Under the pieces are notes generated by a model that saw nothing but the letters and a program-made list of their open reading frames with translations, was not told the origin of the DNA and made no database searches. Made by a program: the position numbers and the translations under genes. A stretch of 64,000 nucleotides of DNA from a virus. Within the stretch, counting starts at the first letter, position 1. Every line of letters starts with the position of its first letter. The stretch is from positions 1 to 64,000 of IMG/VR virus record IMGVR_UViG_3300018790_000468, one strand, 5' to 3'. Positions 1 through 64,000 of this stretch are shown here, piece after piece.

Positions 1-897
1 ATTTTAATAAACCCTAATAATAATTTGTTATTAGGACCAGTTGGAAATGTGGGTATTGGCACAACTGTACCTGCAGAAAAGCTCACAGTTAATGGTAACA
101 TTTCTGCAGATGGTTCTCTCATAGGCAATTCACTTACTTCACGCAATATCTCACTTGTGCATACACCAGCCAATGATGGTACCAACGCATTCATTCAATT
201 GGGTGAATTCACTACTGGCAGTACCACTGCATCTGCATTCTCTGGATTCCGATTGGAATACAATGAAGCAACAAATTCATTATCTTTGAGTAGTTTGTTT
301 GGATCCACAATCAACAACACATTGACCATAGATGTTTCTGGCAATGTGACAGTACAGAACAGTATCTCTGCAGGTGGATCCATCAGTGCTAGTAATTTTG
401 CAGGCTATACCCCATACACAGTCACATTCACACCATTCACCTCAGGCGGTGTTGGCACTGGTCCAGGTGGCACTCTGTTTTTCCCTGCTGCACTGTCTGG
501 TACCATACCCAGCAGTGAATTGTCAACCAGATTCATAAACAATCGAGGAGCAATTGATGGTGTGTTATTTTTTGCCAATGATGGAGCAGCGAACACAAAA
601 CAATACACACTGGAATTTGCAAAAGATGCTGCGTTCACTTCACAAAAAACATCCATATATCTCAAAGCTACTGGTGAAACACCCAATTCAATCATGAGGC
701 CTGTGAATGGTTCTTTTGCCAATGGTCGCATTGTAATGCCCAGTGCAAATGCTACTCAACCATGGGGCGCCAGTGGCCAATTGATTGCATACCCATATGC
801 AACAGGTGACTCCATATACTACAGAATTGGCTTTGCGTATCCAACTGCATTTGAAAATATGGGATTGTCTGCAGGTTACATCAGAATTATTCCTTAA
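1..897 (+). CDS. Tail-fibre-like structural protein (5' end outside window)
   Basis: The frame is open to the first base of the window, so this is the C-terminal part (about 298 residues) of a longer protein. Near the visible start it has the motif NVGIGTTVPAEKLTVNGNIS, the 'VGIGTT.P..KL.V.G' beta-repeat common in phage fibres and in proteins that precede S74 chaperone domains. The rest is rich in Ser, Gly, Thr and Asn with no S74 domain at its end. It is followed by an early-type promoter for the next gene. The fibre assignment is by repeat style and composition. Receptor binding is inference. Confidence 0.6.
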   Translation: MLINPNNNLLLGPVGNVGIGTTVPAEKLTVNGNISADGSLIGNSLTSRNISLVHTPANDGTNAFIQLGEFTTGSTTASAFSGFRLEYNEATNSLSLSSLFGSTINNTLTIDVSGNVTVQNSISAGGSISASNFAGYTPYTVTFTPFTSGGVGTGPGGTLFFPAALSGTIPSSELSTRFINNRGAIDGVLFFANDGAANTKQYTLEFAKDAAFTSQKTSIYLKATGETPNSIMRPVNGSFANGRIVMPSANATQPWGASGQLIAYPYATGDSIYYRIGFAYPTAFENMGLSAGYIRIIP

Positions 898-900
898 CTC

Positions 901-928
901 TTGAATTACGCACTGCTCAGGTTATCAT
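901..928 (+). promoter_or_regulatory. Early-type promoter of the phosphoribosyltransferase gene
   Basis: TTGAAT (901-906), 16-base spacer, TATCAT (923-928), then 6 bases to the GTG start at 935. Same geometry as the other early-type promoters in this window, and it predicts a leaderless message. Confidence 0.6.
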
Positions 929-934
929 GGAGCG

Positions 935-1375
935 GTGAAGCATTTTATAACTTGGCATGCATTTGATGGTTATGTGCAGGAGCTTGCACAACACATCAAA
1001 CAAAGCATGGACACTGATCTGCACGACATAGTGGGTGTGTCTCGAGGTGGGTTGGTGCTGGCTGCAGCACTCAGTTATGCCTTGAACATAAAAAATGTGC
1101 ATAGTGTTGGCATAAGAAGTTACACTACCAACAATGATCAGCAAGATATTCAAGTGTACCAGCACCTGAATCTTGGCGATTTGAGACATCATGTGCTGGT
1201 TGTGGATGATGTTTCTGACACAGGCAACACATTCCTGCATCTGCAAAAACTACTCATCAACAAACAAGTCACCACTGCAAGCTTGGCCACAAAGTGCGAC
1301 ACCAAGTTGGTACCAGACCACAGTGCATTGCAGCTGGATTCCAGTATTTGGATTGTATTTCCTTGGGATAAATAG
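935..1375 (+). CDS. Type I phosphoribosyltransferase-like protein
   Basis: A 146-residue protein of the PRTase fold. The PRPP-binding motif VLVVDDVSDTGNT is clear near residues 88-100, and an upstream IVGVSRGGLVLAA segment fits the PPi loop. The family (xanthine/hypoxanthine-type PRTases) transfers phosphoribose from PRPP to a base in nucleotide salvage. Substrate cannot be told from sequence. The GTG start is chosen because it sits 6 bases after a TATCAT box with a TTGAAT box 16 bases further up, and it gives a full-length family protein. It may salvage purines for phage DNA synthesis, but there is no context to prove this. Confidence 0.75.
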   Translation: MKHFITWHAFDGYVQELAQHIKQSMDTDLHDIVGVSRGGLVLAAALSYALNIKNVHSVGIRSYTTNNDQQDIQVYQHLNLGDLRHHVLVVDDVSDTGNTFLHLQKLLINKQVTTASLATKCDTKLVPDHSALQLDSSIWIVFPWDK

Positions 1376-1400
1376 TTGATCATGAAGCACATAAGAATGC

Positions 1401-1428
1401 TTGACGTGGGTGGAGATTCCGTTACAAT
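1401..1428 (+). promoter_or_regulatory. Early-type promoter upstream of the 3D-domain gene
   Basis: TTGACG (1401-1406), 16-base spacer, TACAAT (1423-1428). Unlike most promoters here, it is about 70 bases from the next long gene (1500). Only an 11-codon frame starting at 1442 lies between, which I do not call a gene. Confidence 0.5.
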
Positions 1429-1499
1429 AGATTAAATATTAATGAAACAAATTCACTTGTTGACTTTATCTTTTTAAGTTAAAAAGTTTCAAACCGTTT

Positions 1500-2063
1500 A
1501 TGCAAATAACAACCAAAATAAAGAAGCTAGGTGCTATGTTGATGTGCTTGCTGGTAACATCTGTTACCATCAGCTACACCTCATACAAACAAAAACAAAA
1601 GCTGTGCATCAAAGATATACAGACAGAGCTAAAGACAGCCACCCCATTGGCTGAGAAACAGATGGCCACGGCCATCAATGTTGCAAATGATGGCATCCGA
1701 TACAAGAATGAGTTTATCCCCAAGACAAACAGCTTTCGGGTGTTAACAGTGCGACTCACAGTGTATTGGGCCAAAGGCGGCAACACTGATAGCAACAGCA
1801 GAAAGTGCTTGAGCTCCACAGGCTACACCTTGAAACAAGGTGACTCCATTGCCGTGGATCCAAAGATTATACCATATAATAAAGATGTGATCATACCCAA
1901 TGTTGGATTGGTTAAAGCAGTGGATACCGGCACAGATGTAGTTGGAAAGAAAGCATCTGGTGGTAGAATGCCTGTTATAGATGTATTTTTCATGCATAAA
2001 GAAGATGCAGAACGTTTTGCAAATAACTACCCAAAAGTGGTTAAGGTAGCTGTTCTCAATTAA
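1500..2063 (+). CDS. 3D-domain (RlpA/MltA-like barrel) cell-wall protein
   Basis: 187 residues with an N-terminal hydrophobic segment (about residues 10-27) preceded by lysines, which fits a signal anchor that exports the rest to the periplasm. The C-terminal half has the hallmarks of the 3D domain of the double-psi beta-barrel family: AVDPKIIPYNKDVIIP, then AVDTGTDV, then PVIDVFF, with the conserved aspartates. Relatives include lytic transglycosylases and resuscitation-type proteins. It sits 8 bases before a lysozyme gene, so a peptidoglycan role in lysis or entry is likely. Catalysis is inferred, not shown. Confidence 0.7.
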   Translation: MQITTKIKKLGAMLMCLLVTSVTISYTSYKQKQKLCIKDIQTELKTATPLAEKQMATAINVANDGIRYKNEFIPKTNSFRVLTVRLTVYWAKGGNTDSNSRKCLSSTGYTLKQGDSIAVDPKIIPYNKDVIIPNVGLVKAVDTGTDVVGKKASGGRMPVIDVFFMHKEDAERFANNYPKVVKVAVLN

Positions 2064-2066
2064 ATA
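2059..2066 (+). promoter_or_regulatory. Late promoter box (variant) of the lysozyme gene
   Basis: ATTAAATA with 5 bases to the ATG at 2072. It is a one-base variant of the T4 late consensus TATAAATA with the spacing seen repeatedly in this genome. Confidence 0.45.
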
Positions 2067-2071
2067 TATGC

Positions 2072-2746
2072 ATGCATGCAGAGATTAAGCAACAGTTGTT
2101 TGGTGGTGAGGTATCAGACTACTACCAAGCAGTAGACCCCAAGAGCATCAAACAAGACAATGCAGAGCTCGCTGACATCTATGCCAGCGTAAGCAATAAA
2201 CGCATTGTTGCGGAAGGTGCAGATCTGCCACCTCCGCCTCCTGCCATTGTGCAGAAAGCGGCTAACAATTCACTGAGCTACCAAGAGATTTATGATATCA
2301 TCAAAGATCATGAAGGTTACAGGCCTCAAGTGTACAAAGATTCAGTTGGCAAGCCCACCATTGGCATTGGATTCAATTTGACTCGATCCGATGCACGTGC
2401 ACTCATCAAACAAGTGGGTGCTGATTATGACCAGGTATTAACAGGCAAACAATTATTGAATGACAAGCAAATCAATACACTGTTTGAATTGTCTTTGCGA
2501 ACTGCATACAAAGATGCAGAAAAATTCATACCTGACTTGTTCAATCAGCCCAGGAATGTGAAACTGGCATTGATTGACCTGGCTTTCAATCTGGGATATG
2601 ACCGGTTAAGCAAATTCAAGAACACAAAAGCACATTTGATTGCAGGGGACTACAACAAAGCAGCAAATGAATTGATGAACAGCAAATGGGCAGGTCAGGT
2701 GAAACGCAGAGCGCAAAACTTGGCTAAGCTGCTGGTAACTGCTTAA
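2072..2746 (+). CDS. GH24 lysozyme (endolysin, T4 lysozyme family)
   Basis: 224 residues: about 75 N-terminal residues of unknown role, then a T4-lysozyme-type GH24 domain. The catalytic region reads HEGYRPQVYKDSVGKPTIGIG, matching the Glu-Asp-Thr arrangement of T4 lysozyme (E11, D20, T26). It hydrolyses the MurNAc-GlcNAc bond of peptidoglycan. The N-terminal extension has a proline run (LPPPPPAIV) that could be a linker. No signal peptide is seen, so access to the cell wall would need a holin or tail delivery. It follows the 3D-domain gene closely and has its own late-type box. Confidence 0.88.
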   Translation: MHAEIKQQLFGGEVSDYYQAVDPKSIKQDNAELADIYASVSNKRIVAEGADLPPPPPAIVQKAANNSLSYQEIYDIIKDHEGYRPQVYKDSVGKPTIGIGFNLTRSDARALIKQVGADYDQVLTGKQLLNDKQINTLFELSLRTAYKDAEKFIPDLFNQPRNVKLALIDLAFNLGYDRLSKFKNTKAHLIAGDYNKAANELMNSKWAGQVKRRAQNLAKLLVTA

Positions 2747-2948
2747 CTTTTTTTCTTTTGCGAATTGTATCCTTGGGAAATTTTAATATGGCTGTTTTGT
2801 CAGTGGCAGGAAACGTTTTACTCACATCCACTTGTGTGGTGCCCATGCTGGGACCTCTGGTTGCATGCACAGTAGGATAATACAAGGTGTTGCTCTCGTG
2901 ATACACCAACACTGCGTCAACTAGCTTGTCAAACTTACTTGGTTGCAT
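2724..2948 (-). CDS. Small protein of unknown function
   Basis: 74 residues, not recognised. It has a basic C-terminus (DTIRKRKKVKQLPAA) and no membrane segment. Its start overlaps the end of the upstream fibre gene on the same strand by 14 bases, as expected for a translationally coupled gene, and its last codons overlap the convergent lysozyme gene by 23 bases. The only support for it being real is that it fills the space between two certain genes. Confidence 0.45.
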   Translation of the reverse strand: MQPSKFDKLVDAVLVYHESNTLYYPTVHATRGPSMGTTQVDVSKTFPATDKTAILKFPKDTIRKRKKVKQLPAA

Positions 2949-4098
2949 TCTTTAGTTGCTCCACCTCTTGTTTGAGCTCCTTGATACAATTGATGAGCAG
3001 CGGGATGATCTTATCATAATTAACACCCAAGTAACCATCTGTTCTCAATGAGGTGGCTTCAGGTATTACTTTCTGCACATCCTGTGCAATGATTCCTACA
3101 TCATGTGTGCTGTCTTTCTTCCAATCAAACTCCACACCTCGCAGTGTGTCAATCTTTGCAAGTGAATTCTCTATTTCTTTGATGTTAGTTTTTGCGCGTT
3201 CATCTGATGTGTAGAAAGCAATGATGTCTCCTTGCACTCTCAACAATTGTGACACATCACAATTGCCTACAATTGTCGTGTCGCGCTTCAATGTAATGCT
3301 GGTTGGTGCTGTTACATCAATGATGTCTGTGTCGTATCCGATGTTAATGGTAGAGGGTACACCCAAGGTGATGGATCCTGTGATGCCATTTGTGGCATTA
3401 ATTACACCAATGCCACCACCAGATGATACTATTGTTGAGAAATCGATGGGCCCGAGCACCCCACTGTACCTGCCAAGCACTTGTCCATTGCCAATAAAGA
3501 TCTGTTCAATGGGTGCATCAAAATTGTTGGTGTTTCCCAGAATTGTGAATGGTGAGATTGATCCTAAATAACTGATGGGCACTGATCCTGGCTTCAATCT
3601 CACTTGATTGTTGTTGATGTCAATGGTGGTGTTGTCTGGATTGACTTGTATGCTTGTGCCTGCACCACCCACCAACCCACTGCCCACATTGCTTGAATTG
3701 ATGTGTATGGGCATGATGCCAAATTGCTTGACCTGCAATGCAGAGGATGTGTTGAATTCCACTGTGCTGTTATCAACTTTGATCACAAAATCTATTTCAG
3801 CCCAATTGCTCTGTGTCTGCCCAGTGCCACCTGTCAAGAAGTACATGAGATTACTGTCATCATCATACAGAAAATCACCTATCTCGGCACCTGAAAGCAA
3901 GTTAAAATTCAGAGTAGTAAAATTTCTTATGCCATAATTTCTTGCGCCCACTGCAATGCCACCATTGGTTGAACCATCTCCTATGTACAACCGCTGTGTA
4001 TCTGTGTACCAACCAGGCTCACCTGCATTCAAAATCACAGTTTTGCCTGTTTGTCTGAGTCCTCGTCTAAACACCAGCTTTGTTATTTGATTGGCCAT
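2935..4098 (-). CDS. Tail fibre with C-terminal S74 intramolecular chaperone
   Basis: 387 residues. The N-terminus (KLVFRRG...LNAGEPGWYTDTQRLYIGDG) is the short attachment-type domain often found at the start of phage fibres. The C-terminus carries the endosialidase-type S74 chaperone: SDERAKTNIKEIENSL, then GVEFDWKK, then DVGIIAQDVQKVIPEA. In this family the S74 domain helps the fibre trimerise and then cuts itself off at the serine. The middle is Gly/Asn/Thr-rich beta structure that probably binds the receptor. A GATAAATA late box lies 7 bases before the start, which fits a virion gene. Confidence 0.85.
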   Translation of the reverse strand: MANQITKLVFRRGLRQTGKTVILNAGEPGWYTDTQRLYIGDGSTNGGIAVGARNYGIRNFTTLNFNLLSGAEIGDFLYDDDSNLMYFLTGGTGQTQSNWAEIDFVIKVDNSTVEFNTSSALQVKQFGIMPIHINSSNVGSGLVGGAGTSIQVNPDNTTIDINNNQVRLKPGSVPISYLGSISPFTILGNTNNFDAPIEQIFIGNGQVLGRYSGVLGPIDFSTIVSSGGGIGVINATNGITGSITLGVPSTINIGYDTDIIDVTAPTSITLKRDTTIVGNCDVSQLLRVQGDIIAFYTSDERAKTNIKEIENSLAKIDTLRGVEFDWKKDSTHDVGIIAQDVQKVIPEATSLRTDGYLGVNYDKIIPLLINCIKELKQEVEQLKNATK

Positions 4099-4105
4099 AT
4101 AGTGT

Positions 4106-4113
4106 TATTTATC
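4106..4113 (-). promoter_or_regulatory. Late promoter box of the S74 fibre gene
   Basis: GATAAATA on the minus strand, 7 bases before the ATG at 4098. Confidence 0.55.
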
Positions 4114-4132
4114 TTAATCCCAACTTAGCAAT

Positions 4133-4160
4133 TTGCATAATAATATTTATCATGTATTAT
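4133..4160 (+). promoter_or_regulatory. Early-type promoter of the 4170-5385 genes
   Basis: TTGCAT (4133-4138), 16-base spacer, TATTAT (4155-4160), 9 bases to the ATG at 4170. Drives three small genes in a row. Confidence 0.4.
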
Positions 4161-4169
4161 TGATATTAC

Positions 4170-4508
4170 ATGAAAACTATACCTATTACTTGTGTTATAT
4201 CTGGCAAAAAGAATTTGTTCAACATGGAGTACTACAATAGCAAAGCGGCAAAGTTCAATGGCAAAGACAATCTTGTCAAGTATTACATCACTTCAGAGGT
4301 GAAGAGGTTGGCAGAAAAAGGGTTAAATGTTGCAGAAATTCGTAAGATTGTAGGTTCTTCTTCAGATGTAACTGTGGATGCAGCTTATTACAACGACATT
4401 AAGAAACATAATAATGTTGAGAATAGATTAAATAATTTTGTACCGCTTTCGGTGTTTTCATGCTTTGAAACAGACAAAGAGGTAACAAAATTTTTGAGCT
4501 TAATATGA
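4170..4508 (+). CDS. Protein of unknown function (112 aa)
   Basis: Not recognised. It starts MKTIPITCVISGKKNLFNMEYY and is a mixed charged, soluble protein with no membrane segment. It is the first gene after an early-type promoter and its stop overlaps the next start (ATGA), so it is co-translated with the 80-residue protein that follows. An early accessory or host-takeover role is possible from position alone. Confidence 0.55.
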   Translation: MKTIPITCVISGKKNLFNMEYYNSKAAKFNGKDNLVKYYITSEVKRLAEKGLNVAEIRKIVGSSSDVTVDAAYYNDIKKHNNVENRLNNFVPLSVFSCFETDKEVTKFLSLI

Positions 4509-4747
4509 CCAACATAACCAGAGTTAAACAATACCTTGCTGTGCTCGACAGTGCTACCAAACTGGCCATCATTGATGCAGAGAGCGGCATAAAAATAAAC
4601 TACATTAATGTTGGTTACAACATTGTGAACGGTCCCATCATCACCGGTGACAGGTGCACCATCATCATGCAGAAGACCAGTGGCACGAAGTTTGGCAGAA
4701 TTTATCGACTGCCCTCAGGCGCGCTGCAAAATCAATTTCAAATCTAG
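4505..4747 (+). CDS. Protein of unknown function (80 aa)
   Basis: Not recognised. Soluble, with a regular alternating pattern in the second half (GPIITGDRCTIIMQKTSG) that suggests beta structure. ATGA overlap with the upstream gene. The next gene starts about 80 bases further on in another frame. Confidence 0.5.
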   Translation: MTNITRVKQYLAVLDSATKLAIIDAESGIKINYINVGYNIVNGPIITGDRCTIIMQKTSGTKFGRIYRLPSGALQNQFQI

Positions 4748-4824
4748 TAAGCAAGTTATTCTTTTTTCATCAAAATTGCCTAGATAACTTGTTGATAAAT
4801 TTTATTTGCACCTATAATGATGGT

Positions 4825-5385
4825 ATGGTAAATGTACTTGACAGCGCAAGCAAAGCTTTAACGCTTGATAAGTTTGTTGCGTTAAATGAAATGGACACAA
4901 GCTGTCTGTTTTATGGCACTGTGCTTCGCAGTGAATTTGATGTGGAGCGCATTGGCATTAACAAAAAATTTCACCCACAACGATTTTATGCCATTGAGAA
5001 AAATAATAAAAATTATGGCATAATCTACTTGTATGGTTCTTTCTTGCAACCCAAGAGCAAGTACAAAGACCTTACTACAAATTTAGATTCTTTTTATCAT
5101 TTGCCTCAAACACACACAGAAACAAATTACAAGAAAATACTTTCTATTTATGGCTTGAGCTGCAATGAAACATATCGATACTTTTCACAAGGTGTCTACC
5201 CCATTGATTCTGCATGCAGAACTGAAGTGTTTAGTAATAAGATTAATTTTAATGAGTATTTCAAGGGCAACACTGAATACCCTTTCTTCTTAACTATTGT
5301 GTCACCTATTATTTTTTATTTTTCAAATGCAGGACAGAATATTCTGGATTTTAAAAATTATTTGCAGTCCAATACCAAGCTATAG
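4825..5385 (+). CDS. Protein of unknown function (186 aa)
   Basis: Not recognised. The frame is open further upstream, but that part overlaps the preceding gene and reads as an unlikely MHHHHAEDQW start. The ATG at 4825 (MVNVLDSASKALTLDKF) is chosen because it lies just after the previous gene. The protein is soluble and rich in aromatic residues and has no clear motif. It precedes nrdA by 27 bases but has a separate promoter-like box between. Confidence 0.5.
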   Translation: MVNVLDSASKALTLDKFVALNEMDTSCLFYGTVLRSEFDVERIGINKKFHPQRFYAIEKNNKNYGIIYLYGSFLQPKSKYKDLTTNLDSFYHLPQTHTETNYKKILSIYGLSCNETYRYFSQGVYPIDSACRTEVFSNKINFNEYFKGNTEYPFFLTIVSPIIFYFSNAGQNILDFKNYLQSNTKL

Positions 5386-5395
5386 ACTTGTATAC

Positions 5396-5403
5396 ATTAA
5401 ATA
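5396..5403 (+). promoter_or_regulatory. Possible late-type box before nrdA
   Basis: ATTAAATA, 9 bases before the ATG at 5413. Spacing is longer than the common 5 bases, so this is weak. nrdA is normally expressed before late time. Confidence 0.25.
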
Positions 5404-5412
5404 TTCTATTAC

Positions 5413-7665
5413 ATGAAAGTGGTCAAACGTGATGGCTCTGTTGCTAAATTTAATATTGAAAAAATCAATAAAATAATTAGTTGGGCAGTAGATGGCATAC
5501 AGGATGTGAGCTTCTCTGAAGTTGAAATTAATGCAAAATTAAATTTAGTGGAGCACATAACTACAAAAGAGATACACAAAGTATTGATTGAGTCTGCTGC
5601 TAATTTAATTTCCCTTGACAAACCCAACTACCAATATGTTGCTGGTAGACTCTTGAATTATCAATTGAGAAAAGATGTTTGGGGTGGCAAGCATGCACCC
5701 AGATTGATTGATGTGATTAAAGGGGGTATCAAGACGCAAATCTATGATGCAGTTATTATGGAGAAATACTCTGCTGAAGAGTTGAATAAAATTGGAGAAC
5801 ACATTGATCACGACAGAGATTTTATTTTTACATATGCAGGCATCAGACAACTTTGTGACAAGTACCTCATCAAGAATCGAGTGACTGATGTGATCTATGA
5901 GACACCGCAATTTGCTTATGCGCTCATTGCAGCTTATTCTTTTATTAATTATCCCAAAGATGTGCGCCTGGAATATGTGAAGCGTTTTTACAACGCAATT
6001 TCCAGACACAAGATAAATTTACCCACCCCCATCATGGCAGGCATGCGTACCACTTCGCGTAATTATGCCAGTTGCTGCTTGATTGGTGTGGATGATAACA
6101 AGGAATCTATTACTGCATCTGGCACTGCAATTTCTATTGCTACTGCCAGTCGCTGTGGCATAGGCATAGACATATCCAGAATACGTGGCATTGGTGCACC
6201 GGTTCGCAATGGTGAAGTGCTGCACACTGGTGTGATACCGTTTTTAAAAATTTATGAAGCGTCTGTCAAGGCATGGCAACAGAACGGACTTCGTGGCGGG
6301 TCTGCCACCACAAACATACAATGGTGGCATTACGAAATAGAAGATATTGTTGTTCTCAAGAACAACGCAGGGACTGATGATAACAGGGTGAGAAAACTTG
6401 ATTATACAGTAGGCATGTCCAAGCTATTCTACGACAGGGTCATTAGCAATGACAGTATCACACTGTTCAGTCCTCATGAAGTGCCACATCTGTTTGAAGC
6501 ATGGGGCACACCCAGGTTTGATAAGGTGTATGCAGAATGTGAGAGTGATAAACAGATAAAGATGAAGAAAAGTATTTCTGCACGCAAACTGTTCTCTCTC
6601 ATAGTCAAGGAGCGAGTAGAAACAGGCAGAATATATATTCTCAATATTGACAGTGCCAACACACATGGGGCATGGCTGGACAAGGTGACCATGAGCAATT
6701 TGTGCACAGAAGTGATACAACCTACCATTCCTTTGAAAGATTTCAATGACCCGGAAGCAGAAATTGGCATGTGCATTTTATCAGCAATCAATATGCTTGA
6801 AATTCGAGATTGGAAAGATCTGGAAAAAACATGTGATTTGGTAGTTCGCTTCTTGGATGAAGTGATTGATGTGCAAGACTATTTCAACAAAGCAGCTGAG
6901 AATTTTGCTAAGAAGCGCAGAAGCCTGGGCATTGGCATCACCAACCTGGCTGCATTTTTTGCAAAGAACGAAGTATCATACAACTCAAAAGCTGCATTGG
7001 TGTTGATTGATGAATGGATGGAACACTTTCAATACTACCTGCTAGCATCCAGCGTGAATCTGGCCAAAGAAAAAGGTCGGTGTGAAAAGTTTGACCGCAC
7101 AAAATACTCACAAGGCATTCTGCCAATTGACACATACAAGAGCAAGGTTAATGACCTTGTGAAGCGCAAGCTAACTCTTGATTGGGATGACCTTAGAGCA
7201 GAGATCACCAAGCATGGTCTGAGACATTCTACTTTATCAAGCTGCATGCCATGTGAGTCAAGTTCTGTTATTCAATCTTCAACAAATGGTGTTGAACCAG
7301 TGAGATCATTGATGACATACAAAACATCAAAAATGGGCAAGTTGCCGGTGCTTGTACCCAACCCCAGCAAATATGGTAATCACTATGAATTGGCTTATGG
7401 CTTCCAGGACAACACTGGCATTATTAATGTCAATGCTGTTGTTCAGAAATATATCGACATGGCCATCTCAACTAACCTGTACTATAACTACAAACACTAT
7501 GCAGACAACATATTGCCGGACAGTAAGGTGATGAAAGAATTGATGTATGCATACAGTGTGGGTCTCATCAGTCTGTACTACAATAACACAGATGACGGCG
7601 ACAAAGAACAATCTCTGGATCAAAAAGAAGACAGAGATTGCTCCAGCGGTGCATGCAAATTGTAG
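5413..7665 (+). CDS. nrdA: Ribonucleoside-diphosphate reductase large subunit (class Ia)
   Basis: 750 residues, full length. Order: N-terminal ATP-cone (about 1-90, starts MKVVKRDGSVAKFNIEKI), then the ten-stranded barrel. Visible catalytic elements are the NYASCCL cysteine near residue 220, SNLCTEV (Asn-Cys-Glu of the finger loop) and the GMCILSAIN cysteine. Near the end are the paired tyrosines (ISLYYNNT) that carry the radical, and a C-terminal CSSGACKL tail (CX4C) that accepts electrons. It reduces NDPs to dNDPs for phage DNA synthesis with NrdB (8335-9399). An unrelated methyltransferase gene separates the two subunits. Confidence 0.95.
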   Translation: MKVVKRDGSVAKFNIEKINKIISWAVDGIQDVSFSEVEINAKLNLVEHITTKEIHKVLIESAANLISLDKPNYQYVAGRLLNYQLRKDVWGGKHAPRLIDVIKGGIKTQIYDAVIMEKYSAEELNKIGEHIDHDRDFIFTYAGIRQLCDKYLIKNRVTDVIYETPQFAYALIAAYSFINYPKDVRLEYVKRFYNAISRHKINLPTPIMAGMRTTSRNYASCCLIGVDDNKESITASGTAISIATASRCGIGIDISRIRGIGAPVRNGEVLHTGVIPFLKIYEASVKAWQQNGLRGGSATTNIQWWHYEIEDIVVLKNNAGTDDNRVRKLDYTVGMSKLFYDRVISNDSITLFSPHEVPHLFEAWGTPRFDKVYAECESDKQIKMKKSISARKLFSLIVKERVETGRIYILNIDSANTHGAWLDKVTMSNLCTEVIQPTIPLKDFNDPEAEIGMCILSAINMLEIRDWKDLEKTCDLVVRFLDEVIDVQDYFNKAAENFAKKRRSLGIGITNLAAFFAKNEVSYNSKAALVLIDEWMEHFQYYLLASSVNLAKEKGRCEKFDRTKYSQGILPIDTYKSKVNDLVKRKLTLDWDDLRAEITKHGLRHSTLSSCMPCESSSVIQSSTNGVEPVRSLMTYKTSKMGKLPVLVPNPSKYGNHYELAYGFQDNTGIINVNAVVQKYIDMAISTNLYYNYKHYADNILPDSKVMKELMYAYSVGLISLYYNNTDDGDKEQSLDQKEDRDCSSGACKL

Positions 7666-7690
7666 ATTAAATATATAGAGAGTATATTAT

Positions 7691-8338
7691 ATGAATATGA
7701 ACATGGATGATATTATCAAACAAGCGAGCCACGATGAACCGAGAAATGTTAGTTTTTTTCTGCAAGCGCTTGACGTCTTAAAATCAAAAAACAAAGAGAT
7801 GTACACTATGGTAGAATTGGGATGTTCAGAAGCACATTATTCTGCAATCTTTAATGAAAAGTTTGATCATCAATGTAAAAATATTATGGTAGAACCAATT
7901 ATAGAGGTGTGGCAGAAGTTTGGGCAAAATTATTTTCAAGATAAAAAAGATGCATATTTCTATAATAACTATCTCTGTGACCTTGTGTGGGCTGGTTGGG
8001 GTGGACCAGATGTACCTTTTGTTGTGGATCTAAAATCAAAAATTAATAAAATTAATTTTAATCAACTATTGGCAGAATCAAATACTACTTTTATAGATAT
8101 GCTTCATATGGATCTGCAGGGTGCAGAATATTATGTATTAAAAGAAATTATTGAAAATCAATTGATTAAAAAAACTAATTATGTGTTTATTATGACACAT
8201 AATTTTGCTGATATAAATTATGATTCATATTTGAAATTATTATCTGATAACAATTTAAATGATAATATTGTATTTGCAGATTCTTCATATATAGAAAATG
8301 GCGATGGTCTTATAATCTTAAGAATTGAGAATTCATGA
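7691..8338 (+). CDS. FkbM-like SAM methyltransferase inserted between nrdA and nrdB
   Basis: 215 residues. MVELGCSEAHYSAIF (about residues 39-53) resembles the SAM-binding glycine loop, and FIDMLHMDLQGAEYYVLKEI (about 137-156) matches the second conserved block of FkbM-type methyltransferases. That family often methylates sugars or glycans. The gene is visibly more AT-rich than nrdA and nrdB, which suggests later insertion. Its stop overlaps the nrdB start by 4 bases, so it is translated with the reductase genes. Substrate unknown. A link to the phage glycan cluster or to another methyltransferase at 10563 is possible. Confidence 0.6.
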   Translation: MNMNMDDIIKQASHDEPRNVSFFLQALDVLKSKNKEMYTMVELGCSEAHYSAIFNEKFDHQCKNIMVEPIIEVWQKFGQNYFQDKKDAYFYNNYLCDLVWAGWGGPDVPFVVDLKSKINKINFNQLLAESNTTFIDMLHMDLQGAEYYVLKEIIENQLIKKTNYVFIMTHNFADINYDSYLKLLSDNNLNDNIVFADSSYIENGDGLIILRIENS

Positions 8339-9399
8339 AGACTGTGCTCAATCTTAAGAATGTAGATTATACCAAACAACCATTGTTCTTTGGTGAAGAT
8401 CTCAATTTGCAGCGTTATGACAGATTCAAGTATCCCATATTTTTTGAATTGTTTAAAAAGCAAGAAGAATTTTTCTGGTGGCCACATGAAATAAGTCTGC
8501 AAAAAGATAGAAACGATTACAAGGAGCTTACCAAAGAAGAGCGCTTTGTTTTTGATACCAATTTGCGGTTTCAAACATTGGGGGACAGCATGTTGTCCAG
8601 ATCAATTCATTCTTTGAGAGAGCATGTAACTAATCCCGAGCTTGAGATTTGCATGAACACCTGGGCAAGGTTTGAAGGCATTCACAGCTATTCATATTCA
8701 TACCTGCTCAACAATGTGCACCCAGATGCATCTGGCTTCTTTGATAGCATCATGGAGGACAAGGAAATAGTGGGCAGAGCTGAATTTATCAGAGGGCGGT
8801 TTGATAAAATCTTGGGCAGCGATGACAAGAAGGACTTGAAAGAGAAAGTGTTTGACTGCATATTGTCTATTAACTGCATGGAAGGTTTGATATTCTATGT
8901 GTCTTTTGCATGCTCTTTTTACTTTGGGTACAGAGGCAAAATGGAAGGCAATTCTAAGATCATTAAATTTATTCAAAGGGATGAAGCGTTGCATTTTGCA
9001 ATCACTCAAAATTTAATCAAGACTCTGCGTGATGATGATAGGGAAGGTTTTTCCACTCTGGTCAAGAAGAGCGAAGACAAGATATATGCATTTTATGAAC
9101 AAGCTGCCAAGAATGAAATTGAATGGGCCCAATACTTGTTCAGCAAAGGGTCGTTGCTTGGCTTGAACGCTGATGTGCTGGGTGGTTATTCACGGTGGTT
9201 GTGCGACACAAGACTGCGGTCTTTGGGGTACAAGAAAATCTTTAATGAGAAAAGCAATCCCATTGCAGGGTGGCTAGACAGCTACCTGGACAGTAGCAAG
9301 GTGCAAGTTGCTCCTCAGGAAACTGAAATTAGTGCATACAAGATAGGCGCGCGGGATACTAGTCTATCTGAAGACACATTCGAAGACATCAAGCTATAA
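8335..9399 (+). CDS. nrdB: Ribonucleoside-diphosphate reductase small subunit (class Ia)
   Basis: 354 residues with the di-iron ferritin-like fold. Metal ligands are visible as the EERFVFD region, EGIHSYSY (Glu-X2-His plus the tyrosine that corresponds to E. coli Tyr122), MEGLIFY (Glu) and DEALHFAI (Glu-X2-His). The radical tyrosine is present, so this should be an active class Ia beta subunit. The C-terminal EDTFEDIKL is the expected acidic tail that docks on NrdA. Overlaps the preceding methyltransferase gene by 4 bases and the next small gene by 1 base. Confidence 0.95.
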   Translation: MKTVLNLKNVDYTKQPLFFGEDLNLQRYDRFKYPIFFELFKKQEEFFWWPHEISLQKDRNDYKELTKEERFVFDTNLRFQTLGDSMLSRSIHSLREHVTNPELEICMNTWARFEGIHSYSYSYLLNNVHPDASGFFDSIMEDKEIVGRAEFIRGRFDKILGSDDKKDLKEKVFDCILSINCMEGLIFYVSFACSFYFGYRGKMEGNSKIIKFIQRDEALHFAITQNLIKTLRDDDREGFSTLVKKSEDKIYAFYEQAAKNEIEWAQYLFSKGSLLGLNADVLGGYSRWLCDTRLRSLGYKKIFNEKSNPIAGWLDSYLDSSKVQVAPQETEISAYKIGARDTSLSEDTFEDIKL

Positions 9400-9635
9400 T
9401 GTTTAATAATTTTTTTCTTGAGACGTTGTCTGAGGAGGAGTACAGCATACTGTACCTCATAGCTTATAATGCCATTGTTCGCGTTTGTGATTATGAACCT
9501 GGACCAGAGGTGGTTCCTATGCTGAGAGTTGATGTGACGCTGAAGCAGATTGACAAGCTCAAGAAGAAGGCAACTGAGAGTGGATTGCCTGTCTTAGAAT
9601 CATTAACAAAAAGAATTCAGGAGTATAGCGCTTAG
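9399..9635 (+). CDS. Small protein of unknown function (78 aa)
   Basis: Not recognised. Soluble and probably helical at the C-terminus (LKQIDKLKKKATESG). It overlaps the nrdB stop by one base, so it is translated with nrdB. It may be a small partner of nucleotide metabolism, by position only. Confidence 0.5.
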   Translation: MFNNFFLETLSEEEYSILYLIAYNAIVRVCDYEPGPEVVPMLRVDVTLKQIDKLKKKATESGLPVLESLTKRIQEYSA

Positions 9636-9643
9636 TATAAATA
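9636..9643 (+). promoter_or_regulatory. Late promoter box (exact consensus)
   Basis: TATAAATA, the exact T4 late consensus, 5 bases before the ATG at 9649. The predicted +1 coincides with the start codon. Confidence 0.65.
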
Positions 9644-9648
9644 TAATC

Positions 9649-10011
9649 ATGATTAGCATTGTATCACCGCTTCTAAGAATCCAAAATCAGATTCGAATCT
9701 GCCACTGGCAAACAACAAGTTATGCTGAGCACAAAGCATTTGGCAAAGCATATGAACATTTAGATGGACTGATTGATAGCTTCATTGAAGCTTTTTTTGG
9801 CAAATATGGCAGGAATAAGGCCAGGTTGTCTTATAACATTGAATTGAAGAATTATGAGGGTGACTTCAGCTTGTTCATGCAAGATGGCATCGATTTCTTG
9901 AAAAATTTAAATTCTGAACTCACTGCACAAGAAGATTCAGAACTGCTCAACATTCGAGATGAGATGTTGCAGGAGCTGTACACTCTCAAGTATCTGCTCA
10001 CTCTCAAGTAA
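9649..10011 (+). CDS. Dps/ferritin-like small protein (DUF5856 type)
   Basis: 120 residues, all helical by eye. The N-terminal half (IRICHWQTTSYAEHKAFGKAYEHLDGLIDSF) has the His-Trp-X3-Ser-X3-His pattern of Dps-like four-helix proteins, and many T4-like marine phages carry such a gene. A second half ending in DEMLQELYTLKYLL would complete the bundle. Whether it binds iron or DNA is not known. The ferroxidase ligands are only partly visible. It has its own exact late promoter, which suggests a virion or late role. Confidence 0.55.
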   Translation: MISIVSPLLRIQNQIRICHWQTTSYAEHKAFGKAYEHLDGLIDSFIEAFFGKYGRNKARLSYNIELKNYEGDFSLFMQDGIDFLKNLNSELTAQEDSELLNIRDEMLQELYTLKYLLTLK

Positions 10012-10023
10012 TTATCAATCAAC

Positions 10024-10106
10024 AGCCTGAGGTCAGATTCGAACTGACGCGCCCTTGCGGGACAGGTTTACAAAACCTGTGCAATCGGCCACTATGCGAC
10101 TCAGGC
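10024..10106 (-). tRNA. tRNA with anticodon UGU (Thr by anticodon), long variable arm
   Basis: Read on the minus strand: acceptor GCCTGAG/CTCAGGC, 3-bp D stem GCA/TGC with a G18G19 loop, anticodon stem CAGGT/ACCTG enclosing TTTGTAA (anticodon TGT), T arm GTCAG-TTCGAAT-CTGAC, discriminator T, CCA not encoded. Between anticodon and T stems there are 14 bases that form CCC-GCAA-GGG. This makes it a class II-shaped tRNA, which is not expected for threonine. Shifting the frame to GTA (Tyr) breaks the anticodon stem, so Thr(UGU) is the best call by anticodon. Confidence 0.75.
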
Positions 10107-10177
10107 ATGTGTAAGACACCACTACTTATCACCAATTGTTAATAATACATGTCTATATGGTATATTTAAAATTGTTA

Positions 10178-10185
10178 AATAAATA
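10178..10185 (+). promoter_or_regulatory. Possible late box upstream of tRNA-Ser
   Basis: AATAAATA, 14 bases before the 5' end of the tRNA-Ser. No other promoter with good spacing is seen for this tRNA. Confidence 0.3.
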
Positions 10186-10199
10186 ACTGAGTCTTAAGT

Positions 10200-10287
10200 G
10201 GGTAGGTGGCAGAGCTGGTCTATTGCATCTGACTTGAAATCAGAAGTACCAGCAATGGTACCGTGGGTTCGAATCCTACCCTGCCCG
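10200..10287 (+). tRNA. tRNA-Ser(UGA)
   Basis: Acceptor GGGTAGG pairs with CCTGCCC (one G-T pair), discriminator G as expected for serine. The D stem is GCA/TGC, and the anticodon stem TCTGA/TCAGA encloses CTTGAAA, giving anticodon TGA. The long variable arm GTACC...GGTAC is typical of serine tRNA. T arm GTGGG-TTCGAAT-CCTAC. CCA not encoded. Confidence 0.92.
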
Positions 10288-10296
10288 CGTTAGATG

Positions 10297-10509
10297 TTAT
10301 TTCTTTGCTTTTGGATCTTCAGGTGCAATCCGCAACTCACCAATTTGCTTGAAATTTAATTCTCTGCCATCTGCACCACAAACAGCTTGGCCATCCACAT
10401 AACCAATCATTCTGTTGCCTTGTCTAACTGGGGTGACTCTTTTGTCTCCCAAGTATCGATATCGGTGAATACAATTCTTAAAACCTGTTCTTGATGCTGC
10501 CATGTCCAT
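10297..10509 (-). CDS. Small basic protein of unknown function (70 aa)
   Basis: Not recognised. Basic, with a likely small beta fold in the middle (TPVRQGNRMIGYVDGQAVCG) and a lysine-rich end. An alternative ATG lies two codons downstream (MAASRTG). It is the only open frame between two RNA genes and a methyltransferase gene, and no promoter box with the usual spacing is seen. Confidence 0.45.
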   Translation of the reverse strand: MDMAASRTGFKNCIHRYRYLGDKRVTPVRQGNRMIGYVDGQAVCGADGRELNFKQIGELRIAPEDPKAKK

Positions 10510-10547
10510 AGTTATATAATTTCAAACAATAGTCCACTATTGAATCA

Positions 10548-10555
10548 TATAAATA
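10548..10555 (+). promoter_or_regulatory. Late promoter box (exact consensus)
   Basis: TATAAATA, 7 bases before the GTG at 10563. Confidence 0.5.
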
Positions 10556-10562
10556 AAGACAG

Positions 10563-11207
10563 GTGATTAAAAAAATTAATAATTTTGAAATTGAAGTTAA
10601 TGAATTAACTGCAGATACACGGGGCTTAAAGTATATTCCTCAGATCAAAGATATGGACAATGATGCAGATCAATTTGCATTAAATTTGGGTTGTAAGTGT
10701 ACTGCAGAAGTATCATCTAATAATTACTCTTTAATGGAAGAGTTAGCTAAAAAATATACAAAAGATGGTGTTGTTGAGATTGGTGTTAACAGAAATGGTG
10801 CGGGTTCATTTACATGGGCACTTTTAAATAATAAACCCAAAACAACAATCTATTTGGGCATAGATATAGATGATAAAAGCAGTATAAACGATAGGGGAAA
10901 CAGTGTTTATACAATACAAGCTAATTCGTTTGATCATGAAAATATTCGTAAATATATGAAGCAAATAGGATTAAGTAAAATCTCTCTTCTGTTCATTGAC
11001 GGGTGGCACTCGGTAAATGCAGTAATTAATGACTGGAAGTATTCAGATTTGCTAGCAGAAGATGGTATAGTTGTTTTTCATGATACGAATTTTCACCCCG
11101 GTCCTACTATTTTTCTCGACGCCATAGATAATTCTATTTTTAAGGTTGAAAGGTATTTTGCAGATCAACTTGACGATTGTGGTATGGGTGTAGCATACCG
11201 CATATAA
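10563..11207 (+). CDS. Class I SAM methyltransferase (Methyltransf_24 type)
   Basis: 214 residues. VVEIGVNRNGAGSFTWAL is the SAM-binding loop, IYLGIDIDD the acidic strand-2 residue, and LSKISLLFIDGWHSVNAVINDW plus DGIVVFHDTN match the conserved blocks of Methyltransf_24, a family common next to glycosyltransferases. The GTG start is chosen because an exact late box lies 7 bases upstream and no in-frame ATG gives the N-terminal strand. AT-rich like the 7691 gene. It stands alone between two tRNAs. Likely acts on a sugar or small molecule, but the substrate is unknown. Confidence 0.65.
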   Translation: MIKKINNFEIEVNELTADTRGLKYIPQIKDMDNDADQFALNLGCKCTAEVSSNNYSLMEELAKKYTKDGVVEIGVNRNGAGSFTWALLNNKPKTTIYLGIDIDDKSSINDRGNSVYTIQANSFDHENIRKYMKQIGLSKISLLFIDGWHSVNAVINDWKYSDLLAEDGIVVFHDTNFHPGPTIFLDAIDNSIFKVERYFADQLDDCGMGVAYRI

Positions 11208-11229
11208 TAACAAATTAAACTCACAGGTG

Positions 11230-11261
11230 TTGATTATTTGTAAGTATACTTATAATAAATA
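11230..11261 (+). promoter_or_regulatory. Possible promoter region of tRNA-Ala
   Basis: TTGATT (11230-11235) and TATAAT (11251-11256) are 15 bases apart, one less than other early promoters here. An AATAAATA late-like box (11254-11261) overlaps it. Confidence 0.3.
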
Positions 11262-11285
11262 GTTCTTCTGCAACGATTGTTCGAT

Positions 11286-11358
11286 GGGGGATTAGCTCAT
11301 TTGGTAGAGCGGTAGCTTTGCAAGCTATAGGTGACCGGTTCGATCCCGGTATCCTCCA
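11286..11358 (+). tRNA. tRNA-Ala(UGC)
   Basis: 73 bases. Acceptor GGGGGAT pairs with ATCCTCC and includes the G3-U70 wobble that marks alanine tRNAs. The D arm is GCTC...GAGC, the anticodon loop TTTGCAA (TGC), the T arm ACCGG-TTCGATC-CCGGT and the discriminator A. CCA not encoded. Confidence 0.93.
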
Positions 11359-11389
11359 AATTACTCAGTTATCCAGACTAAGTAATTAT

Positions 11390-11662
11390 ATGTTCAAGCA
11401 GCGCAATTGTGTCACTGTAAAAGCCATATTATACATAGGCATTGCATCATTAACCACGCTCATGTCAGACATGAGTGACTTTAAATCGTTTTCTGAAATT
11501 AATCCTGTCAAAGCCGCTTTAATAGCCGTTAATTTCTTATTGCAAGGCATGATTGCCTGGAGAGCATTCTTGGATCAATCAGTTGGGCGAGCTCGCATTG
11601 ATGCAGCCATGCAGAAAAAACAAGAGAAACAATTGGAACTAATAGTGGAAGGTCCTAAGTAA
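11390..11662 (+). CDS. Small two-helix membrane protein, candidate holin
   Basis: 90 residues with two hydrophobic segments (about 11-25, AILYIGIASLTTLM, and about 44-60, AALIAVNFLLQGMIAWRA) and a charged C-terminus (MQKKQEKQLELIVEGPK). The size and two-helix layout fit a class II holin. The frame is open further upstream, but that part lies inside the tRNA-Ala, so I use the ATG after it. It starts a run of lysis-type genes (lipoproteins, M15 endopeptidase) spaced a few bases apart. Holin is inferred from context. Confidence 0.5.
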   Translation: MFKQRNCVTVKAILYIGIASLTTLMSDMSDFKSFSEINPVKAALIAVNFLLQGMIAWRAFLDQSVGRARIDAAMQKKQEKQLELIVEGPK

Positions 11663-11666
11663 TTAC

Positions 11667-12116
11667 ATGAAATACATCTTGTTTGCTGCACTTGCTCCAC
11701 TGTTTGTTGTAGGTTGTGCCACCACCAGTTCCAATGGTAAAATTGATGCAGCTCAAACTGTTGAAAATGCATTACCATACATTGCACCTGCTGTCACCCT
11801 GACTTGCACAATTGTTCTGAACCAAGCTTTGGATGAGAATGATCGCATTGAAAAAGCAAAAATGATCAACAACGTTGCCACCATTGTCGAGGGGCTAACG
11901 CGTGGTGCAACACCCACACCAGACCAACTGCAGAAAGCACTCACAGATTATCTGCCAGTGGAAAAAACTCATTGGGCGAAATATGTTGTGGCTTTGAAAG
12001 ATTTATATGCCACTCAGTTCAACAGAGTAAATGGTGACGCTAAACTTGCAGTTGTTGTGCTCAATGCAATCGCTAAAGGTTGCAAGGATGCAACTGAAGG
12101 CTACGTCAATAACTAA
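11667..12116 (+). CDS. Lipoprotein of unknown function in lysis cassette
   Basis: 149 residues with an N-terminal signal and lipobox (LAPLFVVGC, Cys at residue 17), so the mature protein should be lipid-anchored in the periplasm. The rest is helical. It follows the holin-like gene by 4 bases and precedes another small protein with a one-base overlap (TAATG). It could be part of a spanin-like system for outer-membrane disruption, but it is longer than classic Rz1 proteins and not proline-rich. Function open. Confidence 0.55.
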   Translation: MKYILFAALAPLFVVGCATTSSNGKIDAAQTVENALPYIAPAVTLTCTIVLNQALDENDRIEKAKMINNVATIVEGLTRGATPTPDQLQKALTDYLPVEKTHWAKYVVALKDLYATQFNRVNGDAKLAVVVLNAIAKGCKDATEGYVNN

Positions 12117-12316
12117 TGCCAACTGGCATCATACAGGCTTTGTTGAGTGCTGTTGCAGGTATTTTCGGTGCAATTAACAATGTGTTTGGTGCGAAGAATA
12201 CCAAAGATATGAAGGATCGGCAACTGCAACAAAAAGAGATTGATTTTGAGAGTGGCATTGAAAGTGCTATTAAGGAGAAAAATGTTAAGAAAATTCGCGA
12301 TATTCTTTCTGAGTAG
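12116..12316 (+). CDS. Small protein with hydrophobic N-terminus and coiled-coil C-terminus
   Basis: 66 residues. The first about 25 residues are hydrophobic and glycine-containing (IIQALLSAVAGIFGAINNVFG), and the rest is highly charged and helical (KDRQLQQKEIDFESGIESAIKEKN). A membrane-anchored coiled coil next to lipoproteins recalls inner-membrane spanins or holin-like proteins. Start overlaps the previous stop by one base. Its end overlaps the start of the next lipoprotein gene. Role inferred from layout only. Confidence 0.5.
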   Translation: MPTGIIQALLSAVAGIFGAINNVFGAKNTKDMKDRQLQQKEIDFESGIESAIKEKNVKKIRDILSE

Positions 12317-12701
12317 TTTTTTATTTTGCTCGTGTACAACAGTTACACCTGACAAAGTAACAGATGAAATAGCCTCTTATGATGCAACAACACCTTCAGG
12401 GTATGATGTACAGAATTCTGGCTTCATTGGCTTTACGGATGATGGGCGGGGTCTTATTACTCAGTTTGGTCTGCTCCGGTACAACACCCTCATCAAAGCG
12501 TACAAGATAAGATTCAAGTCCTTCAAAGGTGTGGAACTAAACGAAAATGATGGTATAACAGAATACACCGATAAACGCAGCAACAAGCTTTATATCATAG
12601 ATCAACAGCATTTGGTGTATTACGCTGTTCTCAATGGCTGGCGCAAAGATGGTAAAGAGCCTGATTCCATTTGGGATAAGACCAAGGACCTTGTCAAATG
12701 A
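12282..12701 (+). CDS. Second lipoprotein of the lysis cassette
   Basis: 139 residues. The start at 12282 is chosen because a strong ribosome site AAGGAG lies 4 bases before it and it gives a clean signal peptide (MLRKFAIFFLSSFLFCSC) with a lipobox-type cysteine near residue 18. The longer reading would bury the signal. The mature part (about 120 residues) is mixed alpha/beta and unrecognised. Overlaps the previous gene by 35 bases and the next (M15 peptidase) by 4 bases. Possibly an outer-membrane spanin partner. Not recognised beyond the lipoprotein signature. Confidence 0.55.
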   Translation: MLRKFAIFFLSSFLFCSCTTVTPDKVTDEIASYDATTPSGYDVQNSGFIGFTDDGRGLITQFGLLRYNTLIKAYKIRFKSFKGVELNENDGITEYTDKRSNKLYIIDQQHLVYYAVLNGWRKDGKEPDSIWDKTKDLVK

Positions 12702-13183
12702 AGACAGACTTAAGCATTATAGATGAAAGAAGTGCAAAAAATGTTGCAACTCTGCATCCCAAAGTACAAGAAATTTTTCGAAACTGGATAGCAGAAAGTC
12801 AAATATTGGCCAAAGCTCATGGCTATGAATATAAGGCCATTTCTGGAAATCGAACATGGGATGAGCAGGGTAAGATTTATGCACAAGGAAGAACATCACC
12901 CGGTAAGATTGTGACAAATGCAAAACCCGGGTACAGCAATCATAATTATGGCATTGCGGTTGATATGGGAGTCTTCAAAGATGGTAAGTACCTGGATGCA
13001 TCAAAGCCAACAGAAGCGCAAACCTTTCACAATAAAGCTGCAATTATTGCAGAAAAATATAATATTGAATGGGGCGGTAGTTGGAAATCTTTTAAGGACT
13101 ACCCACATTTTGAATATAAAACAGGCAAGACATTGAGTCAATTGAGACAGCTAGTAGCTGAAGGCAAAGATATTCTATCTTAG
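12698..13183 (+). CDS. M15 family L-alanyl-D-glutamate-type endopeptidase (endolysin)
   Basis: 161 residues. It carries the M15 zinc peptidase motifs: SGNRTWDEQGKIYAQGR, then SNHNYGIAVDMGVF (His and Asp zinc ligands), then DYPHFEY (second zinc His). Phage members such as T5 endolysin cut the L-Ala-D-Glu bond of peptidoglycan stems. Overlaps the lipoprotein gene by 4 bases. With the GH24 lysozyme (2072) the phage has two enzymes that cut different bonds. No signal peptide, so a holin should release it. Confidence 0.85.
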   Translation: MKTDLSIIDERSAKNVATLHPKVQEIFRNWIAESQILAKAHGYEYKAISGNRTWDEQGKIYAQGRTSPGKIVTNAKPGYSNHNYGIAVDMGVFKDGKYLDASKPTEAQTFHNKAAIIAEKYNIEWGGSWKSFKDYPHFEYKTGKTLSQLRQLVAEGKDILS

Positions 13184-13188
13184 AGTGC

Positions 13189-13216
13189 TTGCATACAGTA
13201 AGATTGCCTATATACT
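13189..13216 (+). promoter_or_regulatory. Early-type promoter of the tmRNA gene
   Basis: TTGCAT (13189-13194), 16-base spacer, TATACT (13211-13216). Predicted start about 16 bases before the mature tmRNA 5' end, leaving a short leader for RNase P. Confidence 0.45.
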
Positions 13217-13238
13217 AATATTGTTCTTTAACAACGAT

Positions 13239-13642
13239 GGGGGTGAATGGAATCGATTGAACAGTGGGGCTCCTGAGTGCAAGTACCGGGGCATGCCGGT
13301 TTATCAATAGCAAATCAAATCAAATGCCGAAGACACATTCGACATGGCCATGAGTTTAGAGGAGGCTGACGCAATTCTTGCTGCAGCTAACTTCGAAGAT
13401 TCAACAGCCACACTTGAGCTAGTTTAAGCTCAATCGTCTCATTGTAGGTTGGAACCAGTAAGATGAGGCGTGTTACAGGTTCCTGACTTGGTGTGTTATG
13501 ATGGTTATCTGCCAAGCGTATAAAATCATCATATTGAGTATGTTTTGTTTAGTTTAATATGCTCTGAAGTTCAACTAAAATAAACTTGTAGTGCTTGTGC
13601 GCGAAATTGTTCAAGACCTGGGTTCAAATCCCAGCACCTCCA
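13239..13642 (+). ncRNA. ssrA: Transfer-messenger RNA (tmRNA), one-piece
   Basis: The ends form an alanine-type acceptor: GGGGGTG (13239-13245) pairs with CACCTCC (13635-13641) including a G3-U70 wobble, discriminator A at 13642, CCA not encoded. The T arm is CTGGG-TTCAAAT-CCCAG and the 5' side has the usual tmRNA D-like segment GGAATCGATTG. TTGAACA near 13258 can pair with TGTTCAA near 13609 (helix 2). Downstream stems such as GGAACC/GGTTCC and CTTGG/CCAAG fit the pseudoknot region. The best tag frame starts with GCC at 13326 (nt 88, compared with nt 90 in E. coli) and runs 33 codons to TAA at 13425-13427. It begins AEDTFDMAM and ends TATLELV, so it lacks the usual hydrophobic LAA end. The tag frame is inferred; an alternative is GCA at 13310. 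Its function would be ribosome rescue during infection. Confidence 0.9.
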
Positions 13643-13659
13643 TTTGTTTTGCATTGCAG

Positions 13660-13667
13660 CATAAATA
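13660..13667 (+). promoter_or_regulatory. Late promoter box downstream of tmRNA
   Basis: CATAAATA, exactly 5 bases before the GTG at 13673. It decides the start of the small gene that follows. Confidence 0.55.
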
Positions 13668-13672
13668 ATTGT

Positions 13673-13855
13673 GTGGTAAGTTTAACTGCTAACTTGACCG
13701 GCACCAGCTTGTATCAACGCTTTCTTGACGAGCGGTTCTGTATTCTTCAAAACAAATGGTACATGTCAGAGCGTGAGGGCAGGGATGTGGGGTTTGAGAG
13801 AGCACTGCTGGATTGGGTTTTTAATCACAGAAACAACTGGCTAAAGAACAAATAA
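13673..13855 (+). CDS. Small conserved-type phage protein (60 aa)
   Basis: Its C-terminal half (LYQRFLDERFCILQNKWYMSEREGRDVGFERALLDWVFNHR, about residues 13-53) resembles the end of DUF4032-type proteins seen in T4-like phages, with the Trp-Tyr-X-Ser-Glu and Gly-Arg-Asp-Val-Gly pattern. The frame is open back into the tmRNA, but the GTG at 13673 is chosen because a CATAAATA box lies 5 bases before it. It ends directly at the end of the convergent baseplate gene. Function unknown. The family resemblance is from memory of the motif. Confidence 0.6.
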   Translation: MVSLTANLTGTSLYQRFLDERFCILQNKWYMSEREGRDVGFERALLDWVFNHRNNWLKNK

Positions 13856-16309
13856 TTATTTCTTGGCATTCAGAGTAGGTTGTGGTGCAATTCTGTTGCC
13901 AGATTTTGTAGTTAACCCGCTTGCAGAGTCTCTCACTGCATTGTTGGATCTCTTCAATGTTAACGGCAGATTTTTGAATGTGTGACTATGACCATACAGT
14001 ACAACACAGTCTTTGTCTGAGAATTGGCCTGTGGTTGTTGCAGAGTACACTGGTGCAGGCATGCCTCCAACGAATCCAGTCACAGAGGCCTTCACAGGCA
14101 AATCAAACATGGCACTCACAGTCACTTCATGACCAGCAGAATCAAAAAATATACCTATGGGTGTGCCCACAGGCACATAACCAATGTATCCCACACCAGG
14201 TGCAATGTCATTATATCCAATGATCTTTGGCACCAAGTTGGTTTGACCTGTGACAATTGTTCGATTGGTCTCTTGTATTTCCACTGGGGCTGTGATGTGG
14301 TTGACTGTCAGTTCACCCTCAATGTGTGCACCACCACCCACCACCATGTTGCGCGCCACACCCAAGTTACTTTCAATAACAACTTGTTGGTTGTGTCGCT
14401 GCTTGATGTTCACAATGTCTGCTATCAATTGCAGTTTTTGTCCACCATCAATGCACACCTCATTCTCACTAGCAATGTTTACCTGTTGACCAGCAATGTT
14501 AGTAATGGTGCCACTCACATTCACTGGTCCATAGCTTTTGAAATTGATGCCACCAGCTCCTACCATTAAATTGTATCTGTTGCCAATGGTTTGTGTGAAC
14601 GTACCACCAGGCAAATCATCCACATGCACATACTCAACCACAGGGCTTGGCTGTTGACTGTTGAACACACCTTCTGGGTGCACAATGACTGCATTGATGC
14701 TCATTTTTCCTACCTTGTCAATTCTTGTGGATGGCAGATCATTGATGTCCATGCCAATGGTTTCAATTTTATTTTTTGTAATGCTAATGATCTCGCTGCC
14801 ACCCACTCCCATTTGTTTCTCCAGATTTGCAAAATTATCCATGTTATCTGAAATGTATTTTGCTATTTGTTGCTTGCGAGGTTCAGTTAAGAAGTCACCA
14901 TCTTGTGTGCTGGGGCTAATTCCTGAGCCATTGCATGCAGGACACGTATCACCAAAGATTGTACCACCACCAGGAAATTTGCCTGAAGTGGCTGGTATGC
15001 CAATGGCAAAAGGTATAACAGCTGGTATGCCCATGTTGGACCATGGTGAGTTTATCAAGGAAGTTGTTTCACCAGTGCCTGCATATACAAAGATGTTGTT
15101 TATTTTCCAATAGAAATCTTTGATATTCGTGCACACTGGACATGCTGCATTTTTGCCACTTTTGGATTGCAGGGGAGAGCTCAGATTAATGAATCCTTTT
15201 TTGACTGCATCCGCTCTTCTTGTTTCAAATAACTGCTTCAAGTCAGCCAATCCACGCAACAACTCTTTGTATTGTACGTGTGGCACGTAATTTAGATTTC
15301 CAATCTTTCTGTACAAATCTCCTCTGACAACACTGTCAAAATCTCTGCCCACATACAGATTTTTAAACCCATTGACTGTCAAGAACTGATCCTGCATCAC
15401 AAGCTTTTGATCAGATTGAGTTGCAAGTTCTATGTTTGTAAAATTATTAAATTCCTTGAATGAGCCAGAGAAATGTGTCATCTTGAGCACTTCACGATTG
15501 TCTGTGTTAACGAACTCCAGTGTGCCACCTTTCTGATTGATTACATACTTGTTGCGATACGTGTCAACATTTATGTCAAAAATGTCTTTGCCAGACAGAG
15601 AATAGTTTTCATAATACCCTGGGTAATCCTGCCCAGGTGCACTGTCACCCACACTGTCCACGCTATCATATATGCCCTTCCAATCATCCTTGCCATAGGC
15701 AACAGCAAAGTAAACTGGATGCATGACGTCACCATCTGTAAAAAATACATACACATGTGAGCCCACATTGGGCACACCAAATGTGCCTTTGGCTCGGTTG
15801 GAATAACTGTTGGGTACATAATTGTAACTGTACTTGTTTGTGATGTTGGTATTGTATTTTGCAGGGTCACTGAATGCATCGTTTAGTTTATACTCCACTG
15901 ACTCATACACATTGGCCGGTTTTTCACCAATGTTATCAATGTTCTGATTGCCAATGTCCACGTTTTTTTCCAGTGTGGGGGCAAATGTGCTCAACCTTGC
16001 AGTATCAGACACAGAACCTGTGGCAGTAAAATAATTGAACCGACCACTTGCAGCTTCACCACTGATGGGTGCAGCACATTCAGCCCAAGGCAGCTGCAGC
16101 TTCAAGTCTTCCAATATGGTGTTTATGCTGCTGTTGATGTTGTTGCCAAGAAATTTAAATTTCTTATCATTCAATGTGTCCACCCAGCCACGGTATGTTG
16201 TGGCCATCAAATGCGGCACCCACACTTTGACACGTCCGCGTCTTTGTGGATCATTATTTTGAACCACCATGCCCATGTAATTTCCGTAAAATTTCTGTCT
16301 CTTAGCCAT
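13856..16309 (-). CDS. Baseplate central spike / hub protein (gp5-like, without lysozyme domain)
   Basis: 817 residues. The N-terminal OB-fold of gp5/VgrG-type spikes is visible as YMGMVVQNNDPQRRGRVKVWVPHL and GTFGVPNVGSHVYVFFTDGDVMHPVYFAVAYG. The C-terminal third has the repeating beta style of a spike helix (EVCIDGGQKLQLIADIVNIKQ and similar). No GH24 lysozyme domain is seen, unlike T4 gp5. In the middle are CPVC (about residue 390) and CPACNGSG (about 456), a likely zinc-binding pair. The ATG at 16309 (MAKRQKFYG) is preferred over an upstream one at 16342 because the latter would abut the divergent gene. Punctures the outer membrane, by family. Confidence 0.75.
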   Translation of the reverse strand: MAKRQKFYGNYMGMVVQNNDPQRRGRVKVWVPHLMATTYRGWVDTLNDKKFKFLGNNINSSINTILEDLKLQLPWAECAAPISGEAASGRFNYFTATGSVSDTARLSTFAPTLEKNVDIGNQNIDNIGEKPANVYESVEYKLNDAFSDPAKYNTNITNKYSYNYVPNSYSNRAKGTFGVPNVGSHVYVFFTDGDVMHPVYFAVAYGKDDWKGIYDSVDSVGDSAPGQDYPGYYENYSLSGKDIFDINVDTYRNKYVINQKGGTLEFVNTDNREVLKMTHFSGSFKEFNNFTNIELATQSDQKLVMQDQFLTVNGFKNLYVGRDFDSVVRGDLYRKIGNLNYVPHVQYKELLRGLADLKQLFETRRADAVKKGFINLSSPLQSKSGKNAACPVCTNIKDFYWKINNIFVYAGTGETTSLINSPWSNMGIPAVIPFAIGIPATSGKFPGGGTIFGDTCPACNGSGISPSTQDGDFLTEPRKQQIAKYISDNMDNFANLEKQMGVGGSEIISITKNKIETIGMDINDLPSTRIDKVGKMSINAVIVHPEGVFNSQQPSPVVEYVHVDDLPGGTFTQTIGNRYNLMVGAGGINFKSYGPVNVSGTITNIAGQQVNIASENEVCIDGGQKLQLIADIVNIKQRHNQQVVIESNLGVARNMVVGGGAHIEGELTVNHITAPVEIQETNRTIVTGQTNLVPKIIGYNDIAPGVGYIGYVPVGTPIGIFFDSAGHEVTVSAMFDLPVKASVTGFVGGMPAPVYSATTTGQFSDKDCVVLYGHSHTFKNLPLTLKRSNNAVRDSASGLTTKSGNRIAPQPTLNAKK

Positions 16310-16336
16310 TGAATTATTAATATTTACTGTTATAAT
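16309..16336 (+). promoter_or_regulatory. Early-type promoter of the deazaguanine operon
   Basis: TTGAAT (16309-16314), 16-base spacer, TATAAT (16331-16336), 6 bases to the ATG at 16343. Predicts a leaderless dpdA message. Confidence 0.65.
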
Positions 16337-16342
16337 GAACAT

Positions 16343-17173
16343 ATGCTAATGAAAGTATCACATGAAACGCCTGTGTCTCTGTTGGAATATTCAAAGACTT
16401 ACAATGATTTTGACTACTGTCTGGTGCATCTGTTGCATGAAAATGTGGGGTCACCTCAACAGTTAGATTATTATAGTTTCTATAAATTTGGCAGAACTCT
16501 TCACAACAGAGAGGTGTTGCTGGACAATTCCATATTTGAACTTGGCAAAGCTTTTGATCCAGTGCAATTTCATAAATCTGTGCTGGACATTGAGCCAAAC
16601 ATGTACATTGTGCCAGATGTGCTGGAGGATATGCAAGGCACTGTGCACAGTTTCAAAGAGTTTGGTGACAAGAGAGATGACATAAGAAATGCATTTCAAA
16701 CAAAAGCCATTGGTGCCATCCAAGGTAAGAACTGGCATGAGCTCCAAGAGTGTTACAAGTACATGTCTGAAAATGCAGACATGATTGCCATCAGTTTCGA
16801 TTTTAGCTATTACCAGATCACGGGAGAGGGTGAGAACCCATTGGAGAGATGGTGCTCTGGCCGGCAACGTTTCATCACAGACTTGATGAACACAGGCATA
16901 TGGGACTGGAACAAGCCTCACCATTTGCTGGGATGCTCCTTGGCCAAGGAATTCAGGTATTATGTGGACAATGATATTAGCAACATTGTTTCATGTGATA
17001 CCAGCAACCCCATTGTGGCCGCCATCCATGGATTAAAATATGATGCAGATTATGGGCTGACTACCAAGCCTTCAACCAAGCTGGTCGATCTAATTGCACA
17101 TGAATTTACCGTTGATCAACTTGAGCTGTTAAAGTATAATACATCCATGTTCAAGAAGATTATTCGCAGATGA
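16343..17173 (+). CDS. dpdA: DpdA-like DNA-guanine transglycosylase
   Basis: 276 residues of the tRNA-guanine transglycosylase superfamily in its short phage DpdA form. Matching blocks are LLDNSIFELGKAF (about 60-72, with the substrate Asp), YIVPDVLEDMQGTV (about 88-101), AIGAIQGKN (about 123) and LLGCSLAKEF followed by VSCDTSNPI. DpdA enzymes exchange guanine in DNA for a 7-deazaguanine base and protect phage DNA from restriction. Its stop overlaps the next gene, a formyltransferase, by 4 bases. folE, queD, queE and queF are elsewhere in this window. The start lies 6 bases after a TATAAT box; a second ATG two codons on is possible. The subfamily (DpdA1/2/3) is not decided. Confidence 0.75.
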   Translation: MLMKVSHETPVSLLEYSKTYNDFDYCLVHLLHENVGSPQQLDYYSFYKFGRTLHNREVLLDNSIFELGKAFDPVQFHKSVLDIEPNMYIVPDVLEDMQGTVHSFKEFGDKRDDIRNAFQTKAIGAIQGKNWHELQECYKYMSENADMIAISFDFSYYQITGEGENPLERWCSGRQRFITDLMNTGIWDWNKPHHLLGCSLAKEFRYYVDNDISNIVSCDTSNPIVAAIHGLKYDADYGLTTKPSTKLVDLIAHEFTVDQLELLKYNTSMFKKIIRR

Positions 17174-17742
17174 AGCGTCCTTGGGTTGCATTTTTTAGCC
17201 AAACGGGAACAGAGATTCAACAGCTATGCAACAAGCTTGGCACATATCCAGATTTGATTGTTACCAATCAACATCAACAGGGGAAAATTAACAAAGATTT
17301 GCTCACTGTTGCAACATCCAGAGCTGTATTATTGAACATGCGCAACTGGGAAGTGTTGCCTGTGAAACCTAGTCTCAAGGATTACACTGACGCATTAGCT
17401 GGGTATGAGGAAAAAGATCCGCTCATCACACTGCATGGCTACCTGCGCATCATACCCAAGGAAATTTGTAACAAGTATGAGATGTACAATCTGCATCCTG
17501 GTCTTATTAATAAGTTTCCAGAACTCAAAGGCTACAACCCACAAGAGCGCGCTTTTATTGATGGATACAAAAGTGCAGGGTGTGTAATTCATAAAGTGAC
17601 TCCTGGTGTTGATGAAGGTGACATCATATCATACAGTGAAATTGATATTGATAGTCTCACACTACCTCAGGTGTACAGTGCATTGCATGCATGTGCACAG
17701 ACACTGTGGCAGTCATTTCTCAGCCCACATGTTGCAGCTTAA
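17170..17742 (+). CDS. dpdN: Formyltransferase, candidate dPreQ1 formyltransferase (DpdN)
   Basis: 190 residues with the PurN/Fmt formyl-transfer fold. The catalytic pattern is visible: YNLHPGLINKFPELKGYNPQ (Asn-X-His) and CVIHKVTPGVDEGDII (Asp). Relatives use 10-formyl-THF as donor. The family alone would suggest GAR or sugar formylation. However, its ATGA overlap with dpdA and the queF gene in the same operon point to N-formylation of preQ1 in DNA, the reaction assigned to DpdN in phages with 7-(formylamino)methyl-7-deazaguanine. A sugar formyltransferase for the glycan cluster is the main alternative, but that cluster is 12 kb away. Confidence 0.65.
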   Translation: MKRPWVAFFSQTGTEIQQLCNKLGTYPDLIVTNQHQQGKINKDLLTVATSRAVLLNMRNWEVLPVKPSLKDYTDALAGYEEKDPLITLHGYLRIIPKEICNKYEMYNLHPGLINKFPELKGYNPQERAFIDGYKSAGCVIHKVTPGVDEGDIISYSEIDIDSLTLPQVYSALHACAQTLWQSFLSPHVAA

Positions 17743-17783
17743 TGATAGCATTTTTGCAGGTGTGTATATAATATAATTACATT

Positions 17784-18152
17784 ATGAATAAAGAACATGT
17801 GCATGACGGTGACGCTGAAATTGTAAATGTTGTAGAGAATACATACCCACAGACATGTGATGAATTTAAAAAGATACAACTGGAACAGTACACAGTTTTT
17901 TGCAAGAAACAGAATGACTATGGTCCTCATAACATAAGCCTGGGATCTGACTTGAAGCAACAAGAAGACAGAGAAGCATCCATCTCTGCCATTGTGGTGC
18001 GGTTGAATGATAAAATACAGCGACTCATAAACATGGTGCTGAGAAGAAAGACGTTTGTGGCTGCAAATGAATCCATATTTGATGCATTTTCAGATTCTGC
18101 TGTGTATTGCATCATTGCTGAGATTATCAAGAGAGGCAAGTGGTGCAAGTAG
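17784..18152 (+). CDS. Nucleotide-modification-associated domain 1 (DUF1599-like) protein
   Basis: 122 residues. LEQYTVFCKKQNDYGPHNISLGSDLKQQED (about 30-59) and VVRLNDKIQRLINMVLRR match the Nmad1/DUF1599 family, which is named for its gene association with phage DNA base modification. Its biochemical role is not established. It lies 41 bases after dpdN, and a TATAAT box sits 6 bases before its ATG (-35 box weak), so it may also have its own leaderless transcript. Position supports a part in 7-deazaguanine modification. Confidence 0.65.
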   Translation: MNKEHVHDGDAEIVNVVENTYPQTCDEFKKIQLEQYTVFCKKQNDYGPHNISLGSDLKQQEDREASISAIVVRLNDKIQRLINMVLRRKTFVAANESIFDAFSDSAVYCIIAEIIKRGKWCK

Positions 18153-18153
18153 T

Positions 18154-18324
18154 ATGTCATTAATGCATGCATGGAGAACATGGAATACCAAAGTTAAATC
18201 CCTTGAGGATGAATTGAGTATCATGTTGCAAGAGAACAAGATTCTTTTGGAAGAAATAAAGATGCTTAAAAAGCTTGTGTATGACTTGGAGATAGAGTAT
18301 ACTACCTTGATACGACGCAAATGA
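18154..18324 (+). CDS. Small coiled-coil protein (56 aa)
   Basis: Starts MSLMHAWRTWNTKVKSLEDEL one base after the previous stop. The rest is a continuous heptad-rich helix (LSIMLQENKILLEEIKMLKKL). The ATG is chosen because the longer frame would overlap the Nmad1-like gene. Its stop overlaps the next start (ATGATG). Function unknown; may be an oligomerising partner of its neighbours. Confidence 0.5.
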   Translation: MSLMHAWRTWNTKVKSLEDELSIMLQENKILLEEIKMLKKLVYDLEIEYTTLIRRK

Positions 18325-18911
18325 TGTTCACTTTCACAGGCCCTCAGTGTTCTGGCAAATCTACATTGCTACAAGCATGTAAGAAGCATTATGACAGTCG
18401 GCTTACATATGTGGAAGAGGTTACACGACTCATCAAACGTGAGTTTGATGTGCCTATCAATGAAGAAGGTGCATGTGATATTACTCAGACTTTAATCTTG
18501 AATAAAGAATTTGAGAACCTGTTTATTGGTTACAAGTTGAGTGGCTTCCAAGGTATTCTGCATGATCGATGTTTGTTGGATGGCATGATATATACAAACT
18601 ACTTTGCAGAAAAATATGGCAGGAACAAGTTCCAATTCTCAGAAGCTTTGGGTGCACGGTATTATTATTCACACATACACCGGTATGATCATATCTTTTA
18701 TACCAATCCGCATGATGTGCCCATGGAAGATGATGGTGAAAGAAGCACGTGTGATCATTTCAGATCGCGCATCACTAGCATGTATGAAAATTTCTGGTTG
18801 GATGATATCAATATTCGTGGCAAAGTTACTATATTGCGGGGCACTGTGGCAGAGCGTATGGAGCAGATCAAAGCTAAATTGCATGAGTTGCTGCCAAGTG
18901 CTACACGGTGA
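18321..18911 (+). CDS. P-loop kinase/ATPase (AAA_28 type)
   Basis: 196 residues. Walker A is FTGPQCSGKST (about 5-15). LHDRCLLDGMIYT is the Asp-Arg pair of nucleotide kinases, and a lid-like acidic region (VPMEDDGERS) follows. The overall layout fits AAA_28/NadR-like kinases that phosphorylate nucleosides or nucleotides. It is linked by 4-base overlaps to both neighbours inside the dpdA-queF operon, so a role in nucleotide modification is plausible. It is not clearly homologous to a known dNMP kinase. A second P-loop kinase of the same class lies at 43868. Confidence 0.6.
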   Translation: MMFTFTGPQCSGKSTLLQACKKHYDSRLTYVEEVTRLIKREFDVPINEEGACDITQTLILNKEFENLFIGYKLSGFQGILHDRCLLDGMIYTNYFAEKYGRNKFQFSEALGARYYYSHIHRYDHIFYTNPHDVPMEDDGERSTCDHFRSRITSMYENFWLDDINIRGKVTILRGTVAERMEQIKAKLHELLPSATR

Positions 18912-20233
18912 GTGACATGCCCTTTTGTTTGGCCCCTTGGGCAGGCATACATGCATTGCCAGATGGCCTGGTGTATCCTTGTTGCATGTCCACATTTGAT
19001 CCTGAGAACGCGTTTGGTGACCTGAATGATAATGCAATTGAAGATATCTTGAATTCAGAAAAAGCCAAGCAATTCAGATGCAAGATGATGGCAAATGAGC
19101 CAGATCAGAAGGCTTGCAGCCATTGCGTGAGTGAGGAAAAGACAGGTACAAAGAGTTTTCGTCATCACTGGAATACCAAGTATGCACATGCACTGCCACT
19201 TGTTGACAAGACAGACAAAGATGGTCATTATCATTTTGAAAACTTTCCCTACATTGATATACGGTTGTCCAGTTTGTGCAATTTTAAATGCAGAATGTGT
19301 CACAGTGGTTTGAGCTCTTCTTGGTTGCTAGAGGATGTGAAGTATGCATCAAATTATCAAAATTCTTTCAATTCCAAGACTGGTGTCATTGAAATACCAC
19401 AAAAAGAAAAACTTATCAAATTTATCATTGACAGAATTGAGCATGTGGAAGAAATTGAGTTTGCAGGTGGTGAGCCTTTTCTAATATCTGATTACTTCAC
19501 TTTGATAAAAGAATTTAAAAGGGTAAACAATCTTAACGTTAAAATAAGATTTCATACCAATGCATCATCTTTGTTTTGCAAAGGTGAGTACATACCGGAC
19601 TTACTCAAAGAGTTTAAGAACGTTTTTATCATGCTAAGCATTGATGGTCATGCCCAAGTTAATGACTACATGAGAAAAGGAAGCATATACAAAAAAATTA
19701 TTGCAAATGTGAGTCAGCTCAAGCAAATTGTGCCTCAAGCATTCCTAAGATTGGTACCCACCATTAGCATACCCACCATATACAGTGTGCCTTTCCTGTA
19801 TGCAGACTTTCTACGCAAAGGGTTAGTTGGTCATGCAGACATTGCATGCAGACCATTGTACGGGCCTGAATATCTGAACATACAAACATTGCCGTTGGAG
19901 GACAAGTTAAAAATTCTAAAGTTTTACAATTGCTTCATTGACAATGTGGCAGTTAAGCTTTTGCAGCGTTTCTCAGAAGAAAGTGTTGCATATGTGCGGC
20001 AAGAGTTCTCATCCATCATGAATTTCATGTTGCTCAAGAATCAAATTGAGCCATTCAATAGCAAGAGATTCAAAGAGAGCATCAAGCGACTGGATGTGAG
20101 ACGCAATGAAAGTTATGAAGATATTTTTCCTGAAACTGCACATCTGTTGTCAGGTGATGTGTCAACATACAACTTGGATATCAAATATAATGAGTTGAAG
20201 AACTTTGTAGATGGTATACAATATAACCAATGA
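18908..20233 (+). CDS. Twitch-domain radical SAM protein
   Basis: 441 residues. The radical SAM cluster motif is LSSLCNFKCRMCHSG (about 121-135, CX3CX2C), followed by EFAGGEPFL (SAM-binding GGE). An N-terminal CLAPWAGIHALPDGLVYPCC and a CSHC pair form SPASM/twitch-like cysteine sites for auxiliary clusters. Proteins of this type are frequent in marine phages with unknown targets. The GTG start gives a 4-base overlap (GTGA) with the kinase gene, and its stop overlaps queF by 4 bases. In this operon it may act in base or nucleotide modification, which is inference. Confidence 0.8.
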   Translation: MSDMPFCLAPWAGIHALPDGLVYPCCMSTFDPENAFGDLNDNAIEDILNSEKAKQFRCKMMANEPDQKACSHCVSEEKTGTKSFRHHWNTKYAHALPLVDKTDKDGHYHFENFPYIDIRLSSLCNFKCRMCHSGLSSSWLLEDVKYASNYQNSFNSKTGVIEIPQKEKLIKFIIDRIEHVEEIEFAGGEPFLISDYFTLIKEFKRVNNLNVKIRFHTNASSLFCKGEYIPDLLKEFKNVFIMLSIDGHAQVNDYMRKGSIYKKIIANVSQLKQIVPQAFLRLVPTISIPTIYSVPFLYADFLRKGLVGHADIACRPLYGPEYLNIQTLPLEDKLKILKFYNCFIDNVAVKLLQRFSEESVAYVRQEFSSIMNFMLLKNQIEPFNSKRFKESIKRLDVRRNESYEDIFPETAHLLSGDVSTYNLDIKYNELKNFVDGIQYNQ

Positions 20234-21150
20234 ATACAGAATTAGATAACAGTAATAGTGCCAAGCATTTGGGTAAGATCACTGGGTACAAGTGCACTTA
20301 TGATCCCACATTGTTGGTTCGTGAACCCAGATGCAACAACAGAAAGCATTTGAATATTAGTGATGAAGCACCACCCTTTTGTGGTTATGATATTTGGAAT
20401 GCATATGAGGTGTCTTGCTTGACCAATGAAGGCATGCCCATTGCTGCCATTGCCAAGTGTGTGTACCCTGCAACCAACAAATACATTGTGGAGTCCAAGT
20501 CCATCAAGCTGTACATGAATACTTTCAACATGGAGAAGTTTAGTGGCAGCATAGTTAGCGTTTTGAAGCAGTTGGAACAGGTGATTGCAAAAGACCTATC
20601 CACCCTATTAGAAACTGATGTGCAGGTCTATGTTCGTCTTACAAAAGCGGTTGATGAAGAGATGCATTATCCTCCCTTGTTTCCACGCACTGCATATCCT
20701 ACACTGGAGAACAACATTGATGTGACGACTATCAAGTCCAGAGGTTACAAAGAGGATCCAGAATTACTTGGTTGGTTGCAAGGTGATGCAAGCAAAGTGC
20801 AGCGCTTTCATTCCGCCCTGTTAAAGAGCAATTGCCGGGTCACATCCCAACCAGATTGGGGTGATGTGTACATACATTACAAAGGACCTTATGAGCTTAA
20901 CCAAACCTCTTTGTTGCAATACATTGTGTCATTCAGAGATGAATGTCATTTTCATGAAGAGATATGTGAGACCATTTACAAGCGCTTGCATGATCTGACA
21001 AAACCTGAAGAGCTCATGGTGGCCTGTTTGTATGTGAGACGTGGTGGCATTGACATCAATCCCATCCGAGCCAGTAGCCCAGAGCTGTTGGCACAGAATT
21101 GTGCCATTTGGGACAAGTACAAGTACTTTACTAAAACAGTGCGTCAGTGA
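20230..21150 (+). CDS. queF: 7-cyano-7-deazaguanine reductase QueF (long type)
   Basis: 306 residues, the size of the two-domain QueF of the E. coli type. The QueF motif is IVESKSIKLYMNTFN (about 86-100), and the catalytic block SNCRVTSQPDWGDV places Cys202 and Asp209 seven residues apart, as in E. coli. It uses NADPH to reduce preQ0 to preQ1. Being last in the dpdA-dpdN operon, it supplies the aminomethyl base that a formyltransferase would need, which strengthens the fdPreQ1 prediction. Convergent with the gene at 21151, ending one base before it. Confidence 0.88.
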   Translation: MNTELDNSNSAKHLGKITGYKCTYDPTLLVREPRCNNRKHLNISDEAPPFCGYDIWNAYEVSCLTNEGMPIAAIAKCVYPATNKYIVESKSIKLYMNTFNMEKFSGSIVSVLKQLEQVIAKDLSTLLETDVQVYVRLTKAVDEEMHYPPLFPRTAYPTLENNIDVTTIKSRGYKEDPELLGWLQGDASKVQRFHSALLKSNCRVTSQPDWGDVYIHYKGPYELNQTSLLQYIVSFRDECHFHEEICETIYKRLHDLTKPEELMVACLYVRRGGIDINPIRASSPELLAQNCAIWDKYKYFTKTVRQ

Positions 21151-21543
21151 TTAACCGTTGAGATTCCAGAGCCTGCGCTGCTCTGAGCTCACACTGTCAA
21201 AACCATTGTCTGCCAATGTCTGTGCTGCTGTGCCAGTGGCACATGTGAAGATGGAGCTGGAATTGTTTGCCCTTTGCAGTGCAAATTGTGCACCATCATA
21301 AGCTTTGTCCACTCGGAATGATGTGTCGACACCATCAAGGGAGCCTGAAAGGACTGCATATGTGCTTGTCAAGCTACCAGTAGCAGCTTGAAACAGCAAT
21401 GACTGTGCAGTGCTGCCTATGGTAATGAGATTGACTCCCAGAAAACTACCTGCAGCATCTACAGCTGACTTGGATAGGTTCAAAGATGTGGGGTTTGAAA
21501 CAGCGGGATCCTTGACTTGATATGTGAATGAAATTGATGCCAT
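21151..21543 (-). CDS. Small structural-type protein downstream of the capsid gene
   Basis: 130 residues, Ser/Ala/Thr-rich, starting MASISFTYQVKDPAVSNP. Not recognised. The composition, the CATAAATA late box exactly 5 bases before the ATG and the place next to gp23 suggest a virion or fibre component. It is cut off from the gp23 message by the terminator at 21586-21618 and uses its own promoter. Confidence 0.55.
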   Translation of the reverse strand: MASISFTYQVKDPAVSNPTSLNLSKSAVDAAGSFLGVNLITIGSTAQSLLFQAATGSLTSTYAVLSGSLDGVDTSFRVDKAYDGAQFALQRANNSSSIFTCATGTAAQTLADNGFDSVSSEQRRLWNLNG

Positions 21544-21548
21544 GTAAT

Positions 21549-21556
21549 TATTTATG
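21549..21556 (-). promoter_or_regulatory. Late promoter box
   Basis: CATAAATA on the minus strand, 5 bases before the ATG at 21543. Confidence 0.55.
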
Positions 21557-21585
21557 CAAAATTATCATAATTTTTGTTAATAACC

Positions 21586-21618
21586 AAAAAAAAAGGGCCC
21601 CGCAAGAGGCCCTTTTTT
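21586..21618 (-). terminator. Rho-independent terminator after gp23
   Basis: A-run, then GGGCC (21595-21599), an 8-base loop region, GGCCC (21608-21612), then six Ts. The A and T runs make it work in both directions. It lies 58 bases after the gp23 stop on the minus strand. A smaller hairpin CCTAG-GACTTA-CTAGG (21625-21640) precedes it. Confidence 0.85.
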
Positions 21619-21675
21619 AACTATCCTAGGACTTACTAGGTGAAATATTTTTCTTTTACAACTCTATCTCTTCGG

Positions 21676-23178
21676 TTAGAAGTAGACTGATTGTGTTCCA
21701 GGGGTAAAGGCAACGCCTAGACCCGAGAGGATGATAACGTGATAGTACAAGTTAGCACCAAAGATGTTATCGACAACACCGTAGCGGGTCATGAGACCAA
21801 CACGGGGTGCGAAATCATTGGGACCAATTGTACGCTGTACCATGACAGGGATGTATGGGCAGTAGATAATACCAGTATCATAGAACTCAGGACCCTTGTA
21901 GCCCAGAAGGGCATACTCGAGTGGCTGATTCCGGGTACCAGATTGGAACTGTGCCTCAGTACGTGTGTCACGATACACATTAAAACGTCCACCAAGCGAA
22001 CCTACCTTAGCCACGCCTACCGGTTGTGTGTTTACGTTACCCTGGACAGGTACCCACTGGAATTCAGGGAGCATCTCTAGGATAGCACAAACGCGAGGTG
22101 TTGCAACAACAAAGTTGGCTGCACCACGACGATTACGAACGGCAATACGGTTAGCTTCGATAATTAGTCTCTGATAGAAATCGCGATTACGTTCAACGAG
22201 CCAACGGCCGTCTGCTGAAGCTGGGCTCCAAACAGAGTAGCCGGCGCCTGCGCCAGCGTTTAGAGCGACCTGGATCATGCGGATGATCATTTCACGATCG
22301 ATTTCTGCCTGTAGCTCATAGCTCATAGCATTTGTCAATTCTGTGTCAATGTCAATACCGTTCATGTTCTTGAGATCTTGCTCTAATTCAACTGACCAAC
22401 GCGCGCCTAGTCTACGTGTACCGGCTTCAACTGCAGTTTTCTCGAAGGAAACCACGACCTGAGGGATAGATCCCGTCAATTCGTAATCCTTGAGAATACG
22501 TGCCACACCTGCATCTGATCCGAGGATCGAGAAGGCAGAGTTACCGGACAAGCCGGCAGATGATGTACCAGTGAAACGTGTATCTAGGAACTGATAACCC
22601 AATTCTTGTCCATCAGTACCTGCGGCAGTCTGACTGCCGTAGTTTGTACCAACGGTTGTACCGGTGGCTGATGGCTGACCATCAACACCGTTACCAAGGG
22701 CTTCATTCTCGTAACGATAGCGCAAAGCAAATGCCAAACCCACTGGGCCTGACATGGGCTGCACGCCAACGATTTCATTAGAAATAAGTTCGGGGAACGT
22801 TCTACGAATCATGGGAATCAAGATCTTAGGAAGACGATAATCACCAGCTGCATAGGTATCAGTTCCAGGTGTGCCAGCTGGATTTGAATTCCAACCGCCT
22901 GTTTGTGATGTGCCTATTGAGCCACCGGCAGTGCCGGTAGCATTTGAACCAGCTTGATTAGCATAACCAACGGCAGGGCTATAATTAGGCCCTGCTTCTC
23001 TCAAGCACCACTGCTCTTGGTTTTCCAAGAGAATGGCTGTGTTCAAACGGGTATGATCATCTTCGATAGCTGCAACGTTCTTGGAAGTGTAATCCAATAC
23101 TGGACTCCACTTTTCAAGAAGAGCTGAAGCTCTTGACTCGTCAATGTATGACTGCGAAGGACGAACAACTTTTTTCAT
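21676..23178 (-). CDS. gp23: Major capsid protein (T4 gp23-like)
   Basis: 500 residues with the N-terminus typical of T4-like gp23 (SYIDESRASALLEKWSPVLDY...HTRLNTAILLENQEQW). CLRE|AGPN at about residue 61 fits the L-X-E cleavage rule of the gp21 protease, as expected for capsid maturation. Base use is richer in G+C than most neighbours, as often seen for the most highly expressed phage gene. A GGAG ribosome site lies about 15 bases before the ATG, unlike most leaderless starts here. It follows gp22 (23258-24145) and is ended by a strong terminator. Confidence 0.93.
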   Translation of the reverse strand: MKKVVRPSQSYIDESRASALLEKWSPVLDYTSKNVAAIEDDHTRLNTAILLENQEQWCLREAGPNYSPAVGYANQAGSNATGTAGGSIGTSQTGGWNSNPAGTPGTDTYAAGDYRLPKILIPMIRRTFPELISNEIVGVQPMSGPVGLAFALRYRYENEALGNGVDGQPSATGTTVGTNYGSQTAAGTDGQELGYQFLDTRFTGTSSAGLSGNSAFSILGSDAGVARILKDYELTGSIPQVVVSFEKTAVEAGTRRLGARWSVELEQDLKNMNGIDIDTELTNAMSYELQAEIDREMIIRMIQVALNAGAGAGYSVWSPASADGRWLVERNRDFYQRLIIEANRIAVRNRRGAANFVVATPRVCAILEMLPEFQWVPVQGNVNTQPVGVAKVGSLGGRFNVYRDTRTEAQFQSGTRNQPLEYALLGYKGPEFYDTGIIYCPYIPVMVQRTIGPNDFAPRVGLMTRYGVVDNIFGANLYYHVIILSGLGVAFTPGTQSVYF

Positions 23179-23257
23179 ATTTTGAATAAATTTCTCCGTA
23201 ACATAAGTCGACCGTTTTTTTCCTATTAAGGCTAAAGCCTAAACGAAACTGCAAAAA

Positions 23258-24145
23258 TTAGTATTTGCTGAGCTCTTTGAGGTAGTATTTGGATGAATCA
23301 TCATCAGCAGGCAGATTTGTGTTCTCACCAATTATTTTTTCTTCAATAATGGGACGATCTACCTGGGATGAAGATGAATCTTCAACTGCTTCAGTGGCCA
23401 GTGTTTCGAGCCGTTCTGTCTCAGACTTTTCAAACATTTTAACAGTGTAGTCAAAATTCTCTTTGACAAATTCAGGATTCTTGCCAGCAAAAAGTTTAAC
23501 AACTTGTTTAACTTTCTGTGGATCCATGTCTTTTGTCTTTTCTGCAAAGAGATTTGTTTCTTCAATCTCTTGGAGTTTTGACTTCAATGCTGCATTCTCT
23601 GAGAGAACAGCTTCAAGCTTTTTATAAGCTTCATTAATTTGATTCTTGCCGTCAACAATGGCATCACGAATAGAACTATTCGCAAGTGCTTCATCAACAG
23701 CCAGAGTCTTTTTGATGCCTTCAAGAACAGCAACTGCTCGCTTGTTCTTTACTGCTTCATTGATTGATGCAGCAGGTATTGCTTCATCAATGTAAAGTTC
23801 CAAATAATTTGATATGTTTTCAACCAAATTGCCTTTGAAATTCTTGGCGTCTTTGTCAGACATGTTTTCATATTTTTTGAGAACATTCTGCAATTTGCCA
23901 GTGTGATCAGCAACCACTGCTTCATACACTTTGGTCAGCTTGGCTGTGTGATCTGTGTCAATGGCAGATACTAGCTTCTCAAGCTTGCTGGAATAATCTT
24001 CATCTTGCTCAATGAGTGCTTTCTCAACATGCAGTTGCACCTTGGTGTTGACTGCTTCATTAAAAATATTCTGCAACTCATTCAATGTCTCTTCAGACAA
24101 AATATCTTTGGTTGCTTCTTTGAGTACGTCTTTTACTTCTTTCAT
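23258..24145 (-). CDS. gp22: Prohead scaffold protein (T4 gp22-like)
   Basis: 295 residues starting MKEVKDVLKEATKDILSEETL. Long, acidic, almost all helical and without aromatic core residues, as expected of the gp22 scaffold that is degraded by gp21. The start at 24145 is preferred because the longer frame runs into the 50-residue gene at 24153. Position between gp21 and gp23 fixes the assignment. Several L/I-X-X-E sites (for example LQEIEETN) fit protease cleavage. Confidence 0.85.
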   Translation of the reverse strand: MKEVKDVLKEATKDILSEETLNELQNIFNEAVNTKVQLHVEKALIEQDEDYSSKLEKLVSAIDTDHTAKLTKVYEAVVADHTGKLQNVLKKYENMSDKDAKNFKGNLVENISNYLELYIDEAIPAASINEAVKNKRAVAVLEGIKKTLAVDEALANSSIRDAIVDGKNQINEAYKKLEAVLSENAALKSKLQEIEETNLFAEKTKDMDPQKVKQVVKLFAGKNPEFVKENFDYTVKMFEKSETERLETLATEAVEDSSSSQVDRPIIEEKIIGENTNLPADDDSSKYYLKELSKY

Positions 24146-24152
24146 AAATTGT

Positions 24153-24305
24153 TTATTTTGCAACCTTGGAGATTCTTTGCATGATCTTCTCTTCAATTGC
24201 AGTCTTTAAGTATTTATTGGCCGCGGCAAAGTTTTTCTCAGAAATTGCTTGAATAAATTGATTAATTTTCAGCTTTGCCCCGTTCTTGACTAAGTCTTTC
24301 TGCAT
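24153..24305 (-). CDS. Prohead core-type small protein (gp67/gp68-like candidate)
   Basis: 50 residues, starting MQKDLVKNGAKLKINQFIQA and ending RISKVAK, helical and basic. An exact TATAAATA lies 5 bases before its ATG and it fills the gap between gp21 and gp22, so it is very likely real despite its size. T4 and cyanophages have small prohead core proteins (gp67, gp68) near this place. The AAANKYLKTAIEEKIMQRI segment recalls them, but homology is only suggested. Confidence 0.65.
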   Translation of the reverse strand: MQKDLVKNGAKLKINQFIQAISEKNFAAANKYLKTAIEEKIMQRISKVAK

Positions 24306-24310
24306 AAAAA

Positions 24311-24318
24311 TATTTATA
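24311..24318 (-). promoter_or_regulatory. Late promoter box (exact consensus)
   Basis: TATAAATA on the minus strand, 5 bases before the ATG at 24305. Confidence 0.65.
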
Positions 24319-24988
24319 CTGCCAGAGTCATTTTTTTAAAGAAATTTGATATTTGTTCTTTTAAATATGACTCCACATCCACTCTAGGCAAGTTCTTCAG
24401 TGTGTTGCAAAACGTGTCATACACCTCTGCATACTTGCCATCTGCTTCCAGAACAAACTGCTTGGATTCCAGAATACCATTGACAAAGGCCTTGGGAAAC
24501 GATGGATCTGCAACACAATCAATGGCCACCAGACGCATTTCTGTGACACGTTGTATGCCACTGGATTGTTCTTCAAGCTTGCCCAAGGCGCGCGATGACA
24601 TGCCAACTCGCACACCATCATTCACAAGAGAGCGCACAATCATGCCCATGGGGGTGGTTAACACCTTGGATTTGCCATAAAATACATTACCATCTTGCTT
24701 GAGCTCTGTAACCAAGTGACAAGCTCTTTCCAAGTCCACATCAGCAGTGGTGGGGTGATTTAATTCTCCCATGGAGCGGTTATTCTTGATGAGCTCGTCA
24801 CTGTACCGTGTTACTTCACGTGCCATTTCATTCACATCATACACTCTGTTATTTTTATTAACACCTTCAGCCATCATGTATGGTCCATTGATGTACAGAG
24901 TGGCAGGGCCTTTGGAATTCTTCTCTTCTAAAACATATTCAAATTGTTCTTCAGGAGCAGGTCTTTCTACCAATAGTTTTAGAGCCAT
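24314..24988 (-). CDS. gp21: Prohead core protease (T4 gp21-like)
   Basis: 224 residues. SMGELNHPTTADVDLERA supplies the catalytic His, and DGVRVGMSSRALG the catalytic Ser of the U9/herpes-like phage prohead protease family. LYINGPYMMAEGVNKNNRVYD is the conserved N-terminal block. It matures the head by cutting scaffold and capsid proteins after L/I-X-(X-)E. It starts the gp21-core-gp22-gp23 gene order, and an exact late box lies 5 bases before the ATG. Confidence 0.92.
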   Translation of the reverse strand: MALKLLVERPAPEEQFEYVLEEKNSKGPATLYINGPYMMAEGVNKNNRVYDVNEMAREVTRYSDELIKNNRSMGELNHPTTADVDLERACHLVTELKQDGNVFYGKSKVLTTPMGMIVRSLVNDGVRVGMSSRALGKLEEQSSGIQRVTEMRLVAIDCVADPSFPKAFVNGILESKQFVLEADGKYAEVYDTFCNTLKNLPRVDVESYLKEQISNFFKKMTLAV

Positions 24989-24993
24989 AATAA

Positions 24994-25001
24994 TATTTAT
25001 A
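24994..25001 (-). promoter_or_regulatory. Late promoter box of the head operon
   Basis: TATAAATA on the minus strand, 5 bases before the gp21 ATG at 24988. Confidence 0.65.
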
Positions 25002-25026
25002 TCTTGGAAATGCTATTTTTATGAGC

Positions 25027-25869
25027 TTAGTACAGATATCCTGTCAAAATAACCTTACCATTTAATACAGTATAACTACCATTGCCTATGGCATATGCTG
25101 TGTCTACGCGCAAATATAATGTGTCGCCAGGTGTAGCAGTAGTTGACCGGGCGGCGGTTAATGAGCTTCTAGCCCACTGATTGATACTCAAAGTAGCACT
25201 ACTTGAAAATGGTGACACCGTGGGTGTGATCTGATTGGCCAAGACAGTGGCTGAGTTGCTGTTGTAAACTCTAAAAACGGGCATGGTGTCAGTACTACCC
25301 ACAGCACCAGTCACAGCGTCCACTGTGAAAATGAGATCTTGTGGTGCAAACCTAAAGCCTGCTGGCACAACACCTATGGTTGCATAAGTGCCAACTGCAG
25401 CCAGATAATTAACTGTGCCAGTTGTGTACACTTGGTTTCTTAGAAAGGAGCTTGTGCCTGATGTGGCAGCAGCAAAAGTACCAGTGCCAGTTCTATATAT
25501 GATGCCGTTATCAGTTATGTTATGCAAGGCTAATGCTTGACCTGACAAAGCAGTTACCGGGCTGCCTGCCACGCCATCACCATCAGTGACCGCGATGCCA
25601 GTGCCACTTGCTATGGTTCTGCCTGCTACTGTGCCAGCTGCAGTTCTGGTTATGAGACCATTTGTGCCTAAGTTGTGCAACGCCAATGCTTGGCCGGATA
25701 AAGCGGTTACCGGGCTGCCTGCCACGCCATCACCATCAGTGACCGCGATGCCAGTGCCACTTGCTATGGTTCTGCCTGCTACTGTGCCAGCTGCAGTCCT
25801 AGTTATGAGACCATTTGTATTCAAGTTGTGCAACGCCAATGCTTGTCCTGTTAATGATATTTGACCCAT
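25027..25869 (-). CDS. Repeat-containing fibre/virion protein
   Basis: 280 residues. Residues 8-109 are two nearly identical 51-residue units (GQALALHNL.TNGLITRTAAG...GVAGSPVTALS), and a third, partial unit starts at residue 110. The C-terminal about 150 residues are beta-rich and end TVLNGKVILTGYLY. This layout is common in phage fibres, with a repeat stalk and a C-terminal head. A GATAAATA late box lies 5 bases before the ATG. Function beyond virion structure not known. Confidence 0.65.
   Translation of the reverse strand: MGQISLTGQALALHNLNTNGLITRTAAGTVAGRTIASGTGIAVTDGDGVAGSPVTALSGQALALHNLGTNGLITRTAAGTVAGRTIASGTGIAVTDGDGVAGSPVTALSGQALALHNITDNGIIYRTGTGTFAAATSGTSSFLRNQVYTTGTVNYLAAVGTYATIGVVPAGFRFAPQDLIFTVDAVTGAVGSTDTMPVFRVYNSNSATVLANQITPTVSPFSSSATLSINQWARSSLTAARSTTATPGDTLYLRVDTAYAIGNGSYTVLNGKVILTGYLY
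25543..25848 (-). repeat. Two 153-base direct repeats inside the fibre gene
   Basis: Units 25543-25695 and 25696-25848 are nearly identical at DNA level (for example GCTGCCTGCCACGCC occurs at 25561 and 25714, offset 153). The identity at third codon positions points to recent duplication or ongoing recombination. Confidence 0.8.
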
Positions 25870-25874
25870 GTAGT

Positions 25875-25882
25875 TATTTATC
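25875..25882 (-). promoter_or_regulatory. Late promoter box of the repeat fibre gene
   Basis: GATAAATA on the minus strand, 5 bases before the ATG at 25869. Confidence 0.6.
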
Positions 25883-25885
25883 TAC

Positions 25886-27514
25886 CTAGATAACCCTATC
25901 AATAAAGTATTTTGGTAATCTGTCTTTGTGTGTCTTTATGACATCCACTATGTTACCGTCCAGGATGTACGTAACAGAGTAATCATTTTTGCTTCTTGTA
26001 GCTCTTCCAGTTGCTTGCACCATGGCGTTCAACATTTTATCAATGTACCAGGTTTTGTCCAATTCAAACAACTTCTTGATTCTTTTGGAAGATAATGGCA
26101 AGTATGGCAGTTTGACTATGATTTGAAATCTAGCCAATTCATCCTTGAGATCAATACCAAAGGACAATGATGGTGACACCAGCACAGTAGGTGCACTGCT
26201 CAAGGAATGCTCCTTGAGAATATCTTCATTTTTTGACGATAGCTCCCTGAAGAGAAATCTATCACCACTCAAATTTGCTTTAATATATTCTGTTATCTCC
26301 ATGGTATGGGTGTGTATGATACCCTTTTCATCTTTATGAAAATCACAAATTTGCTTAATCTTGTTAACAATTTCTGGCAATTCTGTTTTAATGGTTTTAT
26401 AGTTTAACTTGTTCTTAGATGTGACATATATGGGTGATTTTGACGATTCAAAAGTGGAGTCAACCTCCACATATTCATAATCTTTGATGCCCAGCGTTTT
26501 TGCAAAGTTTTTATGATCAATGATGGTAGCAGACATTAACAAGATGTTGTCACCATAATCAAAGATATATTTTGATAATTTGTCCACTTTGAGTGGTGTG
26601 AACAAGGCACGGCGTGAATCCTTGTCCACAACAAACTCACACTCATCCCACAGCGATTCAATAATTGCAAGATTGCTGTGTAGGTTCTTGAGATAGCGAA
26701 TTTTAATTTTGTCCAATGGAGATAGATTGGTTATTTTTTTGGTGTTCCTGCTTTGTAGCAGGCCAATTGTTTCGCTGAGACGAAAGATGAGCTCGTACAG
26801 CCAGACACGAGTTTTCTGCATGCTCTCTGTGACCAGAGGCAGCACACTGATATCGTAGCTCCTCAATCTGTCATAATCAATGAGAGCAGAGAACCGTCTC
26901 ACCAATTCATCCTCTAATTCTGACGCTTCATCACACACAATAAAATTTTTTCGTTTCACATGATCTGGCAGAGATAAAAACATTTTGTAATTTAAAATGG
27001 AGAACCTGTCCAGCAGAGCAGTGTTTCTTGCAGCATAATAAGGACATATATTTTTTGTCCAGCAATCCTCCTTGAGCTTGCTTACTAATACACATGGTGC
27101 AGACTCCACATCAAAATTTTCATCCACATGGCATTGATAATTTGTTTTGCCCTTCAATAGTTTGCCATCCTCAAACAACTGAATGTATTGGTCTTGCAGA
27201 GATTTTGTTATGGTCAGAGTGAAGGTGCCAAAGGCAGGTTCCTTCCTTGCGTCTGCTTCATGTGTATAATTGCCACTGTAATCTTGTCTGAATGCATCAT
27301 AACTGTTGATAAGACTGGTATATGCTGCAGTGGGTGGTGTGCTCAGATTAGCCAATGTCTTGCCAAGAAAGCTTTTACCTGTGCCTGTGGGCGCACAGCA
27401 GATCACAAACTTCTTTCCTTTGGCAAAAGCTTTCTCAACACCATCAATCAACTGTATCTGACTGCTGCTCGGAGTATAGTTTTGAGGAAAATAAGAAACT
27501 AATTTTTTCTGCAC
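25886..27514 (-). CDS. DinG/XPD-like superfamily 2 helicase
   Basis: 542 residues. Walker A is CCAPTGTGKS (about 39-48), motif II FIVCDEASELED, and the end carries QATGRATRSKNDY (motif VI). Cysteines at YQC, APCV, EDCW and NICPYY (about 128-167) match the four-cysteine iron-sulphur site of DinG/XPD helicases. It would unwind DNA 5'-3' or remove R-loops. The GTG start is chosen because a TACAAT box lies 6 bases before it with TTGATC 16 bases further up. T4 has Dda and UvsW, while this phage also has UvsW (58779), so this is an additional helicase. Confidence 0.78.
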   Translation of the reverse strand: MQKKLVSYFPQNYTPSSSQIQLIDGVEKAFAKGKKFVICCAPTGTGKSFLGKTLANLSTPPTAAYTSLINSYDAFRQDYSGNYTHEADARKEPAFGTFTLTITKSLQDQYIQLFEDGKLLKGKTNYQCHVDENFDVESAPCVLVSKLKEDCWTKNICPYYAARNTALLDRFSILNYKMFLSLPDHVKRKNFIVCDEASELEDELVRRFSALIDYDRLRSYDISVLPLVTESMQKTRVWLYELIFRLSETIGLLQSRNTKKITNLSPLDKIKIRYLKNLHSNLAIIESLWDECEFVVDKDSRRALFTPLKVDKLSKYIFDYGDNILLMSATIIDHKNFAKTLGIKDYEYVEVDSTFESSKSPIYVTSKNKLNYKTIKTELPEIVNKIKQICDFHKDEKGIIHTHTMEITEYIKANLSGDRFLFRELSSKNEDILKEHSLSSAPTVLVSPSLSFGIDLKDELARFQIIVKLPYLPLSSKRIKKLFELDKTWYIDKMLNAMVQATGRATRSKNDYSVTYILDGNIVDVIKTHKDRLPKYFIDRVI

Positions 27515-27520
27515 GTACTA

Positions 27521-27548
27521 ATTGTAGTTATAAGAACTCAATGATCAA
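27521..27548 (-). promoter_or_regulatory. Early-type promoter of the DinG-like helicase
   Basis: On the minus strand: TTGATC (27548-27543), 16-base spacer, TACAAT (27526-27521), 6 bases to the GTG at 27514. Confidence 0.55.
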
Positions 27549-27866
27549 GGTATTATCGTAAAATTTTGAAAACTTCTGTCTTTTTAAAAGCTTAATAATT
27601 GTCTCCAGTTCCTTATTCTTCTTGGTGAGTGTGTAATTTGTGTAATCAAAAAATAGTTGGTTTTTTTCAAATTTATATGTGTACGGGTAAGGTATTTCAA
27701 TATATTTGTATGCATTGTCTCCCACACAAAGCTTGAAGTGCAGATAGAACTCTTTGAAGGAAAAAAGTATCAGCTTGCCCTCTCTTAATATTTTGTTATT
27801 GATTTTAAATTTGAGATCTTTTTGAAAAATCGAAGTCACATCTTTTTCTAAATTAAGAATGCTCAT
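27528..27866 (-). CDS. Protein of unknown function (112 aa)
   Basis: Not recognised. AT-rich, lysine- and tyrosine-rich, probably alpha/beta (FSFKEFYLHFKLCVGDNAYKYIEIPYP is the most beta-like part, about 36-62). Its start overlaps the preceding gene by 4 bases, so it belongs to the 29580-27528 operon with the co-chaperonin and gp62. Confidence 0.5.
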   Translation of the reverse strand: MSILNLEKDVTSIFQKDLKFKINNKILREGKLILFSFKEFYLHFKLCVGDNAYKYIEIPYPYTYKFEKNQLFFDYTNYTLTKKNKELETIIKLLKRQKFSKFYDNTLIIEFL

Positions 27867-28243
27867 GTGTTCATGAACCTTTCTTTCTCTGCAACTGACA
27901 TGAAGCGCAGACTTTCATTAAAATATTTCCAAAATTCATCATCCGTGATAGGTATTGTTTTTATGAGCTCACAGCTCTCCATGTTGATGCATCTAAAATC
28001 TTGCATGAAAATGTCCCATGTTATGATAATATTTTTGTTAGTAGGATCAAATTTTGGTCGTCTTTTAGGCTGCTTGTAATTTAATAAGATCTTACCATTT
28101 ATACTACCCAACAAGCCTGCACTGTTGGTGCATAGCATTCTGCGCGTGAGCGGTTCACCTGCAACAGGCCGCTTCCTAGAAAACTTCACTTCACAAACAT
28201 TATTTTCTAGGAGATTTTTTAGGGACCCTAGTGTTATTTTCAT
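27863..28243 (-). CDS. SH3-like barrel protein of T4-like phages (candidate)
   Basis: 126 residues starting MKITLGSLKNLLENNVCEVKF. The first half (CEVKFSRKRPVAGEPLTRRMLCTNS, then GKILLNYKQPKRRP) resembles the small SH3-beta-barrel proteins (DUF2693-like) common in T4-like phages. The longer frame is rejected because it would run deep into the co-chaperonin gene. The ATG used still overlaps that gene by 44 bases. Function unknown; family assignment tentative. Confidence 0.5.
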   Translation of the reverse strand: MKITLGSLKNLLENNVCEVKFSRKRPVAGEPLTRRMLCTNSAGLLGSINGKILLNYKQPKRRPKFDPTNKNIIITWDIFMQDFRCINMESCELIKTIPITDDEFWKYFNESLRFMSVAEKERFMNT

Positions 28244-28652
28244 TATCCTTACGTGTGGTGCATATGCCAAAGATGCGTTGTTCATTAATAAAAATGCCTT
28301 TGTCAATCTTACCATACCCCTCCACATCAATGTTTGAAATGGGTACCCCGAGATTATTTGGAAAGCAAATGACGTCACCGGGAGTGGTGTGTCTCACGCT
28401 TGGACCTGTAAGAATTACTCTGCCCAATCGCCATGCTTTTGTTTCAGCATTTACAGGCACCAGAATGCCATTGCGTATGATCTCTTTTCCATTGTCCGAT
28501 TCATCAATAAAAATAGCAAGAATAATATCATCTAGCACTTGTTTCAGGTTGTGTCCTAAGAATACTGAATCAAACGTATTTTTAGGCAGATCAGCGAAAT
28601 CAATTAAACTCTTGGGAACTGGGCCCAGAGCATCTACAGATAGTTTTGACAT
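28200..28652 (-). CDS. GroES-like co-chaperonin (T4 gp31 analogue)
   Basis: 150 residues. The middle has the GroES-fold layout: DDIILAIFIDESDNGKEIIRNGILVP (mobile loop and strand), then GRVILTGPSVRHTTPGDVICFPNNLG. Co-chaperonins of this type cap host GroEL to fold the capsid protein, as T4 gp31 does for gp23. The C-terminal tail is basic (KDNENNTRVPKKSPRK). It lies between gp62 and the SH3-like gene, with overlaps on both sides. Confidence 0.72.
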   Translation of the reverse strand: MSKLSVDALGPVPKSLIDFADLPKNTFDSVFLGHNLKQVLDDIILAIFIDESDNGKEIIRNGILVPVNAETKAWRLGRVILTGPSVRHTTPGDVICFPNNLGVPISNIDVEGYGKIDKGIFINEQRIFGICTTRKDNENNTRVPKKSPRK

Positions 28653-28996
28653 ATGATGTAATGATTTATCTCTCTTTTTGAGAGTTCAAGGTTTCGCGAC
28701 AACATTGTTAGATTTGCATCTTCTTCTTTTTCTTTGTTATTGTTTTTCTTCATGTAGTCTATCTTGCTAAAGTTGTACCTCGGTAAGAAGTTTTTCAAGA
28801 AGTGAAAATGCTCCTGTTTGGACAGGTTAGTAAATCTGTTTGTAGTTATGTTGATAACATTGGCCAGTTCCTTGCTATGAAATGAACACCAGCGGTTAAT
28901 CATATATGGTATATAGGAATTGTTGTTATCGTGATTTATTTCTCGCTTTTTCTTTGAAAAAAGAATAGAGTTAAGAAAATCAAAGATTGTATCCAT
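28634..28996 (-). CDS. gp62: Clamp-loader small subunit (T4 gp62-like)
   Basis: 120 residues. YIPYMINRWCSFHSKELANVINI and QEHFHFLKNFLPRYNFS match the conserved core of T4-like gp62 in marine phages (Pro-Tyr/Phe-Met-Ile-Asn-Arg pattern). gp62 works with gp44 to load the sliding clamp gp45. The ATG at 28996 is chosen because it overlaps the upstream stop by one base (TAATG). A TTG two codons upstream is less likely. gp44 is not in this window. Confidence 0.65.
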   Translation of the reverse strand: MDTIFDFLNSILFSKKKREINHDNNNSYIPYMINRWCSFHSKELANVINITTNRFTNLSKQEHFHFLKNFLPRYNFSKIDYMKKNNNKEKEEDANLTMLSRNLELSKREINHYIICQNYL

Positions 28997-29580
28997 TAGC
29001 AAATGACTTTTGTCGTTGCAATGAATATGTTGTCGTTGAGATGGTAGAACAGATCGATAACTTCAGACATGAAGCTGTTTGCTTGATCATCTGTAAGATC
29101 TGTTGAGTATGCAAAGGCAGGTGCTTTTTTTCCTGCTTTAATATTGATGCCTGTATGACCCAGGGCAACATCATTCTTAGTGTATGTGATACTAACGCTG
29201 CACTTGCCGCGAGGTTGTGCAACACCACCTTGTGTATGCTCCTTGTGCACAATCAAATCATCACCCTTCATTTCAATTGGTGCTTTGAGGTATTGTGTTG
29301 ACAGTATATTTGCAATTTGAGTATTTAAAAGTCTCTGATATGCCACTGCACCAAAAGCATCCAGGTACGGAATTTCCCAAAGGAAATTAATAGCATCATC
29401 ACTGTATATGTAATCAGCATTAAGAATATCCTCACTGTCAATCATGCCCTCTGCTTCAACTTGCATGGGTGCTCGAAAAGCAACAATGTTGCCGATGGGC
29501 AGAGTTTTATCTCGAAAAAACTTATAAGCAAATCGAGAGTGTAGCAACGAACCGTCATATATTTTTTGACTAATAATCAT
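28996..29580 (-). CDS. DUF366-like protein
   Basis: 194 residues. The start IYDGSLLHSRFAYKFF, then GNIVAFRAPMQVEAEGMIDSEDIL and AVAYQRLLNTQIANIL, recalls DUF366 (a biotin/lipoate-ligase-like fold, function unknown). It opens an operon whose next genes are gp62 and a co-chaperonin. A perfect early-type promoter lies in front (TTGATA, 16 bases, TATTAT, 6 bases, ATG). Assignment rests on remembered motif pattern and should be tested by profile search. Confidence 0.5.
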   Translation of the reverse strand: MIISQKIYDGSLLHSRFAYKFFRDKTLPIGNIVAFRAPMQVEAEGMIDSEDILNADYIYSDDAINFLWEIPYLDAFGAVAYQRLLNTQIANILSTQYLKAPIEMKGDDLIVHKEHTQGGVAQPRGKCSVSITYTKNDVALGHTGINIKAGKKAPAFAYSTDLTDDQANSFMSEVIDLFYHLNDNIFIATTKVIC

Positions 29581-29586
29581 TTAATA

Positions 29587-29614
29587 ATAATAATATGTTA
29601 AGTTTGTATATCAA
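29587..29614 (-). promoter_or_regulatory. Early-type promoter of the DUF366-gp62 operon
   Basis: On the minus strand: TTGATA (29614-29609), 16-base spacer, TATTAT (29592-29587), 6 bases to the ATG at 29580. Confidence 0.55.
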
Positions 29615-30618
29615 CTATTTTCTATTTGGGATTTAATCCAGAAATAAGTTTTCTCTAACCCTGCAACCAATGGGCTACATGGCTGCCAATTCAATTGCTT
29701 GTGTATCAACTTGTTGCAAGAATTTCTGCCTCTTACACCGGTAGGCCCATCCAGCTTGTAGTTTTTTATAATTTTTTTATTTTCAAATGAACATGCCAAG
29801 TCAACCAATTGATTGATGGTTACTCGTTCCACAGAACCAATGTTCACTGGTTCTGCAAAGTCTGATTGCATCAATCTGCGAATGCCTTCAATGCACTCAT
29901 CAATATACAAGAAGGATCTAGTCTGCTCACCATCACCCCAGATTTCAATGTCGCCTGTGGATTGCAACACTTTGCGACAAATTGCAGCTGGTGCCTTCTC
30001 TCTACCACCCTGCCATGTACCTTGGGTGCCAAAGATGTTGTGAAAGCGAGCAATGCGCACGCTCAAATTGTAATTGCGGCTGTAAGCCAAGTATAACCTC
30101 TCACTAAAAAGTTTTTCCCAGCCATACTCACTGTCTGGGTTTGCAGGGTATGCGCTGTCTTCACTGCAGTTGGGATTGTTGGGGTCCAATTGATTGTGTT
30201 CTGGATACATGCAAGCACTGCTGCTATAAAAAATCTTTTTGCCTGCATAATTATATGCTGCAGCTGTCTTGCACACATTTAAATTGATAGTTGCAGAATT
30301 TTGCATCACATCTGCATCATGTTCTTTTGTGAAGATGTAGCCTGCACCACCCATGTCAGCAGCCAATTGATACACCTCGTCAAATGGCGTGACAACACTA
30401 GCTGTGCTATAATGCCAACTGGCATTCATTGCTCTTTTTACGGCGCTAGGATCTGTGAGATCCATTATAAAAAATTCATCCGCACCAGTATCAGAATACT
30501 CTGGGTGTTTTAAATCTATGCCTCGAACAAAATACCCCTCACTCTTCAATCTCGTTACAAGGTGGTTGCCAATGAATCCACCTGCACCAAGCACTAATGC
30601 TTTCTTGATATTACTCAT
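29611..30618 (-). CDS. GDP-mannose 3,5-epimerase-like NAD-dependent epimerase
   Basis: 335 residues of the extended SDR family. LVLGAGGFIGNHLV is the NAD loop, FYSSSACMYPE and YGWEKLFSERL contain the catalytic Ser-Tyr-Lys set. Strong specific blocks (ADMGGAGYIF, IARFHNIFGTQGTWQGGREKAPAA, WGDGEQTRSFLYIDEC, GVRGRNSCN) match plant and bacterial GDP-mannose 3,5-epimerase, which makes GDP-L-galactose or GDP-L-gulose. It is the last gene of the glycan cluster and overlaps the next gene upstream by 8 bases. Confidence 0.85.
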   Translation of the reverse strand: MSNIKKALVLGAGGFIGNHLVTRLKSEGYFVRGIDLKHPEYSDTGADEFFIMDLTDPSAVKRAMNASWHYSTASVVTPFDEVYQLAADMGGAGYIFTKEHDADVMQNSATINLNVCKTAAAYNYAGKKIFYSSSACMYPEHNQLDPNNPNCSEDSAYPANPDSEYGWEKLFSERLYLAYSRNYNLSVRIARFHNIFGTQGTWQGGREKAPAAICRKVLQSTGDIEIWGDGEQTRSFLYIDECIEGIRRLMQSDFAEPVNIGSVERVTINQLVDLACSFENKKIIKNYKLDGPTGVRGRNSCNKLIHKQLNWQPCSPLVAGLEKTYFWIKSQIENS

Positions 30619-31336
30619 ATCTTAATATAGAATGTATCGATTCAATATCAAGAAGGTTTTTTAGAATTTTTGCGTTGGGCACAACGCAATGACCACCGAT
30701 TTTCTTGGAACCATACAGCACAGGTCTTGTCACATTCTTTTTGCCCAATGCTAAATAACCTTCATTATAAGTGAGATTATATGTTGTCATGACTTCTTCA
30801 AAATTTAACCCTTCTGTTTCACATAACTTGAGCACATCGTTATGAAACGCAATGCAAATGCCATAATATGTAGTGTCCAGTAGTTTTGCATATTCTGTGG
30901 TCTTGCTATTTTTGCAAATCAACGATTTAATATTCAGACAGTTCAAGTGCTCTTGATATTTTTTTGCTACAGAGCGGTCATCTGCACCAATGTATTTTAA
31001 GAAGAGCTTTATGCCTGTATCCAGATTAGGATGCAAGCCGCGAACAGGTGAATGACAGGTGTTGCCAATGATCTTGCTTGTTGTGCCTGGTACAACTGTG
31101 GAGTGTATGACAGTGAGTTTTGGTGCGTTTTCTGAGATGTAATTGTTGACTGTAGTAACAAAATTCTCTGTAAATGGTATGCAGACGTTTAGTACATCAC
31201 AGTTTTTTATGTCATCGTTGCAATTAAACTTGGGGTCTACAATGTATACTGAAGATGCAAAGTCCTTGTGCTCTCTGTACACCTTGGCAAGGCTACTACC
31301 AATTTCACCATACCCAATGATGCCTATTTTGTACAT
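30611..31336 (-). CDS. Short UDP-glucose/GDP-mannose dehydrogenase-like protein
   Basis: 241 residues, about half of a usual UDP-sugar dehydrogenase. IGIIGYGEIGSSLAKVY is the Rossmann loop, HSTVVPGTT and EYAKLLDTTYYGICIAFHND match the family, and GGHCVVPNAKIL holds the likely catalytic Cys. The C-terminal UDP-binding domain is missing. It overlaps the epimerase gene and the dehydratase-like gene by 8 and 13 bases. Probably an NAD-dependent nucleotide-sugar or sugar-acid enzyme; substrate unknown. Confidence 0.62.
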   Translation of the reverse strand: MYKIGIIGYGEIGSSLAKVYREHKDFASSVYIVDPKFNCNDDIKNCDVLNVCIPFTENFVTTVNNYISENAPKLTVIHSTVVPGTTSKIIGNTCHSPVRGLHPNLDTGIKLFLKYIGADDRSVAKKYQEHLNCLNIKSLICKNSKTTEYAKLLDTTYYGICIAFHNDVLKLCETEGLNFEEVMTTYNLTYNEGYLALGKKNVTRPVLYGSKKIGGHCVVPNAKILKNLLDIESIHSILRYE

Positions 31337-32301
31337 TTTTTATTTTTGTAGAAATTTACAACTTCTTCAATTACTTCATCAACATTTTTTGTAGGCTTCC
31401 AACCAAGATGTTGTTTAATTTTTTCACTATTAGGAATTTTTTCAGGAGCTTCAGAGAAAAGAGGACCATGTAATGACACTGGATCAACATGACTAATATT
31501 TGACATTGTATGTGTAAGCTCTTTTACTTTCTCTGCAAGATACAGCACAGTTCTTTCGTTTTGCTCGTAACCGATATTCCATTCATGGTTCCAGTATTCA
31601 TCAGGTGCAGTTGAAGTTAAATATATGCCATCAACTATATCTTTTACCCAGGTGAAAGCTCTGAGCTGCAATCCATTATAATAAACTGTGATGTCCTCAT
31701 TGTTTAGTGCTTGGTCTACAAATCTTGGCAAAACAAAGCCACCATCAGGCAGTTGATACTCACCTGTAATATTAAATGGTCTGATGATCTGATATTTAAA
31801 ATTGGAATTAATTTTACCATGATTAGCCAGAACTATTTCTGATAGTAATTTTGAAATTGCATATTCATTTCTTACAGTAAAAGGTCCATGTAAAACTTTA
31901 TCGTCTTCTTCTTTCAGATAACTTTTACTGGCTCTATATCCATAGATTTCAGATGTGGATATGAACAGCAGGGGACATTTGTTGTGATTTGCTCCGTTGA
32001 TTGCCCAGTATATATCATCTAAAATCAATCTCGCCATATTACCAGAATGCTTGAGGACACCAACCGGGCCCACTGGTGATGCGAGGTGCAGTATTAAATC
32101 AAACTTGGGCAGATCCGCCCACTTGACATGCAAAATGTTGTCCACAATAACCTGTGTATCTTTGGTAATGGAGTGATCTGCAGGTATGGCATTCGATGAC
32201 ATGTTATCAATGATGGTAATGCTCCAGCCAAGCGCTTTCCACTTCTCAATGCAGTGTACACCTACGAATCCTAGACCACCAGTGATAAGAATCCTTTTCA
32301 T
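31324..32301 (-). CDS. NAD-dependent sugar epimerase/dehydratase
   Basis: 325 residues. MKRILITGGLGFVGVHCIEKW is the NAD-binding start (chosen over five upstream residues), ISTSEIYGYR and NEYAISKLLSE carry the catalytic Ser/Thr and Tyr-X3-Lys. The family includes UDP-glucuronate decarboxylase and dTDP-glucose dehydratase. VKDIVDGIYLT and LGWKPTKNVDEVIEE fit it. Exact reaction not decided. Part of the minus-strand glycan operon. Confidence 0.75.
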   Translation of the reverse strand: MKRILITGGLGFVGVHCIEKWKALGWSITIIDNMSSNAIPADHSITKDTQVIVDNILHVKWADLPKFDLILHLASPVGPVGVLKHSGNMARLILDDIYWAINGANHNKCPLLFISTSEIYGYRASKSYLKEEDDKVLHGPFTVRNEYAISKLLSEIVLANHGKINSNFKYQIIRPFNITGEYQLPDGGFVLPRFVDQALNNEDITVYYNGLQLRAFTWVKDIVDGIYLTSTAPDEYWNHEWNIGYEQNERTVLYLAEKVKELTHTMSNISHVDPVSLHGPLFSEAPEKIPNSEKIKQHLGWKPTKNVDEVIEEVVNFYKNKKCTK

Positions 32302-32343
32302 CACTATAATTAGCACATGTTATTGTTATTTCAATCTACCTTA

Positions 32344-33075
32344 TCAGACGTAACTAGTAATTAATTTTCTATTGGCTATTAGTGATGATCCGGATGGCCC
32401 GGATTCAGGTTTATCATAATCTATATTGAGGATTGAATCACTCCACTTCTTCCATGTAGTACTAATATCAGATCTGGGGTCACCATTGAATAGATCCCAG
32501 TGTGGGTATTTTTCTTCAGCTAAAGTTTTTACAATAACAAAGTGGTCATAACCATTGTATTTTTGCAGCCAATGTGGTGTGGAGCTATGACCACCAGGCA
32601 CATTGAGAGGCGATTTCCAGGTGGTATCATAAGTGCTCTCCTGGCTCTCATAAAGGGCTAAATCTGCTTCATACAATCTCCACACCCAATCACGATCTTC
32701 CCAACCACCATGAATGAACCTCTCGTCCCACCAGCCTATTTTTCTGATTAATTCTTTTGCAAACCCCATGAACCCAACATTATAAAGCAGCACACACGAC
32801 ATGCCATTCTCAAGTAAATGCAGCATTTTTTCCACTTCTTCTGGTTTCGGATAAGTGCGATCGTTAATTAATATTACCCATTCCGTTGGTGAAGTAACAA
32901 TAGCGTGGTTTATGAGCTGAGAGTATGAGGGGTACATTTTAGGATACCTATCGATTCTATTGTTCCAGTGTACTTTGTATTTTGCCTCTAACGGCTTTAA
33001 TGCCTCTATTTGTTTATTTGTTATATCTCTACTGCAACCACAGTGCAAGCTAATTGTAAATTCGTCAATTTTCAT
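32344..33075 (-). CDS. Glycosyltransferase-like protein (GT-A type)
   Basis: 243 residues. SYSQLINHAIVTSPTEWVILINDRTYPKPEEVEKML looks like the GT-A nucleotide-sugar region, with Asn-Asp in place of DXD. FIHGGWEDRDWVWRLYEAD has the Glu-Asp pair near the acceptor site seen in GT2-like enzymes. Overlaps the phosphodiesterase-like gene by 4 bases. Sugar and acceptor unknown. Confidence 0.55.
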   Translation of the reverse strand: MKIDEFTISLHCGCSRDITNKQIEALKPLEAKYKVHWNNRIDRYPKMYPSYSQLINHAIVTSPTEWVILINDRTYPKPEEVEKMLHLLENGMSCVLLYNVGFMGFAKELIRKIGWWDERFIHGGWEDRDWVWRLYEADLALYESQESTYDTTWKSPLNVPGGHSSTPHWLQKYNGYDHFVIVKTLAEEKYPHWDLFNGDPRSDISTTWKKWSDSILNIDYDKPESGPSGSSLIANRKLITSYV

Positions 33076-33488
33076 ATAAAATCAGTGCATATGCCGTAAC
33101 AATTATAGTTTAACTGTTTCCAATCATTTTGCAAGTGCACAATAATGCTTTTTTCATTCACTGCTTTGCCTGGATATGTCCAAATATAACCATTGGAAGT
33201 TAATGTCCGTTCATCAGATTCATGCCAGAAGCAAGCAACATTTTTATTTAAAAGAAATATTAATGCATCTAAATTTTTTGCATGCCACCAAATGCTCTTA
33301 AGCTCAAAAAAGGAGCCATCAACAGCATGATCAGGCGCATCGTGACCAAGAAACAAACCCCCATGAGTTGCATGGACATCAACCTCGCAATCATAACCCA
33401 TGTTCAATACTTTTTTTATTTGTTCCGGGGTATTTTCCAATGTTAAGTTCGAGCCGCTTGTATTGCCTCTGTGTGAAATTAGCTTCAT
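33072..33488 (-). CDS. Glycerophosphodiester phosphodiesterase-like domain protein
   Basis: 138 residues. LISHRGNTSGSNLTLENTPEQI and GYDCEVDVHATHGGLFLGHD match the first half of the GDPD fold: His-Arg, Glu-Asn and the Glu-X-Asp metal site, then the catalytic His. Full GDPDs are about 240 residues, so this is a short version and may be a diverged or minimal enzyme. It sits directly after the RuBisCO-like gene (3-base gap) and overlaps the next gene by 4 bases. Substrate unknown; perhaps a phosphodiester in a surface polymer. Confidence 0.6.
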   Translation of the reverse strand: MKLISHRGNTSGSNLTLENTPEQIKKVLNMGYDCEVDVHATHGGLFLGHDAPDHAVDGSFFELKSIWWHAKNLDALIFLLNKNVACFWHESDERTLTSNGYIWTYPGKAVNEKSIIVHLQNDWKQLNYNCYGICTDFI

Positions 33489-33491
33489 CTG

Positions 33492-34688
33492 TTATGCAGA
33501 AACTATGCCCCACTTTTCAATGGCTTGGTTATATTCCTTGCCATGTTCCTTATCAATAGCTTGCCGCATAGCCAAGGCACCAGATCGGGAGCCACCTGGA
33601 TGGCCGTGCACTGCACCACCTACATTTGCCATAAAATCATTACCCACCCTGCCAATACAGAAATCAACTAGACCGGGATGCATTCCGCAACTAAGAGCTG
33701 GCACAGTATTGCCTTCTCTTAAAATTTTTAATGCTTGCATCAATTCAATTTCATCATCATTGCTATAACCACCAACCATACCTGCTTGTATTGTATCAGC
33801 ACCCATGAGAGTTGCTAACTGACAAACAACAGGCCAAGCAATAGAGAATCTATGACTTCTATCTGTAAATACTCTGTCGCCGCTTTTTTGAAAATGTAAG
33901 AATACTGGTAAATCTAACTTACGAATGCTATTATAAACCCCCAGACCGCTCCATACATTTATGTGTACTCCGTTGCCGCCCAGTTCGCTTACTTTGCGTA
34001 CCCTATCTAAAACAACATGTGGATCTCCATTAATTGTGTGGCAAAAAGCTATTTTTTTCTTTTGTGTTGAAAGATAGTTAGCTATAACTTCTACCCTTTC
34101 CTCCAACCGGCAACATGCAGGGTTACTCATTATTTCATCTTCTTTAATAAAATCAACACCACCCTCAACAACTTGTTTAACCATTTCAAGCAAAACTTTT
34201 GAAGTGATACCAGTTTTGGGTTTAATAATAGCACCAAAAAGCGGTTTGTTAAATTGATTGGTTAATTTCCTCAATCCTGTGATGCCAAATTTTGGGCCCA
34301 AGAAATGCTGCTTAACACATTCTGGTATTAGCAAATCAATTAATCTGCAGCTAGTGATCAGATCGATATCTACATGACCTCCCATGAGCTGGCACAATAA
34401 ATGGCTAATACCATCGTTATCCCAGTCACTATTGATAACAGGAAATCCTATCTCTACCATACCAGCCTTTTGTTCCTCTAATTTCTTTTCATCCGCAAAT
34501 ATAATACAGCTGTGATTTTCAAACAAGCTGTCTGTCTCCCATTCATTTCTTACATTAGGATTACCAACACTTTGACCTATGGCTAGGTTCCAAGCTGCTG
34601 CTTTGAGAGATTGGTTGCTTGACATTCTATATGTGGCAACAACATATTTGTTGATGTCTACCTCTTCCTTGTTACGGAAAATTTTCAT
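33492..34688 (-). CDS. RuBisCO-like protein (form IV type, large-subunit fold)
   Basis: 398 residues with the whole RuBisCO large-subunit layout. FGAIIKPKTGIT (Lys156, Lys158) matches the K175/K177 loop. GVDFIKEDE (Lys182, Asp184, Glu185) matches the carbamylated K201-D203-E204 metal site. His279 fits H327, ALSCGMH (Ser333) fits S379, and NVGGAVHGHPGG fits the phosphate-binding G403/G404. Loop 6 reads QAGMVGGYSNDDE with no equivalent of Lys334, so it should not fix CO2. Form IV relatives act as enolases, isomerases or decarboxylases on sugar phosphates. It overlaps a cupin gene by 17 bases and lies in a glycan cluster, so a sugar-phosphate reaction is likely. Confidence 0.85.
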   Translation of the reverse strand: MKIFRNKEEVDINKYVVATYRMSSNQSLKAAAWNLAIGQSVGNPNVRNEWETDSLFENHSCIIFADEKKLEEQKAGMVEIGFPVINSDWDNDGISHLLCQLMGGHVDIDLITSCRLIDLLIPECVKQHFLGPKFGITGLRKLTNQFNKPLFGAIIKPKTGITSKVLLEMVKQVVEGGVDFIKEDEIMSNPACCRLEERVEVIANYLSTQKKKIAFCHTINGDPHVVLDRVRKVSELGGNGVHINVWSGLGVYNSIRKLDLPVFLHFQKSGDRVFTDRSHRFSIAWPVVCQLATLMGADTIQAGMVGGYSNDDEIELMQALKILREGNTVPALSCGMHPGLVDFCIGRVGNDFMANVGGAVHGHPGGSRSGALAMRQAIDKEHGKEYNQAIEKWGIVSA

Positions 34689-34998
34689 ATTTATCTCCTG
34701 TCACAGAAGGTGTTTTTACAACTATAAGTTCGCAATCTTCAAAAAAAGTGGGATCTGCTATTTCATTTGGTTCAATAACAAAAACATCTCCTTGTTGTAA
34801 AATTTTTTCTTGTATCATCATTTTACCTTTGATTAGATAGTTAATCTCCGTCGCAACTTTATGCAAGTGCTTTGGCCAGCATTCACCTTTCTGATGCTGC
34901 TTATAGCAGACTTCAAATTCTTTTGTCTTGAGAACAGAAGGGCTAAAATCACCGATAAACCACCCACCTTTAAAAGTATTAATGTTATAGATTTTCAT
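34672..34998 (-). CDS. Cupin-domain protein
   Basis: 108 residues. CWPKHLHKVATEINYLIKGKMMI (cupin motif 1 with His-X-His and Glu) and GDVFVIEPNEIADPTFFEDCELIVVKTP (motif 2) form a single cupin barrel. Small cupins serve as isomerases, epimerases or sugar binders. The close coupling to the RuBisCO-like gene (17-base overlap) and a nucleotidyltransferase gene (14-base overlap) suggests a shared sugar pathway. Confidence 0.72.
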   Translation of the reverse strand: MKIYNINTFKGGWFIGDFSPSVLKTKEFEVCYKQHQKGECWPKHLHKVATEINYLIKGKMMIQEKILQQGDVFVIEPNEIADPTFFEDCELIVVKTPSVTGDKYENFP

Positions 34999-35713
34999 AT
35001 ATTTGTTCTGTAAAATAATTTAAATCGTCTGGCACACCAATGGGGTAATGGAGATTATAGTAATAAGGTATAATTTTCTTACCATCTCTTATCATGTAAT
35101 TGTATGAAGGTGCAACATAAAATTCATTACCATATCTTTCATCTTTTTTTATCATTTCGTTTGCTGAATAAACAAAATCAGAACCCTTGGACCAAAAGTG
35201 CAGACCATTTGTTGCAATATTACTGATTACAATTTTTTCTTTTATTTCCTGAATTCTTAAATCTTCACTAAGCTTTATGTAGCTATTTTTATTGGAATTA
35301 GAATGAAAGGCACCAACAATGCCATCTGCTTGATTAAATTTAGCAAAATTAAGTAAATTTTTAATATTAAAATCAACAATAATCTGGTCACAATTTACTA
35401 TAATAAGCTGTTGACTGTTGTTGATATATTTTTCAGCTAGTAAGCATGTGCACGCGGGTCCTTCAGTAAGAGCCTCAGCAACTATGAGCTCATAATTAAT
35501 GTCTAGTGAATCAAGAATGTCTTTGAAGCTTTTATCTGTACTGAGTTGTGATGAGATAATTAAAAAAAATTTAGTTTGTTTATCTTGTGATAGGTTATCA
35601 ATGATGCGAGTTACCATCGGCTTGCCTTTCACATCAATCAGGGGCTTGAGCTCACCCGGGTGAGTTTTGCTAAATCGAGAGCCCACCCCAGCCATGGGTA
35701 TAACCATATTCAT
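34985..35713 (-). CDS. Sugar-phosphate nucleotidyltransferase-like protein
   Basis: 242 residues. The N-terminus VIPMAGVGSRFSKTHPGELKPLIDVKGKPMV is the nucleotide-binding signature (G-X-G-X-R and Lys-Pro). IIVNCDQIIVDFN holds the metal-binding Asp. It would activate a sugar-1-phosphate as NDP-sugar for the glycosyltransferases in the same operon. Substrate is not decided. Confidence 0.75.
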   Translation of the reverse strand: MNMVIPMAGVGSRFSKTHPGELKPLIDVKGKPMVTRIIDNLSQDKQTKFFLIISSQLSTDKSFKDILDSLDINYELIVAEALTEGPACTCLLAEKYINNSQQLIIVNCDQIIVDFNIKNLLNFAKFNQADGIVGAFHSNSNKNSYIKLSEDLRIQEIKEKIVISNIATNGLHFWSKGSDFVYSANEMIKKDERYGNEFYVAPSYNYMIRDGKKIIPYYYNLHYPIGVPDDLNYFTEQIYENL

Positions 35714-35717
35714 GGCA

Positions 35718-36380
35718 TCAACAACCGATTATGCCGTCTGCACGTACAATATAAAATGTCTTATGAATTATATTAACATTAATATTGTTTGCATTTAAAT
35801 GTGCACCTAGTATACCCTCTGGACATGGTTGTTTTATACGCTCGGTGCCTTCATTATCGTTGTAAACTTTTGCATATGTGTCCATAGTATTCGAATTACC
35901 GTATGCAAACCAATCATTTATACCACCGCAGCCACCTGGGCGGTCCATAAGATATACCTGCTTCTCTGCACAGTTGTGTAGATTTATTTTTTCGCTATAA
36001 AGCAAATCCCATCTTACTCTTACTACAACATCATACTTAAAATTATTAACCCGCTCGTATTCTTTCTTAAGATCATTACTTCTTGTAATAGACCTGAGCA
36101 TGCTCTTTGTATTTTCAGAAAAGGTGGGGTAATCAAAACAGAAAGAGATTGGCTTTAGAAAATTAACTACGTCAGTTATATCATAATCTGTATACTTGCC
36201 ATAGGGTGTTGTGTCATGGTCGTTGAAATCATTCTTATAAGCACTATCGTCATGCTTATGCCAGCAATGGCAAAACACATCACAATTGTAAGGATCGATT
36301 AGATGGTCTTTTAAGCTTTGGCGTACATAATTAAAGCTACGTATTTGACCTGATAAACAAACAGCTACTTTCATTTCCAT
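35718..36380 (-). CDS. Glycosyltransferase-like protein (MKVAVCLSGQIRSF type)
   Basis: 220 residues. It opens with KVAVCLSGQIRSF, a start found in a group of small surface-glycan transferases, and has YDVVVRVRWDLLYSE in the middle where a nucleotide-sugar site is expected. Not assigned to a numbered family. It lies 5 bases from its neighbours on both sides within the glycan operon. The enzymatic call is by resemblance and context. Confidence 0.5.
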   Translation of the reverse strand: MEMKVAVCLSGQIRSFNYVRQSLKDHLIDPYNCDVFCHCWHKHDDSAYKNDFNDHDTTPYGKYTDYDITDVVNFLKPISFCFDYPTFSENTKSMLRSITRSNDLKKEYERVNNFKYDVVVRVRWDLLYSEKINLHNCAEKQVYLMDRPGGCGGINDWFAYGNSNTMDTYAKVYNDNEGTERIKQPCPEGILGAHLNANNINVNIIHKTFYIVRADGIIGC

Positions 36381-36385
36381 ATAAT

Positions 36386-37207
36386 TTATTTGATGGGGTA
36401 GCGCCTATTGTATTCCTCGAATAACCAAGGCTGGCCACCTGCAAAATGTCTGTAGATTATATTATTTGGATCGGCATGCACAATATCATATGTGTTGGGC
36501 TTTGTTGGTGTGAACGTTTTATCGCCTGTCTCGTCCAATAGATGTGTAACGTTCCATTCTGTTGGCAGTATATCAACATTCTCAAGCAATTCGTCCAGCG
36601 ACAGAACAGTTTTTTCAGTTACTTCAGAATGCAGACCGTTGTTAGGTAGATCATAGAAAGGCGTCCAGCTATGAGGTTTTATGCCAGCATGCACATAGTA
36701 TGCCTGCTGATCACCATGATAAAAGGTTCTCTTTTCATTAAAATGTTCGTTCCAAATTTTAAAATCTTTGTTTTCATAGAATTTCTCTCTTGAAGTAATC
36801 AGATTGATTAGCTTGCGGGTGAATGGCGAGATTTTGAGAATAAAGAATCCAAAGCAATGTGTGTTGCCTGAATCAATTGCATAGGTGAAACTTTTCTTGG
36901 GCTCATAAAACTTATCGAGCTGAGCAATAAAAACGTCTGCATCATATTGATATATAACATCACCATCCACAAGCTTGCCTGAGTCAACTAAATCTTTGAA
37001 AAGATACCACCTGTTGAAATGAAAATTATCACCAGGGTGAAGCTCTGGGAAGTAGATTTGTGGAGTAAAATTGGTTTGATTGATCTCAATATACTTTAAC
37101 CCGTGCATCTCACAATATTTTCTATTGCGCGGCTCAATATACTTTCTGAATAAGTTTTCGCGTTCACCGTGCCATATAGCAAAATTTAAGAAATATTTCT
37201 TCATCAT
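36386..37207 (-). CDS. Glycosyltransferase (GT34-like, DXD motif)
   Basis: 273 residues. DGDVIYQYDADVFIAQLD holds a DXD metal site. The segments NFAIWHGERENLFRKYIEPRN and THCFGFFILKISPFTRKLINL resemble galactosyl/mannosyltransferases that transfer from UDP- or GDP-sugars. The C-terminus RHFAGGQPWLFEEYNRRYP may be the acceptor side. Exact family uncertain. Operon member. Confidence 0.55.
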   Translation of the reverse strand: MMKKYFLNFAIWHGERENLFRKYIEPRNRKYCEMHGLKYIEINQTNFTPQIYFPELHPGDNFHFNRWYLFKDLVDSGKLVDGDVIYQYDADVFIAQLDKFYEPKKSFTYAIDSGNTHCFGFFILKISPFTRKLINLITSREKFYENKDFKIWNEHFNEKRTFYHGDQQAYYVHAGIKPHSWTPFYDLPNNGLHSEVTEKTVLSLDELLENVDILPTEWNVTHLLDETGDKTFTPTKPNTYDIVHADPNNIIYRHFAGGQPWLFEEYNRRYPIK

Positions 37208-37225
37208 TCTAATATATACTATTAA

Positions 37226-38047
37226 TTAGCTTTTGCAAGTACTTGCGGCATCGAGAATTAATTTTTTATAATAATTGAAGTCTGATTTGTATGTTTCTTT
37301 TTTACTCACCTCAGCATACTTGGTCATGAGCAGCTCCGGTGTTAAATCTTCCCATGAGTTAATAAAAAGAATTGGGCAATCTTTAAAATAAACCACTGGT
37401 ATATCTTTTAAAACAATGGGCACTGTTCCTACATACATTGACTCCCAGATTCTATGACAGTCAACACTGTTTCCTGGTGGTGAAATAACATACTTGTATG
37501 TGCTTAGTTTGCGCAAATAGTCTTCAAAGCTATGCTTATGAAAATCGAAATCGATAAAATCGTAATGTTTGATCTTCTGTATTGCATGAGACCTCTCATT
37601 GGGATTTGTGTTGGGATCAAAGTTACAGTAAACAAGATTCTTTTTACTATTGTTCTCATTAATTATTTTTAATATTGTTTCTTTGTTACCGTGAGGCCAA
37701 ACTTCATTTGCCATACCTATGGGTATGGTTTGTAATTTATTGTGCATAACATGGCAATTCATGCCAAACCATTTGACGAGATGCGGGTTGTTGAGAATCG
37801 ATAGATGTTCTGTTGTGACTGGTGCATCTGCATCATGCGTAATCAAGACAAACGGGTAATTAATGTTGGGTAAATTTTCTCTTGCAAATAGAGAAATGTT
37901 ATCACCATGAAGAAAAATAATATTTTCGTCAGGGTTGTATGTAATTTTCTTACCATATCTAGATATGTAGTTGCTTGCAAGGCTCAACAACTTATCTGGT
38001 GTAATTATAAAATCTGTATTATTCACTTTTCTTAATAAACTCTTCAA
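37226..38047 (-). CDS. Exostosin-like glycosyltransferase (GT47-like)
   Basis: 273 residues. The C-terminal block STYKYVISPPGNSVDCHRIWESMYVGTVPIVLKD matches the exostosin/GT47-type nucleotide-sugar site (Pro-Pro-Gly-Asn, Arg-X-Trp-Glu). The earlier part has PFVLITHDADAPVTTEH. Likely adds a sugar to a surface glycan. Overlaps the upstream gene by 29 bases. Confidence 0.62.
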   Translation of the reverse strand: MKSLLRKVNNTDFIITPDKLLSLASNYISRYGKKITYNPDENIIFLHGDNISLFARENLPNINYPFVLITHDADAPVTTEHLSILNNPHLVKWFGMNCHVMHNKLQTIPIGMANEVWPHGNKETILKIINENNSKKNLVYCNFDPNTNPNERSHAIQKIKHYDFIDFDFHKHSFEDYLRKLSTYKYVISPPGNSVDCHRIWESMYVGTVPIVLKDIPVVYFKDCPILFINSWEDLTPELLMTKYAEVSKKETYKSDFNYYKKLILDAASTCKS

Positions 38048-38936
38048 TGCATTTCTTATTATGCATGTGTAGGTTGAAGATAGGAATCTTCTTATCCTTA
38101 TAAATCACATAGGGTTTCTTATCAAATCCTACTGAGATGCTTTTCTCGATGAGCTCCTTGCCAACATAGTGACGGTATTCCACATAGCCTGGTGGATGGT
38201 TTTGATTAGTACCACCGAGAAACATGCCATAGGGATTAGGATCAAAAAGCATCTGCATTTCGTTAAAATTTTCAGAAAACGGTCCTGATGGCACACATGG
38301 TAGCATTTTATAATTTTTTCCGTATTTGTAGATTAAGTCGAGCAAGGCCATGTCTGTAATCCAGCTATAAAAATGCCCAACATGACTGCGTAGAGCTTCC
38401 TCACCTTTCTTGATGAGCTTCACATGAAGGTCCAGAAGTGTCTGTGCTGCTGCACTATCTTTTACAAAGATACAGCATGGTGCAGAAGCGGACGGCGCTT
38501 CATTGCAAAATCCAAACTCACCTGGTTTAAAAAATTTGCTTATGTTTGAAATATCATCAAATATAAGATTGTCACCTTCCAGATGCAGAGTATCTTTGAG
38601 GTCTCTTTTGATGATAAAAATGAGAAATAGGAATACACGAATTGTTGTGTTGAACCAGAATGCATCAGTCATATACCTGGGCCATTTTGTTTTAAATATA
38701 TGAATAATTTCTTTATACTCCTCTGTCTGAAGCAGTGGTTCCACATCCACAGAATTTTCGTGCTTGTATTTTTCTTGTAAAATAATATATGCATTATCTG
38801 CATGTTTTTTATTAAAAGCAAGTGTCTGTTTGTAGTAATCAGGCAGAGAGGCAGGTGCGTAGATATTTTCCTCACTACTAGGAATACTGGTGGGTAGAAA
38901 TGTTCTGTCTAGAAAGAACGAAACCAAATTACTCAT
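38019..38936 (-). CDS. Glycosyltransferase-like protein (305 aa)
   Basis: TIRVFLFLIFIIKRDLKDTLHLEGDNLIFDD has the Glu-Gly-Asp-Asn motif in the place of DXD in GT-A enzymes. GHFYSWITDMALLDLIYKYG could be the acceptor side. Otherwise not recognised. Overlaps both neighbours, so it is translated as part of the cluster. Confidence 0.45.
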   Translation of the reverse strand: MSNLVSFFLDRTFLPTSIPSSEENIYAPASLPDYYKQTLAFNKKHADNAYIILQEKYKHENSVDVEPLLQTEEYKEIIHIFKTKWPRYMTDAFWFNTTIRVFLFLIFIIKRDLKDTLHLEGDNLIFDDISNISKFFKPGEFGFCNEAPSASAPCCIFVKDSAAAQTLLDLHVKLIKKGEEALRSHVGHFYSWITDMALLDLIYKYGKNYKMLPCVPSGPFSENFNEMQMLFDPNPYGMFLGGTNQNHPPGYVEYRHYVGKELIEKSISVGFDKKPYVIYKDKKIPIFNLHMHNKKCIEEFIKKSE

Positions 38937-39732
38937 ATTTTTTAGTAAAAAATGCCTTGGTCAGATCTTTTTTGTCATATTGATGCACAATGGCAAAAGG
39001 TTGTTGACCTGGCTTGGTAAGCAGATTGTTGCATATCCATTTTTCACTCAAATCATTTTTCTCATCAGCTGCAGACAGGTGTATTAAGAATTCATCTCCA
39101 TGCGGGAGAATCTCTAGCTGCAGACTCTTCCTCACATATGTTAAGAGATTTAAAATAACTTGATCGTATGCAAAATAATTTCTTTGTGGTAGAATGATGC
39201 TCAGCTCTGTTGCAACTTGCTTTTGATAATCAATTAGCTTGTCAATATTACCAATGGTAACGCCACAATTCAAAATCTTCTTGTCCTTTACCCCATCGTA
39301 ACTCTCACTGTACCCGAACTTGTACCAAGTTGTGTTGGTGTCACAGTCTCTAAAATAGTTTCGTTCTTCTGCAAGCACAGTGCTGTTTGCAGGGAATTTT
39401 TTTGCATATTCAACAAAGGGGTCTTTTTGAAAAATGACATCCACATCTGTCATCAAAGCTGTCTGACAATTCGTTTGTGCTTTGATCTCTTTCAAGAGAA
39501 GATAAAATACAATGGGTTTTAAATTGTACGGTGTGAGGCTTCTAATATTATGTTTTTCGGCAAATTTATAGTAATTTATTATTTGTATCTTCTTTTGATC
39601 AATTGGCAGGCTCGAGCAATCCAGATCAGTTACAAGGAATAAAACACCATCCACATTGTCATTAAAGCTCTTGAGAAATGGTTTCAAGTAGTTGTAGTTA
39701 AACCCCAGAGATAGTGCAATAGTACAATTCAT
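38929..39732 (-). CDS. Glycosyltransferase-like protein with DXD motif (267 aa)
   Basis: TALMTDVDVIFQKDPFVEYAKK has the Asp-X-Asp metal motif followed by the typical phenylalanine/lysine context. LNCGVTIGNIDKLIDY and QVILNLLTYVRK fit a retaining GT-A enzyme such as GT8/GT77 relatives. Overlaps upstream and downstream genes by 4 and 8 bases. Sugar unknown. Confidence 0.55.
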   Translation of the reverse strand: MNCTIALSLGFNYNYLKPFLKSFNDNVDGVLFLVTDLDCSSLPIDQKKIQIINYYKFAEKHNIRSLTPYNLKPIVFYLLLKEIKAQTNCQTALMTDVDVIFQKDPFVEYAKKFPANSTVLAEERNYFRDCDTNTTWYKFGYSESYDGVKDKKILNCGVTIGNIDKLIDYQKQVATELSIILPQRNYFAYDQVILNLLTYVRKSLQLEILPHGDEFLIHLSAADEKNDLSEKWICNNLLTKPGQQPFAIVHQYDKKDLTKAFFTKKYE

Positions 39733-40592
39733 TGTGTTAGTTTAAAGTAGTGTTGCTCTAATTCAACTTCATTTTCAAAAGGTTGGTACCACCTGCAATT
39801 GTTTACTGTGGGTCGCTTCTCCAGAACATTGAACACATAATTCCACCAAATACGATTGACAATAGGGTCGCGTCTAAATACATCTTCAGTATAATAATTT
39901 TCAACAAATGCTTTGTCACTGGAACAACCATCATGATTTATATGAAAGGAAACAAAAGGTAATTTGTTTAGATTCTTGCATTTACACAAGCAATTGAGCA
40001 TGGTGAAGAAATATGTATCCCAATAATTGTGACCAAGTATGAACTGTTTAAGAGATTTTGTTACACGCTTCCATGTGCTGTTTTTAATTGCAAAAGCATC
40101 AAACCCGTGCACTGAGTATGCATCTGCAACAGGTGTATCGTCAAGTGATTTAATATTGCTAATGCAGGCTTTGCTTGAGGGATAACACTCATACTCTGCA
40201 GTAATGTGCTTGATGAACCTATCAGAAATTATTATGTCACTGTTTGTGAATAAGAAATAGTCACTATCAATATCTGACATGACATCAAATATTTCATTTA
40301 CAATTGGTAATTCTCTCTTGTTGTTGTTGATATCATTTTCTCTCAAACTATACTCTTGTGATAGATGGGCTTGTTTAAAATACTCCTTTACAACTGCATT
40401 TGACTTCTTTTTTAATTTGTTGATGGTAATGAATCCATCATAAACTAATTGATCTTCTTGAAACGTTATTATATACAGTTCAACGTTTTTAAATTTTTGC
40501 TTTAATTTTTGCAAGCTCTCAATGCACAGCATTTCACGATGATTCAATCTATCGTAAGGCTTGAAAGCATTTATACCAATTGCAATTTTCAT
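39729..40592 (-). CDS. Glycosyltransferase-like protein (287 aa)
   Basis: Starts MKIAIGINAFKPYDRLNHREML. DIDSDYFLFTNSDIIISDRF has the Asn-Ser-Asp-Ile pattern at the DXD position, and HGFDAFAIKNSTWKRV follows. This is the style of sugar transferases in this cluster but no family can be named. Joined by 4-base overlaps at both ends. Confidence 0.45.
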   Translation of the reverse strand: MKIAIGINAFKPYDRLNHREMLCIESLQKLKQKFKNVELYIITFQEDQLVYDGFITINKLKKKSNAVVKEYFKQAHLSQEYSLRENDINNNKRELPIVNEIFDVMSDIDSDYFLFTNSDIIISDRFIKHITAEYECYPSSKACISNIKSLDDTPVADAYSVHGFDAFAIKNSTWKRVTKSLKQFILGHNYWDTYFFTMLNCLCKCKNLNKLPFVSFHINHDGCSSDKAFVENYYTEDVFRRDPIVNRIWWNYVFNVLEKRPTVNNCRWYQPFENEVELEQHYFKLTQ

Positions 40593-41371
40593 GGTTTAAT
40601 TTGCTTCAAAAAGCTAACAACCTCTTGCTTTGTTTTGATGGGTATTTGATTCACCATGACACCGTGTTTTTTAACAAAATATTCCCACTCTTTATGAATT
40701 TTTAGAGTACGAGAGCCATCAGGATTATCTGGGGCATCAATGCGGCTGCTCGTCTCTGGGTTATTCATAATGTAATTATCTGAATTTGTTAAATCTGCAA
40801 ACCACCAGAACGGCGCTGCATAATCTCCACGCACAGACTCTCTATATGTGAGGTCAACATCCCATGCAAACCTATATCCAGTGTCATATAAGCCAGTCTT
40901 GCTGTAGCACGAAGCATGATGATATGTGAACTCGTTGCACATGTTTGGATAAAATGAAATGCTTGTATCTTTGCTATATTCTACAGTTAGTTTTGGTGTT
41001 CGTTTTTCTGGTGCACCAGATTCCCAGGATGTACTCACAAATGAAAAGTACTTCAAGTTGCTTGCTTTGGATGCCTCAATATATTTGTAGAATATATTCT
41101 TGTCTTTGATGATCATGTCATCTTCAATTATAAAAATATGATCACATTTTTTTTCCAAAAGAAAATTAATACAATCATTTCTGCATACACTTGGATACCT
41201 ATTTTTGTGATGCTGTATCCAATCAGAATCATATTTTTTAGAATATTCTTTCCCACCATTAACTGTCACAAGTTCATCAATTGTATCACGTGGTAGAGAA
41301 TTGTACAATGCATCATAATAATGCTCAGTATTATATGTGGTGATACCTACTCCAATTTTCTGTGTGTTCAT
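40589..41371 (-). CDS. GT2-like glycosyltransferase (260 aa)
   Basis: IGVGITTYNTEHYYDALYNSLP is the GT2 beginning, RNDCINFLLEKKCDHIFIIEDDMIIKDKN the nucleotide-sugar and DXD region (Glu-Asp-Asp). It resembles the next gene (41368) in layout, so the two are probably paralogues. The cluster position suggests surface or virion glycan synthesis. Confidence 0.65.
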   Translation of the reverse strand: MNTQKIGVGITTYNTEHYYDALYNSLPRDTIDELVTVNGGKEYSKKYDSDWIQHHKNRYPSVCRNDCINFLLEKKCDHIFIIEDDMIIKDKNIFYKYIEASKASNLKYFSFVSTSWESGAPEKRTPKLTVEYSKDTSISFYPNMCNEFTYHHASCYSKTGLYDTGYRFAWDVDLTYRESVRGDYAAPFWWFADLTNSDNYIMNNPETSSRIDAPDNPDGSRTLKIHKEWEYFVKKHGVMVNQIPIKTKQEVVSFLKQIKP

Positions 41372-42132
41372 AATGATTTAAAATATTCAATAACCTTATC
41401 CAAGCCATCATATGGCTGACCAGGGTCTGTAACATCAATATTATATTTTTGTTTGAATCTATCCACACCATTTCTAAAATTCTTCATCCAATCACCTTTC
41501 CTTATGGTAGATTTATCATGATGGTAGTCTTGATCAACAATGTATTGGTTGCTGTTCTCTAGGTCAATGAACCAACGGAACGGTGGGTGGTATCCATGCC
41601 TTATAGCATTCATGGTATGATCCACATGCTCCATGGCATTGACATATTGCTCATCCATCAATCCTATTTGGTCAAAGACTGATTTGTGGTAATAACTGCA
41701 TGCTCCATACACATTAAAATACAGAGCCACTCTTTGTCCTCGTATTTCAAAGATTTTGCGGGGGATTGGCACATTGTTCTGTTTGTTATCTTGACCATGT
41801 AAGCAGTAGTTAAAATGCTTCACTCTGGTCTTTTTGCTTGCTGCAACATATGCAGCAAATGCATTGTCAAGAAAAACAACATCATCCTCCACAAGAAAAA
41901 TGTGATCGCAACCTTTTGCCAAGAGAAATTCTATGGCTTTGTTCTTTGACTTGCCAACACCTAGATTCACTTCATTATTAATAATATGCATACCTGGTTG
42001 CATAATTTTATCAAATCCATCATTAACAACAACTAATTCATCATACCAATCTGGCTTGAGACTTTTGATGCATTCTCTAAGAAATGATGGCCGATCACAA
42101 GTGATAACACCTATCCCAGTTTTTTCTTTCAT
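41368..42132 (-). CDS. GT2-like glycosyltransferase (254 aa), first gene of the cluster
   Basis: TGIGVITCDRPSFLRECIKSLKPDW, then GVGKSKNKAIEFLLAKGCDHIFLVEDDVVFLDN, gives a standard GT-A fold with Glu-Asp-Asp metal site. Its ATG lies 7 bases after TACAAT, with a perfect TTGACA 16 bases further up, so it begins the long glycan operon that runs down to 29611. Confidence 0.7.
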   Translation of the reverse strand: MKEKTGIGVITCDRPSFLRECIKSLKPDWYDELVVVNDGFDKIMQPGMHIINNEVNLGVGKSKNKAIEFLLAKGCDHIFLVEDDVVFLDNAFAAYVAASKKTRVKHFNYCLHGQDNKQNNVPIPRKIFEIRGQRVALYFNVYGACSYYHKSVFDQIGLMDEQYVNAMEHVDHTMNAIRHGYHPPFRWFIDLENSNQYIVDQDYHHDKSTIRKGDWMKNFRNGVDRFKQKYNIDVTDPGQPYDGLDKVIEYFKSL

Positions 42133-42139
42133 CTCTTGT

Positions 42140-42167
42140 ATTGTATATTAAATAATAGAGATGTCAA
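42140..42167 (-). promoter_or_regulatory. Strong early-type promoter of the glycan operon
   Basis: On the minus strand: TTGACA (42167-42162, full consensus), 16-base spacer, TACAAT (42145-42140), 7 bases to the ATG at 42132. The -35 box overlaps the start of the divergent fibre gene at 42161. Confidence 0.7.
42147..42154 (+). promoter_or_regulatory. Late-type box (variant) of the fibre gene
   Basis: ATTAAATA, 6 bases before the ATG at 42161. It lies inside the spacer of the divergent early promoter. Confidence 0.4.
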
Positions 42168-42886
42168 ACAATAGTAATTATGTCAACATATCAGATCTAC
42201 CTGTAATACCCGAAATAGCACCTGGTGATTATTTTGTAGTTAAAACACCACAAGGCCAGGCTCTCATAGATTATGCAGATCTGCCATTTACCACAGTTTC
42301 AGGCAACAACGTCACCATATTCGGATCACTCTCTTCAAATTCCCTTACTGTGAGTACATCCATTTCAGCAGCATCAGCATACATTACCCAAATATATGTT
42401 GATGGTGTTTCTGGTCTTAACACAACAGGCAACTATAACACATTTGACATACGCTCAGGTATCATTGTGGATGTAGGCAACACCACTTCAGATTACATCA
42501 TCTCATTGAGTGCAACTACAGACACAAAATTGAATGCTGTTTCAGCTGCAGTGCCAAAAATCTTTACTGACAGTGGAATTATATATATTAATGCTTCTGT
42601 TTCAGCACCCTCATTCTCAGAGGTGTGCATTGGCAACAATAATGTGCCGCAGAATTTGTTCATTCAGCCAGATGACATAAACATTCAGTACCTGTTTAAT
42701 ACTGAATTGGATTCGTTTCTCTTGACCAATTATCTCTCATCCATACCCATGGTATATATTGAGGAGAATGTGAGTAACAGTTACACCAATAGTAACAGTA
42801 AAATTCAGTTCAGAGCCGTATTCAGACCGCCACTCAAGAGTAGTGCCAGGGTAGCATGGAACATAGCAAAAGTATATTCTAGCTGA
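42161..42886 (+). CDS. Fibre-like virion protein (241 aa)
   Basis: Ser/Thr/Asn-rich. Starts with a short conserved attachment-type segment (ISDLPVIPEIAPGDYFVVKTPQGQALIDYADL) that is echoed in the next gene (SSDLFLIETPSGTGTIDASQV), so the two are paralogous. The middle has NTTGNYNTFDIRSGIIVDVGNTTSDYI beta repeats. Its stop overlaps the next start by one base. Likely paired fibre or decoration proteins. Confidence 0.6.
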   Translation: MSNNSNYVNISDLPVIPEIAPGDYFVVKTPQGQALIDYADLPFTTVSGNNVTIFGSLSSNSLTVSTSISAASAYITQIYVDGVSGLNTTGNYNTFDIRSGIIVDVGNTTSDYIISLSATTDTKLNAVSAAVPKIFTDSGIIYINASVSAPSFSEVCIGNNNVPQNLFIQPDDINIQYLFNTELDSFLLTNYLSSIPMVYIEENVSNSYTNSNSKIQFRAVFRPPLKSSARVAWNIAKVYSS

Positions 42887-43644
42887 TGGACACTGTAATC
42901 ACATCGTTGCTGTCATCAGATTTATTTCTTATTGAAACGCCTAGCGGCACAGGCACAATAGATGCATCTCAAGTTAATTATGTTTCAACACAATTTCAAA
43001 AAATTTATTCCCTCATCGGTACATACTCACTCAATGTGCGGGAAGCTACAGCCAACACTTTAACTGTGCAGAGAATTAAGCCTTTTACTACTAACGTTGC
43101 TACAGTCACAGGCAACTTCAACACCTTTGTGTACAATTCCGGGTTAATTGTATCTGCATACAACACAACAAGCTCAGAAGTTAACTCCATAAGCTCCACC
43201 ATAACCAGAGAGATAAGCGCGCTGTCTGCATCCGTGTACAATGTATTCTTTGAATCAGGTACTGCCAGAATCCCTCAATACATACATCAATACAATGTTA
43301 ATCAGTCCACACAAATAACTTTAACAGGTGCAAAGACTGTACCGGCTGGTGTTGTCATTGCTGCACAAAACATAAGGTTCAAAGTTTTGTTTGATGGTTT
43401 CACTGACATTGGCGATAACACTTTTGTGACATACAACACAGCTTTTCCGTTTGTATATTTGAAAGATTTTGATTATACCATGTCTAACGGTTTTGACAAA
43501 AAGAATGATGATAATGGTAATGATTATGTGGACCCAGCCACACGACAAGTTGTATTGCCAATAATAATTGCAAATATGCCTGCTGCAGGCGACCCCGCAA
43601 GTGGTGGTGTGCTGTTCACCTGGAAAGTCCAGAAATTTTACTAA
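42886..43644 (+). CDS. Fibre-like virion protein, paralogue of the upstream gene
   Basis: 252 residues. Shares layout with the 42161 protein (attachment-type start, then VTGNFNTFVYNSGLIVSAYNTTSSEV, then a distinct C-terminal domain). The C-terminus (PAAGDPASGGVLFTWKVQKFY) is probably the exposed tip. Converges with the small gene at 43641 with a 4-base overlap. Confidence 0.58.
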   Translation: MDTVITSLLSSDLFLIETPSGTGTIDASQVNYVSTQFQKIYSLIGTYSLNVREATANTLTVQRIKPFTTNVATVTGNFNTFVYNSGLIVSAYNTTSSEVNSISSTITREISALSASVYNVFFESGTARIPQYIHQYNVNQSTQITLTGAKTVPAGVVIAAQNIRFKVLFDGFTDIGDNTFVTYNTAFPFVYLKDFDYTMSNGFDKKNDDNGNDYVDPATRQVVLPIIIANMPAAGDPASGGVLFTWKVQKFY

Positions 43645-43859
43645 TTGTTTTTGGAGTGAAAGTGCAGAGCTTTGGATATTTTATCCAAGATTACTTTGGG
43701 GCTGTGCCCTTCGCCCATGAGTCTGTTAAATTCTAGTTTGAATGCTTTAATAAATTCACTGGATAGCTGCAGATTGCGTGGATAAAATAACCGTCTCTTG
43801 AAGGTGATGGAACCGTAGCCCTCAAACAGGGCAGCAAATTTCTTGTTGAAACGGCTCAC
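43641..43859 (-). CDS. Small protein with capsid-targeting-like N-terminus (72 aa)
   Basis: GTG start, reading MSRFNKKFAALFEGYGSITFKR. The first residues share the pattern (M-x-x-F-x-x-x-F-x-x-L-x-E) found in several small genes here that recalls the T4 capsid-targeting sequence. A GATAAATA box is exactly 5 bases before the GTG, which decides the start and suggests late expression. Otherwise unrecognised, basic, helical. Confidence 0.55.
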   Translation of the reverse strand: MSRFNKKFAALFEGYGSITFKRRLFYPRNLQLSSEFIKAFKLEFNRLMGEGHSPKVILDKISKALHFHSKNN

Positions 43860-43864
43860 ACATA

Positions 43865-43872
43865 TATTTATC
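43865..43872 (-). promoter_or_regulatory. Late promoter box
   Basis: GATAAATA on the minus strand, 5 bases before the GTG at 43859. Confidence 0.58.
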
Positions 43873-44614
43873 TTTTGGGTATGATAAGATTGCTGTAAAA
43901 GGATTTTTCATGCTTCTCTTTTTCAGATATCTGTTTCTGTGTGTTAATCAACTCCTCCATTTGCGAGGATGCTTGTATATCACTGATTACACTCTGATCT
44001 TCACCAATTAGATCGCCGTTCACATTGAGGTAATACCTCACCAATTGTATTCTTTCCTCAGGCTTGCCAAAAATTTCCACTATGCCAGGTGAATCATCCT
44101 TGGGAAAAAACACAGACACACCTGTTTTTTGAATTTGTTGCACAATGGTTTTGAATATGTTGTCTATTTCTTTGATGTAGACTTCATCTATCTCGCGCTT
44201 GTCATCTTGCACAACGGGCACAGGTGCTACACGTGTTATAGGTGTGAAGAATATGATGTCCAGATAGCGCATAGACTCACGCACCAACGGTATGCACTTG
44301 TCAATGAATTTGTCATCAAATTTATCGGGAGTCTTGCTGTTGCCCCAAAGAGAGTATATGATGTTATCCAAGGGACAACGGTCAAATATGATTTTGCTTC
44401 CCCTTTCACAATTTTTCTGCATGTCATCAATCATGCAGTTTAGTATCTTCCACTGCAGATCTGGTGTGGATTCCTTGCTATGGGGTGCCTTCTCTTGCTT
44501 CAATATTTTTCTGTAACTTGAATCAATCTGTTTGTAGGATGGCCATTCCTTTATGAAATCATTTATGAAGGTTGTTTTGCCTTGACAAGCGGATCCAGAT
44601 ACAGCAATTCTCAT
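43868..44614 (-). CDS. P-loop kinase/ATPase (AAA_28/dNMP kinase-like)
   Basis: 248 residues from the ATG giving MRIAVSGSACQGKTTFINDF. Walker A is GSACQGKTT. SKIIFDRCPLDNIIYSLWG has the Asp-Arg of nucleotide kinases. A long charged helical C-terminus (VISDIQASSQMEEL...KQISEKEKHEKS) follows. Similar class to the kinase at 18321. Likely phosphorylates a nucleotide or sugar nucleotide; substrate unknown. A short frame extension upstream (TTG) is not used. Confidence 0.62.
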   Translation of the reverse strand: MRIAVSGSACQGKTTFINDFIKEWPSYKQIDSSYRKILKQEKAPHSKESTPDLQWKILNCMIDDMQKNCERGSKIIFDRCPLDNIIYSLWGNSKTPDKFDDKFIDKCIPLVRESMRYLDIIFFTPITRVAPVPVVQDDKREIDEVYIKEIDNIFKTIVQQIQKTGVSVFFPKDDSPGIVEIFGKPEERIQLVRYYLNVNGDLIGEDQSVISDIQASSQMEELINTQKQISEKEKHEKSFYSNLIIPKR

Positions 44615-44652
44615 AACATATTTTACAGTTAATTTCAATATTTGCAAGCCTG

Positions 44653-44660
44653 CTTAAATA
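44653..44660 (+). promoter_or_regulatory. Possible late-type box before the AsnB-like gene
   Basis: CTTAAATA, 8 bases before the ATG at 44669. Imperfect match and spacing. Confidence 0.25.
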
Positions 44661-44668
44661 ACATTATT

Positions 44669-46117
44669 ATGTGCGGTTTTCTAGTAACAAACAAGCCAGT
44701 GTCAGATGCAGAATTGGACCATGCAAATTTTTATATCAAATTCAGGGGGCCTGATCATACCGAGAAACCAAAAATAGAAAATATTAGCTTCATACACAAC
44801 CTGCTCAGTCTCACAGGAGAATTTAGACCCCAGCCAATTTTTAAAGATAATATAGCTGTGGTCTATAACGGTGAAATTTATAATTTTAAGGAATTAGATA
44901 AAGATGCAAAATCAGACGGTGATGTAATTATTCCACTGTACAAAGAATATGGTGCCAATTTTCTTGATAAACTTGATGGTGAGTTCTCCATAGTGCTTAT
45001 TGATTTTAATACAAACAAAGCAATATTAGCTGTTGACACCTTTGAAACAAAACCTCTGTATGTTGCACACAAGGGCCCATACTTTGGTGCTGCATCTCTG
45101 AGAAGCGGTTTAGTAAGGCTGGGATTCAAACATATAAGAGAATTGAGATGCAATACAGGTATAATATATAATATAAAGTCACTAGCAGTTGAGGACATAT
45201 TTGAAATACATAAGTTTGATGTTGAAAATGAGCACAAGAAAACCTTTGATGATTGGCATAATGCCTTTGAAGCAGCAGTTTTGAAGCGGCTAAAATATGT
45301 GGATCTTAAGAAAACTGGAGTTGGTCTGCACTTAAGTGAGGGTCATGACAGTGGCTCTATTGCAGCGTGCCTTAAAAAATACAACCTTTCGGATGATATC
45401 TTAATACATTCTTTCATAACACAGGATATGCATCCTGAAGTCTTGAGGTGGAGACATGGGCTTGATCAGGATACTTTGCCAAAGAATGGCAGTGGAGAAA
45501 TTTTTAAATCTCCAAATTTTAAACGATCCATACTTGATAGTATAAGAGAGGAGGATTTTGTTTTGAGCAATATTTTATATAAGAAAAGAGTTGAGGATTT
45601 TGATTATTTTACAATGACACCCGAAGCAAAGCTGGAAGTAAGAAATTCCTACTATCATTTCACAAGAAATATGTACCATCTTATATACAGAGCTAGATTG
45701 AAACATAGTTGCAGAATAGGGCTGGGTGGTTATGGTGGTGATGGTGTGTCAAGTGCGTGGGTAAATAAAATTTATAAGAAATATGGAAGCATATGGCCTA
45801 TTATTAATTTCAGGGATAACTCGATGTATCTATCAGATATAATAGCAGGTTCTCTGGGAGTTGAAGTAAGAAACCCTTACATGGATAAAGCATTATGGCA
45901 GGAGTCTTTCTGGATGGATAAATCTGTCTATAGAAATGAAAACAATAATCATAAACCACCATTGCATGACTATCTTGAGAAAGAGAAATTTCCATTTTAT
46001 AAGAGAGATAAAAACAACGATATAGAGTTCTTCTGGATTGGATTCGGTAATTTTCTGAACTTTAACTCAGTACATAAAGACCCTATTTATGTACCGCAAC
46101 CTGATATTACACTTTAA
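44669..46117 (+). CDS. AsnB-like glutamine amidotransferase with altered PP-loop
   Basis: 482 residues. The start is fixed by the need for Cys2: MCGFLVTNK begins an Ntn-type class II glutaminase domain, with FRGPDHT (about 25-31) and VYNGEIYNF (about 65-73). The second half is an asparagine-synthetase-type ATP pyrophosphatase domain, but the usual SGG.DS loop reads SEGHDS (223-228). LGGYGGDGVSSAWV is the second conserved loop of AsnB. It would move ammonia from glutamine to an activated acid. Asparagine, a glycan amide or a 7-deazaguanine amide are all possible targets. It converges with queE, overlapping its end. Confidence 0.72.
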   Translation: MCGFLVTNKPVSDAELDHANFYIKFRGPDHTEKPKIENISFIHNLLSLTGEFRPQPIFKDNIAVVYNGEIYNFKELDKDAKSDGDVIIPLYKEYGANFLDKLDGEFSIVLIDFNTNKAILAVDTFETKPLYVAHKGPYFGAASLRSGLVRLGFKHIRELRCNTGIIYNIKSLAVEDIFEIHKFDVENEHKKTFDDWHNAFEAAVLKRLKYVDLKKTGVGLHLSEGHDSGSIAACLKKYNLSDDILIHSFITQDMHPEVLRWRHGLDQDTLPKNGSGEIFKSPNFKRSILDSIREEDFVLSNILYKKRVEDFDYFTMTPEAKLEVRNSYYHFTRNMYHLIYRARLKHSCRIGLGGYGGDGVSSAWVNKIYKKYGSIWPIINFRDNSMYLSDIIAGSLGVEVRNPYMDKALWQESFWMDKSVYRNENNNHKPPLHDYLEKEKFPFYKRDKNNDIEFFWIGFGNFLNFNSVHKDPIYVPQPDITL

Positions 46118-46859
46118 GTGCTTTGTCCCAAATTACAAGCTGCAGACGCGGGCTAAAATTGAACATGTGCTTCTTGCAAAGATCGGCTACCATGGCCGCC
46201 TTTTCTGCTAATTCTGCCCTGCTGCCACAACAAGGCATCAACCATACACGATTCTTTGGCACATTAACGTCAGGGTTGTTTATATACTTCTCCAGGATTT
46301 CCTGCACATCAGATTCACCGCTAACAACAAACTTGAACCCTGACCCATTCTCTGCATGCCACTTTAAAACAGCGGGCTTGTATCTCTTTTCAACAGCATC
46401 CCCATTATTAGACAGTTTTGGTGATGTTGTGAACGTTGCCCTATATTCTGTTAGCCAGGCTTCATCCGGCAGAATGGTTGCATTGGTTTCAAAATCAATA
46501 ACCGGCGTGTATCCAAATCGGTCTGCATACGAGCGCACTAATTTGAGCAATTGCTTCTGTTGAATGAGTGGTTCACCGCCAGTGATCTTCCATATGGCAC
46601 CCTCGCGCAACTTGCACTCATATCCCTCTTGCAACAACAGATCCAATATGCTGTCCAAAGTCAACTTGTTCTTTACAGACCAGCTCACAAAGCTGTCACA
46701 ACCATGTGGTGCAGCTGCAGAAGCAAATCCTTTGCATGTGAGGTTGCACATAGAAAGGCGCATGAACACAGAAGGCATGCCGGCATATTCACCTTCACCT
46801 TCAATGGTGTAAAAAATCTTATCATCACTAAGAAATAGTGTATCAATTGCATCAGTCAT
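46107..46859 (-). CDS. queE: 7-carboxy-7-deazaguanine synthase QueE (radical SAM)
   Basis: 250 residues. FYTIEGEGEYAGMPSVFMRLSMCNLTC is the QueE start (Gln/Glu-Gly-Glu and the cluster region), WKITGGEPLIQ the SAM-binding GGEP, and VIDFETNAT matches QueE. The cluster cysteines are spaced CX3CX11C rather than CX3CX2C, an insertion also known in variant QueE proteins. It converts 6-carboxytetrahydropterin to 7-carboxy-7-deazaguanine, between QueD and QueC. It has its own early-type promoter, with the ATG 6 bases after TATTAT. Confidence 0.8.
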   Translation of the reverse strand: MTDAIDTLFLSDDKIFYTIEGEGEYAGMPSVFMRLSMCNLTCKGFASAAAPHGCDSFVSWSVKNKLTLDSILDLLLQEGYECKLREGAIWKITGGEPLIQQKQLLKLVRSYADRFGYTPVIDFETNATILPDEAWLTEYRATFTTSPKLSNNGDAVEKRYKPAVLKWHAENGSGFKFVVSGESDVQEILEKYINNPDVNVPKNRVWLMPCCGSRAELAEKAAMVADLCKKHMFNFSPRLQLVIWDKALKV

Positions 46860-46865
46860 ATGTTT

Positions 46866-46893
46866 ATAATAAATTATATTTCTTTGTTTTCAA
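46866..46893 (-). promoter_or_regulatory. Early-type promoter of queE
   Basis: On the minus strand: TTGAAA (46893-46888), 16-base spacer, TATTAT (46871-46866), 6 bases to the ATG at 46859. Confidence 0.55.
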
Positions 46894-46947
46894 CTGGTTT
46901 CCTTGTTCAATATTATAATATATATGCCACAAAAGAATGTTGCACAG

Positions 46948-46955
46948 AATAAATA
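46948..46955 (+). promoter_or_regulatory. Late promoter box before phoH
   Basis: AATAAATA, 7 bases before the ATG at 46963. Confidence 0.45.
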
Positions 46956-46962
46956 ATTACAG

Positions 46963-47706
46963 ATGTCGAAAAAAGACAAGCTGCGTAAAAGAGCTGTAAG
47001 ACAAGCCAAGGATGAAAACGGTATCATCAAGAATGACATTTTTCTCAACTTTAAAATTGATCAAAAATTTCACCTAAATGATCATCACAAAGCCTTTGTA
47101 GAGAAAGCCATGGCAGACACCTCACAGATTATATTCTGTGATGGTCCTGCAGGTTCTTCCAAAACATATCTGGCAGTTTATGTGGCTTTGTCCATGTTGC
47201 GAGACAAAAAAATAGAGGAAATAGTATACATCCGCAGCATTGTGGAGTCTGCCACAAGAAAATTAGGCAGCTTGCCTGGTGAAGTGGATGAAAAGTTCAA
47301 ACCATGGAGCATACCATTAGTGGAGAAATGTGATGAACTTGTGGGTAAACAAATAACAGAAATGCTTTTTGAAAGCGATTACTTGAAGAGTATTCCAGTA
47401 AATTTCTTGCGTGGTTCAACATTTGCAAACAATGTTGTGATAGTGGATGAAGCGCAAAACTTGGAGCACAGTGAATTGGTCACTATTTTAACCCGGTTTG
47501 GCAAAAACTGCAAGCTGTTTGTCATTGGTGATTCCTTGCAATCAGACATACAGAAATCCGGCTTTGAGAAGATAATGCATGCATTTAATACAGAACAAAG
47601 TCATGAGAATGGCATCAGTGCGTTCCATTTCACAGAAGATGACATCACACGCAGCAAGCTGCTCAAATTTATTGTGAAGGTTATTGCCAGTATCAAGATG
47701 AAGTGA
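46963..47706 (+). CDS. phoH: PhoH-like P-loop ATPase
   Basis: 247 residues. FCDGPAGSSKTYLAVYVAL is Walker A, VVIVDEAQNLEHSEL Walker B, LTRFGKNCKLFVIGDSLQSD motif III. IRSIVESATRKLGSLPGEVDEKFKPW is the PhoH-specific block. PhoH is common in marine phages; its helicase/nuclease-like role in infection is unclear. Basic N-terminus (KKDKLRKRAVRQAK). Converges with a small gene by 14 bases. Confidence 0.88.
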   Translation: MSKKDKLRKRAVRQAKDENGIIKNDIFLNFKIDQKFHLNDHHKAFVEKAMADTSQIIFCDGPAGSSKTYLAVYVALSMLRDKKIEEIVYIRSIVESATRKLGSLPGEVDEKFKPWSIPLVEKCDELVGKQITEMLFESDYLKSIPVNFLRGSTFANNVVIVDEAQNLEHSELVTILTRFGKNCKLFVIGDSLQSDIQKSGFEKIMHAFNTEQSHENGISAFHFTEDDITRSKLLKFIVKVIASIKMK

Positions 47707-47905
47707 TTTGAGACAATCTCTCTAATTCTTCAAGCGCTCTGCGAATATTCTGTTGTGCCTCTGCACTGTACCCGGATGTAGCATCATGATGTGAATCTGC
47801 ATCTGTTGCAGTCACCTCTTTGTCACCATTGATTATGGTGTTCATTCTGCTCAACACATCTGTCTTGAGCTTTTGCAATTGCGGGTCTTTGTCGCGATGC
47901 ACCAT
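47693..47905 (-). CDS. Small protein of unknown function (70 aa)
   Basis: Not recognised. Charged, helical at both ends (QNIRRALEELERLSQ). Starts one base after the queD stop on the same strand, so it is probably co-transcribed with queD. Its end overlaps the phoH end. Confidence 0.5.
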   Translation of the reverse strand: MVHRDKDPQLQKLKTDVLSRMNTIINGDKEVTATDADSHHDATSGYSAEAQQNIRRALEELERLSQITSS

Positions 47906-48544
47906 TCAAGTGCCCCAAGAGGTTCCTGCATAAGGAATGCTTATGCCGCGTGTCACTTTGTTGGTGAGCGGTGCACCAGACTCAATGTTCAGACCTGCAT
48001 TCACTGCAGTTACATTCTGTAGTGCAGGTGGTATGGTAGTTGTAACAGTTACTGCAGCTGCATTGCCTGAAGCTATACTGGTAGCGGTATGTGCAGTTTG
48101 TGTGGCTGTGGCAATTGCAATTGCAGAATTCTTCTCATGTTCCCACACTTCCACCTGTTTAACCCAGCAACGACCATTGGTAAGATGTCTCACATGTCGA
48201 TCAGCTGTCTCCAAGCACCATTCTGCAGTACGCTCGATGCCTACTCCATTTTCCATGATGCGTGGTAATGCTGCACCTGCATGACCCAATGCAATGAATG
48301 TATCAAGTAGAGGATCATCACCTGCAATGCATAATGTATGATCAAATTGATGTTCTAATGCTTGCTTCAATTCCTTGAGACCACCAAAATCTACAACCCA
48401 ATTTCTTGCATCTAAGTGTTCACACTCAAACCAAAATTTTGCCACCAATCGGTAACCATGCACATATTTGCAATGACTGTCTGCTCTCCATTGTCTGAAT
48501 GCGCAACTTCCCAGCTCTATAATCTTTGTACTTTCATGTTTCAT
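47906..48544 (-). CDS. queD: 6-carboxy-5,6,7,8-tetrahydropterin synthase QueD (PTPS family)
   Basis: 212 residues. FRQWRADSHCKYVHGYRLVAKFWFE is the metal and catalytic-Cys region of the FRQW-type QueD group, with HGY in place of the usual HGH. ARNWVVDFGGLKELKQALEHQFDHTLCI supplies the downstream Asp/His motif. The C-terminal about 70 residues (Ala/Thr/Val-rich) are an extra tail. It makes 6-carboxytetrahydropterin from dihydroneopterin triphosphate, the product of FolE (50110). It has two tandem early-type promoters. Confidence 0.82.
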   Translation of the reverse strand: MKHESTKIIELGSCAFRQWRADSHCKYVHGYRLVAKFWFECEHLDARNWVVDFGGLKELKQALEHQFDHTLCIAGDDPLLDTFIALGHAGAALPRIMENGVGIERTAEWCLETADRHVRHLTNGRCWVKQVEVWEHEKNSAIAIATATQTAHTATSIASGNAAAVTVTTTIPPALQNVTAVNAGLNIESGAPLTNKVTRGISIPYAGTSWGT

Positions 48545-48550
48545 ATTTGA

Positions 48551-48578
48551 ATTATAACTGTGTTTGTTCGTTAATCAA
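48551..48578 (-). promoter_or_regulatory. queD promoter, proximal copy
   Basis: On the minus strand: TTGATT (48578-48573), 16-base spacer, TATAAT (48556-48551), 6 bases to the ATG at 48544. The 12 bases ATACAGTTGATT at the -35 box are repeated in the distal promoter, 62 bases away. Confidence 0.65.
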
Positions 48579-48612
48579 CTGTATACATACCAACTCTTTA
48601 TATTACTGTATT

Positions 48613-48640
48613 ATTATAACCAAATTAATTTAGAAATCAA
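48613..48640 (-). promoter_or_regulatory. queD promoter, distal copy
   Basis: On the minus strand: TTGATT (48640-48635), 16-base spacer, TATAAT (48618-48613). Same 12-base -35 context as the proximal copy. A shared activator or repressor site is possible. Confidence 0.6.
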
Positions 48641-48688
48641 CTGTATTTGTTTGGAATTTATGCAATATAATGTTGCAACATGCACTTA

Positions 48689-49657
48689 TTAACTCTTGAG
48701 AGATCGGAGTGCGGTTATGGCTTGCTGATCATTAGGATTTTTTCTAATTCTTTGTATGAGTTCTTCTGCACGGCCTACATTCTGTTGCACTGGTGCTGTA
48801 TCAGTGGCCACTGGATCTGCTGCACCAGTAATACCACCGCGACGGGCAGTACCAGCTATCTGTCGTTGCAACTGCTGCGGTGCACCACCTGCAGCAGACT
48901 TGAGCGCTTGACCCAATGCACGCGGTGCATTCACAATGCGTGAATATGCACCAATGCCTTTGGTGAGCGCATTTACTGGTGCAGCTGCAATTTTACTGAT
49001 CATATCTGGTCCCCGGGGTTGTGCAGGTTGTGGTGCAAGTGCAGCTGCAGCTGCAGCTTGTGCAGACACTTGATTGCGATAATTCTGATTGACAGTTCGT
49101 CCTGGTGCGCGCTGCTGCTGTGGTTGCTTTGGTTTGATTGTTGCTTTGGGTGCACTATTAGATGGTGCTGCAGGTGCGACAGGAGGAGCTGGAGGTGGTG
49201 GTATTTTTCCGCCCCCGGCAGTAGCTACAGGTGCTTTTACTGCAGGTGCAGGTGCTACTGCTGGTGCTGGAGCTACAGGTGGTACAGGTGCTACTGCAGG
49301 TGCAGGTGCTACAGGTACCGGGACAACTGCTGGCGCCCTTGATGCAGGCTTTACAGGTGCATTGGGCACTGTCTTGTACTTGCTGATAATATCCTGATAC
49401 CTGCTCTCAAACTCTGACATCTTCTTTTTTGCAGCTGACTTCTCTCCCTGTGGTGCACTTGGGTCATTTGCAATCCTATTCATTACATCATACTGCTTGG
49501 CTATTTTTGCAGCATCAACAGGCTTTTTGCTTGCAGGTGCAGGCACTGTCGTTGCTGCAGCTTGACTGGGCTGCGGCAATGATGGTCGAGGTGGTGGTAG
49601 CTGAGGTACACCCTGCTCTTCAATTAAACTGTGGAAGAAATTATTAAACTTGCTCAT
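48689..49657 (-). CDS. Pro/Ala-rich protein with capsid-targeting-like N-terminus
   Basis: 322 residues. Starts MSKFNNFFHSLIEEQGVPQL, fitting the M-x-x-F-x-x-h-x-x-L-h-E pattern of a T4-type capsid-targeting sequence. The middle is a long Pro-Ala-Val low-complexity linker (VAPAPAVAPVPPVAPAPAV), and the C-terminus is a small helical domain (AEELIQRIRKNPNDQQAITAL). Not otherwise recognised. An internal head protein cut by gp21 after the LIEE site is one reading. Overlaps the upstream gene by 14 bases. Confidence 0.55.
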   Translation of the reverse strand: MSKFNNFFHSLIEEQGVPQLPPPRPSLPQPSQAAATTVPAPASKKPVDAAKIAKQYDVMNRIANDPSAPQGEKSAAKKKMSEFESRYQDIISKYKTVPNAPVKPASRAPAVVPVPVAPAPAVAPVPPVAPAPAVAPAPAVKAPVATAGGGKIPPPPAPPVAPAAPSNSAPKATIKPKQPQQQRAPGRTVNQNYRNQVSAQAAAAAALAPQPAQPRGPDMISKIAAAPVNALTKGIGAYSRIVNAPRALGQALKSAAGGAPQQLQRQIAGTARRGGITGAADPVATDTAPVQQNVGRAEELIQRIRKNPNDQQAITALRSLKS

Positions 49658-50057
49658 TGCTTAGAATATACTCCTTGTACAAATCTTTTATATGCACATC
49701 ATTCAAGCCATTGTCCTTGAGTATGGCTTCAATTGCCACAATGTCAGCCAAATTGACAATCATTTCACCTGCAGGTGCACCCAGTTTTTGCAGAATAAAA
49801 GCTTTTAATCCTTGTAAATTATTGTGTGTAGGTGCTGCCACCATGGAAGCAGGCAGATCCACCATGGGGTTCATGTCTTGTGCAGGTTGCATCACTACAA
49901 TGGAAACTGAGCCACCACACTCATGCAGCACATAACCCTCATAGCCTGCATATGCTTTGAATGCATCATGCTCTTTGTTGAGAGGATCAAACTTTATGCG
50001 TATTCTTTTCAAATTCTGCGCTTTGGCAGTACTCTCAATTAGTTGATCAAATTTCAT
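49644..50057 (-). CDS. Protein with capsid-targeting-like N-terminus (137 aa)
   Basis: Starts MKFDQLIESTAKAQNLKRI, with an early L-I-E that the gp21 protease could cut. The rest is mixed alpha/beta (VADAIEAIL-like helices at the end) and unrecognised. An AATAAATA box lies 9 bases before the ATG. Co-transcribed with the Pro/Ala-rich protein. Confidence 0.5.
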   Translation of the reverse strand: MKFDQLIESTAKAQNLKRIRIKFDPLNKEHDAFKAYAGYEGYVLHECGGSVSIVVMQPAQDMNPMVDLPASMVAAPTHNNLQGLKAFILQKLGAPAGEMIVNLADIVAIEAILKDNGLNDVHIKDLYKEYILSNEQV

Positions 50058-50066
50058 TGACTATAA

Positions 50067-50074
50067 TATTTATT
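50067..50074 (-). promoter_or_regulatory. Late promoter box
   Basis: AATAAATA on the minus strand, 9 bases before the ATG at 50057. Confidence 0.35.
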
Positions 50075-50075
50075 A

Positions 50076-50103
50076 TTGAATATCACAAACTTTAAGTTAT
50101 ATT
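50076..50103 (+). promoter_or_regulatory. Early-type promoter of folE
   Basis: TTGAAT (50076-50081), 16-base spacer, TATATT (50098-50103), 6 bases to the ATG at 50110. Confidence 0.55.
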
Positions 50104-50109
50104 ATTAAT

Positions 50110-50757
50110 ATGTCTACAAAAGTATTAATTCCATACGCAAATCATAACCACCCTCGATCTGAACAAGAGAAGCAGGAGATCATTGCACATGCTGCAAAAG
50201 CTTATGAAGCATATCTGGATGCATTGTGCATTGATTGGCGCAATGATCCCAACAGTTCCAACACACCACACCGAGTGGCCAAAGCCTTTGTGGAAGATCT
50301 GGCCAGTGGTTGTTACAGTACCCCGCCCAAGGTGACTGCGTTTGCAAATGTGGACCAGTATGATGGCATTGTGTGTCAGAACAACATCAGAGTAACCTCA
50401 CTTTGCTCTCATCACCATGTAGCGTTCACTGGTGTGGCACATGTGGCATACATACCTGCACGTGATGGCAAGGTCATTGGATTGAGCAAGCTTAATCGCA
50501 TTGTGGACTGGTTTTCACGCAGACCACAGGTGCAAGAAAATCTCACCATGCAAATTCATACACATATTGATGAAGCTTGTGTGAAGAACAATGGTGTAGC
50601 AGTCATGATTGAAGCCAAGCATTCATGTTGTTCCAACCGCGGCATCAAGCATGATTCTACTATGCGCACTGCGCGCATGTCTGGTGCATTCCTGGACAAT
50701 GGCGACAACTCTCGTTCAGAGTTTTACAAGTTCATTGAATTTGCACAAGTGCATTAA
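50110..50757 (+). CDS. folE: GTP cyclohydrolase I (FolE type)
   Basis: 215 residues. The zinc and catalytic block SLCSHHHVAFTGVAHVAYIP, GLSKLNRIVDWFSRRPQVQENL and EAKHSCCSNRGIKHDST are all present, giving the two cysteines and the histidine that bind zinc. FolE makes dihydroneopterin triphosphate from GTP, the first step to 7-deazaguanines (with QueD, QueE) and also to folates and the 10-formyl-THF used by formyltransferases. An early-type promoter predicts a leaderless message. Confidence 0.9.
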   Translation: MSTKVLIPYANHNHPRSEQEKQEIIAHAAKAYEAYLDALCIDWRNDPNSSNTPHRVAKAFVEDLASGCYSTPPKVTAFANVDQYDGIVCQNNIRVTSLCSHHHVAFTGVAHVAYIPARDGKVIGLSKLNRIVDWFSRRPQVQENLTMQIHTHIDEACVKNNGVAVMIEAKHSCCSNRGIKHDSTMRTARMSGAFLDNGDNSRSEFYKFIEFAQVH

Positions 50758-50799
50758 GTCTCATCCAGCTCCAATTGATCATCACTTGCTTGCCCTGCA

Positions 50800-51456
50800 C
50801 TAAGCCATCTGGCGTCTTGCCGATGTGTCGCAAGATTGCATATCTGAAGTGCCTTTTAGCAAAAGCGGTTCTCTTAGGCTAAGCTCAATTGACTTGAGAT
50901 TTTCACTGAACTCAAGCAGAGGAGCAGTGCTAGGAATCAAGCCAATCTTTTGCAAAGCTAAAAAGGTGGGCGGGTGATTCATGGCATTTCTAATTTTAGC
51001 AGGGGACGCTCGACCATTGGCAATAACCTCTGAGAGGATATCCTTGGCAATCATGGCAGTATACTCATTGGCCGCATTTGCTTCAAACATCTGCTCGTCA
51101 CTATACCCCTCAATTCTGGTTGGTTCTGCAATCTCATACAGCTCAGCCAACAACTTTTCCAGGATAACAATCTCTTGCTTGTTTAACTCATAGGCTTCAA
51201 GTGCAGCTGGAATAACAGATTGCATCTCAATTAACTCTGCCTCCAGGGTGAGGATGACGTGTGGGAGTGCATTTTTTTTTCTACAATTGGCCAGCTCCAT
51301 TTCTTTGGCCTTGAGCTTCTTTTCGCCCACCTCCTGCAGCATGGCAGCTCGGTAGCGTCCCTCCAAAAATCCCTTCAGTGTCTTGATCTTCTCCCAAGTA
51401 GTCTCTCCAATTACTTGGTAGCGGTAATTAAACTCTGTATTTAGTTTTGCAGCCAT
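50800..51456 (-). CDS. Coiled-coil protein of unknown function (218 aa)
   Basis: Not recognised. The first about 110 residues are mostly helical and charged (LKGFLEGRYRAAMLQEVGEKKLKAKEMEL, about 24-52), and the middle has HPPTFLALQKIGLIPS, a segment that looks conserved-domain-like. No membrane part. A TATAAT box lies only 2 bases before the ATG, so the true start may be slightly downstream. Possibly structural. Confidence 0.5.
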   Translation of the reverse strand: MAAKLNTEFNYRYQVIGETTWEKIKTLKGFLEGRYRAAMLQEVGEKKLKAKEMELANCRKKNALPHVILTLEAELIEMQSVIPAALEAYELNKQEIVILEKLLAELYEIAEPTRIEGYSDEQMFEANAANEYTAMIAKDILSEVIANGRASPAKIRNAMNHPPTFLALQKIGLIPSTAPLLEFSENLKSIELSLREPLLLKGTSDMQSCDTSARRQMA

Positions 51457-51483
51457 AAATTATACTTACTTTATAGCTATAAA

Positions 51484-54219
51484 TTATCCATATGCAGCTG
51501 CTGCAGGGCCACTCCTGGCTGTACCCACTCCTGCCACATCATTGCCCACCACTCCAGTGTTAGTAACCAGGTTAGTCATGGAAACACCGGATCCTACGGA
51601 TCCATAGCCAAAGATGGCTTTGTCAGTACCATATGCAGCTGCTGCAAGGGCGAATCTAGGTGTGCCTACCCCTGTCACATCATTGCCCACCACTCCAGTG
51701 TTAGTAACCAGGTTAGTCATGGAAACATTACCGCCTGTACCTCCCCCATAACCAAAAATGGCTTTGTCAGTACCATATGCAGCTGCTGCAAGGGCGGTCC
51801 TAGCTGTGCCCACCCCAGTCACATCATTGCCCACCACTCCAGTGTTGGTAACCAGGTTAGTCATGGAAACATGGGAAGCTACATATCCATAACCAAAGAT
51901 GGCTTTGTCTGTACCATATGCAGCTGCTGCAAGGCCACTCCTGGCTGTACCCACTCCTGCCACATCATTGCCCACCACTCCAGTGTTAGTAACCAGGTTA
52001 GTCATGGAAACATTACCGCCTGTACCTCCCCCATAACCAAAGATGGCTTTGTCTGTACCATATGCAGCTGCTGCAAGGTCACTCCTGGCTGTACCCACTC
52101 CTGCCACATCATTGCCCACCACTCCAGTGTTGGTGACCAGGTTAGTCATGGAAACATTACCGCCTGTACCCCCATAACCAAAGATGGCTTTGTCTGTACC
52201 ATATGCAGCTGCTGCAAGGGCATACCTAACTGTACCCACCCCAGTCACATCATTGCCCACCACTCCAGTGTTGGTGACCAGGTTAGTCGTGGAGACCAAA
52301 ACACCCCCAGCTGCAAATCCATAACCAAAAATGGCTTTGTCAGAAGTAGTAGGTGTTATTACATCACCATACCTGGTTGCAAATGTTGCATAGAATGTTC
52401 TAATTGCCCCTACGTTGCAGTACAGTGGTCCACTGGTGTAAGACCACACACCACCAGTGGTTCTCTTGAGAACATGAAAGGAGTTATCAAAATTAGGACT
52501 GCCTTCATATGTGCTCACAAACAGTCCCAAGGAATTGTCTGCAAAGACATCCAGCTTGGCTGATTGGATGCTACTGGCTTCAGAGGGATTGAAGGCAATT
52601 CCACCCAAACCTGATCCCTGACATGATGCAACAACTGTGTTGGATATGATGGTGTTGGTAGTAAAATTATATTCTATGAGCGCTATGGCTGCACGTGGAA
52701 GAGACACTGTTTTCTTGACGTATATGATGTAGGCTATGTTGCTGTCTGTTTTGCTGAAGTCCAGCCCAACAATGGGTGATCTGCCATCAAGATTGTCTCC
52801 ACCGCCAATGCCGGGATCAATCCTGTAGTCAGTGGCCACACTGGCGTCTGTGTATATGGCCACATTATCAAAGTAGAGTGTACCAGCTGAAGTGACACCA
52901 GCAGTGTGAAAGACACCCAAGTAATCGCAATTGTAATCATAATTATACACAATGCCGGGGCTGCCATCAAAAATCAAAGCATTGTCCGGATATGAATGTA
53001 TGGTGTTACTGCTTCCGCTGGCTCCGCCCCCGGGGTAAGCTAACTTATAACCTGATGCATTTGTCTTGTCTTGCACCGCAATCAATGCAGCACCATTTGC
53101 ACGGAAATCGCGCGCCACAGCGCTTATTTGCGTTGGTGTGGACCATGTGAGACCTCTGTCAGTTGAAGAAGAAGTAAACAGAGGTTTGGTATTTGAGGTG
53201 CCGGTATCGAAATAGAAATAATAATATGTGTTGTCAGCAGCTATGAAGAGATGGTCAGTGCCTGGAAAGAATGAGACTGGTGGTGCAAGATTGGCTGGTG
53301 TGGAGACTATATCCCATGATGTGCCGTTCCATCTTCTGACAGATCTGAAGAGACCAGGGTCTCTGGCATTTGTAACCATTGCAACCAAACTATTATTTGC
53401 ACCACTCTCATAAGCCATGACCATTTGTGTCCTGCTATTTCCTGCAAAGGGAATTGTCGTGATTTTGCTCAGTGTCACCAGATTGTTGGTATATTCTCTT
53501 ATTTCAAAAGGAGGTTTGCCTGTATCCAAAGCGGTTCCCTGAGCCAGAAAGGACATTTTCTGTACAATAACAGAAACAGGATTTGTGGGTGTGGGTGTCA
53601 CAGTGGGTGTCACAGTGGGTGTCACAGTGATTGTGGGCGTCACAGTGGGTGTCACAGTGATTGTGGGCGTCACTGTGGGTGTCACAGTGGGTGTCACAGT
53701 GGGCGTCTCAGTGATTGTGGGCGTCACAGTGGGTGTCACAGTGCATGTGGGTGTCAGAGATATGGTGGGTGTAATTGTAATGGTTGGTGTGACTGTGTTG
53801 GTAGGCGTCACTGTGGGTGTCTCAGTGGGTGTCACAGTGCATGTGGGTGTAATTGTAATGGTTGGTGTCACAGTAGGTGTCACTGTGGATGTAACGGTGA
53901 TGGTAGGCGTCACAGTAGGTGTTGCAGTGCGTGTGGGTGTAATGGTGGGTGTTGCAGTGCGTGTGGGTGTAATGGTGGGTGTTGCAGTGCGTGTGGGTGT
54001 AATGGTGGGTGTCACAGTAGGTGTAGCGGTTGGGGTGGGTGTAACTATTGTAGGCGTTACTGTGATTGTAGGTGTTGGTGTTATTGGTACAATCACATAG
54101 TTGGTATCTGTTTTTGTAACATTAACAATTGATGCTAAATTCTTTTTCACATACTCTACACCATTTATAGTGACATAATTGTAACCAGACAATGCTGCTA
54201 TATTTGGTAGTACTATCAT
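51484..54219 (-). CDS. Giant repeat fibre: Thr-Pro stalk plus six-unit propeller-like repeats
   Basis: 911 residues. N-terminal about 50 residues (MIVLPNIAALSGYNYVTING), then about 160 residues of Thr-Pro-rich stalk (VTPTITVTPTVTPT type). Next comes a large domain of about 410 residues with a BNR/sialidase-like feel (SSTDRGLTWSTPTQI). Last are six 47-48-residue units (TDKAIFGYG...MTNLVTNTGVVGNDV..VGTAR..LAAAAYG), probably blades of a beta-propeller. The protein ends exactly at a repeat border (AAAAYG). A stalk with a lectin-like head fits a receptor-binding or glycan-recognising fibre. Confidence 0.65.
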   Translation of the reverse strand: MIVLPNIAALSGYNYVTINGVEYVKKNLASIVNVTKTDTNYVIVPITPTPTITVTPTIVTPTPTATPTVTPTITPTRTATPTITPTRTATPTITPTRTATPTVTPTITVTSTVTPTVTPTITITPTCTVTPTETPTVTPTNTVTPTITITPTISLTPTCTVTPTVTPTITETPTVTPTVTPTVTPTITVTPTVTPTITVTPTVTPTVTPTPTNPVSVIVQKMSFLAQGTALDTGKPPFEIREYTNNLVTLSKITTIPFAGNSRTQMVMAYESGANNSLVAMVTNARDPGLFRSVRRWNGTSWDIVSTPANLAPPVSFFPGTDHLFIAADNTYYYFYFDTGTSNTKPLFTSSSTDRGLTWSTPTQISAVARDFRANGAALIAVQDKTNASGYKLAYPGGGASGSSNTIHSYPDNALIFDGSPGIVYNYDYNCDYLGVFHTAGVTSAGTLYFDNVAIYTDASVATDYRIDPGIGGGDNLDGRSPIVGLDFSKTDSNIAYIIYVKKTVSLPRAAIALIEYNFTTNTIISNTVVASCQGSGLGGIAFNPSEASSIQSAKLDVFADNSLGLFVSTYEGSPNFDNSFHVLKRTTGGVWSYTSGPLYCNVGAIRTFYATFATRYGDVITPTTSDKAIFGYGFAAGGVLVSTTNLVTNTGVVGNDVTGVGTVRYALAAAAYGTDKAIFGYGGTGGNVSMTNLVTNTGVVGNDVAGVGTARSDLAAAAYGTDKAIFGYGGGTGGNVSMTNLVTNTGVVGNDVAGVGTARSGLAAAAYGTDKAIFGYGYVASHVSMTNLVTNTGVVGNDVTGVGTARTALAAAAYGTDKAIFGYGGGTGGNVSMTNLVTNTGVVGNDVTGVGTPRFALAAAAYGTDKAIFGYGSVGSGVSMTNLVTNTGVVGNDVAGVGTARSGPAAAAYG
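51487..52343 (-). repeat. Six 141-144-base tandem repeats at the end of the giant fibre gene
   Basis: The motif CCATATGCAGCTGCTGCA starts at 51488, 51629, 51773, 51914, 52058 and 52199. Units are nearly identical over most of their length and differ mainly in a short variable window encoding GYG....VSM and AR..L. Confidence 0.85.
53585..54085 (-). repeat. Thr-Pro low-complexity repeat region in the fibre gene
   Basis: Tandem short units such as GGTGTCACAGTG and its variants, encoding TVTPT/TITPT repeats. Units are 12-18 bases and imperfect. Confidence 0.85.
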
Positions 54220-54224
54220 GATGA

Positions 54225-54629
54225 TTACTTGTTAATGTCAATGAGTGCATTCAATTTTTGTAGAAATTCCATGCCCAACAACACTGGTGTTTCATTTCTG
54301 CTTCTGTCTGCTATTGAAAACTTCACCTTGTTATATTTTTTGCCTTTGAAAATAATGTCAAACTCCACAATGGGTCTGCTTTCATTAACACCTGATCCAA
54401 TGTGTATCACAATTGTGTCTGCAATTTTTTTCTGCAAACGCAAATTGTTGGGTGTGGAAACAAAGGTGACTGTGCCATTCTCTATCTGTATGTTGCGACC
54501 GTCCAGCACGTTAAAAGCACTGTTGCCTGAATCTGCCATGCTATCCACCACACCAACACCTTCAATGGTAATGGACTCTATTAAATTGACTATGTTTTTC
54601 TCGTAATAGTACTGCCGGAAGGGATTCAC
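54225..54629 (-). CDS. Retropepsin-like aspartate protease (RimB/Zn_protease-like)
   Basis: 134 residues. VVDSMADSGNSAFNVLD holds an Asp-Ser-Gly catalytic motif. PIVEFDIIFKGKKYNKVKFSIADRSRNETPVLLGMEFLQKL has the psi-loop layout and the LLG-x-x-FL end seen in retropepsin-like domains of the RimK-associated family. Such single-lobe proteases dimerise. The GTG start is fixed by an AATAAATA box exactly 5 bases upstream, so it is a late gene. Whether it processes virion proteins is not known. Confidence 0.7.
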   Translation of the reverse strand: MNPFRQYYYEKNIVNLIESITIEGVGVVDSMADSGNSAFNVLDGRNIQIENGTVTFVSTPNNLRLQKKIADTIVIHIGSGVNESRPIVEFDIIFKGKKYNKVKFSIADRSRNETPVLLGMEFLQKLNALIDINK

Positions 54630-54633
54630 CCCA

Positions 54634-54843
54634 TTATTTATTCTTTTTATTATATGAAAGCTTGGTGGGCCGCTCTATATATTCTTCCAGGTGCTTTGCA
54701 AATGTCTTTACTTGTTCCACAACAATGTCCTTCTCCTCACCCTTGAGCTTCTTGGTGCGTTCATACAGATCCAGTATGAAATCTGAGCTTATTCTGATGT
54801 AACTCACACCCTCTTTGAGCTCAGTTTTCTTTAAAAATTTCAT
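54634..54843 (-). CDS. Small protein of unknown function (69 aa)
   Basis: Basic and helical (DFILDLYERTKKLKGEEKDIVVEQVK). Not recognised. It lies 4 bases upstream of the protease gene on the same strand. Confidence 0.45.
   Translation of the reverse strand: MKFLKKTELKEGVSYIRISSDFILDLYERTKKLKGEEKDIVVEQVKTFAKHLEEYIERPTKLSYNKKNK
54635..54642 (-). promoter_or_regulatory. Late promoter box of the protease gene
   Basis: AATAAATA on the minus strand, 5 bases before the GTG at 54629. Confidence 0.55.
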
Positions 54844-54903
54844 TTAAATACTTAAGAGAAAAGTTGATAAGGCTACTATTTGTTGAGATAATATGCTCGA
54901 TCA

Positions 54904-54911
54904 CATAAATA
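54904..54911 (+). promoter_or_regulatory. Late promoter box
   Basis: CATAAATA, exactly 5 bases before the ATG at 54917. It decides between two possible starts of the gene. Confidence 0.55.
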
Positions 54912-54916
54912 TTATC

Positions 54917-55450
54917 ATGTACAGAGATGATATTAACAATTTAAATAATGCCTTCTTAAAGGTAATAAATGAAGGTGTAGCAGATTTAGGACCTCAGGCA
55001 GACTCACAGCAGGGTTTGTCACCAGTGATACCCACCATAATCAAGGGCAAGCAAGAGGAGTGTGAGGATTGTGGGTGCGATGGCAGCTCTACAGCTGCAT
55101 CAGTCAATCCACCGGATGCTGATGAAATTGAAATGGCCAGGGGTGAGCTACACAACACCATTCGCCATGCCATTAGTTTGTATGCAAAACTCAAAACAAC
55201 CAACAATCTTGAGGCTTGGGTGCGCGCAAAAATAACAAAAGCTGCAGATTATTTGAACTCTGTGAAACATTACATGGACACTGATGAAGTGCAGAGTGAG
55301 CAAAATGAAGAACAGGAATTGTTCAATGCTCTTGATCAAGGTTCAACAGATATCATGCACAAACTTTCCAGCATACTTGCACGTGAAAGCAAGGAAAATT
55401 TAGAAAAAATCTTGTTTGAAGTGGTGCAGTTGATTGAAAAGAAAACTTAA
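54917..55450 (+). CDS. Acidic helical protein of unknown function (177 aa)
   Basis: Starts MYRDDINNLNNAFLKVINEGVADLG. The ATG at 54917 is chosen over one 24 bases earlier because CATAAATA lies exactly 5 bases before it. A CEDCGCDG cysteine cluster near residue 50 may bind metal. The C-terminal two thirds are acidic helices. Not recognised. The N-terminal N-N-A-F-x-x-V-I-N-E-G has some likeness to capsid-targeting ends. Stop overlaps the convergent cytidylyltransferase-like gene. Confidence 0.5.
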   Translation: MYRDDINNLNNAFLKVINEGVADLGPQADSQQGLSPVIPTIIKGKQEECEDCGCDGSSTAASVNPPDADEIEMARGELHNTIRHAISLYAKLKTTNNLEAWVRAKITKAADYLNSVKHYMDTDEVQSEQNEEQELFNALDQGSTDIMHKLSSILARESKENLEKILFEVVQLIEKKT

Positions 55451-56235
55451 TACATCATTCGACCAACTGTCAAACCGCCATCCACCTGGTAGGGCGGGTT
55501 GGTGAGTTTGTTACCAAATGCCTTGTCTGTATCTTTCATCAATTCTTTGCCCAGAAAGCTGTTCACTTCATTCTCTTCGCTGCTGTAGCTTGCAAGATGC
55601 TTGTCAAAGATTTTCTTAATCTTGTCATGATTGCTGGTGTACATCTTCTTAATTAAATTCATCTTCTGATTGTCAGTGAGCGTGCTATACATCTTGCGCA
55701 ATTCAGATGCACTCTCAATATCCTTGCCAAAGATGTTGCTACCAAATTTAATTGCTGGAAATGTGTATATGTAGCCATGCTTGGAAAATGGTTCCATGTT
55801 TGCAACAGAATAATCCTGAAAATATGATGCAGTACCATCCTTCTTGATGCGTGTGAACAATGACTGCCTGGTGGGGTCTTGCTTCTCTTTGCTACTCACT
55901 GCAAATACAGCCTTATCTTTATCAGGATTATATTTCTTGAGAATCTCCTCTGATCTGAATGGTGACTTCACTTCAATAATTTTATTCGGGTCTATGCCTG
56001 TGGATGATATTATGAGCTTCTTCTCTTGAGCTGTGAATGGTCTCTCCTCTGTGTAGCCTGTTATGGCTATGTAGGTATCTGCATCTGGAAATGTATGTTG
56101 TATGTTATCGAAAATGCTTTTATGGCCCAAATGAAAAGGATGAAAGCCACCTGGAAAAATTACTACTGTCTTGCCCGTACTCTCTACAATAAAATGCTTG
56201 TGAACAATGCTCTCTACCAATGCATCGAATTTCAT
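55447..56235 (-). CDS. Nucleotidyltransferase (cytidylyltransferase/NMNAT-like) with capsid-targeting-like N-terminus
   Basis: 262 residues. After MKFDALVESIVHKHFIVES comes VVIFPGGFHPFHLGHKSIFDN, the His-X-Gly-His nucleotidyltransferase motif, then FGKDIESASELRK in the place of the ISS-x-x-R block. Family members move CMP or AMP to phospho-compounds, for example in NAD or phospholipid-type synthesis. The N-terminus fits a T4-type head-targeting signal with an early V-E/L-V-E cut site, so the enzyme might be packed in the head and injected. Overlaps the next gene by 4 bases. Confidence 0.62.
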   Translation of the reverse strand: MKFDALVESIVHKHFIVESTGKTVVIFPGGFHPFHLGHKSIFDNIQHTFPDADTYIAITGYTEERPFTAQEKKLIISSTGIDPNKIIEVKSPFRSEEILKKYNPDKDKAVFAVSSKEKQDPTRQSLFTRIKKDGTASYFQDYSVANMEPFSKHGYIYTFPAIKFGSNIFGKDIESASELRKMYSTLTDNQKMNLIKKMYTSNHDKIKKIFDKHLASYSSEENEVNSFLGKELMKDTDKAFGNKLTNPPYQVDGGLTVGRMMY

Positions 56236-56558
56236 CTATTTAAATCTACATCCGGATCATATTTTCTCACCAGTGTGATGAGCTGTGTGAGTACTTCCTT
56301 GGCATTCTCCGGGTTAATGTCTGGCAGCTCAATGATGGTGTCTGTGTCTGTGGTGTCAGGCTTGATCACAAGAGCTTTCTTCAGCAACCTCACCAGCATT
56401 GTCTCACCTTCAGAAGTTAAAGGTGCAGCAGGTTGAGCAGCAACAGGTGCAGCTGCATCTGCAGGTGGCATGGCGGCATCTTGTGCAGGGGGCAATGCAG
56501 AGGCAGGCTCCTGTTCAAGTAGGTGCTGATATTTTTTCAGAGTTTCTAGAAATTTCAT
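56232..56558 (-). CDS. Small Ala/Pro-rich protein with capsid-targeting-like N-terminus (108 aa)
   Basis: MKFLETLKKYQHLLEQEPASALPPA, then an Ala-Pro linker, then a helical domain (ENAKEVLTQLITLVRKYDP). The LLEQ|EPAS area could be cut by the prohead protease. Not recognised by family. Overlaps the nucleotidyltransferase gene by 4 bases. Confidence 0.5.
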   Translation of the reverse strand: MKFLETLKKYQHLLEQEPASALPPAQDAAMPPADAAAPVAAQPAAPLTSEGETMLVRLLKKALVIKPDTTDTDTIIELPDINPENAKEVLTQLITLVRKYDPDVDLNR

Positions 56559-56561
56559 AAA

Positions 56562-57020
56562 TTAGGTTTGTATTTGACCTGCCACGCTTTTTATTTTTGA
56601 AGAAAGCTTCTTGAGAAGAACACCATAGGATCTTTCAATATCTTTCTGCGGATTATCAAAAGGATTCAGCCCACCCTTTGCCTGTCCACCTGCGAGGTTT
56701 TTTACCAACATTACATCACTGGCAGAAATTGAATTTTTACCTAGAATACTTGATGAATTTTCTGCATTCTCTTCACCGCCACCTGTGTCAGATGCATCTG
56801 CAACCTGGTTACCATCTTCATCCATATCAATAATGTTGTAGCCTGCAGCATGCTTGCGCATCATGCAATAACACTTTTTCTTGGAAGTGGGATGCTGATA
56901 TTTGTGTATCACATCAAATTCATCGGAAACATCTGCACAATTATCTGACTCCATGGCGCTAGCTTCACGCAGATCCAGATCTTCATATATAGAAGACAGC
57001 TTCACAAGGTACTTGCTCAC
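56562..57020 (-). CDS. Protein of unknown function (152 aa)
   Basis: GTG start, MSKYLVKLSSIYEDLDLREASAM. A CYCMMRK cysteine pair in the middle, then a Gly/Asn-rich linker and a basic helical end. The N-terminus again has the h-x-x-L-x-x-h-x-E pattern. An AATAAATA box sits exactly 5 bases before the GTG. Not recognised. Confidence 0.5.
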   Translation of the reverse strand: MSKYLVKLSSIYEDLDLREASAMESDNCADVSDEFDVIHKYQHPTSKKKCYCMMRKHAAGYNIIDMDEDGNQVADASDTGGGEENAENSSSILGKNSISASDVMLVKNLAGGQAKGGLNPFDNPQKDIERSYGVLLKKLSSKIKSVAGQIQT

Positions 57021-57025
57021 ATATG

Positions 57026-57033
57026 TATTTATT
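57026..57033 (-). promoter_or_regulatory. Late promoter box
   Basis: AATAAATA on the minus strand, 5 bases before the GTG at 57020. Confidence 0.55.
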
Positions 57034-57598
57034 ATCTCAGAAGCAGTTGTTTGGATTTTATTGCATTAAAGTACACATCAGATAAGAAGGTTAACCCATA
57101 CTTCTGTGTAAAAATGCGGATCTTACGGAAAGTATACTGCTCATAGCTGGTTCTATCAATAAGAGCTCTTATTCTGTACAGAATCTCCATTCCCCTGGCC
57201 TCATTCTTTTTTACCAGATACACAAAGGACTTGAATGTATGGCTTGTGATGAATATTCGCACAGGAAGCAATCTCATGACTTTGCGAAGCAACATTTCAA
57301 TGAACAGAGTCAGCTCTTCTTCAGCAATGTATTTGTTCAGATCAGTTTTGATCAGATTGCTTGTGCTGTAAAATACAACCACCTTCTCACTGCATCGCGC
57401 ATGCAGTATCTCCTCACACAATGCATGTATGATGCCGTGGTACAGCAGCTTCCTGATGTCTTTGTTTGCGAGTCTGATATCAGTTAATTTGTAGTCATTC
57501 AAGTGTGCAAAGAAATTGTGCAGAATTTTGTCATTGTAAATTTTTTCAAAATCAATAACATACAAGTTGTGTGTTGGTAGCAGTATGCTGTCTGACAT
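57032..57598 (-). CDS. Protein of unknown function (188 aa)
   Basis: Not recognised. LYVIDFEKIYNDKILHNFFAHLNDY at the start, then long helices (LTLFIEMLLRKVMRLLPVRIF) and a basic end. A TACAAT box lies 2 bases before the ATG, closer than the usual 6, so the first residues or the promoter call may be off. No clear family. Confidence 0.5.
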   Translation of the reverse strand: MSDSILLPTHNLYVIDFEKIYNDKILHNFFAHLNDYKLTDIRLANKDIRKLLYHGIIHALCEEILHARCSEKVVVFYSTSNLIKTDLNKYIAEEELTLFIEMLLRKVMRLLPVRIFITSHTFKSFVYLVKKNEARGMEILYRIRALIDRTSYEQYTFRKIRIFTQKYGLTFLSDVYFNAIKSKQLLLR

Positions 57599-57625
57599 GT
57601 ATTGTAGTATATGTGCGGTATGACA

Positions 57626-58051
57626 TTACTCAACAAATCGGTTCTTAAATTCTGTTGGTGGCGTGCCTATGCGTACATTTATTATGCCGTTGTAATAGTT
57701 GTCATTGAGCAGCACATCTCTGGCTATTTGTTCTTTTATTTCAAAATAAGCTAACTCCCATTTGGATCCACATGTGCGTAGAATTTTAAATTCAAACTGT
57801 TCTTTGCCAAGCTTCAGCATATCTGCATTCAATTCATTTGATGAGCTAGTATAGCCTCTCCAGCTTGATTCCTTGATTTCAATTCTATTTCTAGTCTTGC
57901 CCTTGAGCGGCTTTTTCTTGTGTCTGGATTTGCACTGCTTCTTGCCAATGTACTTCTTGTTGGTGCTTAGATTCGTTATTTCGTATATGAAGCCAAATGT
58001 TGTTTCATCAATAACAACACCATCTGCCAATAGCCAGTGTCCGGTGTCCAT
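57626..58051 (-). CDS. GIY-YIG nuclease-like protein
   Basis: 141 residues. FGFIYEITNLSTNKKYIGKKQ is the GIY-YIG core (Phe-Ile-Tyr ... Tyr-Ile-Gly), followed by a basic stretch (KSRHKKKPLKGKTRNRIEIKE) and SSWRGYTSSS (Arg and Tyr of the active site). T4-like phages carry such proteins as homing endonucleases (Seg) or recombination/restriction nucleases. With no intron nearby, a free-standing nuclease is likely. Confidence 0.7.
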   Translation of the reverse strand: MDTGHWLLADGVVIDETTFGFIYEITNLSTNKKYIGKKQCKSRHKKKPLKGKTRNRIEIKESSWRGYTSSSNELNADMLKLGKEQFEFKILRTCGSKWELAYFEIKEQIARDVLLNDNYYNGIINVRIGTPPTEFKNRFVE

Positions 58052-58079
58052 GTCTTACTTAATTTGCATGCATCAGAAA

Positions 58080-58349
58080 TCACATGCCTGTAAGAGGCCT
58101 GCGCATAACCACCATTTTCACCTTGCCCTTGCCTTTGCTCTTTCTTCCCTTAGCACCCAAAGCAACTGGCGACCGGTAATCGTCCTTGTTATATTCATCT
58201 TTACCGGGTGTGCCTGAGGGTATATCCTTCCAATCAGATGTTTGGAACGTTCCCAGAGATCCCCCGGAACCTGCTGTATTAGAAGCTGCAACTGTCATTG
58301 CACCTGCATCCTCTATGAGCTTGGCAAACAATATATCAAACATTTTCAC
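58080..58349 (-). CDS. Small protein that mimics the mature N-terminal arm of gp23
   Basis: 89 residues, GTG start (MKMFDILFAKLIEDAGAMTV) fixed by a TATAAATA box 6 bases upstream. L-I-E|D-A-G (about residue 13) fits the gp21 cut site. Residues 29-59 (GGSLGTFQTSDWKDIPSGTPG...DYRSP) share about half their positions with gp23 residues 85-116 (GGSIGTSQTGGWNSNPAGTPG...DYRLP). The C-terminus is very basic (GRKSKGKGKVKMVVMRRP). A small head or decoration protein processed like gp23 is the likely role. Confidence 0.6.
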   Translation of the reverse strand: MKMFDILFAKLIEDAGAMTVAASNTAGSGGSLGTFQTSDWKDIPSGTPGKDEYNKDDYRSPVALGAKGRKSKGKGKVKMVVMRRPLTGM

Positions 58350-58377
58350 TTTAATTATTTATAGTATACATTATAAT
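58350..58377 (+). promoter_or_regulatory. Early-type promoter of uvsY
   Basis: TTTAAT (58350-58355), 16-base spacer, TATAAT (58372-58377), 6 bases to the ATG at 58384. The divergent late box TATAAATA (58356-58363) lies inside its spacer. Confidence 0.5.
58356..58363 (-). promoter_or_regulatory. Late promoter box (exact consensus)
   Basis: TATAAATA on the minus strand, 6 bases before the GTG at 58349. Confidence 0.55.
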
Positions 58378-58383
58378 AAAGAT

Positions 58384-58782
58384 ATGGAATATAACATATC
58401 AAGCATATTAGCTGAGATAAAGCAAGATGTAACAGTGGATGAATTGAATCTACGAGAGGTGCAATTCCGGTTGCCAGCTATCAAGCACAAGTATGCAGGT
58501 CTTCTGATCAGATCCAAAATTGAGCTCAACAACAAGAAGAAAGAGCTTGATGAGCAGCGCAAGAATGCTGTGGAGCAAATAAAAGAAAAAAGCCCCATCA
58601 AATTGGCACCTAACACACTGTATGATACTGCAAGCGAACTGCCCAACCTCAAGAAAATACGCAGCGAAATTGAGGAAATGGAACTGCTAATAACATTGCT
58701 GGAGAAAACTGAGAAAACTCTGGCCTCCATGACATATGACATAAAGAACATTATAGAGATACAAAAGCTTGAAACTACATGA
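58384..58782 (+). CDS. uvsY: Recombination mediator (T4 UvsY-like)
   Basis: 132 residues, the size of T4 UvsY (137). Starts MEYNISSILAEIKQDVTVDELNL, which fits the L-x-x-E-I-x-x-D-x-x-I/V-D start of UvsY, then is almost wholly helical. The ATG at 58384 lies 6 bases after TATAAT and is preferred over an upstream frame extension. It directly overlaps uvsW (4 bases), the same order as in T4. UvsY loads the UvsX recombinase on gp32-coated ssDNA. Confidence 0.72.
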   Translation: MEYNISSILAEIKQDVTVDELNLREVQFRLPAIKHKYAGLLIRSKIELNNKKKELDEQRKNAVEQIKEKSPIKLAPNTLYDTASELPNLKKIRSEIEEMELLITLLEKTEKTLASMTYDIKNIIEIQKLETT

Positions 58783-60242
58783 TAAAGATTGATCTGGATG
58801 GTAAAAAGAACAAAGCTACTCTCACCGGGCTTTACTTTGATGAAATAAGAGAGAATTTCTCTGTTAAGAACAAAGCTGCCGTATTCCTGAAGCGGTACGC
58901 CCGTTACATACCATCGCGCATTTACAGTATTACACCTACCGGCAGATTTGATCCATGCCTGACACTAGAACTACAGAAATTTTTTCTTGAAAAACAATAT
59001 GCCTGCACCATTGAAATTTCCGAAGACATAAAGAAGATAATTACACCATCTGTTTATTCATGGCAACAGAATGCAAATTTTTCTCCTGTGCCTTACAAGT
59101 TGAAGTTAGATTTGCGTGATTATCAGGAGGAGATAGTCAAACAGTGCCTAGCCTCAGGCAGAGGCACAGTGGTACTTGCAACTGCTGGTGGCAAGACTCT
59201 TGTAATGGCTTCACTGATATCATCTGTGTACCGTTTTCACAATAGCAAATTCAAATGTCTGCTTGTGGTGCCAGATCGCGGTCTTGTGGAACAAACATTC
59301 AATGATTTTGTTGAATATGGTGTACCCTTGTCATTCTCCAAGTGGACAGGTGATAACAAGCTGGACCTCACTTCAAATATTATAATCGCCAACCTAGGCA
59401 TACTGCATAGCAAGAATTCGAATTTGTCTTGGCTAGAAAATATTGACATGGTGGTAGTGGATGAAGTGCATAAGATTAGAAAAGGAAATGAAGTTAACAA
59501 GCTGCTAGCCCTGATCAAGACACCGCACAAATTTGGCTTCACTGGAACCTTGCCTGAGGAGAAAGAGGACCAGTGGAATATTATTGGAAAGATTGGACCA
59601 CTGTTGTATGAAAAGAATAGTTATGAACTACGAACTGAAAACTATGTAAGTAATGCAAGCATACAAATGCTCAATATTTTCTATCAGACTGTGCCCAAGC
59701 GCAACAGTGGTAACTTCACACCCACTGATTTCTACAGGAAAGAGCTCGATTTTATCATTGATAATAAATTCAGGAACATACTGCTGTCGAAAATTGTAAA
59801 CAAAGTTTCAAAGAACGTTCTCATCTTAATTGACTTCATCAAGCATGGTGAAATACTTGAAGCTACTCTCAAGGCAAGCTGCCCTGGCAAAAAGATATTT
59901 TTTATTCGCGGTGAAGTTGAAGTGGAAGAAAGAGAGAGAATTAAGAGCATCATTGAAGCAGACAATGATGTGGTTGTGGTTGCCATTTCCAAGATATTTT
60001 CTACTGGTATCAATGTCAAGAATTTACACTACATCGTATTTGCAGGCGGTGGCAAAGCTAAGATTAAAACTGTTCAATCTATTGGTAGAGGTTTACGCTT
60101 GCATATTAACAAGGATAAGCTTATAATATTTGATATATCAGATCAGCTGTATTACGGTATACAGCATACTAGCAAAAGAAAACAAATTTATGAAAAAGAA
60201 AAAATCCAATACAACACCACCGATATCTACGAAAAAGCCTAA
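58779..60242 (+). CDS. uvsW: UvsW-like DNA/RNA helicase
   Basis: 487 residues. Superfamily 2 motifs in order: LRDYQEEIV (Q-like), VVLATAGGKTLVMASL (I), CLLVVPDRGLVEQTF (Ia), VVVDEVHKI (II, DEVH), FTGTLPEE (III), and QSIGRGLRLH (VI). The N-terminal about 100 residues match the extra domain of UvsW. UvsW remodels forks and removes R-loops to switch from origin to recombination-dependent replication. Overlaps uvsY and is followed by gp55, whose start lies within its last codons. Confidence 0.88.
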   Translation: MIKIDLDGKKNKATLTGLYFDEIRENFSVKNKAAVFLKRYARYIPSRIYSITPTGRFDPCLTLELQKFFLEKQYACTIEISEDIKKIITPSVYSWQQNANFSPVPYKLKLDLRDYQEEIVKQCLASGRGTVVLATAGGKTLVMASLISSVYRFHNSKFKCLLVVPDRGLVEQTFNDFVEYGVPLSFSKWTGDNKLDLTSNIIIANLGILHSKNSNLSWLENIDMVVVDEVHKIRKGNEVNKLLALIKTPHKFGFTGTLPEEKEDQWNIIGKIGPLLYEKNSYELRTENYVSNASIQMLNIFYQTVPKRNSGNFTPTDFYRKELDFIIDNKFRNILLSKIVNKVSKNVLILIDFIKHGEILEATLKASCPGKKIFFIRGEVEVEERERIKSIIEADNDVVVVAISKIFSTGINVKNLHYIVFAGGGKAKIKTVQSIGRGLRLHINKDKLIIFDISDQLYYGIQHTSKRKQIYEKEKIQYNTTDIYEKA

Positions 60243-60696
60243 AAAAGATAAACCTTTTTATGTTAGTCCCAAGGAATTTGAGGCAGAGATTACTATCTAT
60301 TACAACACTGGCAACATGTCCATCAATCTGGGCGAATCAATTACCAAGATTGCCAATGGCTTGAGCTATGCCCCTAACTTTATCAACTACACTTACAAGG
60401 ATGACATGATTGGCGATGCAATTGTGAAGATGTTTTCTGCTTTAAAAAATAAGAAGTTCAGATTAAACAGCGGGTTCAGCCCCTTTTCTTACTTTACAAC
60501 AATTGCTTTCCATGCCTTCATCAACAGAATTAAAAAAGAAAAGAAGCACCATGCTGCAATCAATGATTACAGGGAAAAGGTGTACACTGATTTGATTCAT
60601 TCTTGCCCGGGCGGTGAACACATATACGTTAAACCAACTGACAACCCTCATACAGATGATGGTGAGAACGGTGTGTACAGTAATTTGAATGGTTAA
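60190..60696 (+). CDS. gp55: Late sigma factor (T4 gp55-like)
   Basis: 168 residues from the ATG giving MKKKKSNTTPPISTKKPKK. The core YKDDMIGDAIVKMFSALKNKKFRLNSGFSPFSYFTTIAFHAFINRIKKEKKHH matches T4 gp55, the sigma-70 region-2-like late factor, which binds TATAAATA -10 boxes on host RNA polymerase. Its presence explains the late boxes in this window. It overlaps uvsW by 53 bases and gp47 by 8 bases. The frame is open upstream but the ATG is the first sensible start. Confidence 0.85.
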   Translation: MKKKKSNTTPPISTKKPKKDKPFYVSPKEFEAEITIYYNTGNMSINLGESITKIANGLSYAPNFINYTYKDDMIGDAIVKMFSALKNKKFRLNSGFSPFSYFTTIAFHAFINRIKKEKKHHAAINDYREKVYTDLIHSCPGGEHIYVKPTDNPHTDDGENGVYSNLNG

Positions 60697-61741
60697 GCTT
60701 AATAACAAGAAAATATGCTGCTTTTCTGATGTACATATTGGTGTACACCAGAATAATGTCTTTTGGTATAATGTTGCCCAAAAATTCTTTACTTGGGTAG
60801 CACAAGAACTCAAGAGTAGACAGATTGAAGATATCATCATTTGTGGTGATTTGTTTCACTACCGGGATGAAATCTCTGTGCACACCATTCACCTTGCATC
60901 ACAGCTCTTGGCAGAATTAAAAGACTTCAACATCATAATGCTGGTCGGTAATCATGATGCTTACTACAAGGACCGGTCTGATGTAAATTCTCTAACACCG
61001 TTTGCAGGATGGCCCAACATACGCGTCATTTCCCAAGCTACTTCGTCTTTTAATTTCAACAGAGAACTTTCTTTTATACCATGGGGCACAGATCCTAAGC
61101 TTCTGCCTGATAGTGAAGTGATGTTTGGCCACTTTGAAATTGAAACATTCAAGATGAACAGCCATAAAATATGTGAACGCGGCATCAAAGCATCACAATT
61201 ACTCGACAAGGCTAAACTTGTTATCTCAGGACATTTTCACCTCAAAGATGAACGCAAATATGCTGAAGGCACAATTCTCTATTTAGGAAGCCCTTACCAG
61301 ATGGATTTTGGTGATGTGGAGAGCCAAAAAGGTATCCACATATTGGACCTCAACACTTTAAAATATGAGTTTGTTGAGAATGATAACTACCCCAAGCATA
61401 AAAAAATTCTTTTATCAGATCTTATTAAAGAAGAGGGATTCACAGATAAAGTTAAAGATGAGTTTAAGGATAATATAGTTAAATTTATTGTTGATAAGAA
61501 TATTACTGCAGATGAGATTGATTTATTGCTTGAAAAATTATCCACGCTTAACCCCTTGTCAATTAATGTAGACTATGCTGTTAATTTCAATAAGTTTTCT
61601 GTGCAGAATGATCCAAACTGTGATTTGTCAGGGGTGAACATACCCAAGGCTATTGAAGAATTTGTAAACATGCTTGATGATATTAACAACAAGCAAGAGA
61701 TTATAGAGTATACAACAGAGTTGTTTAAAAGGGTCAAATGA
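60689..61741 (+). CDS. gp47: Recombination nuclease subunit (T4 gp47 / SbcD-like)
   Basis: 350 residues. Calcineurin-type phosphodiesterase motifs: CFSDVHIGVHQN, ICGDLFHYRDE, VGNHDAYYKD, and VISGHFHLKDER. With gp46 it forms the phage Mre11-Rad50-like nuclease that resects DNA ends and degrades host DNA. Start overlaps gp55 and its stop overlaps gp46 (ATGA). Confidence 0.9.
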   Translation: MVKLNNKKICCFSDVHIGVHQNNVFWYNVAQKFFTWVAQELKSRQIEDIIICGDLFHYRDEISVHTIHLASQLLAELKDFNIIMLVGNHDAYYKDRSDVNSLTPFAGWPNIRVISQATSSFNFNRELSFIPWGTDPKLLPDSEVMFGHFEIETFKMNSHKICERGIKASQLLDKAKLVISGHFHLKDERKYAEGTILYLGSPYQMDFGDVESQKGIHILDLNTLKYEFVENDNYPKHKKILLSDLIKEEGFTDKVKDEFKDNIVKFIVDKNITADEIDLLLEKLSTLNPLSINVDYAVNFNKFSVQNDPNCDLSGVNIPKAIEEFVNMLDDINNKQEIIEYTTELFKRVK

Positions 61742-63543
61742 AGAAAATCATATTCAAAAAGATCTCTGTAAAAAACTTTCTATCTGTGGGCAGTGAACCG
61801 GTAGTCATTGACTTCAAATCAGGTTTGCACATCATTACAGGTCTTAACAAGGACAAGGAAGATCGCCGCAATGGTGTAGGCAAGTCAACTATTGCAGATG
61901 CCATATACTTTGCTATCTTTGGTGACACATTAAGAGAGCTCAAGAAAGAACATATTGTTAACAACACCAACAGAGAGAATTGTGAGATTATATTAGATTT
62001 TGATATTGAAGGATTTGAGCACAAGGATGAATACAAGATTGTAAGAATGCTGGAACCTTCACGGTGTTACATCTATAAGAATGGTGAAGACAAGACACGA
62101 GACAGTATTGTCAATACTACTGAATACATCTTCAAGAAGATCAATTGCTCTCCAGATATTTTCCAAAATTGCGTAATAATGACAGTCAATAACACTGTAC
62201 CTTTCATGGCAAAAAAGAAGATTGAAAAGCGTAAGTTTATTGAAGGTATCTTTAATCTAGAAGTGTTTGGTACCATGTTGCAACAACTACGAGAAGAGTA
62301 CAACGAATCAAAGAAGAATTTTGACATTGAATCTACTAAATGTGTTGAAATTGAAAGCAACCTGGCATCACAGGTAGCTGCAAGTGAAGCTTACAACAAA
62401 GAGCGTGACGTCAAGAGACAGAAGTATATTACCCGCAAAGAAAACAACACAAAGGAATTGCAGAGTTTGAGTGAGAATGCCAAGGAGTTTGCTGTGCTGG
62501 ATGTCAAGAAGATAGAGAAGGATATAGATGCTCTTACTGCAAAAGCACAGAAGATTGATCAAGAGGTCATTGCATTGCGCGACAAAACATCATCTTACAA
62601 GACACAGATTGAATTGAAGGAAAAAACACACAAACATATTGGAACAGACAAAGATGTGTGTCCAACATGTCTGCGTGGTTTGGAAGATAAAGACAGGCAC
62701 AACATCAAAGAAGAGAAGCAAAAAATTAAGCAAGACATCAGCAATTTTGAGAGCAAGATAGCTAGCAATCTCAAGAAAGAAGAAGAGTCTTCTGCTCTGG
62801 AGCTCAAGCTTTATGGAGCAGTGGACAGCTTGAAGAGCAAAATAAATAGTTTTAATCTTGAGCAAAAAGAGCTTGAAAATATTAAGCTCAGAATCAATCA
62901 ATTAAACCTGTGGCAGAAAGAGTTAGATGTGGATTTAGCTGAAGTTAGCAAAGCCAATAATCAACACAATGCGAATATAGAAGCAATTACAAAGCGATTG
63001 GAAGAAGTAAAAACCTTGCTTGAGAAAACAAAAATGCATCTCAACATGCTTGATGCAGTAAAATTTGTTTTATCAGAAGAGGGTGTGAAGTCTTATATTG
63101 TAAAGAAGATTTTGCAGTTGTTCAATAGCAAATTGGCTTACTACTTAAAAAAGATGGATGCCAATTGCATTTGCATATTCAACGAATACTTTGAAGAAGA
63201 GATCATTGATGAAAAAGGCAAACCATGCTCTTACTTTAATTTTAGTGGTGCAGAGCGCAAGAATATAGACTTGGCATGCCTGTTTGCTTTCATGGACATC
63301 AGACGTTTGCAAGGCAATGTGGCGTTTAATTTCAGTGTGTATGATGAATTGTTTGATTCATCTTTGGATGAAAAAGGAGTGGAGCTGGTGTTAGGTATTT
63401 TGAGAGAAAGAATTGAAAAGTACAACGAATGTATCATGGTGATCAGTCATCGCAAAGAGAGTGTTAAATTTGCTTCTGGTGATATTATCTACTTGGAAAA
63501 GAAAAACGGAATCACCAAGCGAGTAGAGTACAGCGACTATTAA
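61738..63543 (+). CDS. gp46: Recombination nuclease ATPase subunit (T4 gp46 / SbcC-like)
   Basis: 601 residues. The N-terminal Walker A region reads HIITGLNKDKEDRRNGVGKST, with the short insertion typical of T4-like gp46. The central coiled coils carry a zinc hook (VCPTCLRG, about residue 306). The C-terminal lobe has FNFSGAERKNIDLAC (signature) and FSVYDELFDSSLDE (Walker B). It works with gp47 in recombination-dependent replication. Converges with the next gene by 4 bases. Confidence 0.92.
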   Translation: MKKIIFKKISVKNFLSVGSEPVVIDFKSGLHIITGLNKDKEDRRNGVGKSTIADAIYFAIFGDTLRELKKEHIVNNTNRENCEIILDFDIEGFEHKDEYKIVRMLEPSRCYIYKNGEDKTRDSIVNTTEYIFKKINCSPDIFQNCVIMTVNNTVPFMAKKKIEKRKFIEGIFNLEVFGTMLQQLREEYNESKKNFDIESTKCVEIESNLASQVAASEAYNKERDVKRQKYITRKENNTKELQSLSENAKEFAVLDVKKIEKDIDALTAKAQKIDQEVIALRDKTSSYKTQIELKEKTHKHIGTDKDVCPTCLRGLEDKDRHNIKEEKQKIKQDISNFESKIASNLKKEEESSALELKLYGAVDSLKSKINSFNLEQKELENIKLRINQLNLWQKELDVDLAEVSKANNQHNANIEAITKRLEEVKTLLEKTKMHLNMLDAVKFVLSEEGVKSYIVKKILQLFNSKLAYYLKKMDANCICIFNEYFEEEIIDEKGKPCSYFNFSGAERKNIDLACLFAFMDIRRLQGNVAFNFSVYDELFDSSLDEKGVELVLGILRERIEKYNECIMVISHRKESVKFASGDIIYLEKKNGITKRVEYSDY

Positions 63544-64000
63544 TCGTAAGAGGTATAGTTTCTATCACCTATTGTGCTGGGAACCACTCTTTTTCCAAAC
63601 TCTCTGCGTGCAATGTCTTCAATGTCTGGTTCAAGCCCAGGCTCCAGGACCACTGGTTCCTTAGTAGTGTCTTCTGGGTTAGCTAGCTTGTAGTAATCTG
63701 CAGTAAGATCCACAAAGTTCTGAAAGTAGTCAAAATTATCGCTTTGGTCCACCTTAAAGAATTCATCCTTCTCCTTCTTATCAAGCATGTCTTCTGCCGC
63801 ACTACGCGCAGCTGTTGTGATCTGCTTCTTTAATTCATCAGGGTTGCTGGTGTTGAAAGAATCTGGCAGCTCATCATACACTCTGGGGCTTATCTTGTCA
63901 TACTTACCAAAATTGGGTGTACCTGTTCGAGTGTAAACACCTTCAACTTCTGCTGCAGCACTCTTGCCTGCAACATCTTCATTCTTTGCACCAGCTTCCA
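63540..64000 (-). CDS. Virion-type protein of unknown function, 5' end outside window
   Basis: The frame is open to the right window edge, so only the last 153 or so residues are seen. VEGVYTRTGTPNFGKYDKISPRV, then an acidic helical region (DKKEKDEFFKVDQSDNFDYFQNF) and a tail ending IGDRNYTSYD. Not recognised. Position after gp46 on the opposite strand and the sequence style suggest a structural or head-related protein. Confidence 0.5.
   Translation of the reverse strand, partial: EAGAKNEDVAGKSAAAEVEGVYTRTGTPNFGKYDKISPRVYDELPDSFNTSNPDELKKQITTAARSAAEDMLDKKEKDEFFKVDQSDNFDYFQNFVDLTADYYKLANPEDTTKEPVVLEPGLEPDIEDIARREFGKRVVPSTIGDRNYTSYD

Follow-up and report, generated by a model that had tools for sequence, protein, structure and literature searches.

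A 64,000-nucleotide stretch of viral DNA (positions 1 to 64,000 of the IMG/VR record IMGVR_UViG_3300018790_000468, hereafter the window) encodes a RuBisCO-like protein (RLP) belonging to a broad and widespread family that is carried mostly by phages and is not the oddity of a single one. Its members make up a new clade within a known protein type, and the gene family is a real one of phages, under purifying selection. As the key residue for CO2 fixation is lost and the same sugar-activating genes recur beside it, the RLP most likely aids the synthesis of an activated sugar for a glycan. It is moderately probable that it is a form IV enzyme serving a nucleotide-sugar pathway by isomerising or epimerising a sugar phosphate, with no addition of CO2. 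A fuller proposal is more tentative: the RLP may carry out an undescribed reaction of the RuBisCO superfamily, the isomerisation or epimerisation of a sugar phosphate destined for nucleotide activation, in which it would be interchangeable with RpiB and would supply, mainly in T4-like phages, a new activated sugar for phage-directed glycans.

The preliminary description had placed a 398-residue RuBisCO-like protein at 33,492 to 34,688, and an open reading frame of exactly this extent is present on the minus strand, with an ATG start preceded by a Shine-Dalgarno-like GGAG sequence (Table 1). The tight coupling to its neighbours was also found as reported, with a 17-base overlap between the start and the cupin gene, and 3 bases between the TAA stop and the ATG of the GDPD-like gene. 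Homology to RuBisCO is far above chance, with a match to Pfam RuBisCO_large at 1.5e-32 and a top PDB sequence match at 2.6e-38 to 4nas_A, an MtnW chain. The NCBIfam models for form III, MtnW (TIGR03332) and OiaX give 165, 131 and 132 bits against cut-offs of 497, 513.6 and 700, respectively, and scores so far under the cut-offs set the protein inside the superfamily and outside these named families. The structure prediction that had been suggested as a check, run with AlphaFold2 on a 36-row alignment (pLDDT 93.2, pTM 0.92), yields the RuBisCO fold over both domains, in agreement with Pfam. Its best Foldseek match is the type III RuBisCO 3a12_B (E 4.7e-31, TM 0.88 over the whole query), and MtnW 2oem is also a good fold match (TM 0.85). 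No protein with this fold is present in the BFVD viral structure library, where the best TM was 0.42. Strong purifying selection is indicated by the two pairs of relatives that were not saturated (dN 0.05 and dS 0.80; dN 0.075 and dS 1.8), with dN/dS of about 0.04-0.06.

Table 1. Features of the window, with positions counted from its first letter
Feature	Position	Strand	Basis
Radical SAM-SPASM protein, directly after a short gene reading like an ATP-binding kinase-like protein	18908..20233	+	sequence reading for the short gene
Nucleotide-sugar epimerase (SDR)	29611..30618	-	Epimerase 3e-38
Short nucleotide-sugar dehydrogenase-like protein	30611..31336	-	UDPG_MGDP_dh 1.8e-6, NDP-sugDHase 1.1e-10
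Nucleotide-sugar SDR, nearest UDP-xylose synthase / UDP-4-keto-pentose models	31324..32316	-	Epimerase 5.9e-29, PRK11908 1.8e-25
Glycosyltransferase-like protein	32344..33075	-	PHROG 2456 glycosyltransferase 4.1e-4
Compact GDPD-like barrel, 138 aa	33072..33488	-	motif H6-R7, E35-x-D37, H49-D50 kept
RuBisCO-like protein, 398 aa, of a new form IV clade	33492..34688	-	K182/D184/E185 metal site, K156, K158, Gln267, Tyr308
Small cupin, 108 aa, H44/H46/E51 kept	34672..34998	-	weak Pfam Cupin_7/Cupin_2 matches and alignment
Sugar-phosphate nucleotidyltransferase, 242 aa	34985..35713	-	NTP_transferase 3.8e-10; constant RLP partner
DUF7796 protein, probable glycan-related transferase	35718..36380	-	PF25072 5.5e-12
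RXYLT1 C-terminal-like glycosyltransferase	37226..38047	-	PF24785 (RXYLT1_C) 8.8e-9
Glycosyltransferase family 2	41368..42132	-	PF00535 3.4e-6
QueE-like gene	46107..46859		sequence reading
QueD-like gene	47906..48544		sequence reading
FolE-like gene	50110..50757		sequence reading
Protein of 911 aa: long TPTPTVTPT repeat tract, then repeats around NLVTNTGVVGNDVTGVGT	51484..54219	-	sequence reading

The source is a 112,223-base virus record of a T4-like phage. The window itself carries, about 9-13 kb from the RLP gene, a Gp23 major capsid protein (4.9e-93) and a prohead protease (7.1e-30), together with ribonucleotide reductase, PhoH and a helicase. An identical RLP gene (100% identity) occurs with the same local gene order in two other metagenome assemblies, and of 24 large records carrying related loci, 11 have Gp23. 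Bacterial contamination, which would have undone the claim that the gene is phage-encoded, is thus rejected by the capsid and prohead genes of the same record, by the recurrence of the locus in other assemblies and by the Gp23-bearing records.

The active site was mapped on a 59-row alignment that includes 36 family members from phages, bacteria and archaea, with form I numbering as ruler. K175 and K177 correspond to K156 and K158 of the window RLP and are invariant in the 36 members, as is the metal site K201/D203/E204, which appears as K182-x-D184-E185. S379, G381, G403 and G404 correspond to S333, G335, G357 and G358, the first three being invariant and the last kept in 35 of the 36. The K175/K177 loop, the K-x-D-E metal site and the phosphate-binding glycines had all been described as retained, and the metal-site residues, whose alignment on those of RuBisCO had been singled out as decisive, do align. 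The loop-6 lysine K334, described as missing, is Tyr308 in the window RLP and Tyr in all 36 members. Four further replacements are equally uniform (36/36 each), namely H294 by Gln (Gln267, a placement that depends on the alignment), N123 by Gly (Gly104), T65 by Asn (Asn43) and E60 by Gly (Gly38), so that none of these five residues of forms I-III is kept in any member. His265, two residues before Gln267, is invariant among phage sequences and lost in Legionella. More variable are R295 (Lys in 27 of 36, Ser in 8), H298 (Asp in 27 of 36) and H327 (His in 26; Gln in 10, including the window RLP); with the P2-phosphate residues R295 and H327 altered in this way, the ligand could be a mono- or a bisphosphate. 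The missing carboxylation residues and a tree position outside forms I-III define the family as form IV, a mixed group in which membership is of the kind and not of a named subgroup.

These replacements bear directly on the reading that viral rbcL annotations suggest, of a carbon-fixing RuBisCO acting as an auxiliary metabolic gene. Published studies assign viral rbcL to carbon fixation (PMC8506154, PMC12615777, PMC13390420), and type III RuBisCO (3a12, 8dht) shares with the RLP its overall fold and metal site, being the best fold match, and has K175, K177, K201, D203, E204 and S379 in common with it. However, K334, H294 and N123 (and the E60 and T65 of form I) are replaced in every member, the form III score is about a third of its cut-off, the family is a separate clade outside forms I and III, and the partner genes are those of sugar activation, with no phosphoribulokinase or other gene of the Calvin cycle recognised nearby. 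Carbon fixation is therefore considered extremely unlikely.

The phylogenetic comparison with form IV groups that had been called for was made with IQ-TREE on the 59 rows, which cover the family, MtnW, OiaX-type RLPs, R. palustris IV-Photo and forms I/III, and with a midpoint root that serves the drawing only. All 36 sampled family members fall in one clade (support 100/99), outside forms I/III and apart from the IV-Photo protein as well as from two further clades, MtnW (100/100) and the OiaX-type RLPs (100/99). Within it, the sequences of Legionella, Azospirillum and Elusimicrobia branch first; the later subclade (99/95) unites the phage sequences, among which some from SAR11 and MAGs are interspersed. 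Membership of the carbon-fixing, MtnW or OiaX groups is rejected by residues, scores and tree alike.

Two known form IV chemistries were weighed against this tree. MtnW, the 2,3-diketo-5-methylthiopentyl-1-phosphate enolase of the YkrW group, resembles the RLP in fold, K-x-D-E site, P1 glycines, K175 and the lack of K334, and it supplies the best PDB sequence match as well as a close fold match. A methionine-salvage enolase or isomerase, of the MtnW type or like the methylthioribulose-phosphate isomerase of R. rubrum, is nevertheless very improbable: MtnW is a separate clade, only MtnW has a lysine at the N123 position, where the family has its invariant Gly, only the family has K177, and no methylthio-sugar or other methionine-salvage gene was recognised among the neighbours at the family loci. 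OiaX-type RLPs of the apionate pathway (3nwr type) share the fold and the metal site and belong to the same superfamily; they act on a sugar-acid phosphate, 3-oxo-isoapionate-4-phosphate (PMC6302742). By analogy with the OiaX decarboxylase or with transcarboxylase/hydrolase RLPs, the protein could instead make or break a carbon-carbon bond of a sugar-acid phosphate, giving a branched or shortened sugar (an apiose-like one, for example), a reading to which the UDP-xylose-synthase-like SDR of the window lends some weight. It appears rather unlikely, since OiaX-type proteins form their own clade, keep H294, R295 and K334, and adjoin a four-carbon acid sugar kinase that was not recognised near the RLP family, whose OiaX score is besides far too low.

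The family is widespread. Scanning IMG/VR with the window protein recovered 171 relatives, and a broader alignment found relatives encoded on at least 357 viral stretches; the INPHARED phages gave no match, and plasmids only distant OiaX-type and RuBisCO homologues with no close relative. A pattern scan of cellular genomes located 22 close loci, in SAR11, Legionella maceachernii, L. nautarum and L. drozanskii, Azospirillum oleiclasticum, Elusimicrobia, Verrucomicrobiia, Patescibacteria, nanoarchaea and other groups. Some of these loci lie on short MAG contigs that could be phage DNA. The gene is rare in cells, being present in 4 of 140 Legionellaceae, 2 of 297 members of the SAR11 order and 1 of 337 Alphaproteobacteria in the samples taken. 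The Patescibacteria sample gave 3 of 287 at E < 1e-60, two of these three grouping with forms I/III in the tree.

The genes around the RLP recur with it. In 80 phage loci taken from the scan with the window protein, partner genes were counted up to eight genes from the RLP. Within that distance, 76 loci have the nucleotidyltransferase (at most two genes away in 64), 63 a GDPD-like gene and 52 the cupin, and almost all of these genes share the strand of the RLP. Of the 22 cellular loci, 20 have the nucleotidyltransferase next to the RLP or a few genes off, and the other two are a locus that breaks off inside the gene (L103) and a 3.1-kb contig (L093). The full set of GDPD-like gene, RLP, cupin and nucleotidyltransferase is found in Azospirillum oleiclasticum and an Elusimicrobia MAG, and the Legionella loci have no GDPD-like gene. 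Approached from the partners, the 77 closest viral cupin loci carry the nucleotidyltransferase in every case and the RLP in 75, which makes the cupin a nearly RLP-specific partner in phages, whereas GDPD-like loci carry the nucleotidyltransferase in 72 of 80 cases and the RLP in only 10. As the association between RLP and nucleotidyltransferase extends across phyla and phages, the two are most naturally read as parts of one pathway. Against the preferred explanation count the roughly one third of phage loci without the cupin and the one fifth without the GDPD-like gene. No description of this cassette was found in the open-access literature.

The nucleotidyltransferase profile is nearest to 4evw, a chain named nucleoside-diphosphate-sugar pyrophosphorylase, a name that gives no nucleotide. 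In six SAR11 loci (L088-L092, L094), two nucleotidyltransferase genes flank the RLP, one of them divergent and matching the family profile at E of about 1e-37 to 1e-43. The cupin has only weak PDB matches, so its role is a guess. In Legionella, a divergent LicD-like phosphotransferase gene precedes the RLP-nucleotidyltransferase pair (L100:8937-9776; also L101 and L102), its identity in L100 being supported by PF04991 at 6.3e-44. As no LicD-like protein was found in the phage loci, a LicD-type transferase was dropped as a general partner.

The 138-residue GDPD-like protein has no Pfam match. It has the GDPD catalytic motif (HR / E-x-D / HD), with all six residues invariant in 33 aligned rows, and its profile matches GDPD chains weakly (2.4e-4); Foldseek also returns GDPDs first, at weak significance (E 0.013, TM 0.49-0.55). 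An invariant H-x-K motif and at least 586 viral relatives were observed as well. GDPDs hydrolyse glycerophosphodiesters, and the nanoarchaeal locus L095 contains one of full length (PF03009 1.2e-21), both of which could suggest that RLP and GDPD-like protein together scavenge host phosphodiester polymers, degrading them to sugar phosphates. This is given a low probability, for the RLP is constantly accompanied by a sugar-activating type of nucleotidyltransferase, and the GDPD-like gene is lacking in the Legionella loci and in about a fifth of the phage loci.

The place of the RLP in the cassette appears to be taken by other enzymes in some phages. Cassettes with nucleotidyltransferase and cupin and no RLP often carry an RpiB/LacAB isomerase or a HAD phosphatase domain fused to the nucleotidyltransferase. 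The RpiB domain of such fusions matches PF02502 at 4.1e-33 in the Synechococcus cyanophage SynMITS9220M01, where the protein is annotated as 'phosphatase', and at 3.1e-30 in L234. These fusions share the nucleotidyltransferase, cupin and GDPD-like cassette with the RLP loci, although RpiB is an unrelated protein family and a HAD phosphatase and, in several loci, a PfkB-like kinase stand alongside; no isomerase was recognised in the HAD-fusion variant. Twenty loci of the GDPD scan that contain a cupin divide into eight with the RLP, five with RpiB, four with HAD of the fused kind and three with none of them, and RLP and RpiB occur together in 0 of 159 loci. RpiB-bearing loci are few, with 11 fused proteins in the sets examined, and the sample behind the exchange is accordingly small. 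The nucleotidyltransferase-RpiB fusions, for instance L110:5835-6992 and L234:895-2052, are perhaps an undescribed bifunctional enzyme. Bacterial heptose routes combine an isomerase, a kinase, a phosphatase and a nucleotidyltransferase, and by this analogy the cassette would make an activated sugar with the RLP in the place of the isomerase. From this modest sample it can be inferred that the RLP takes the isomerase slot, and, among pentulose, hexulose and heptulose phosphates, the exchange hints at a substrate of five or six carbons.

Known RLPs use phosphorylated carbonyl substrates at a metal site with a carbamylated lysine and carry out enolisation, isomerisation or decarboxylation. Since the residues kept here fit this chemistry and the lost lysine fits an absence of carboxylation, proton transfer on a sugar phosphate is proposed, starting from elements that are directly supported: homology, fold, kept and lost residues, the conserved cassette and the RpiB exchange. 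The metal would be held by a presumably carbamylated Lys182 with Asp184 and Glu185, and the substrate would be a sugar phosphate, probably a ketose phosphate with its phosphate in the conserved P1 site. Removal of the proton next to the carbonyl would give an enediolate, and its return elsewhere would leave the substrate isomerised or epimerised; CO2 would not be added, because the loop-6 lysine is gone. The cupin would probably assist the same step, for instance by tautomerisation or by opening a ring, and a phosphodiester in the pathway may be the target of the GDPD-like protein. The adjacent nucleotidyltransferase would then couple the product to a nucleotide, and neighbouring glycosyltransferases would build the sugar into a phage-directed glycan. 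A precedent for coupling an open-chain ketose phosphate to a nucleotide is the CDP-6-D-fructose of Campylobacter capsule synthesis (PMC10918830).

The setting of the window agrees with such a destination. The preliminary description had located the RLP among nucleotide-sugar enzymes in a glycan cluster, and SDRs, a dehydrogenase-like protein and glycosyltransferases do adjoin it, methyltransferases and glycosyltransferases surrounding the cassette. Human RXYLT1 adds xylose to ribitol phosphate, and the RXYLT1-like gene together with the UDP-xylose-synthase-like SDR may point to xylose in the phage glycan. The activated sugar could alternatively be meant for phage DNA, as base hypermodification of the kind seen with arabinosylated hydroxymethylcytosine in T4 relatives. 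T4-like phages glycosylate DNA with phage-made sugars, and the QueE-, QueD- and FolE-like genes of the window make 7-deazaguanine synthesis possible, perhaps for DNA modification. This target is not favoured and has little probability: many different glycosyltransferases lie around the genes, the cassette also occurs in cellular genomes, and no member of the thymidylate synthase/hydroxymethylase family is present in the record of the window or in 12 of 15 other family records, which may be incomplete. The suggestion that a phage uses an RLP to build an unusual glycan sugar, a role that we infer from the gene context, has gained from the cassette conserved in phages, bacteria and archaea and from the exchange with RpiB; the novelty attached to a single phage has not survived, given the breadth of the family.

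Several published sequences may belong here. The IV-GOS RLPs and 65 unassigned ocean sequences of 2007 (PMC10173188, PMC1821046) are likewise environmental RuBisCO homologues outside the other named clades and, by their description, may be candidates for the family. A landfill viral protein listed as rbcL groups among RbcL-like proteins (PMC12607003); as described in the part of that source consulted, it is likewise a virally encoded member of the RuBisCO family, but is presented there as rbcL with neither cassette nor function. Some viral 'rbcL' genes reported as carbon-fixing may also be candidates for the RLP family. The soil rbcL1, in contrast, reportedly showed carboxylase activity when rbcS was expressed alongside it, so that it is probably a true RuBisCO and distinct from this family.

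The form IV RLPs with known reactions met here serve methionine salvage or apionate breakdown. If the proposal is true, the RuBisCO scaffold would also be placed in glycan biosynthesis, and much of the diversity of RLPs would reside in phages. The family can be recognised by a signature in which K175, K177 and K201-D203-E204 are kept while H294 is replaced by Gln, K334 by Tyr and N123 by Gly, and loop 6 needs checking in viral 'rbcL' matches before they are read as carbon fixation. The constancy of the nucleotidyltransferase and the exchange with RpiB would narrow the role of RLPs that have stayed unassigned in environmental sequences.
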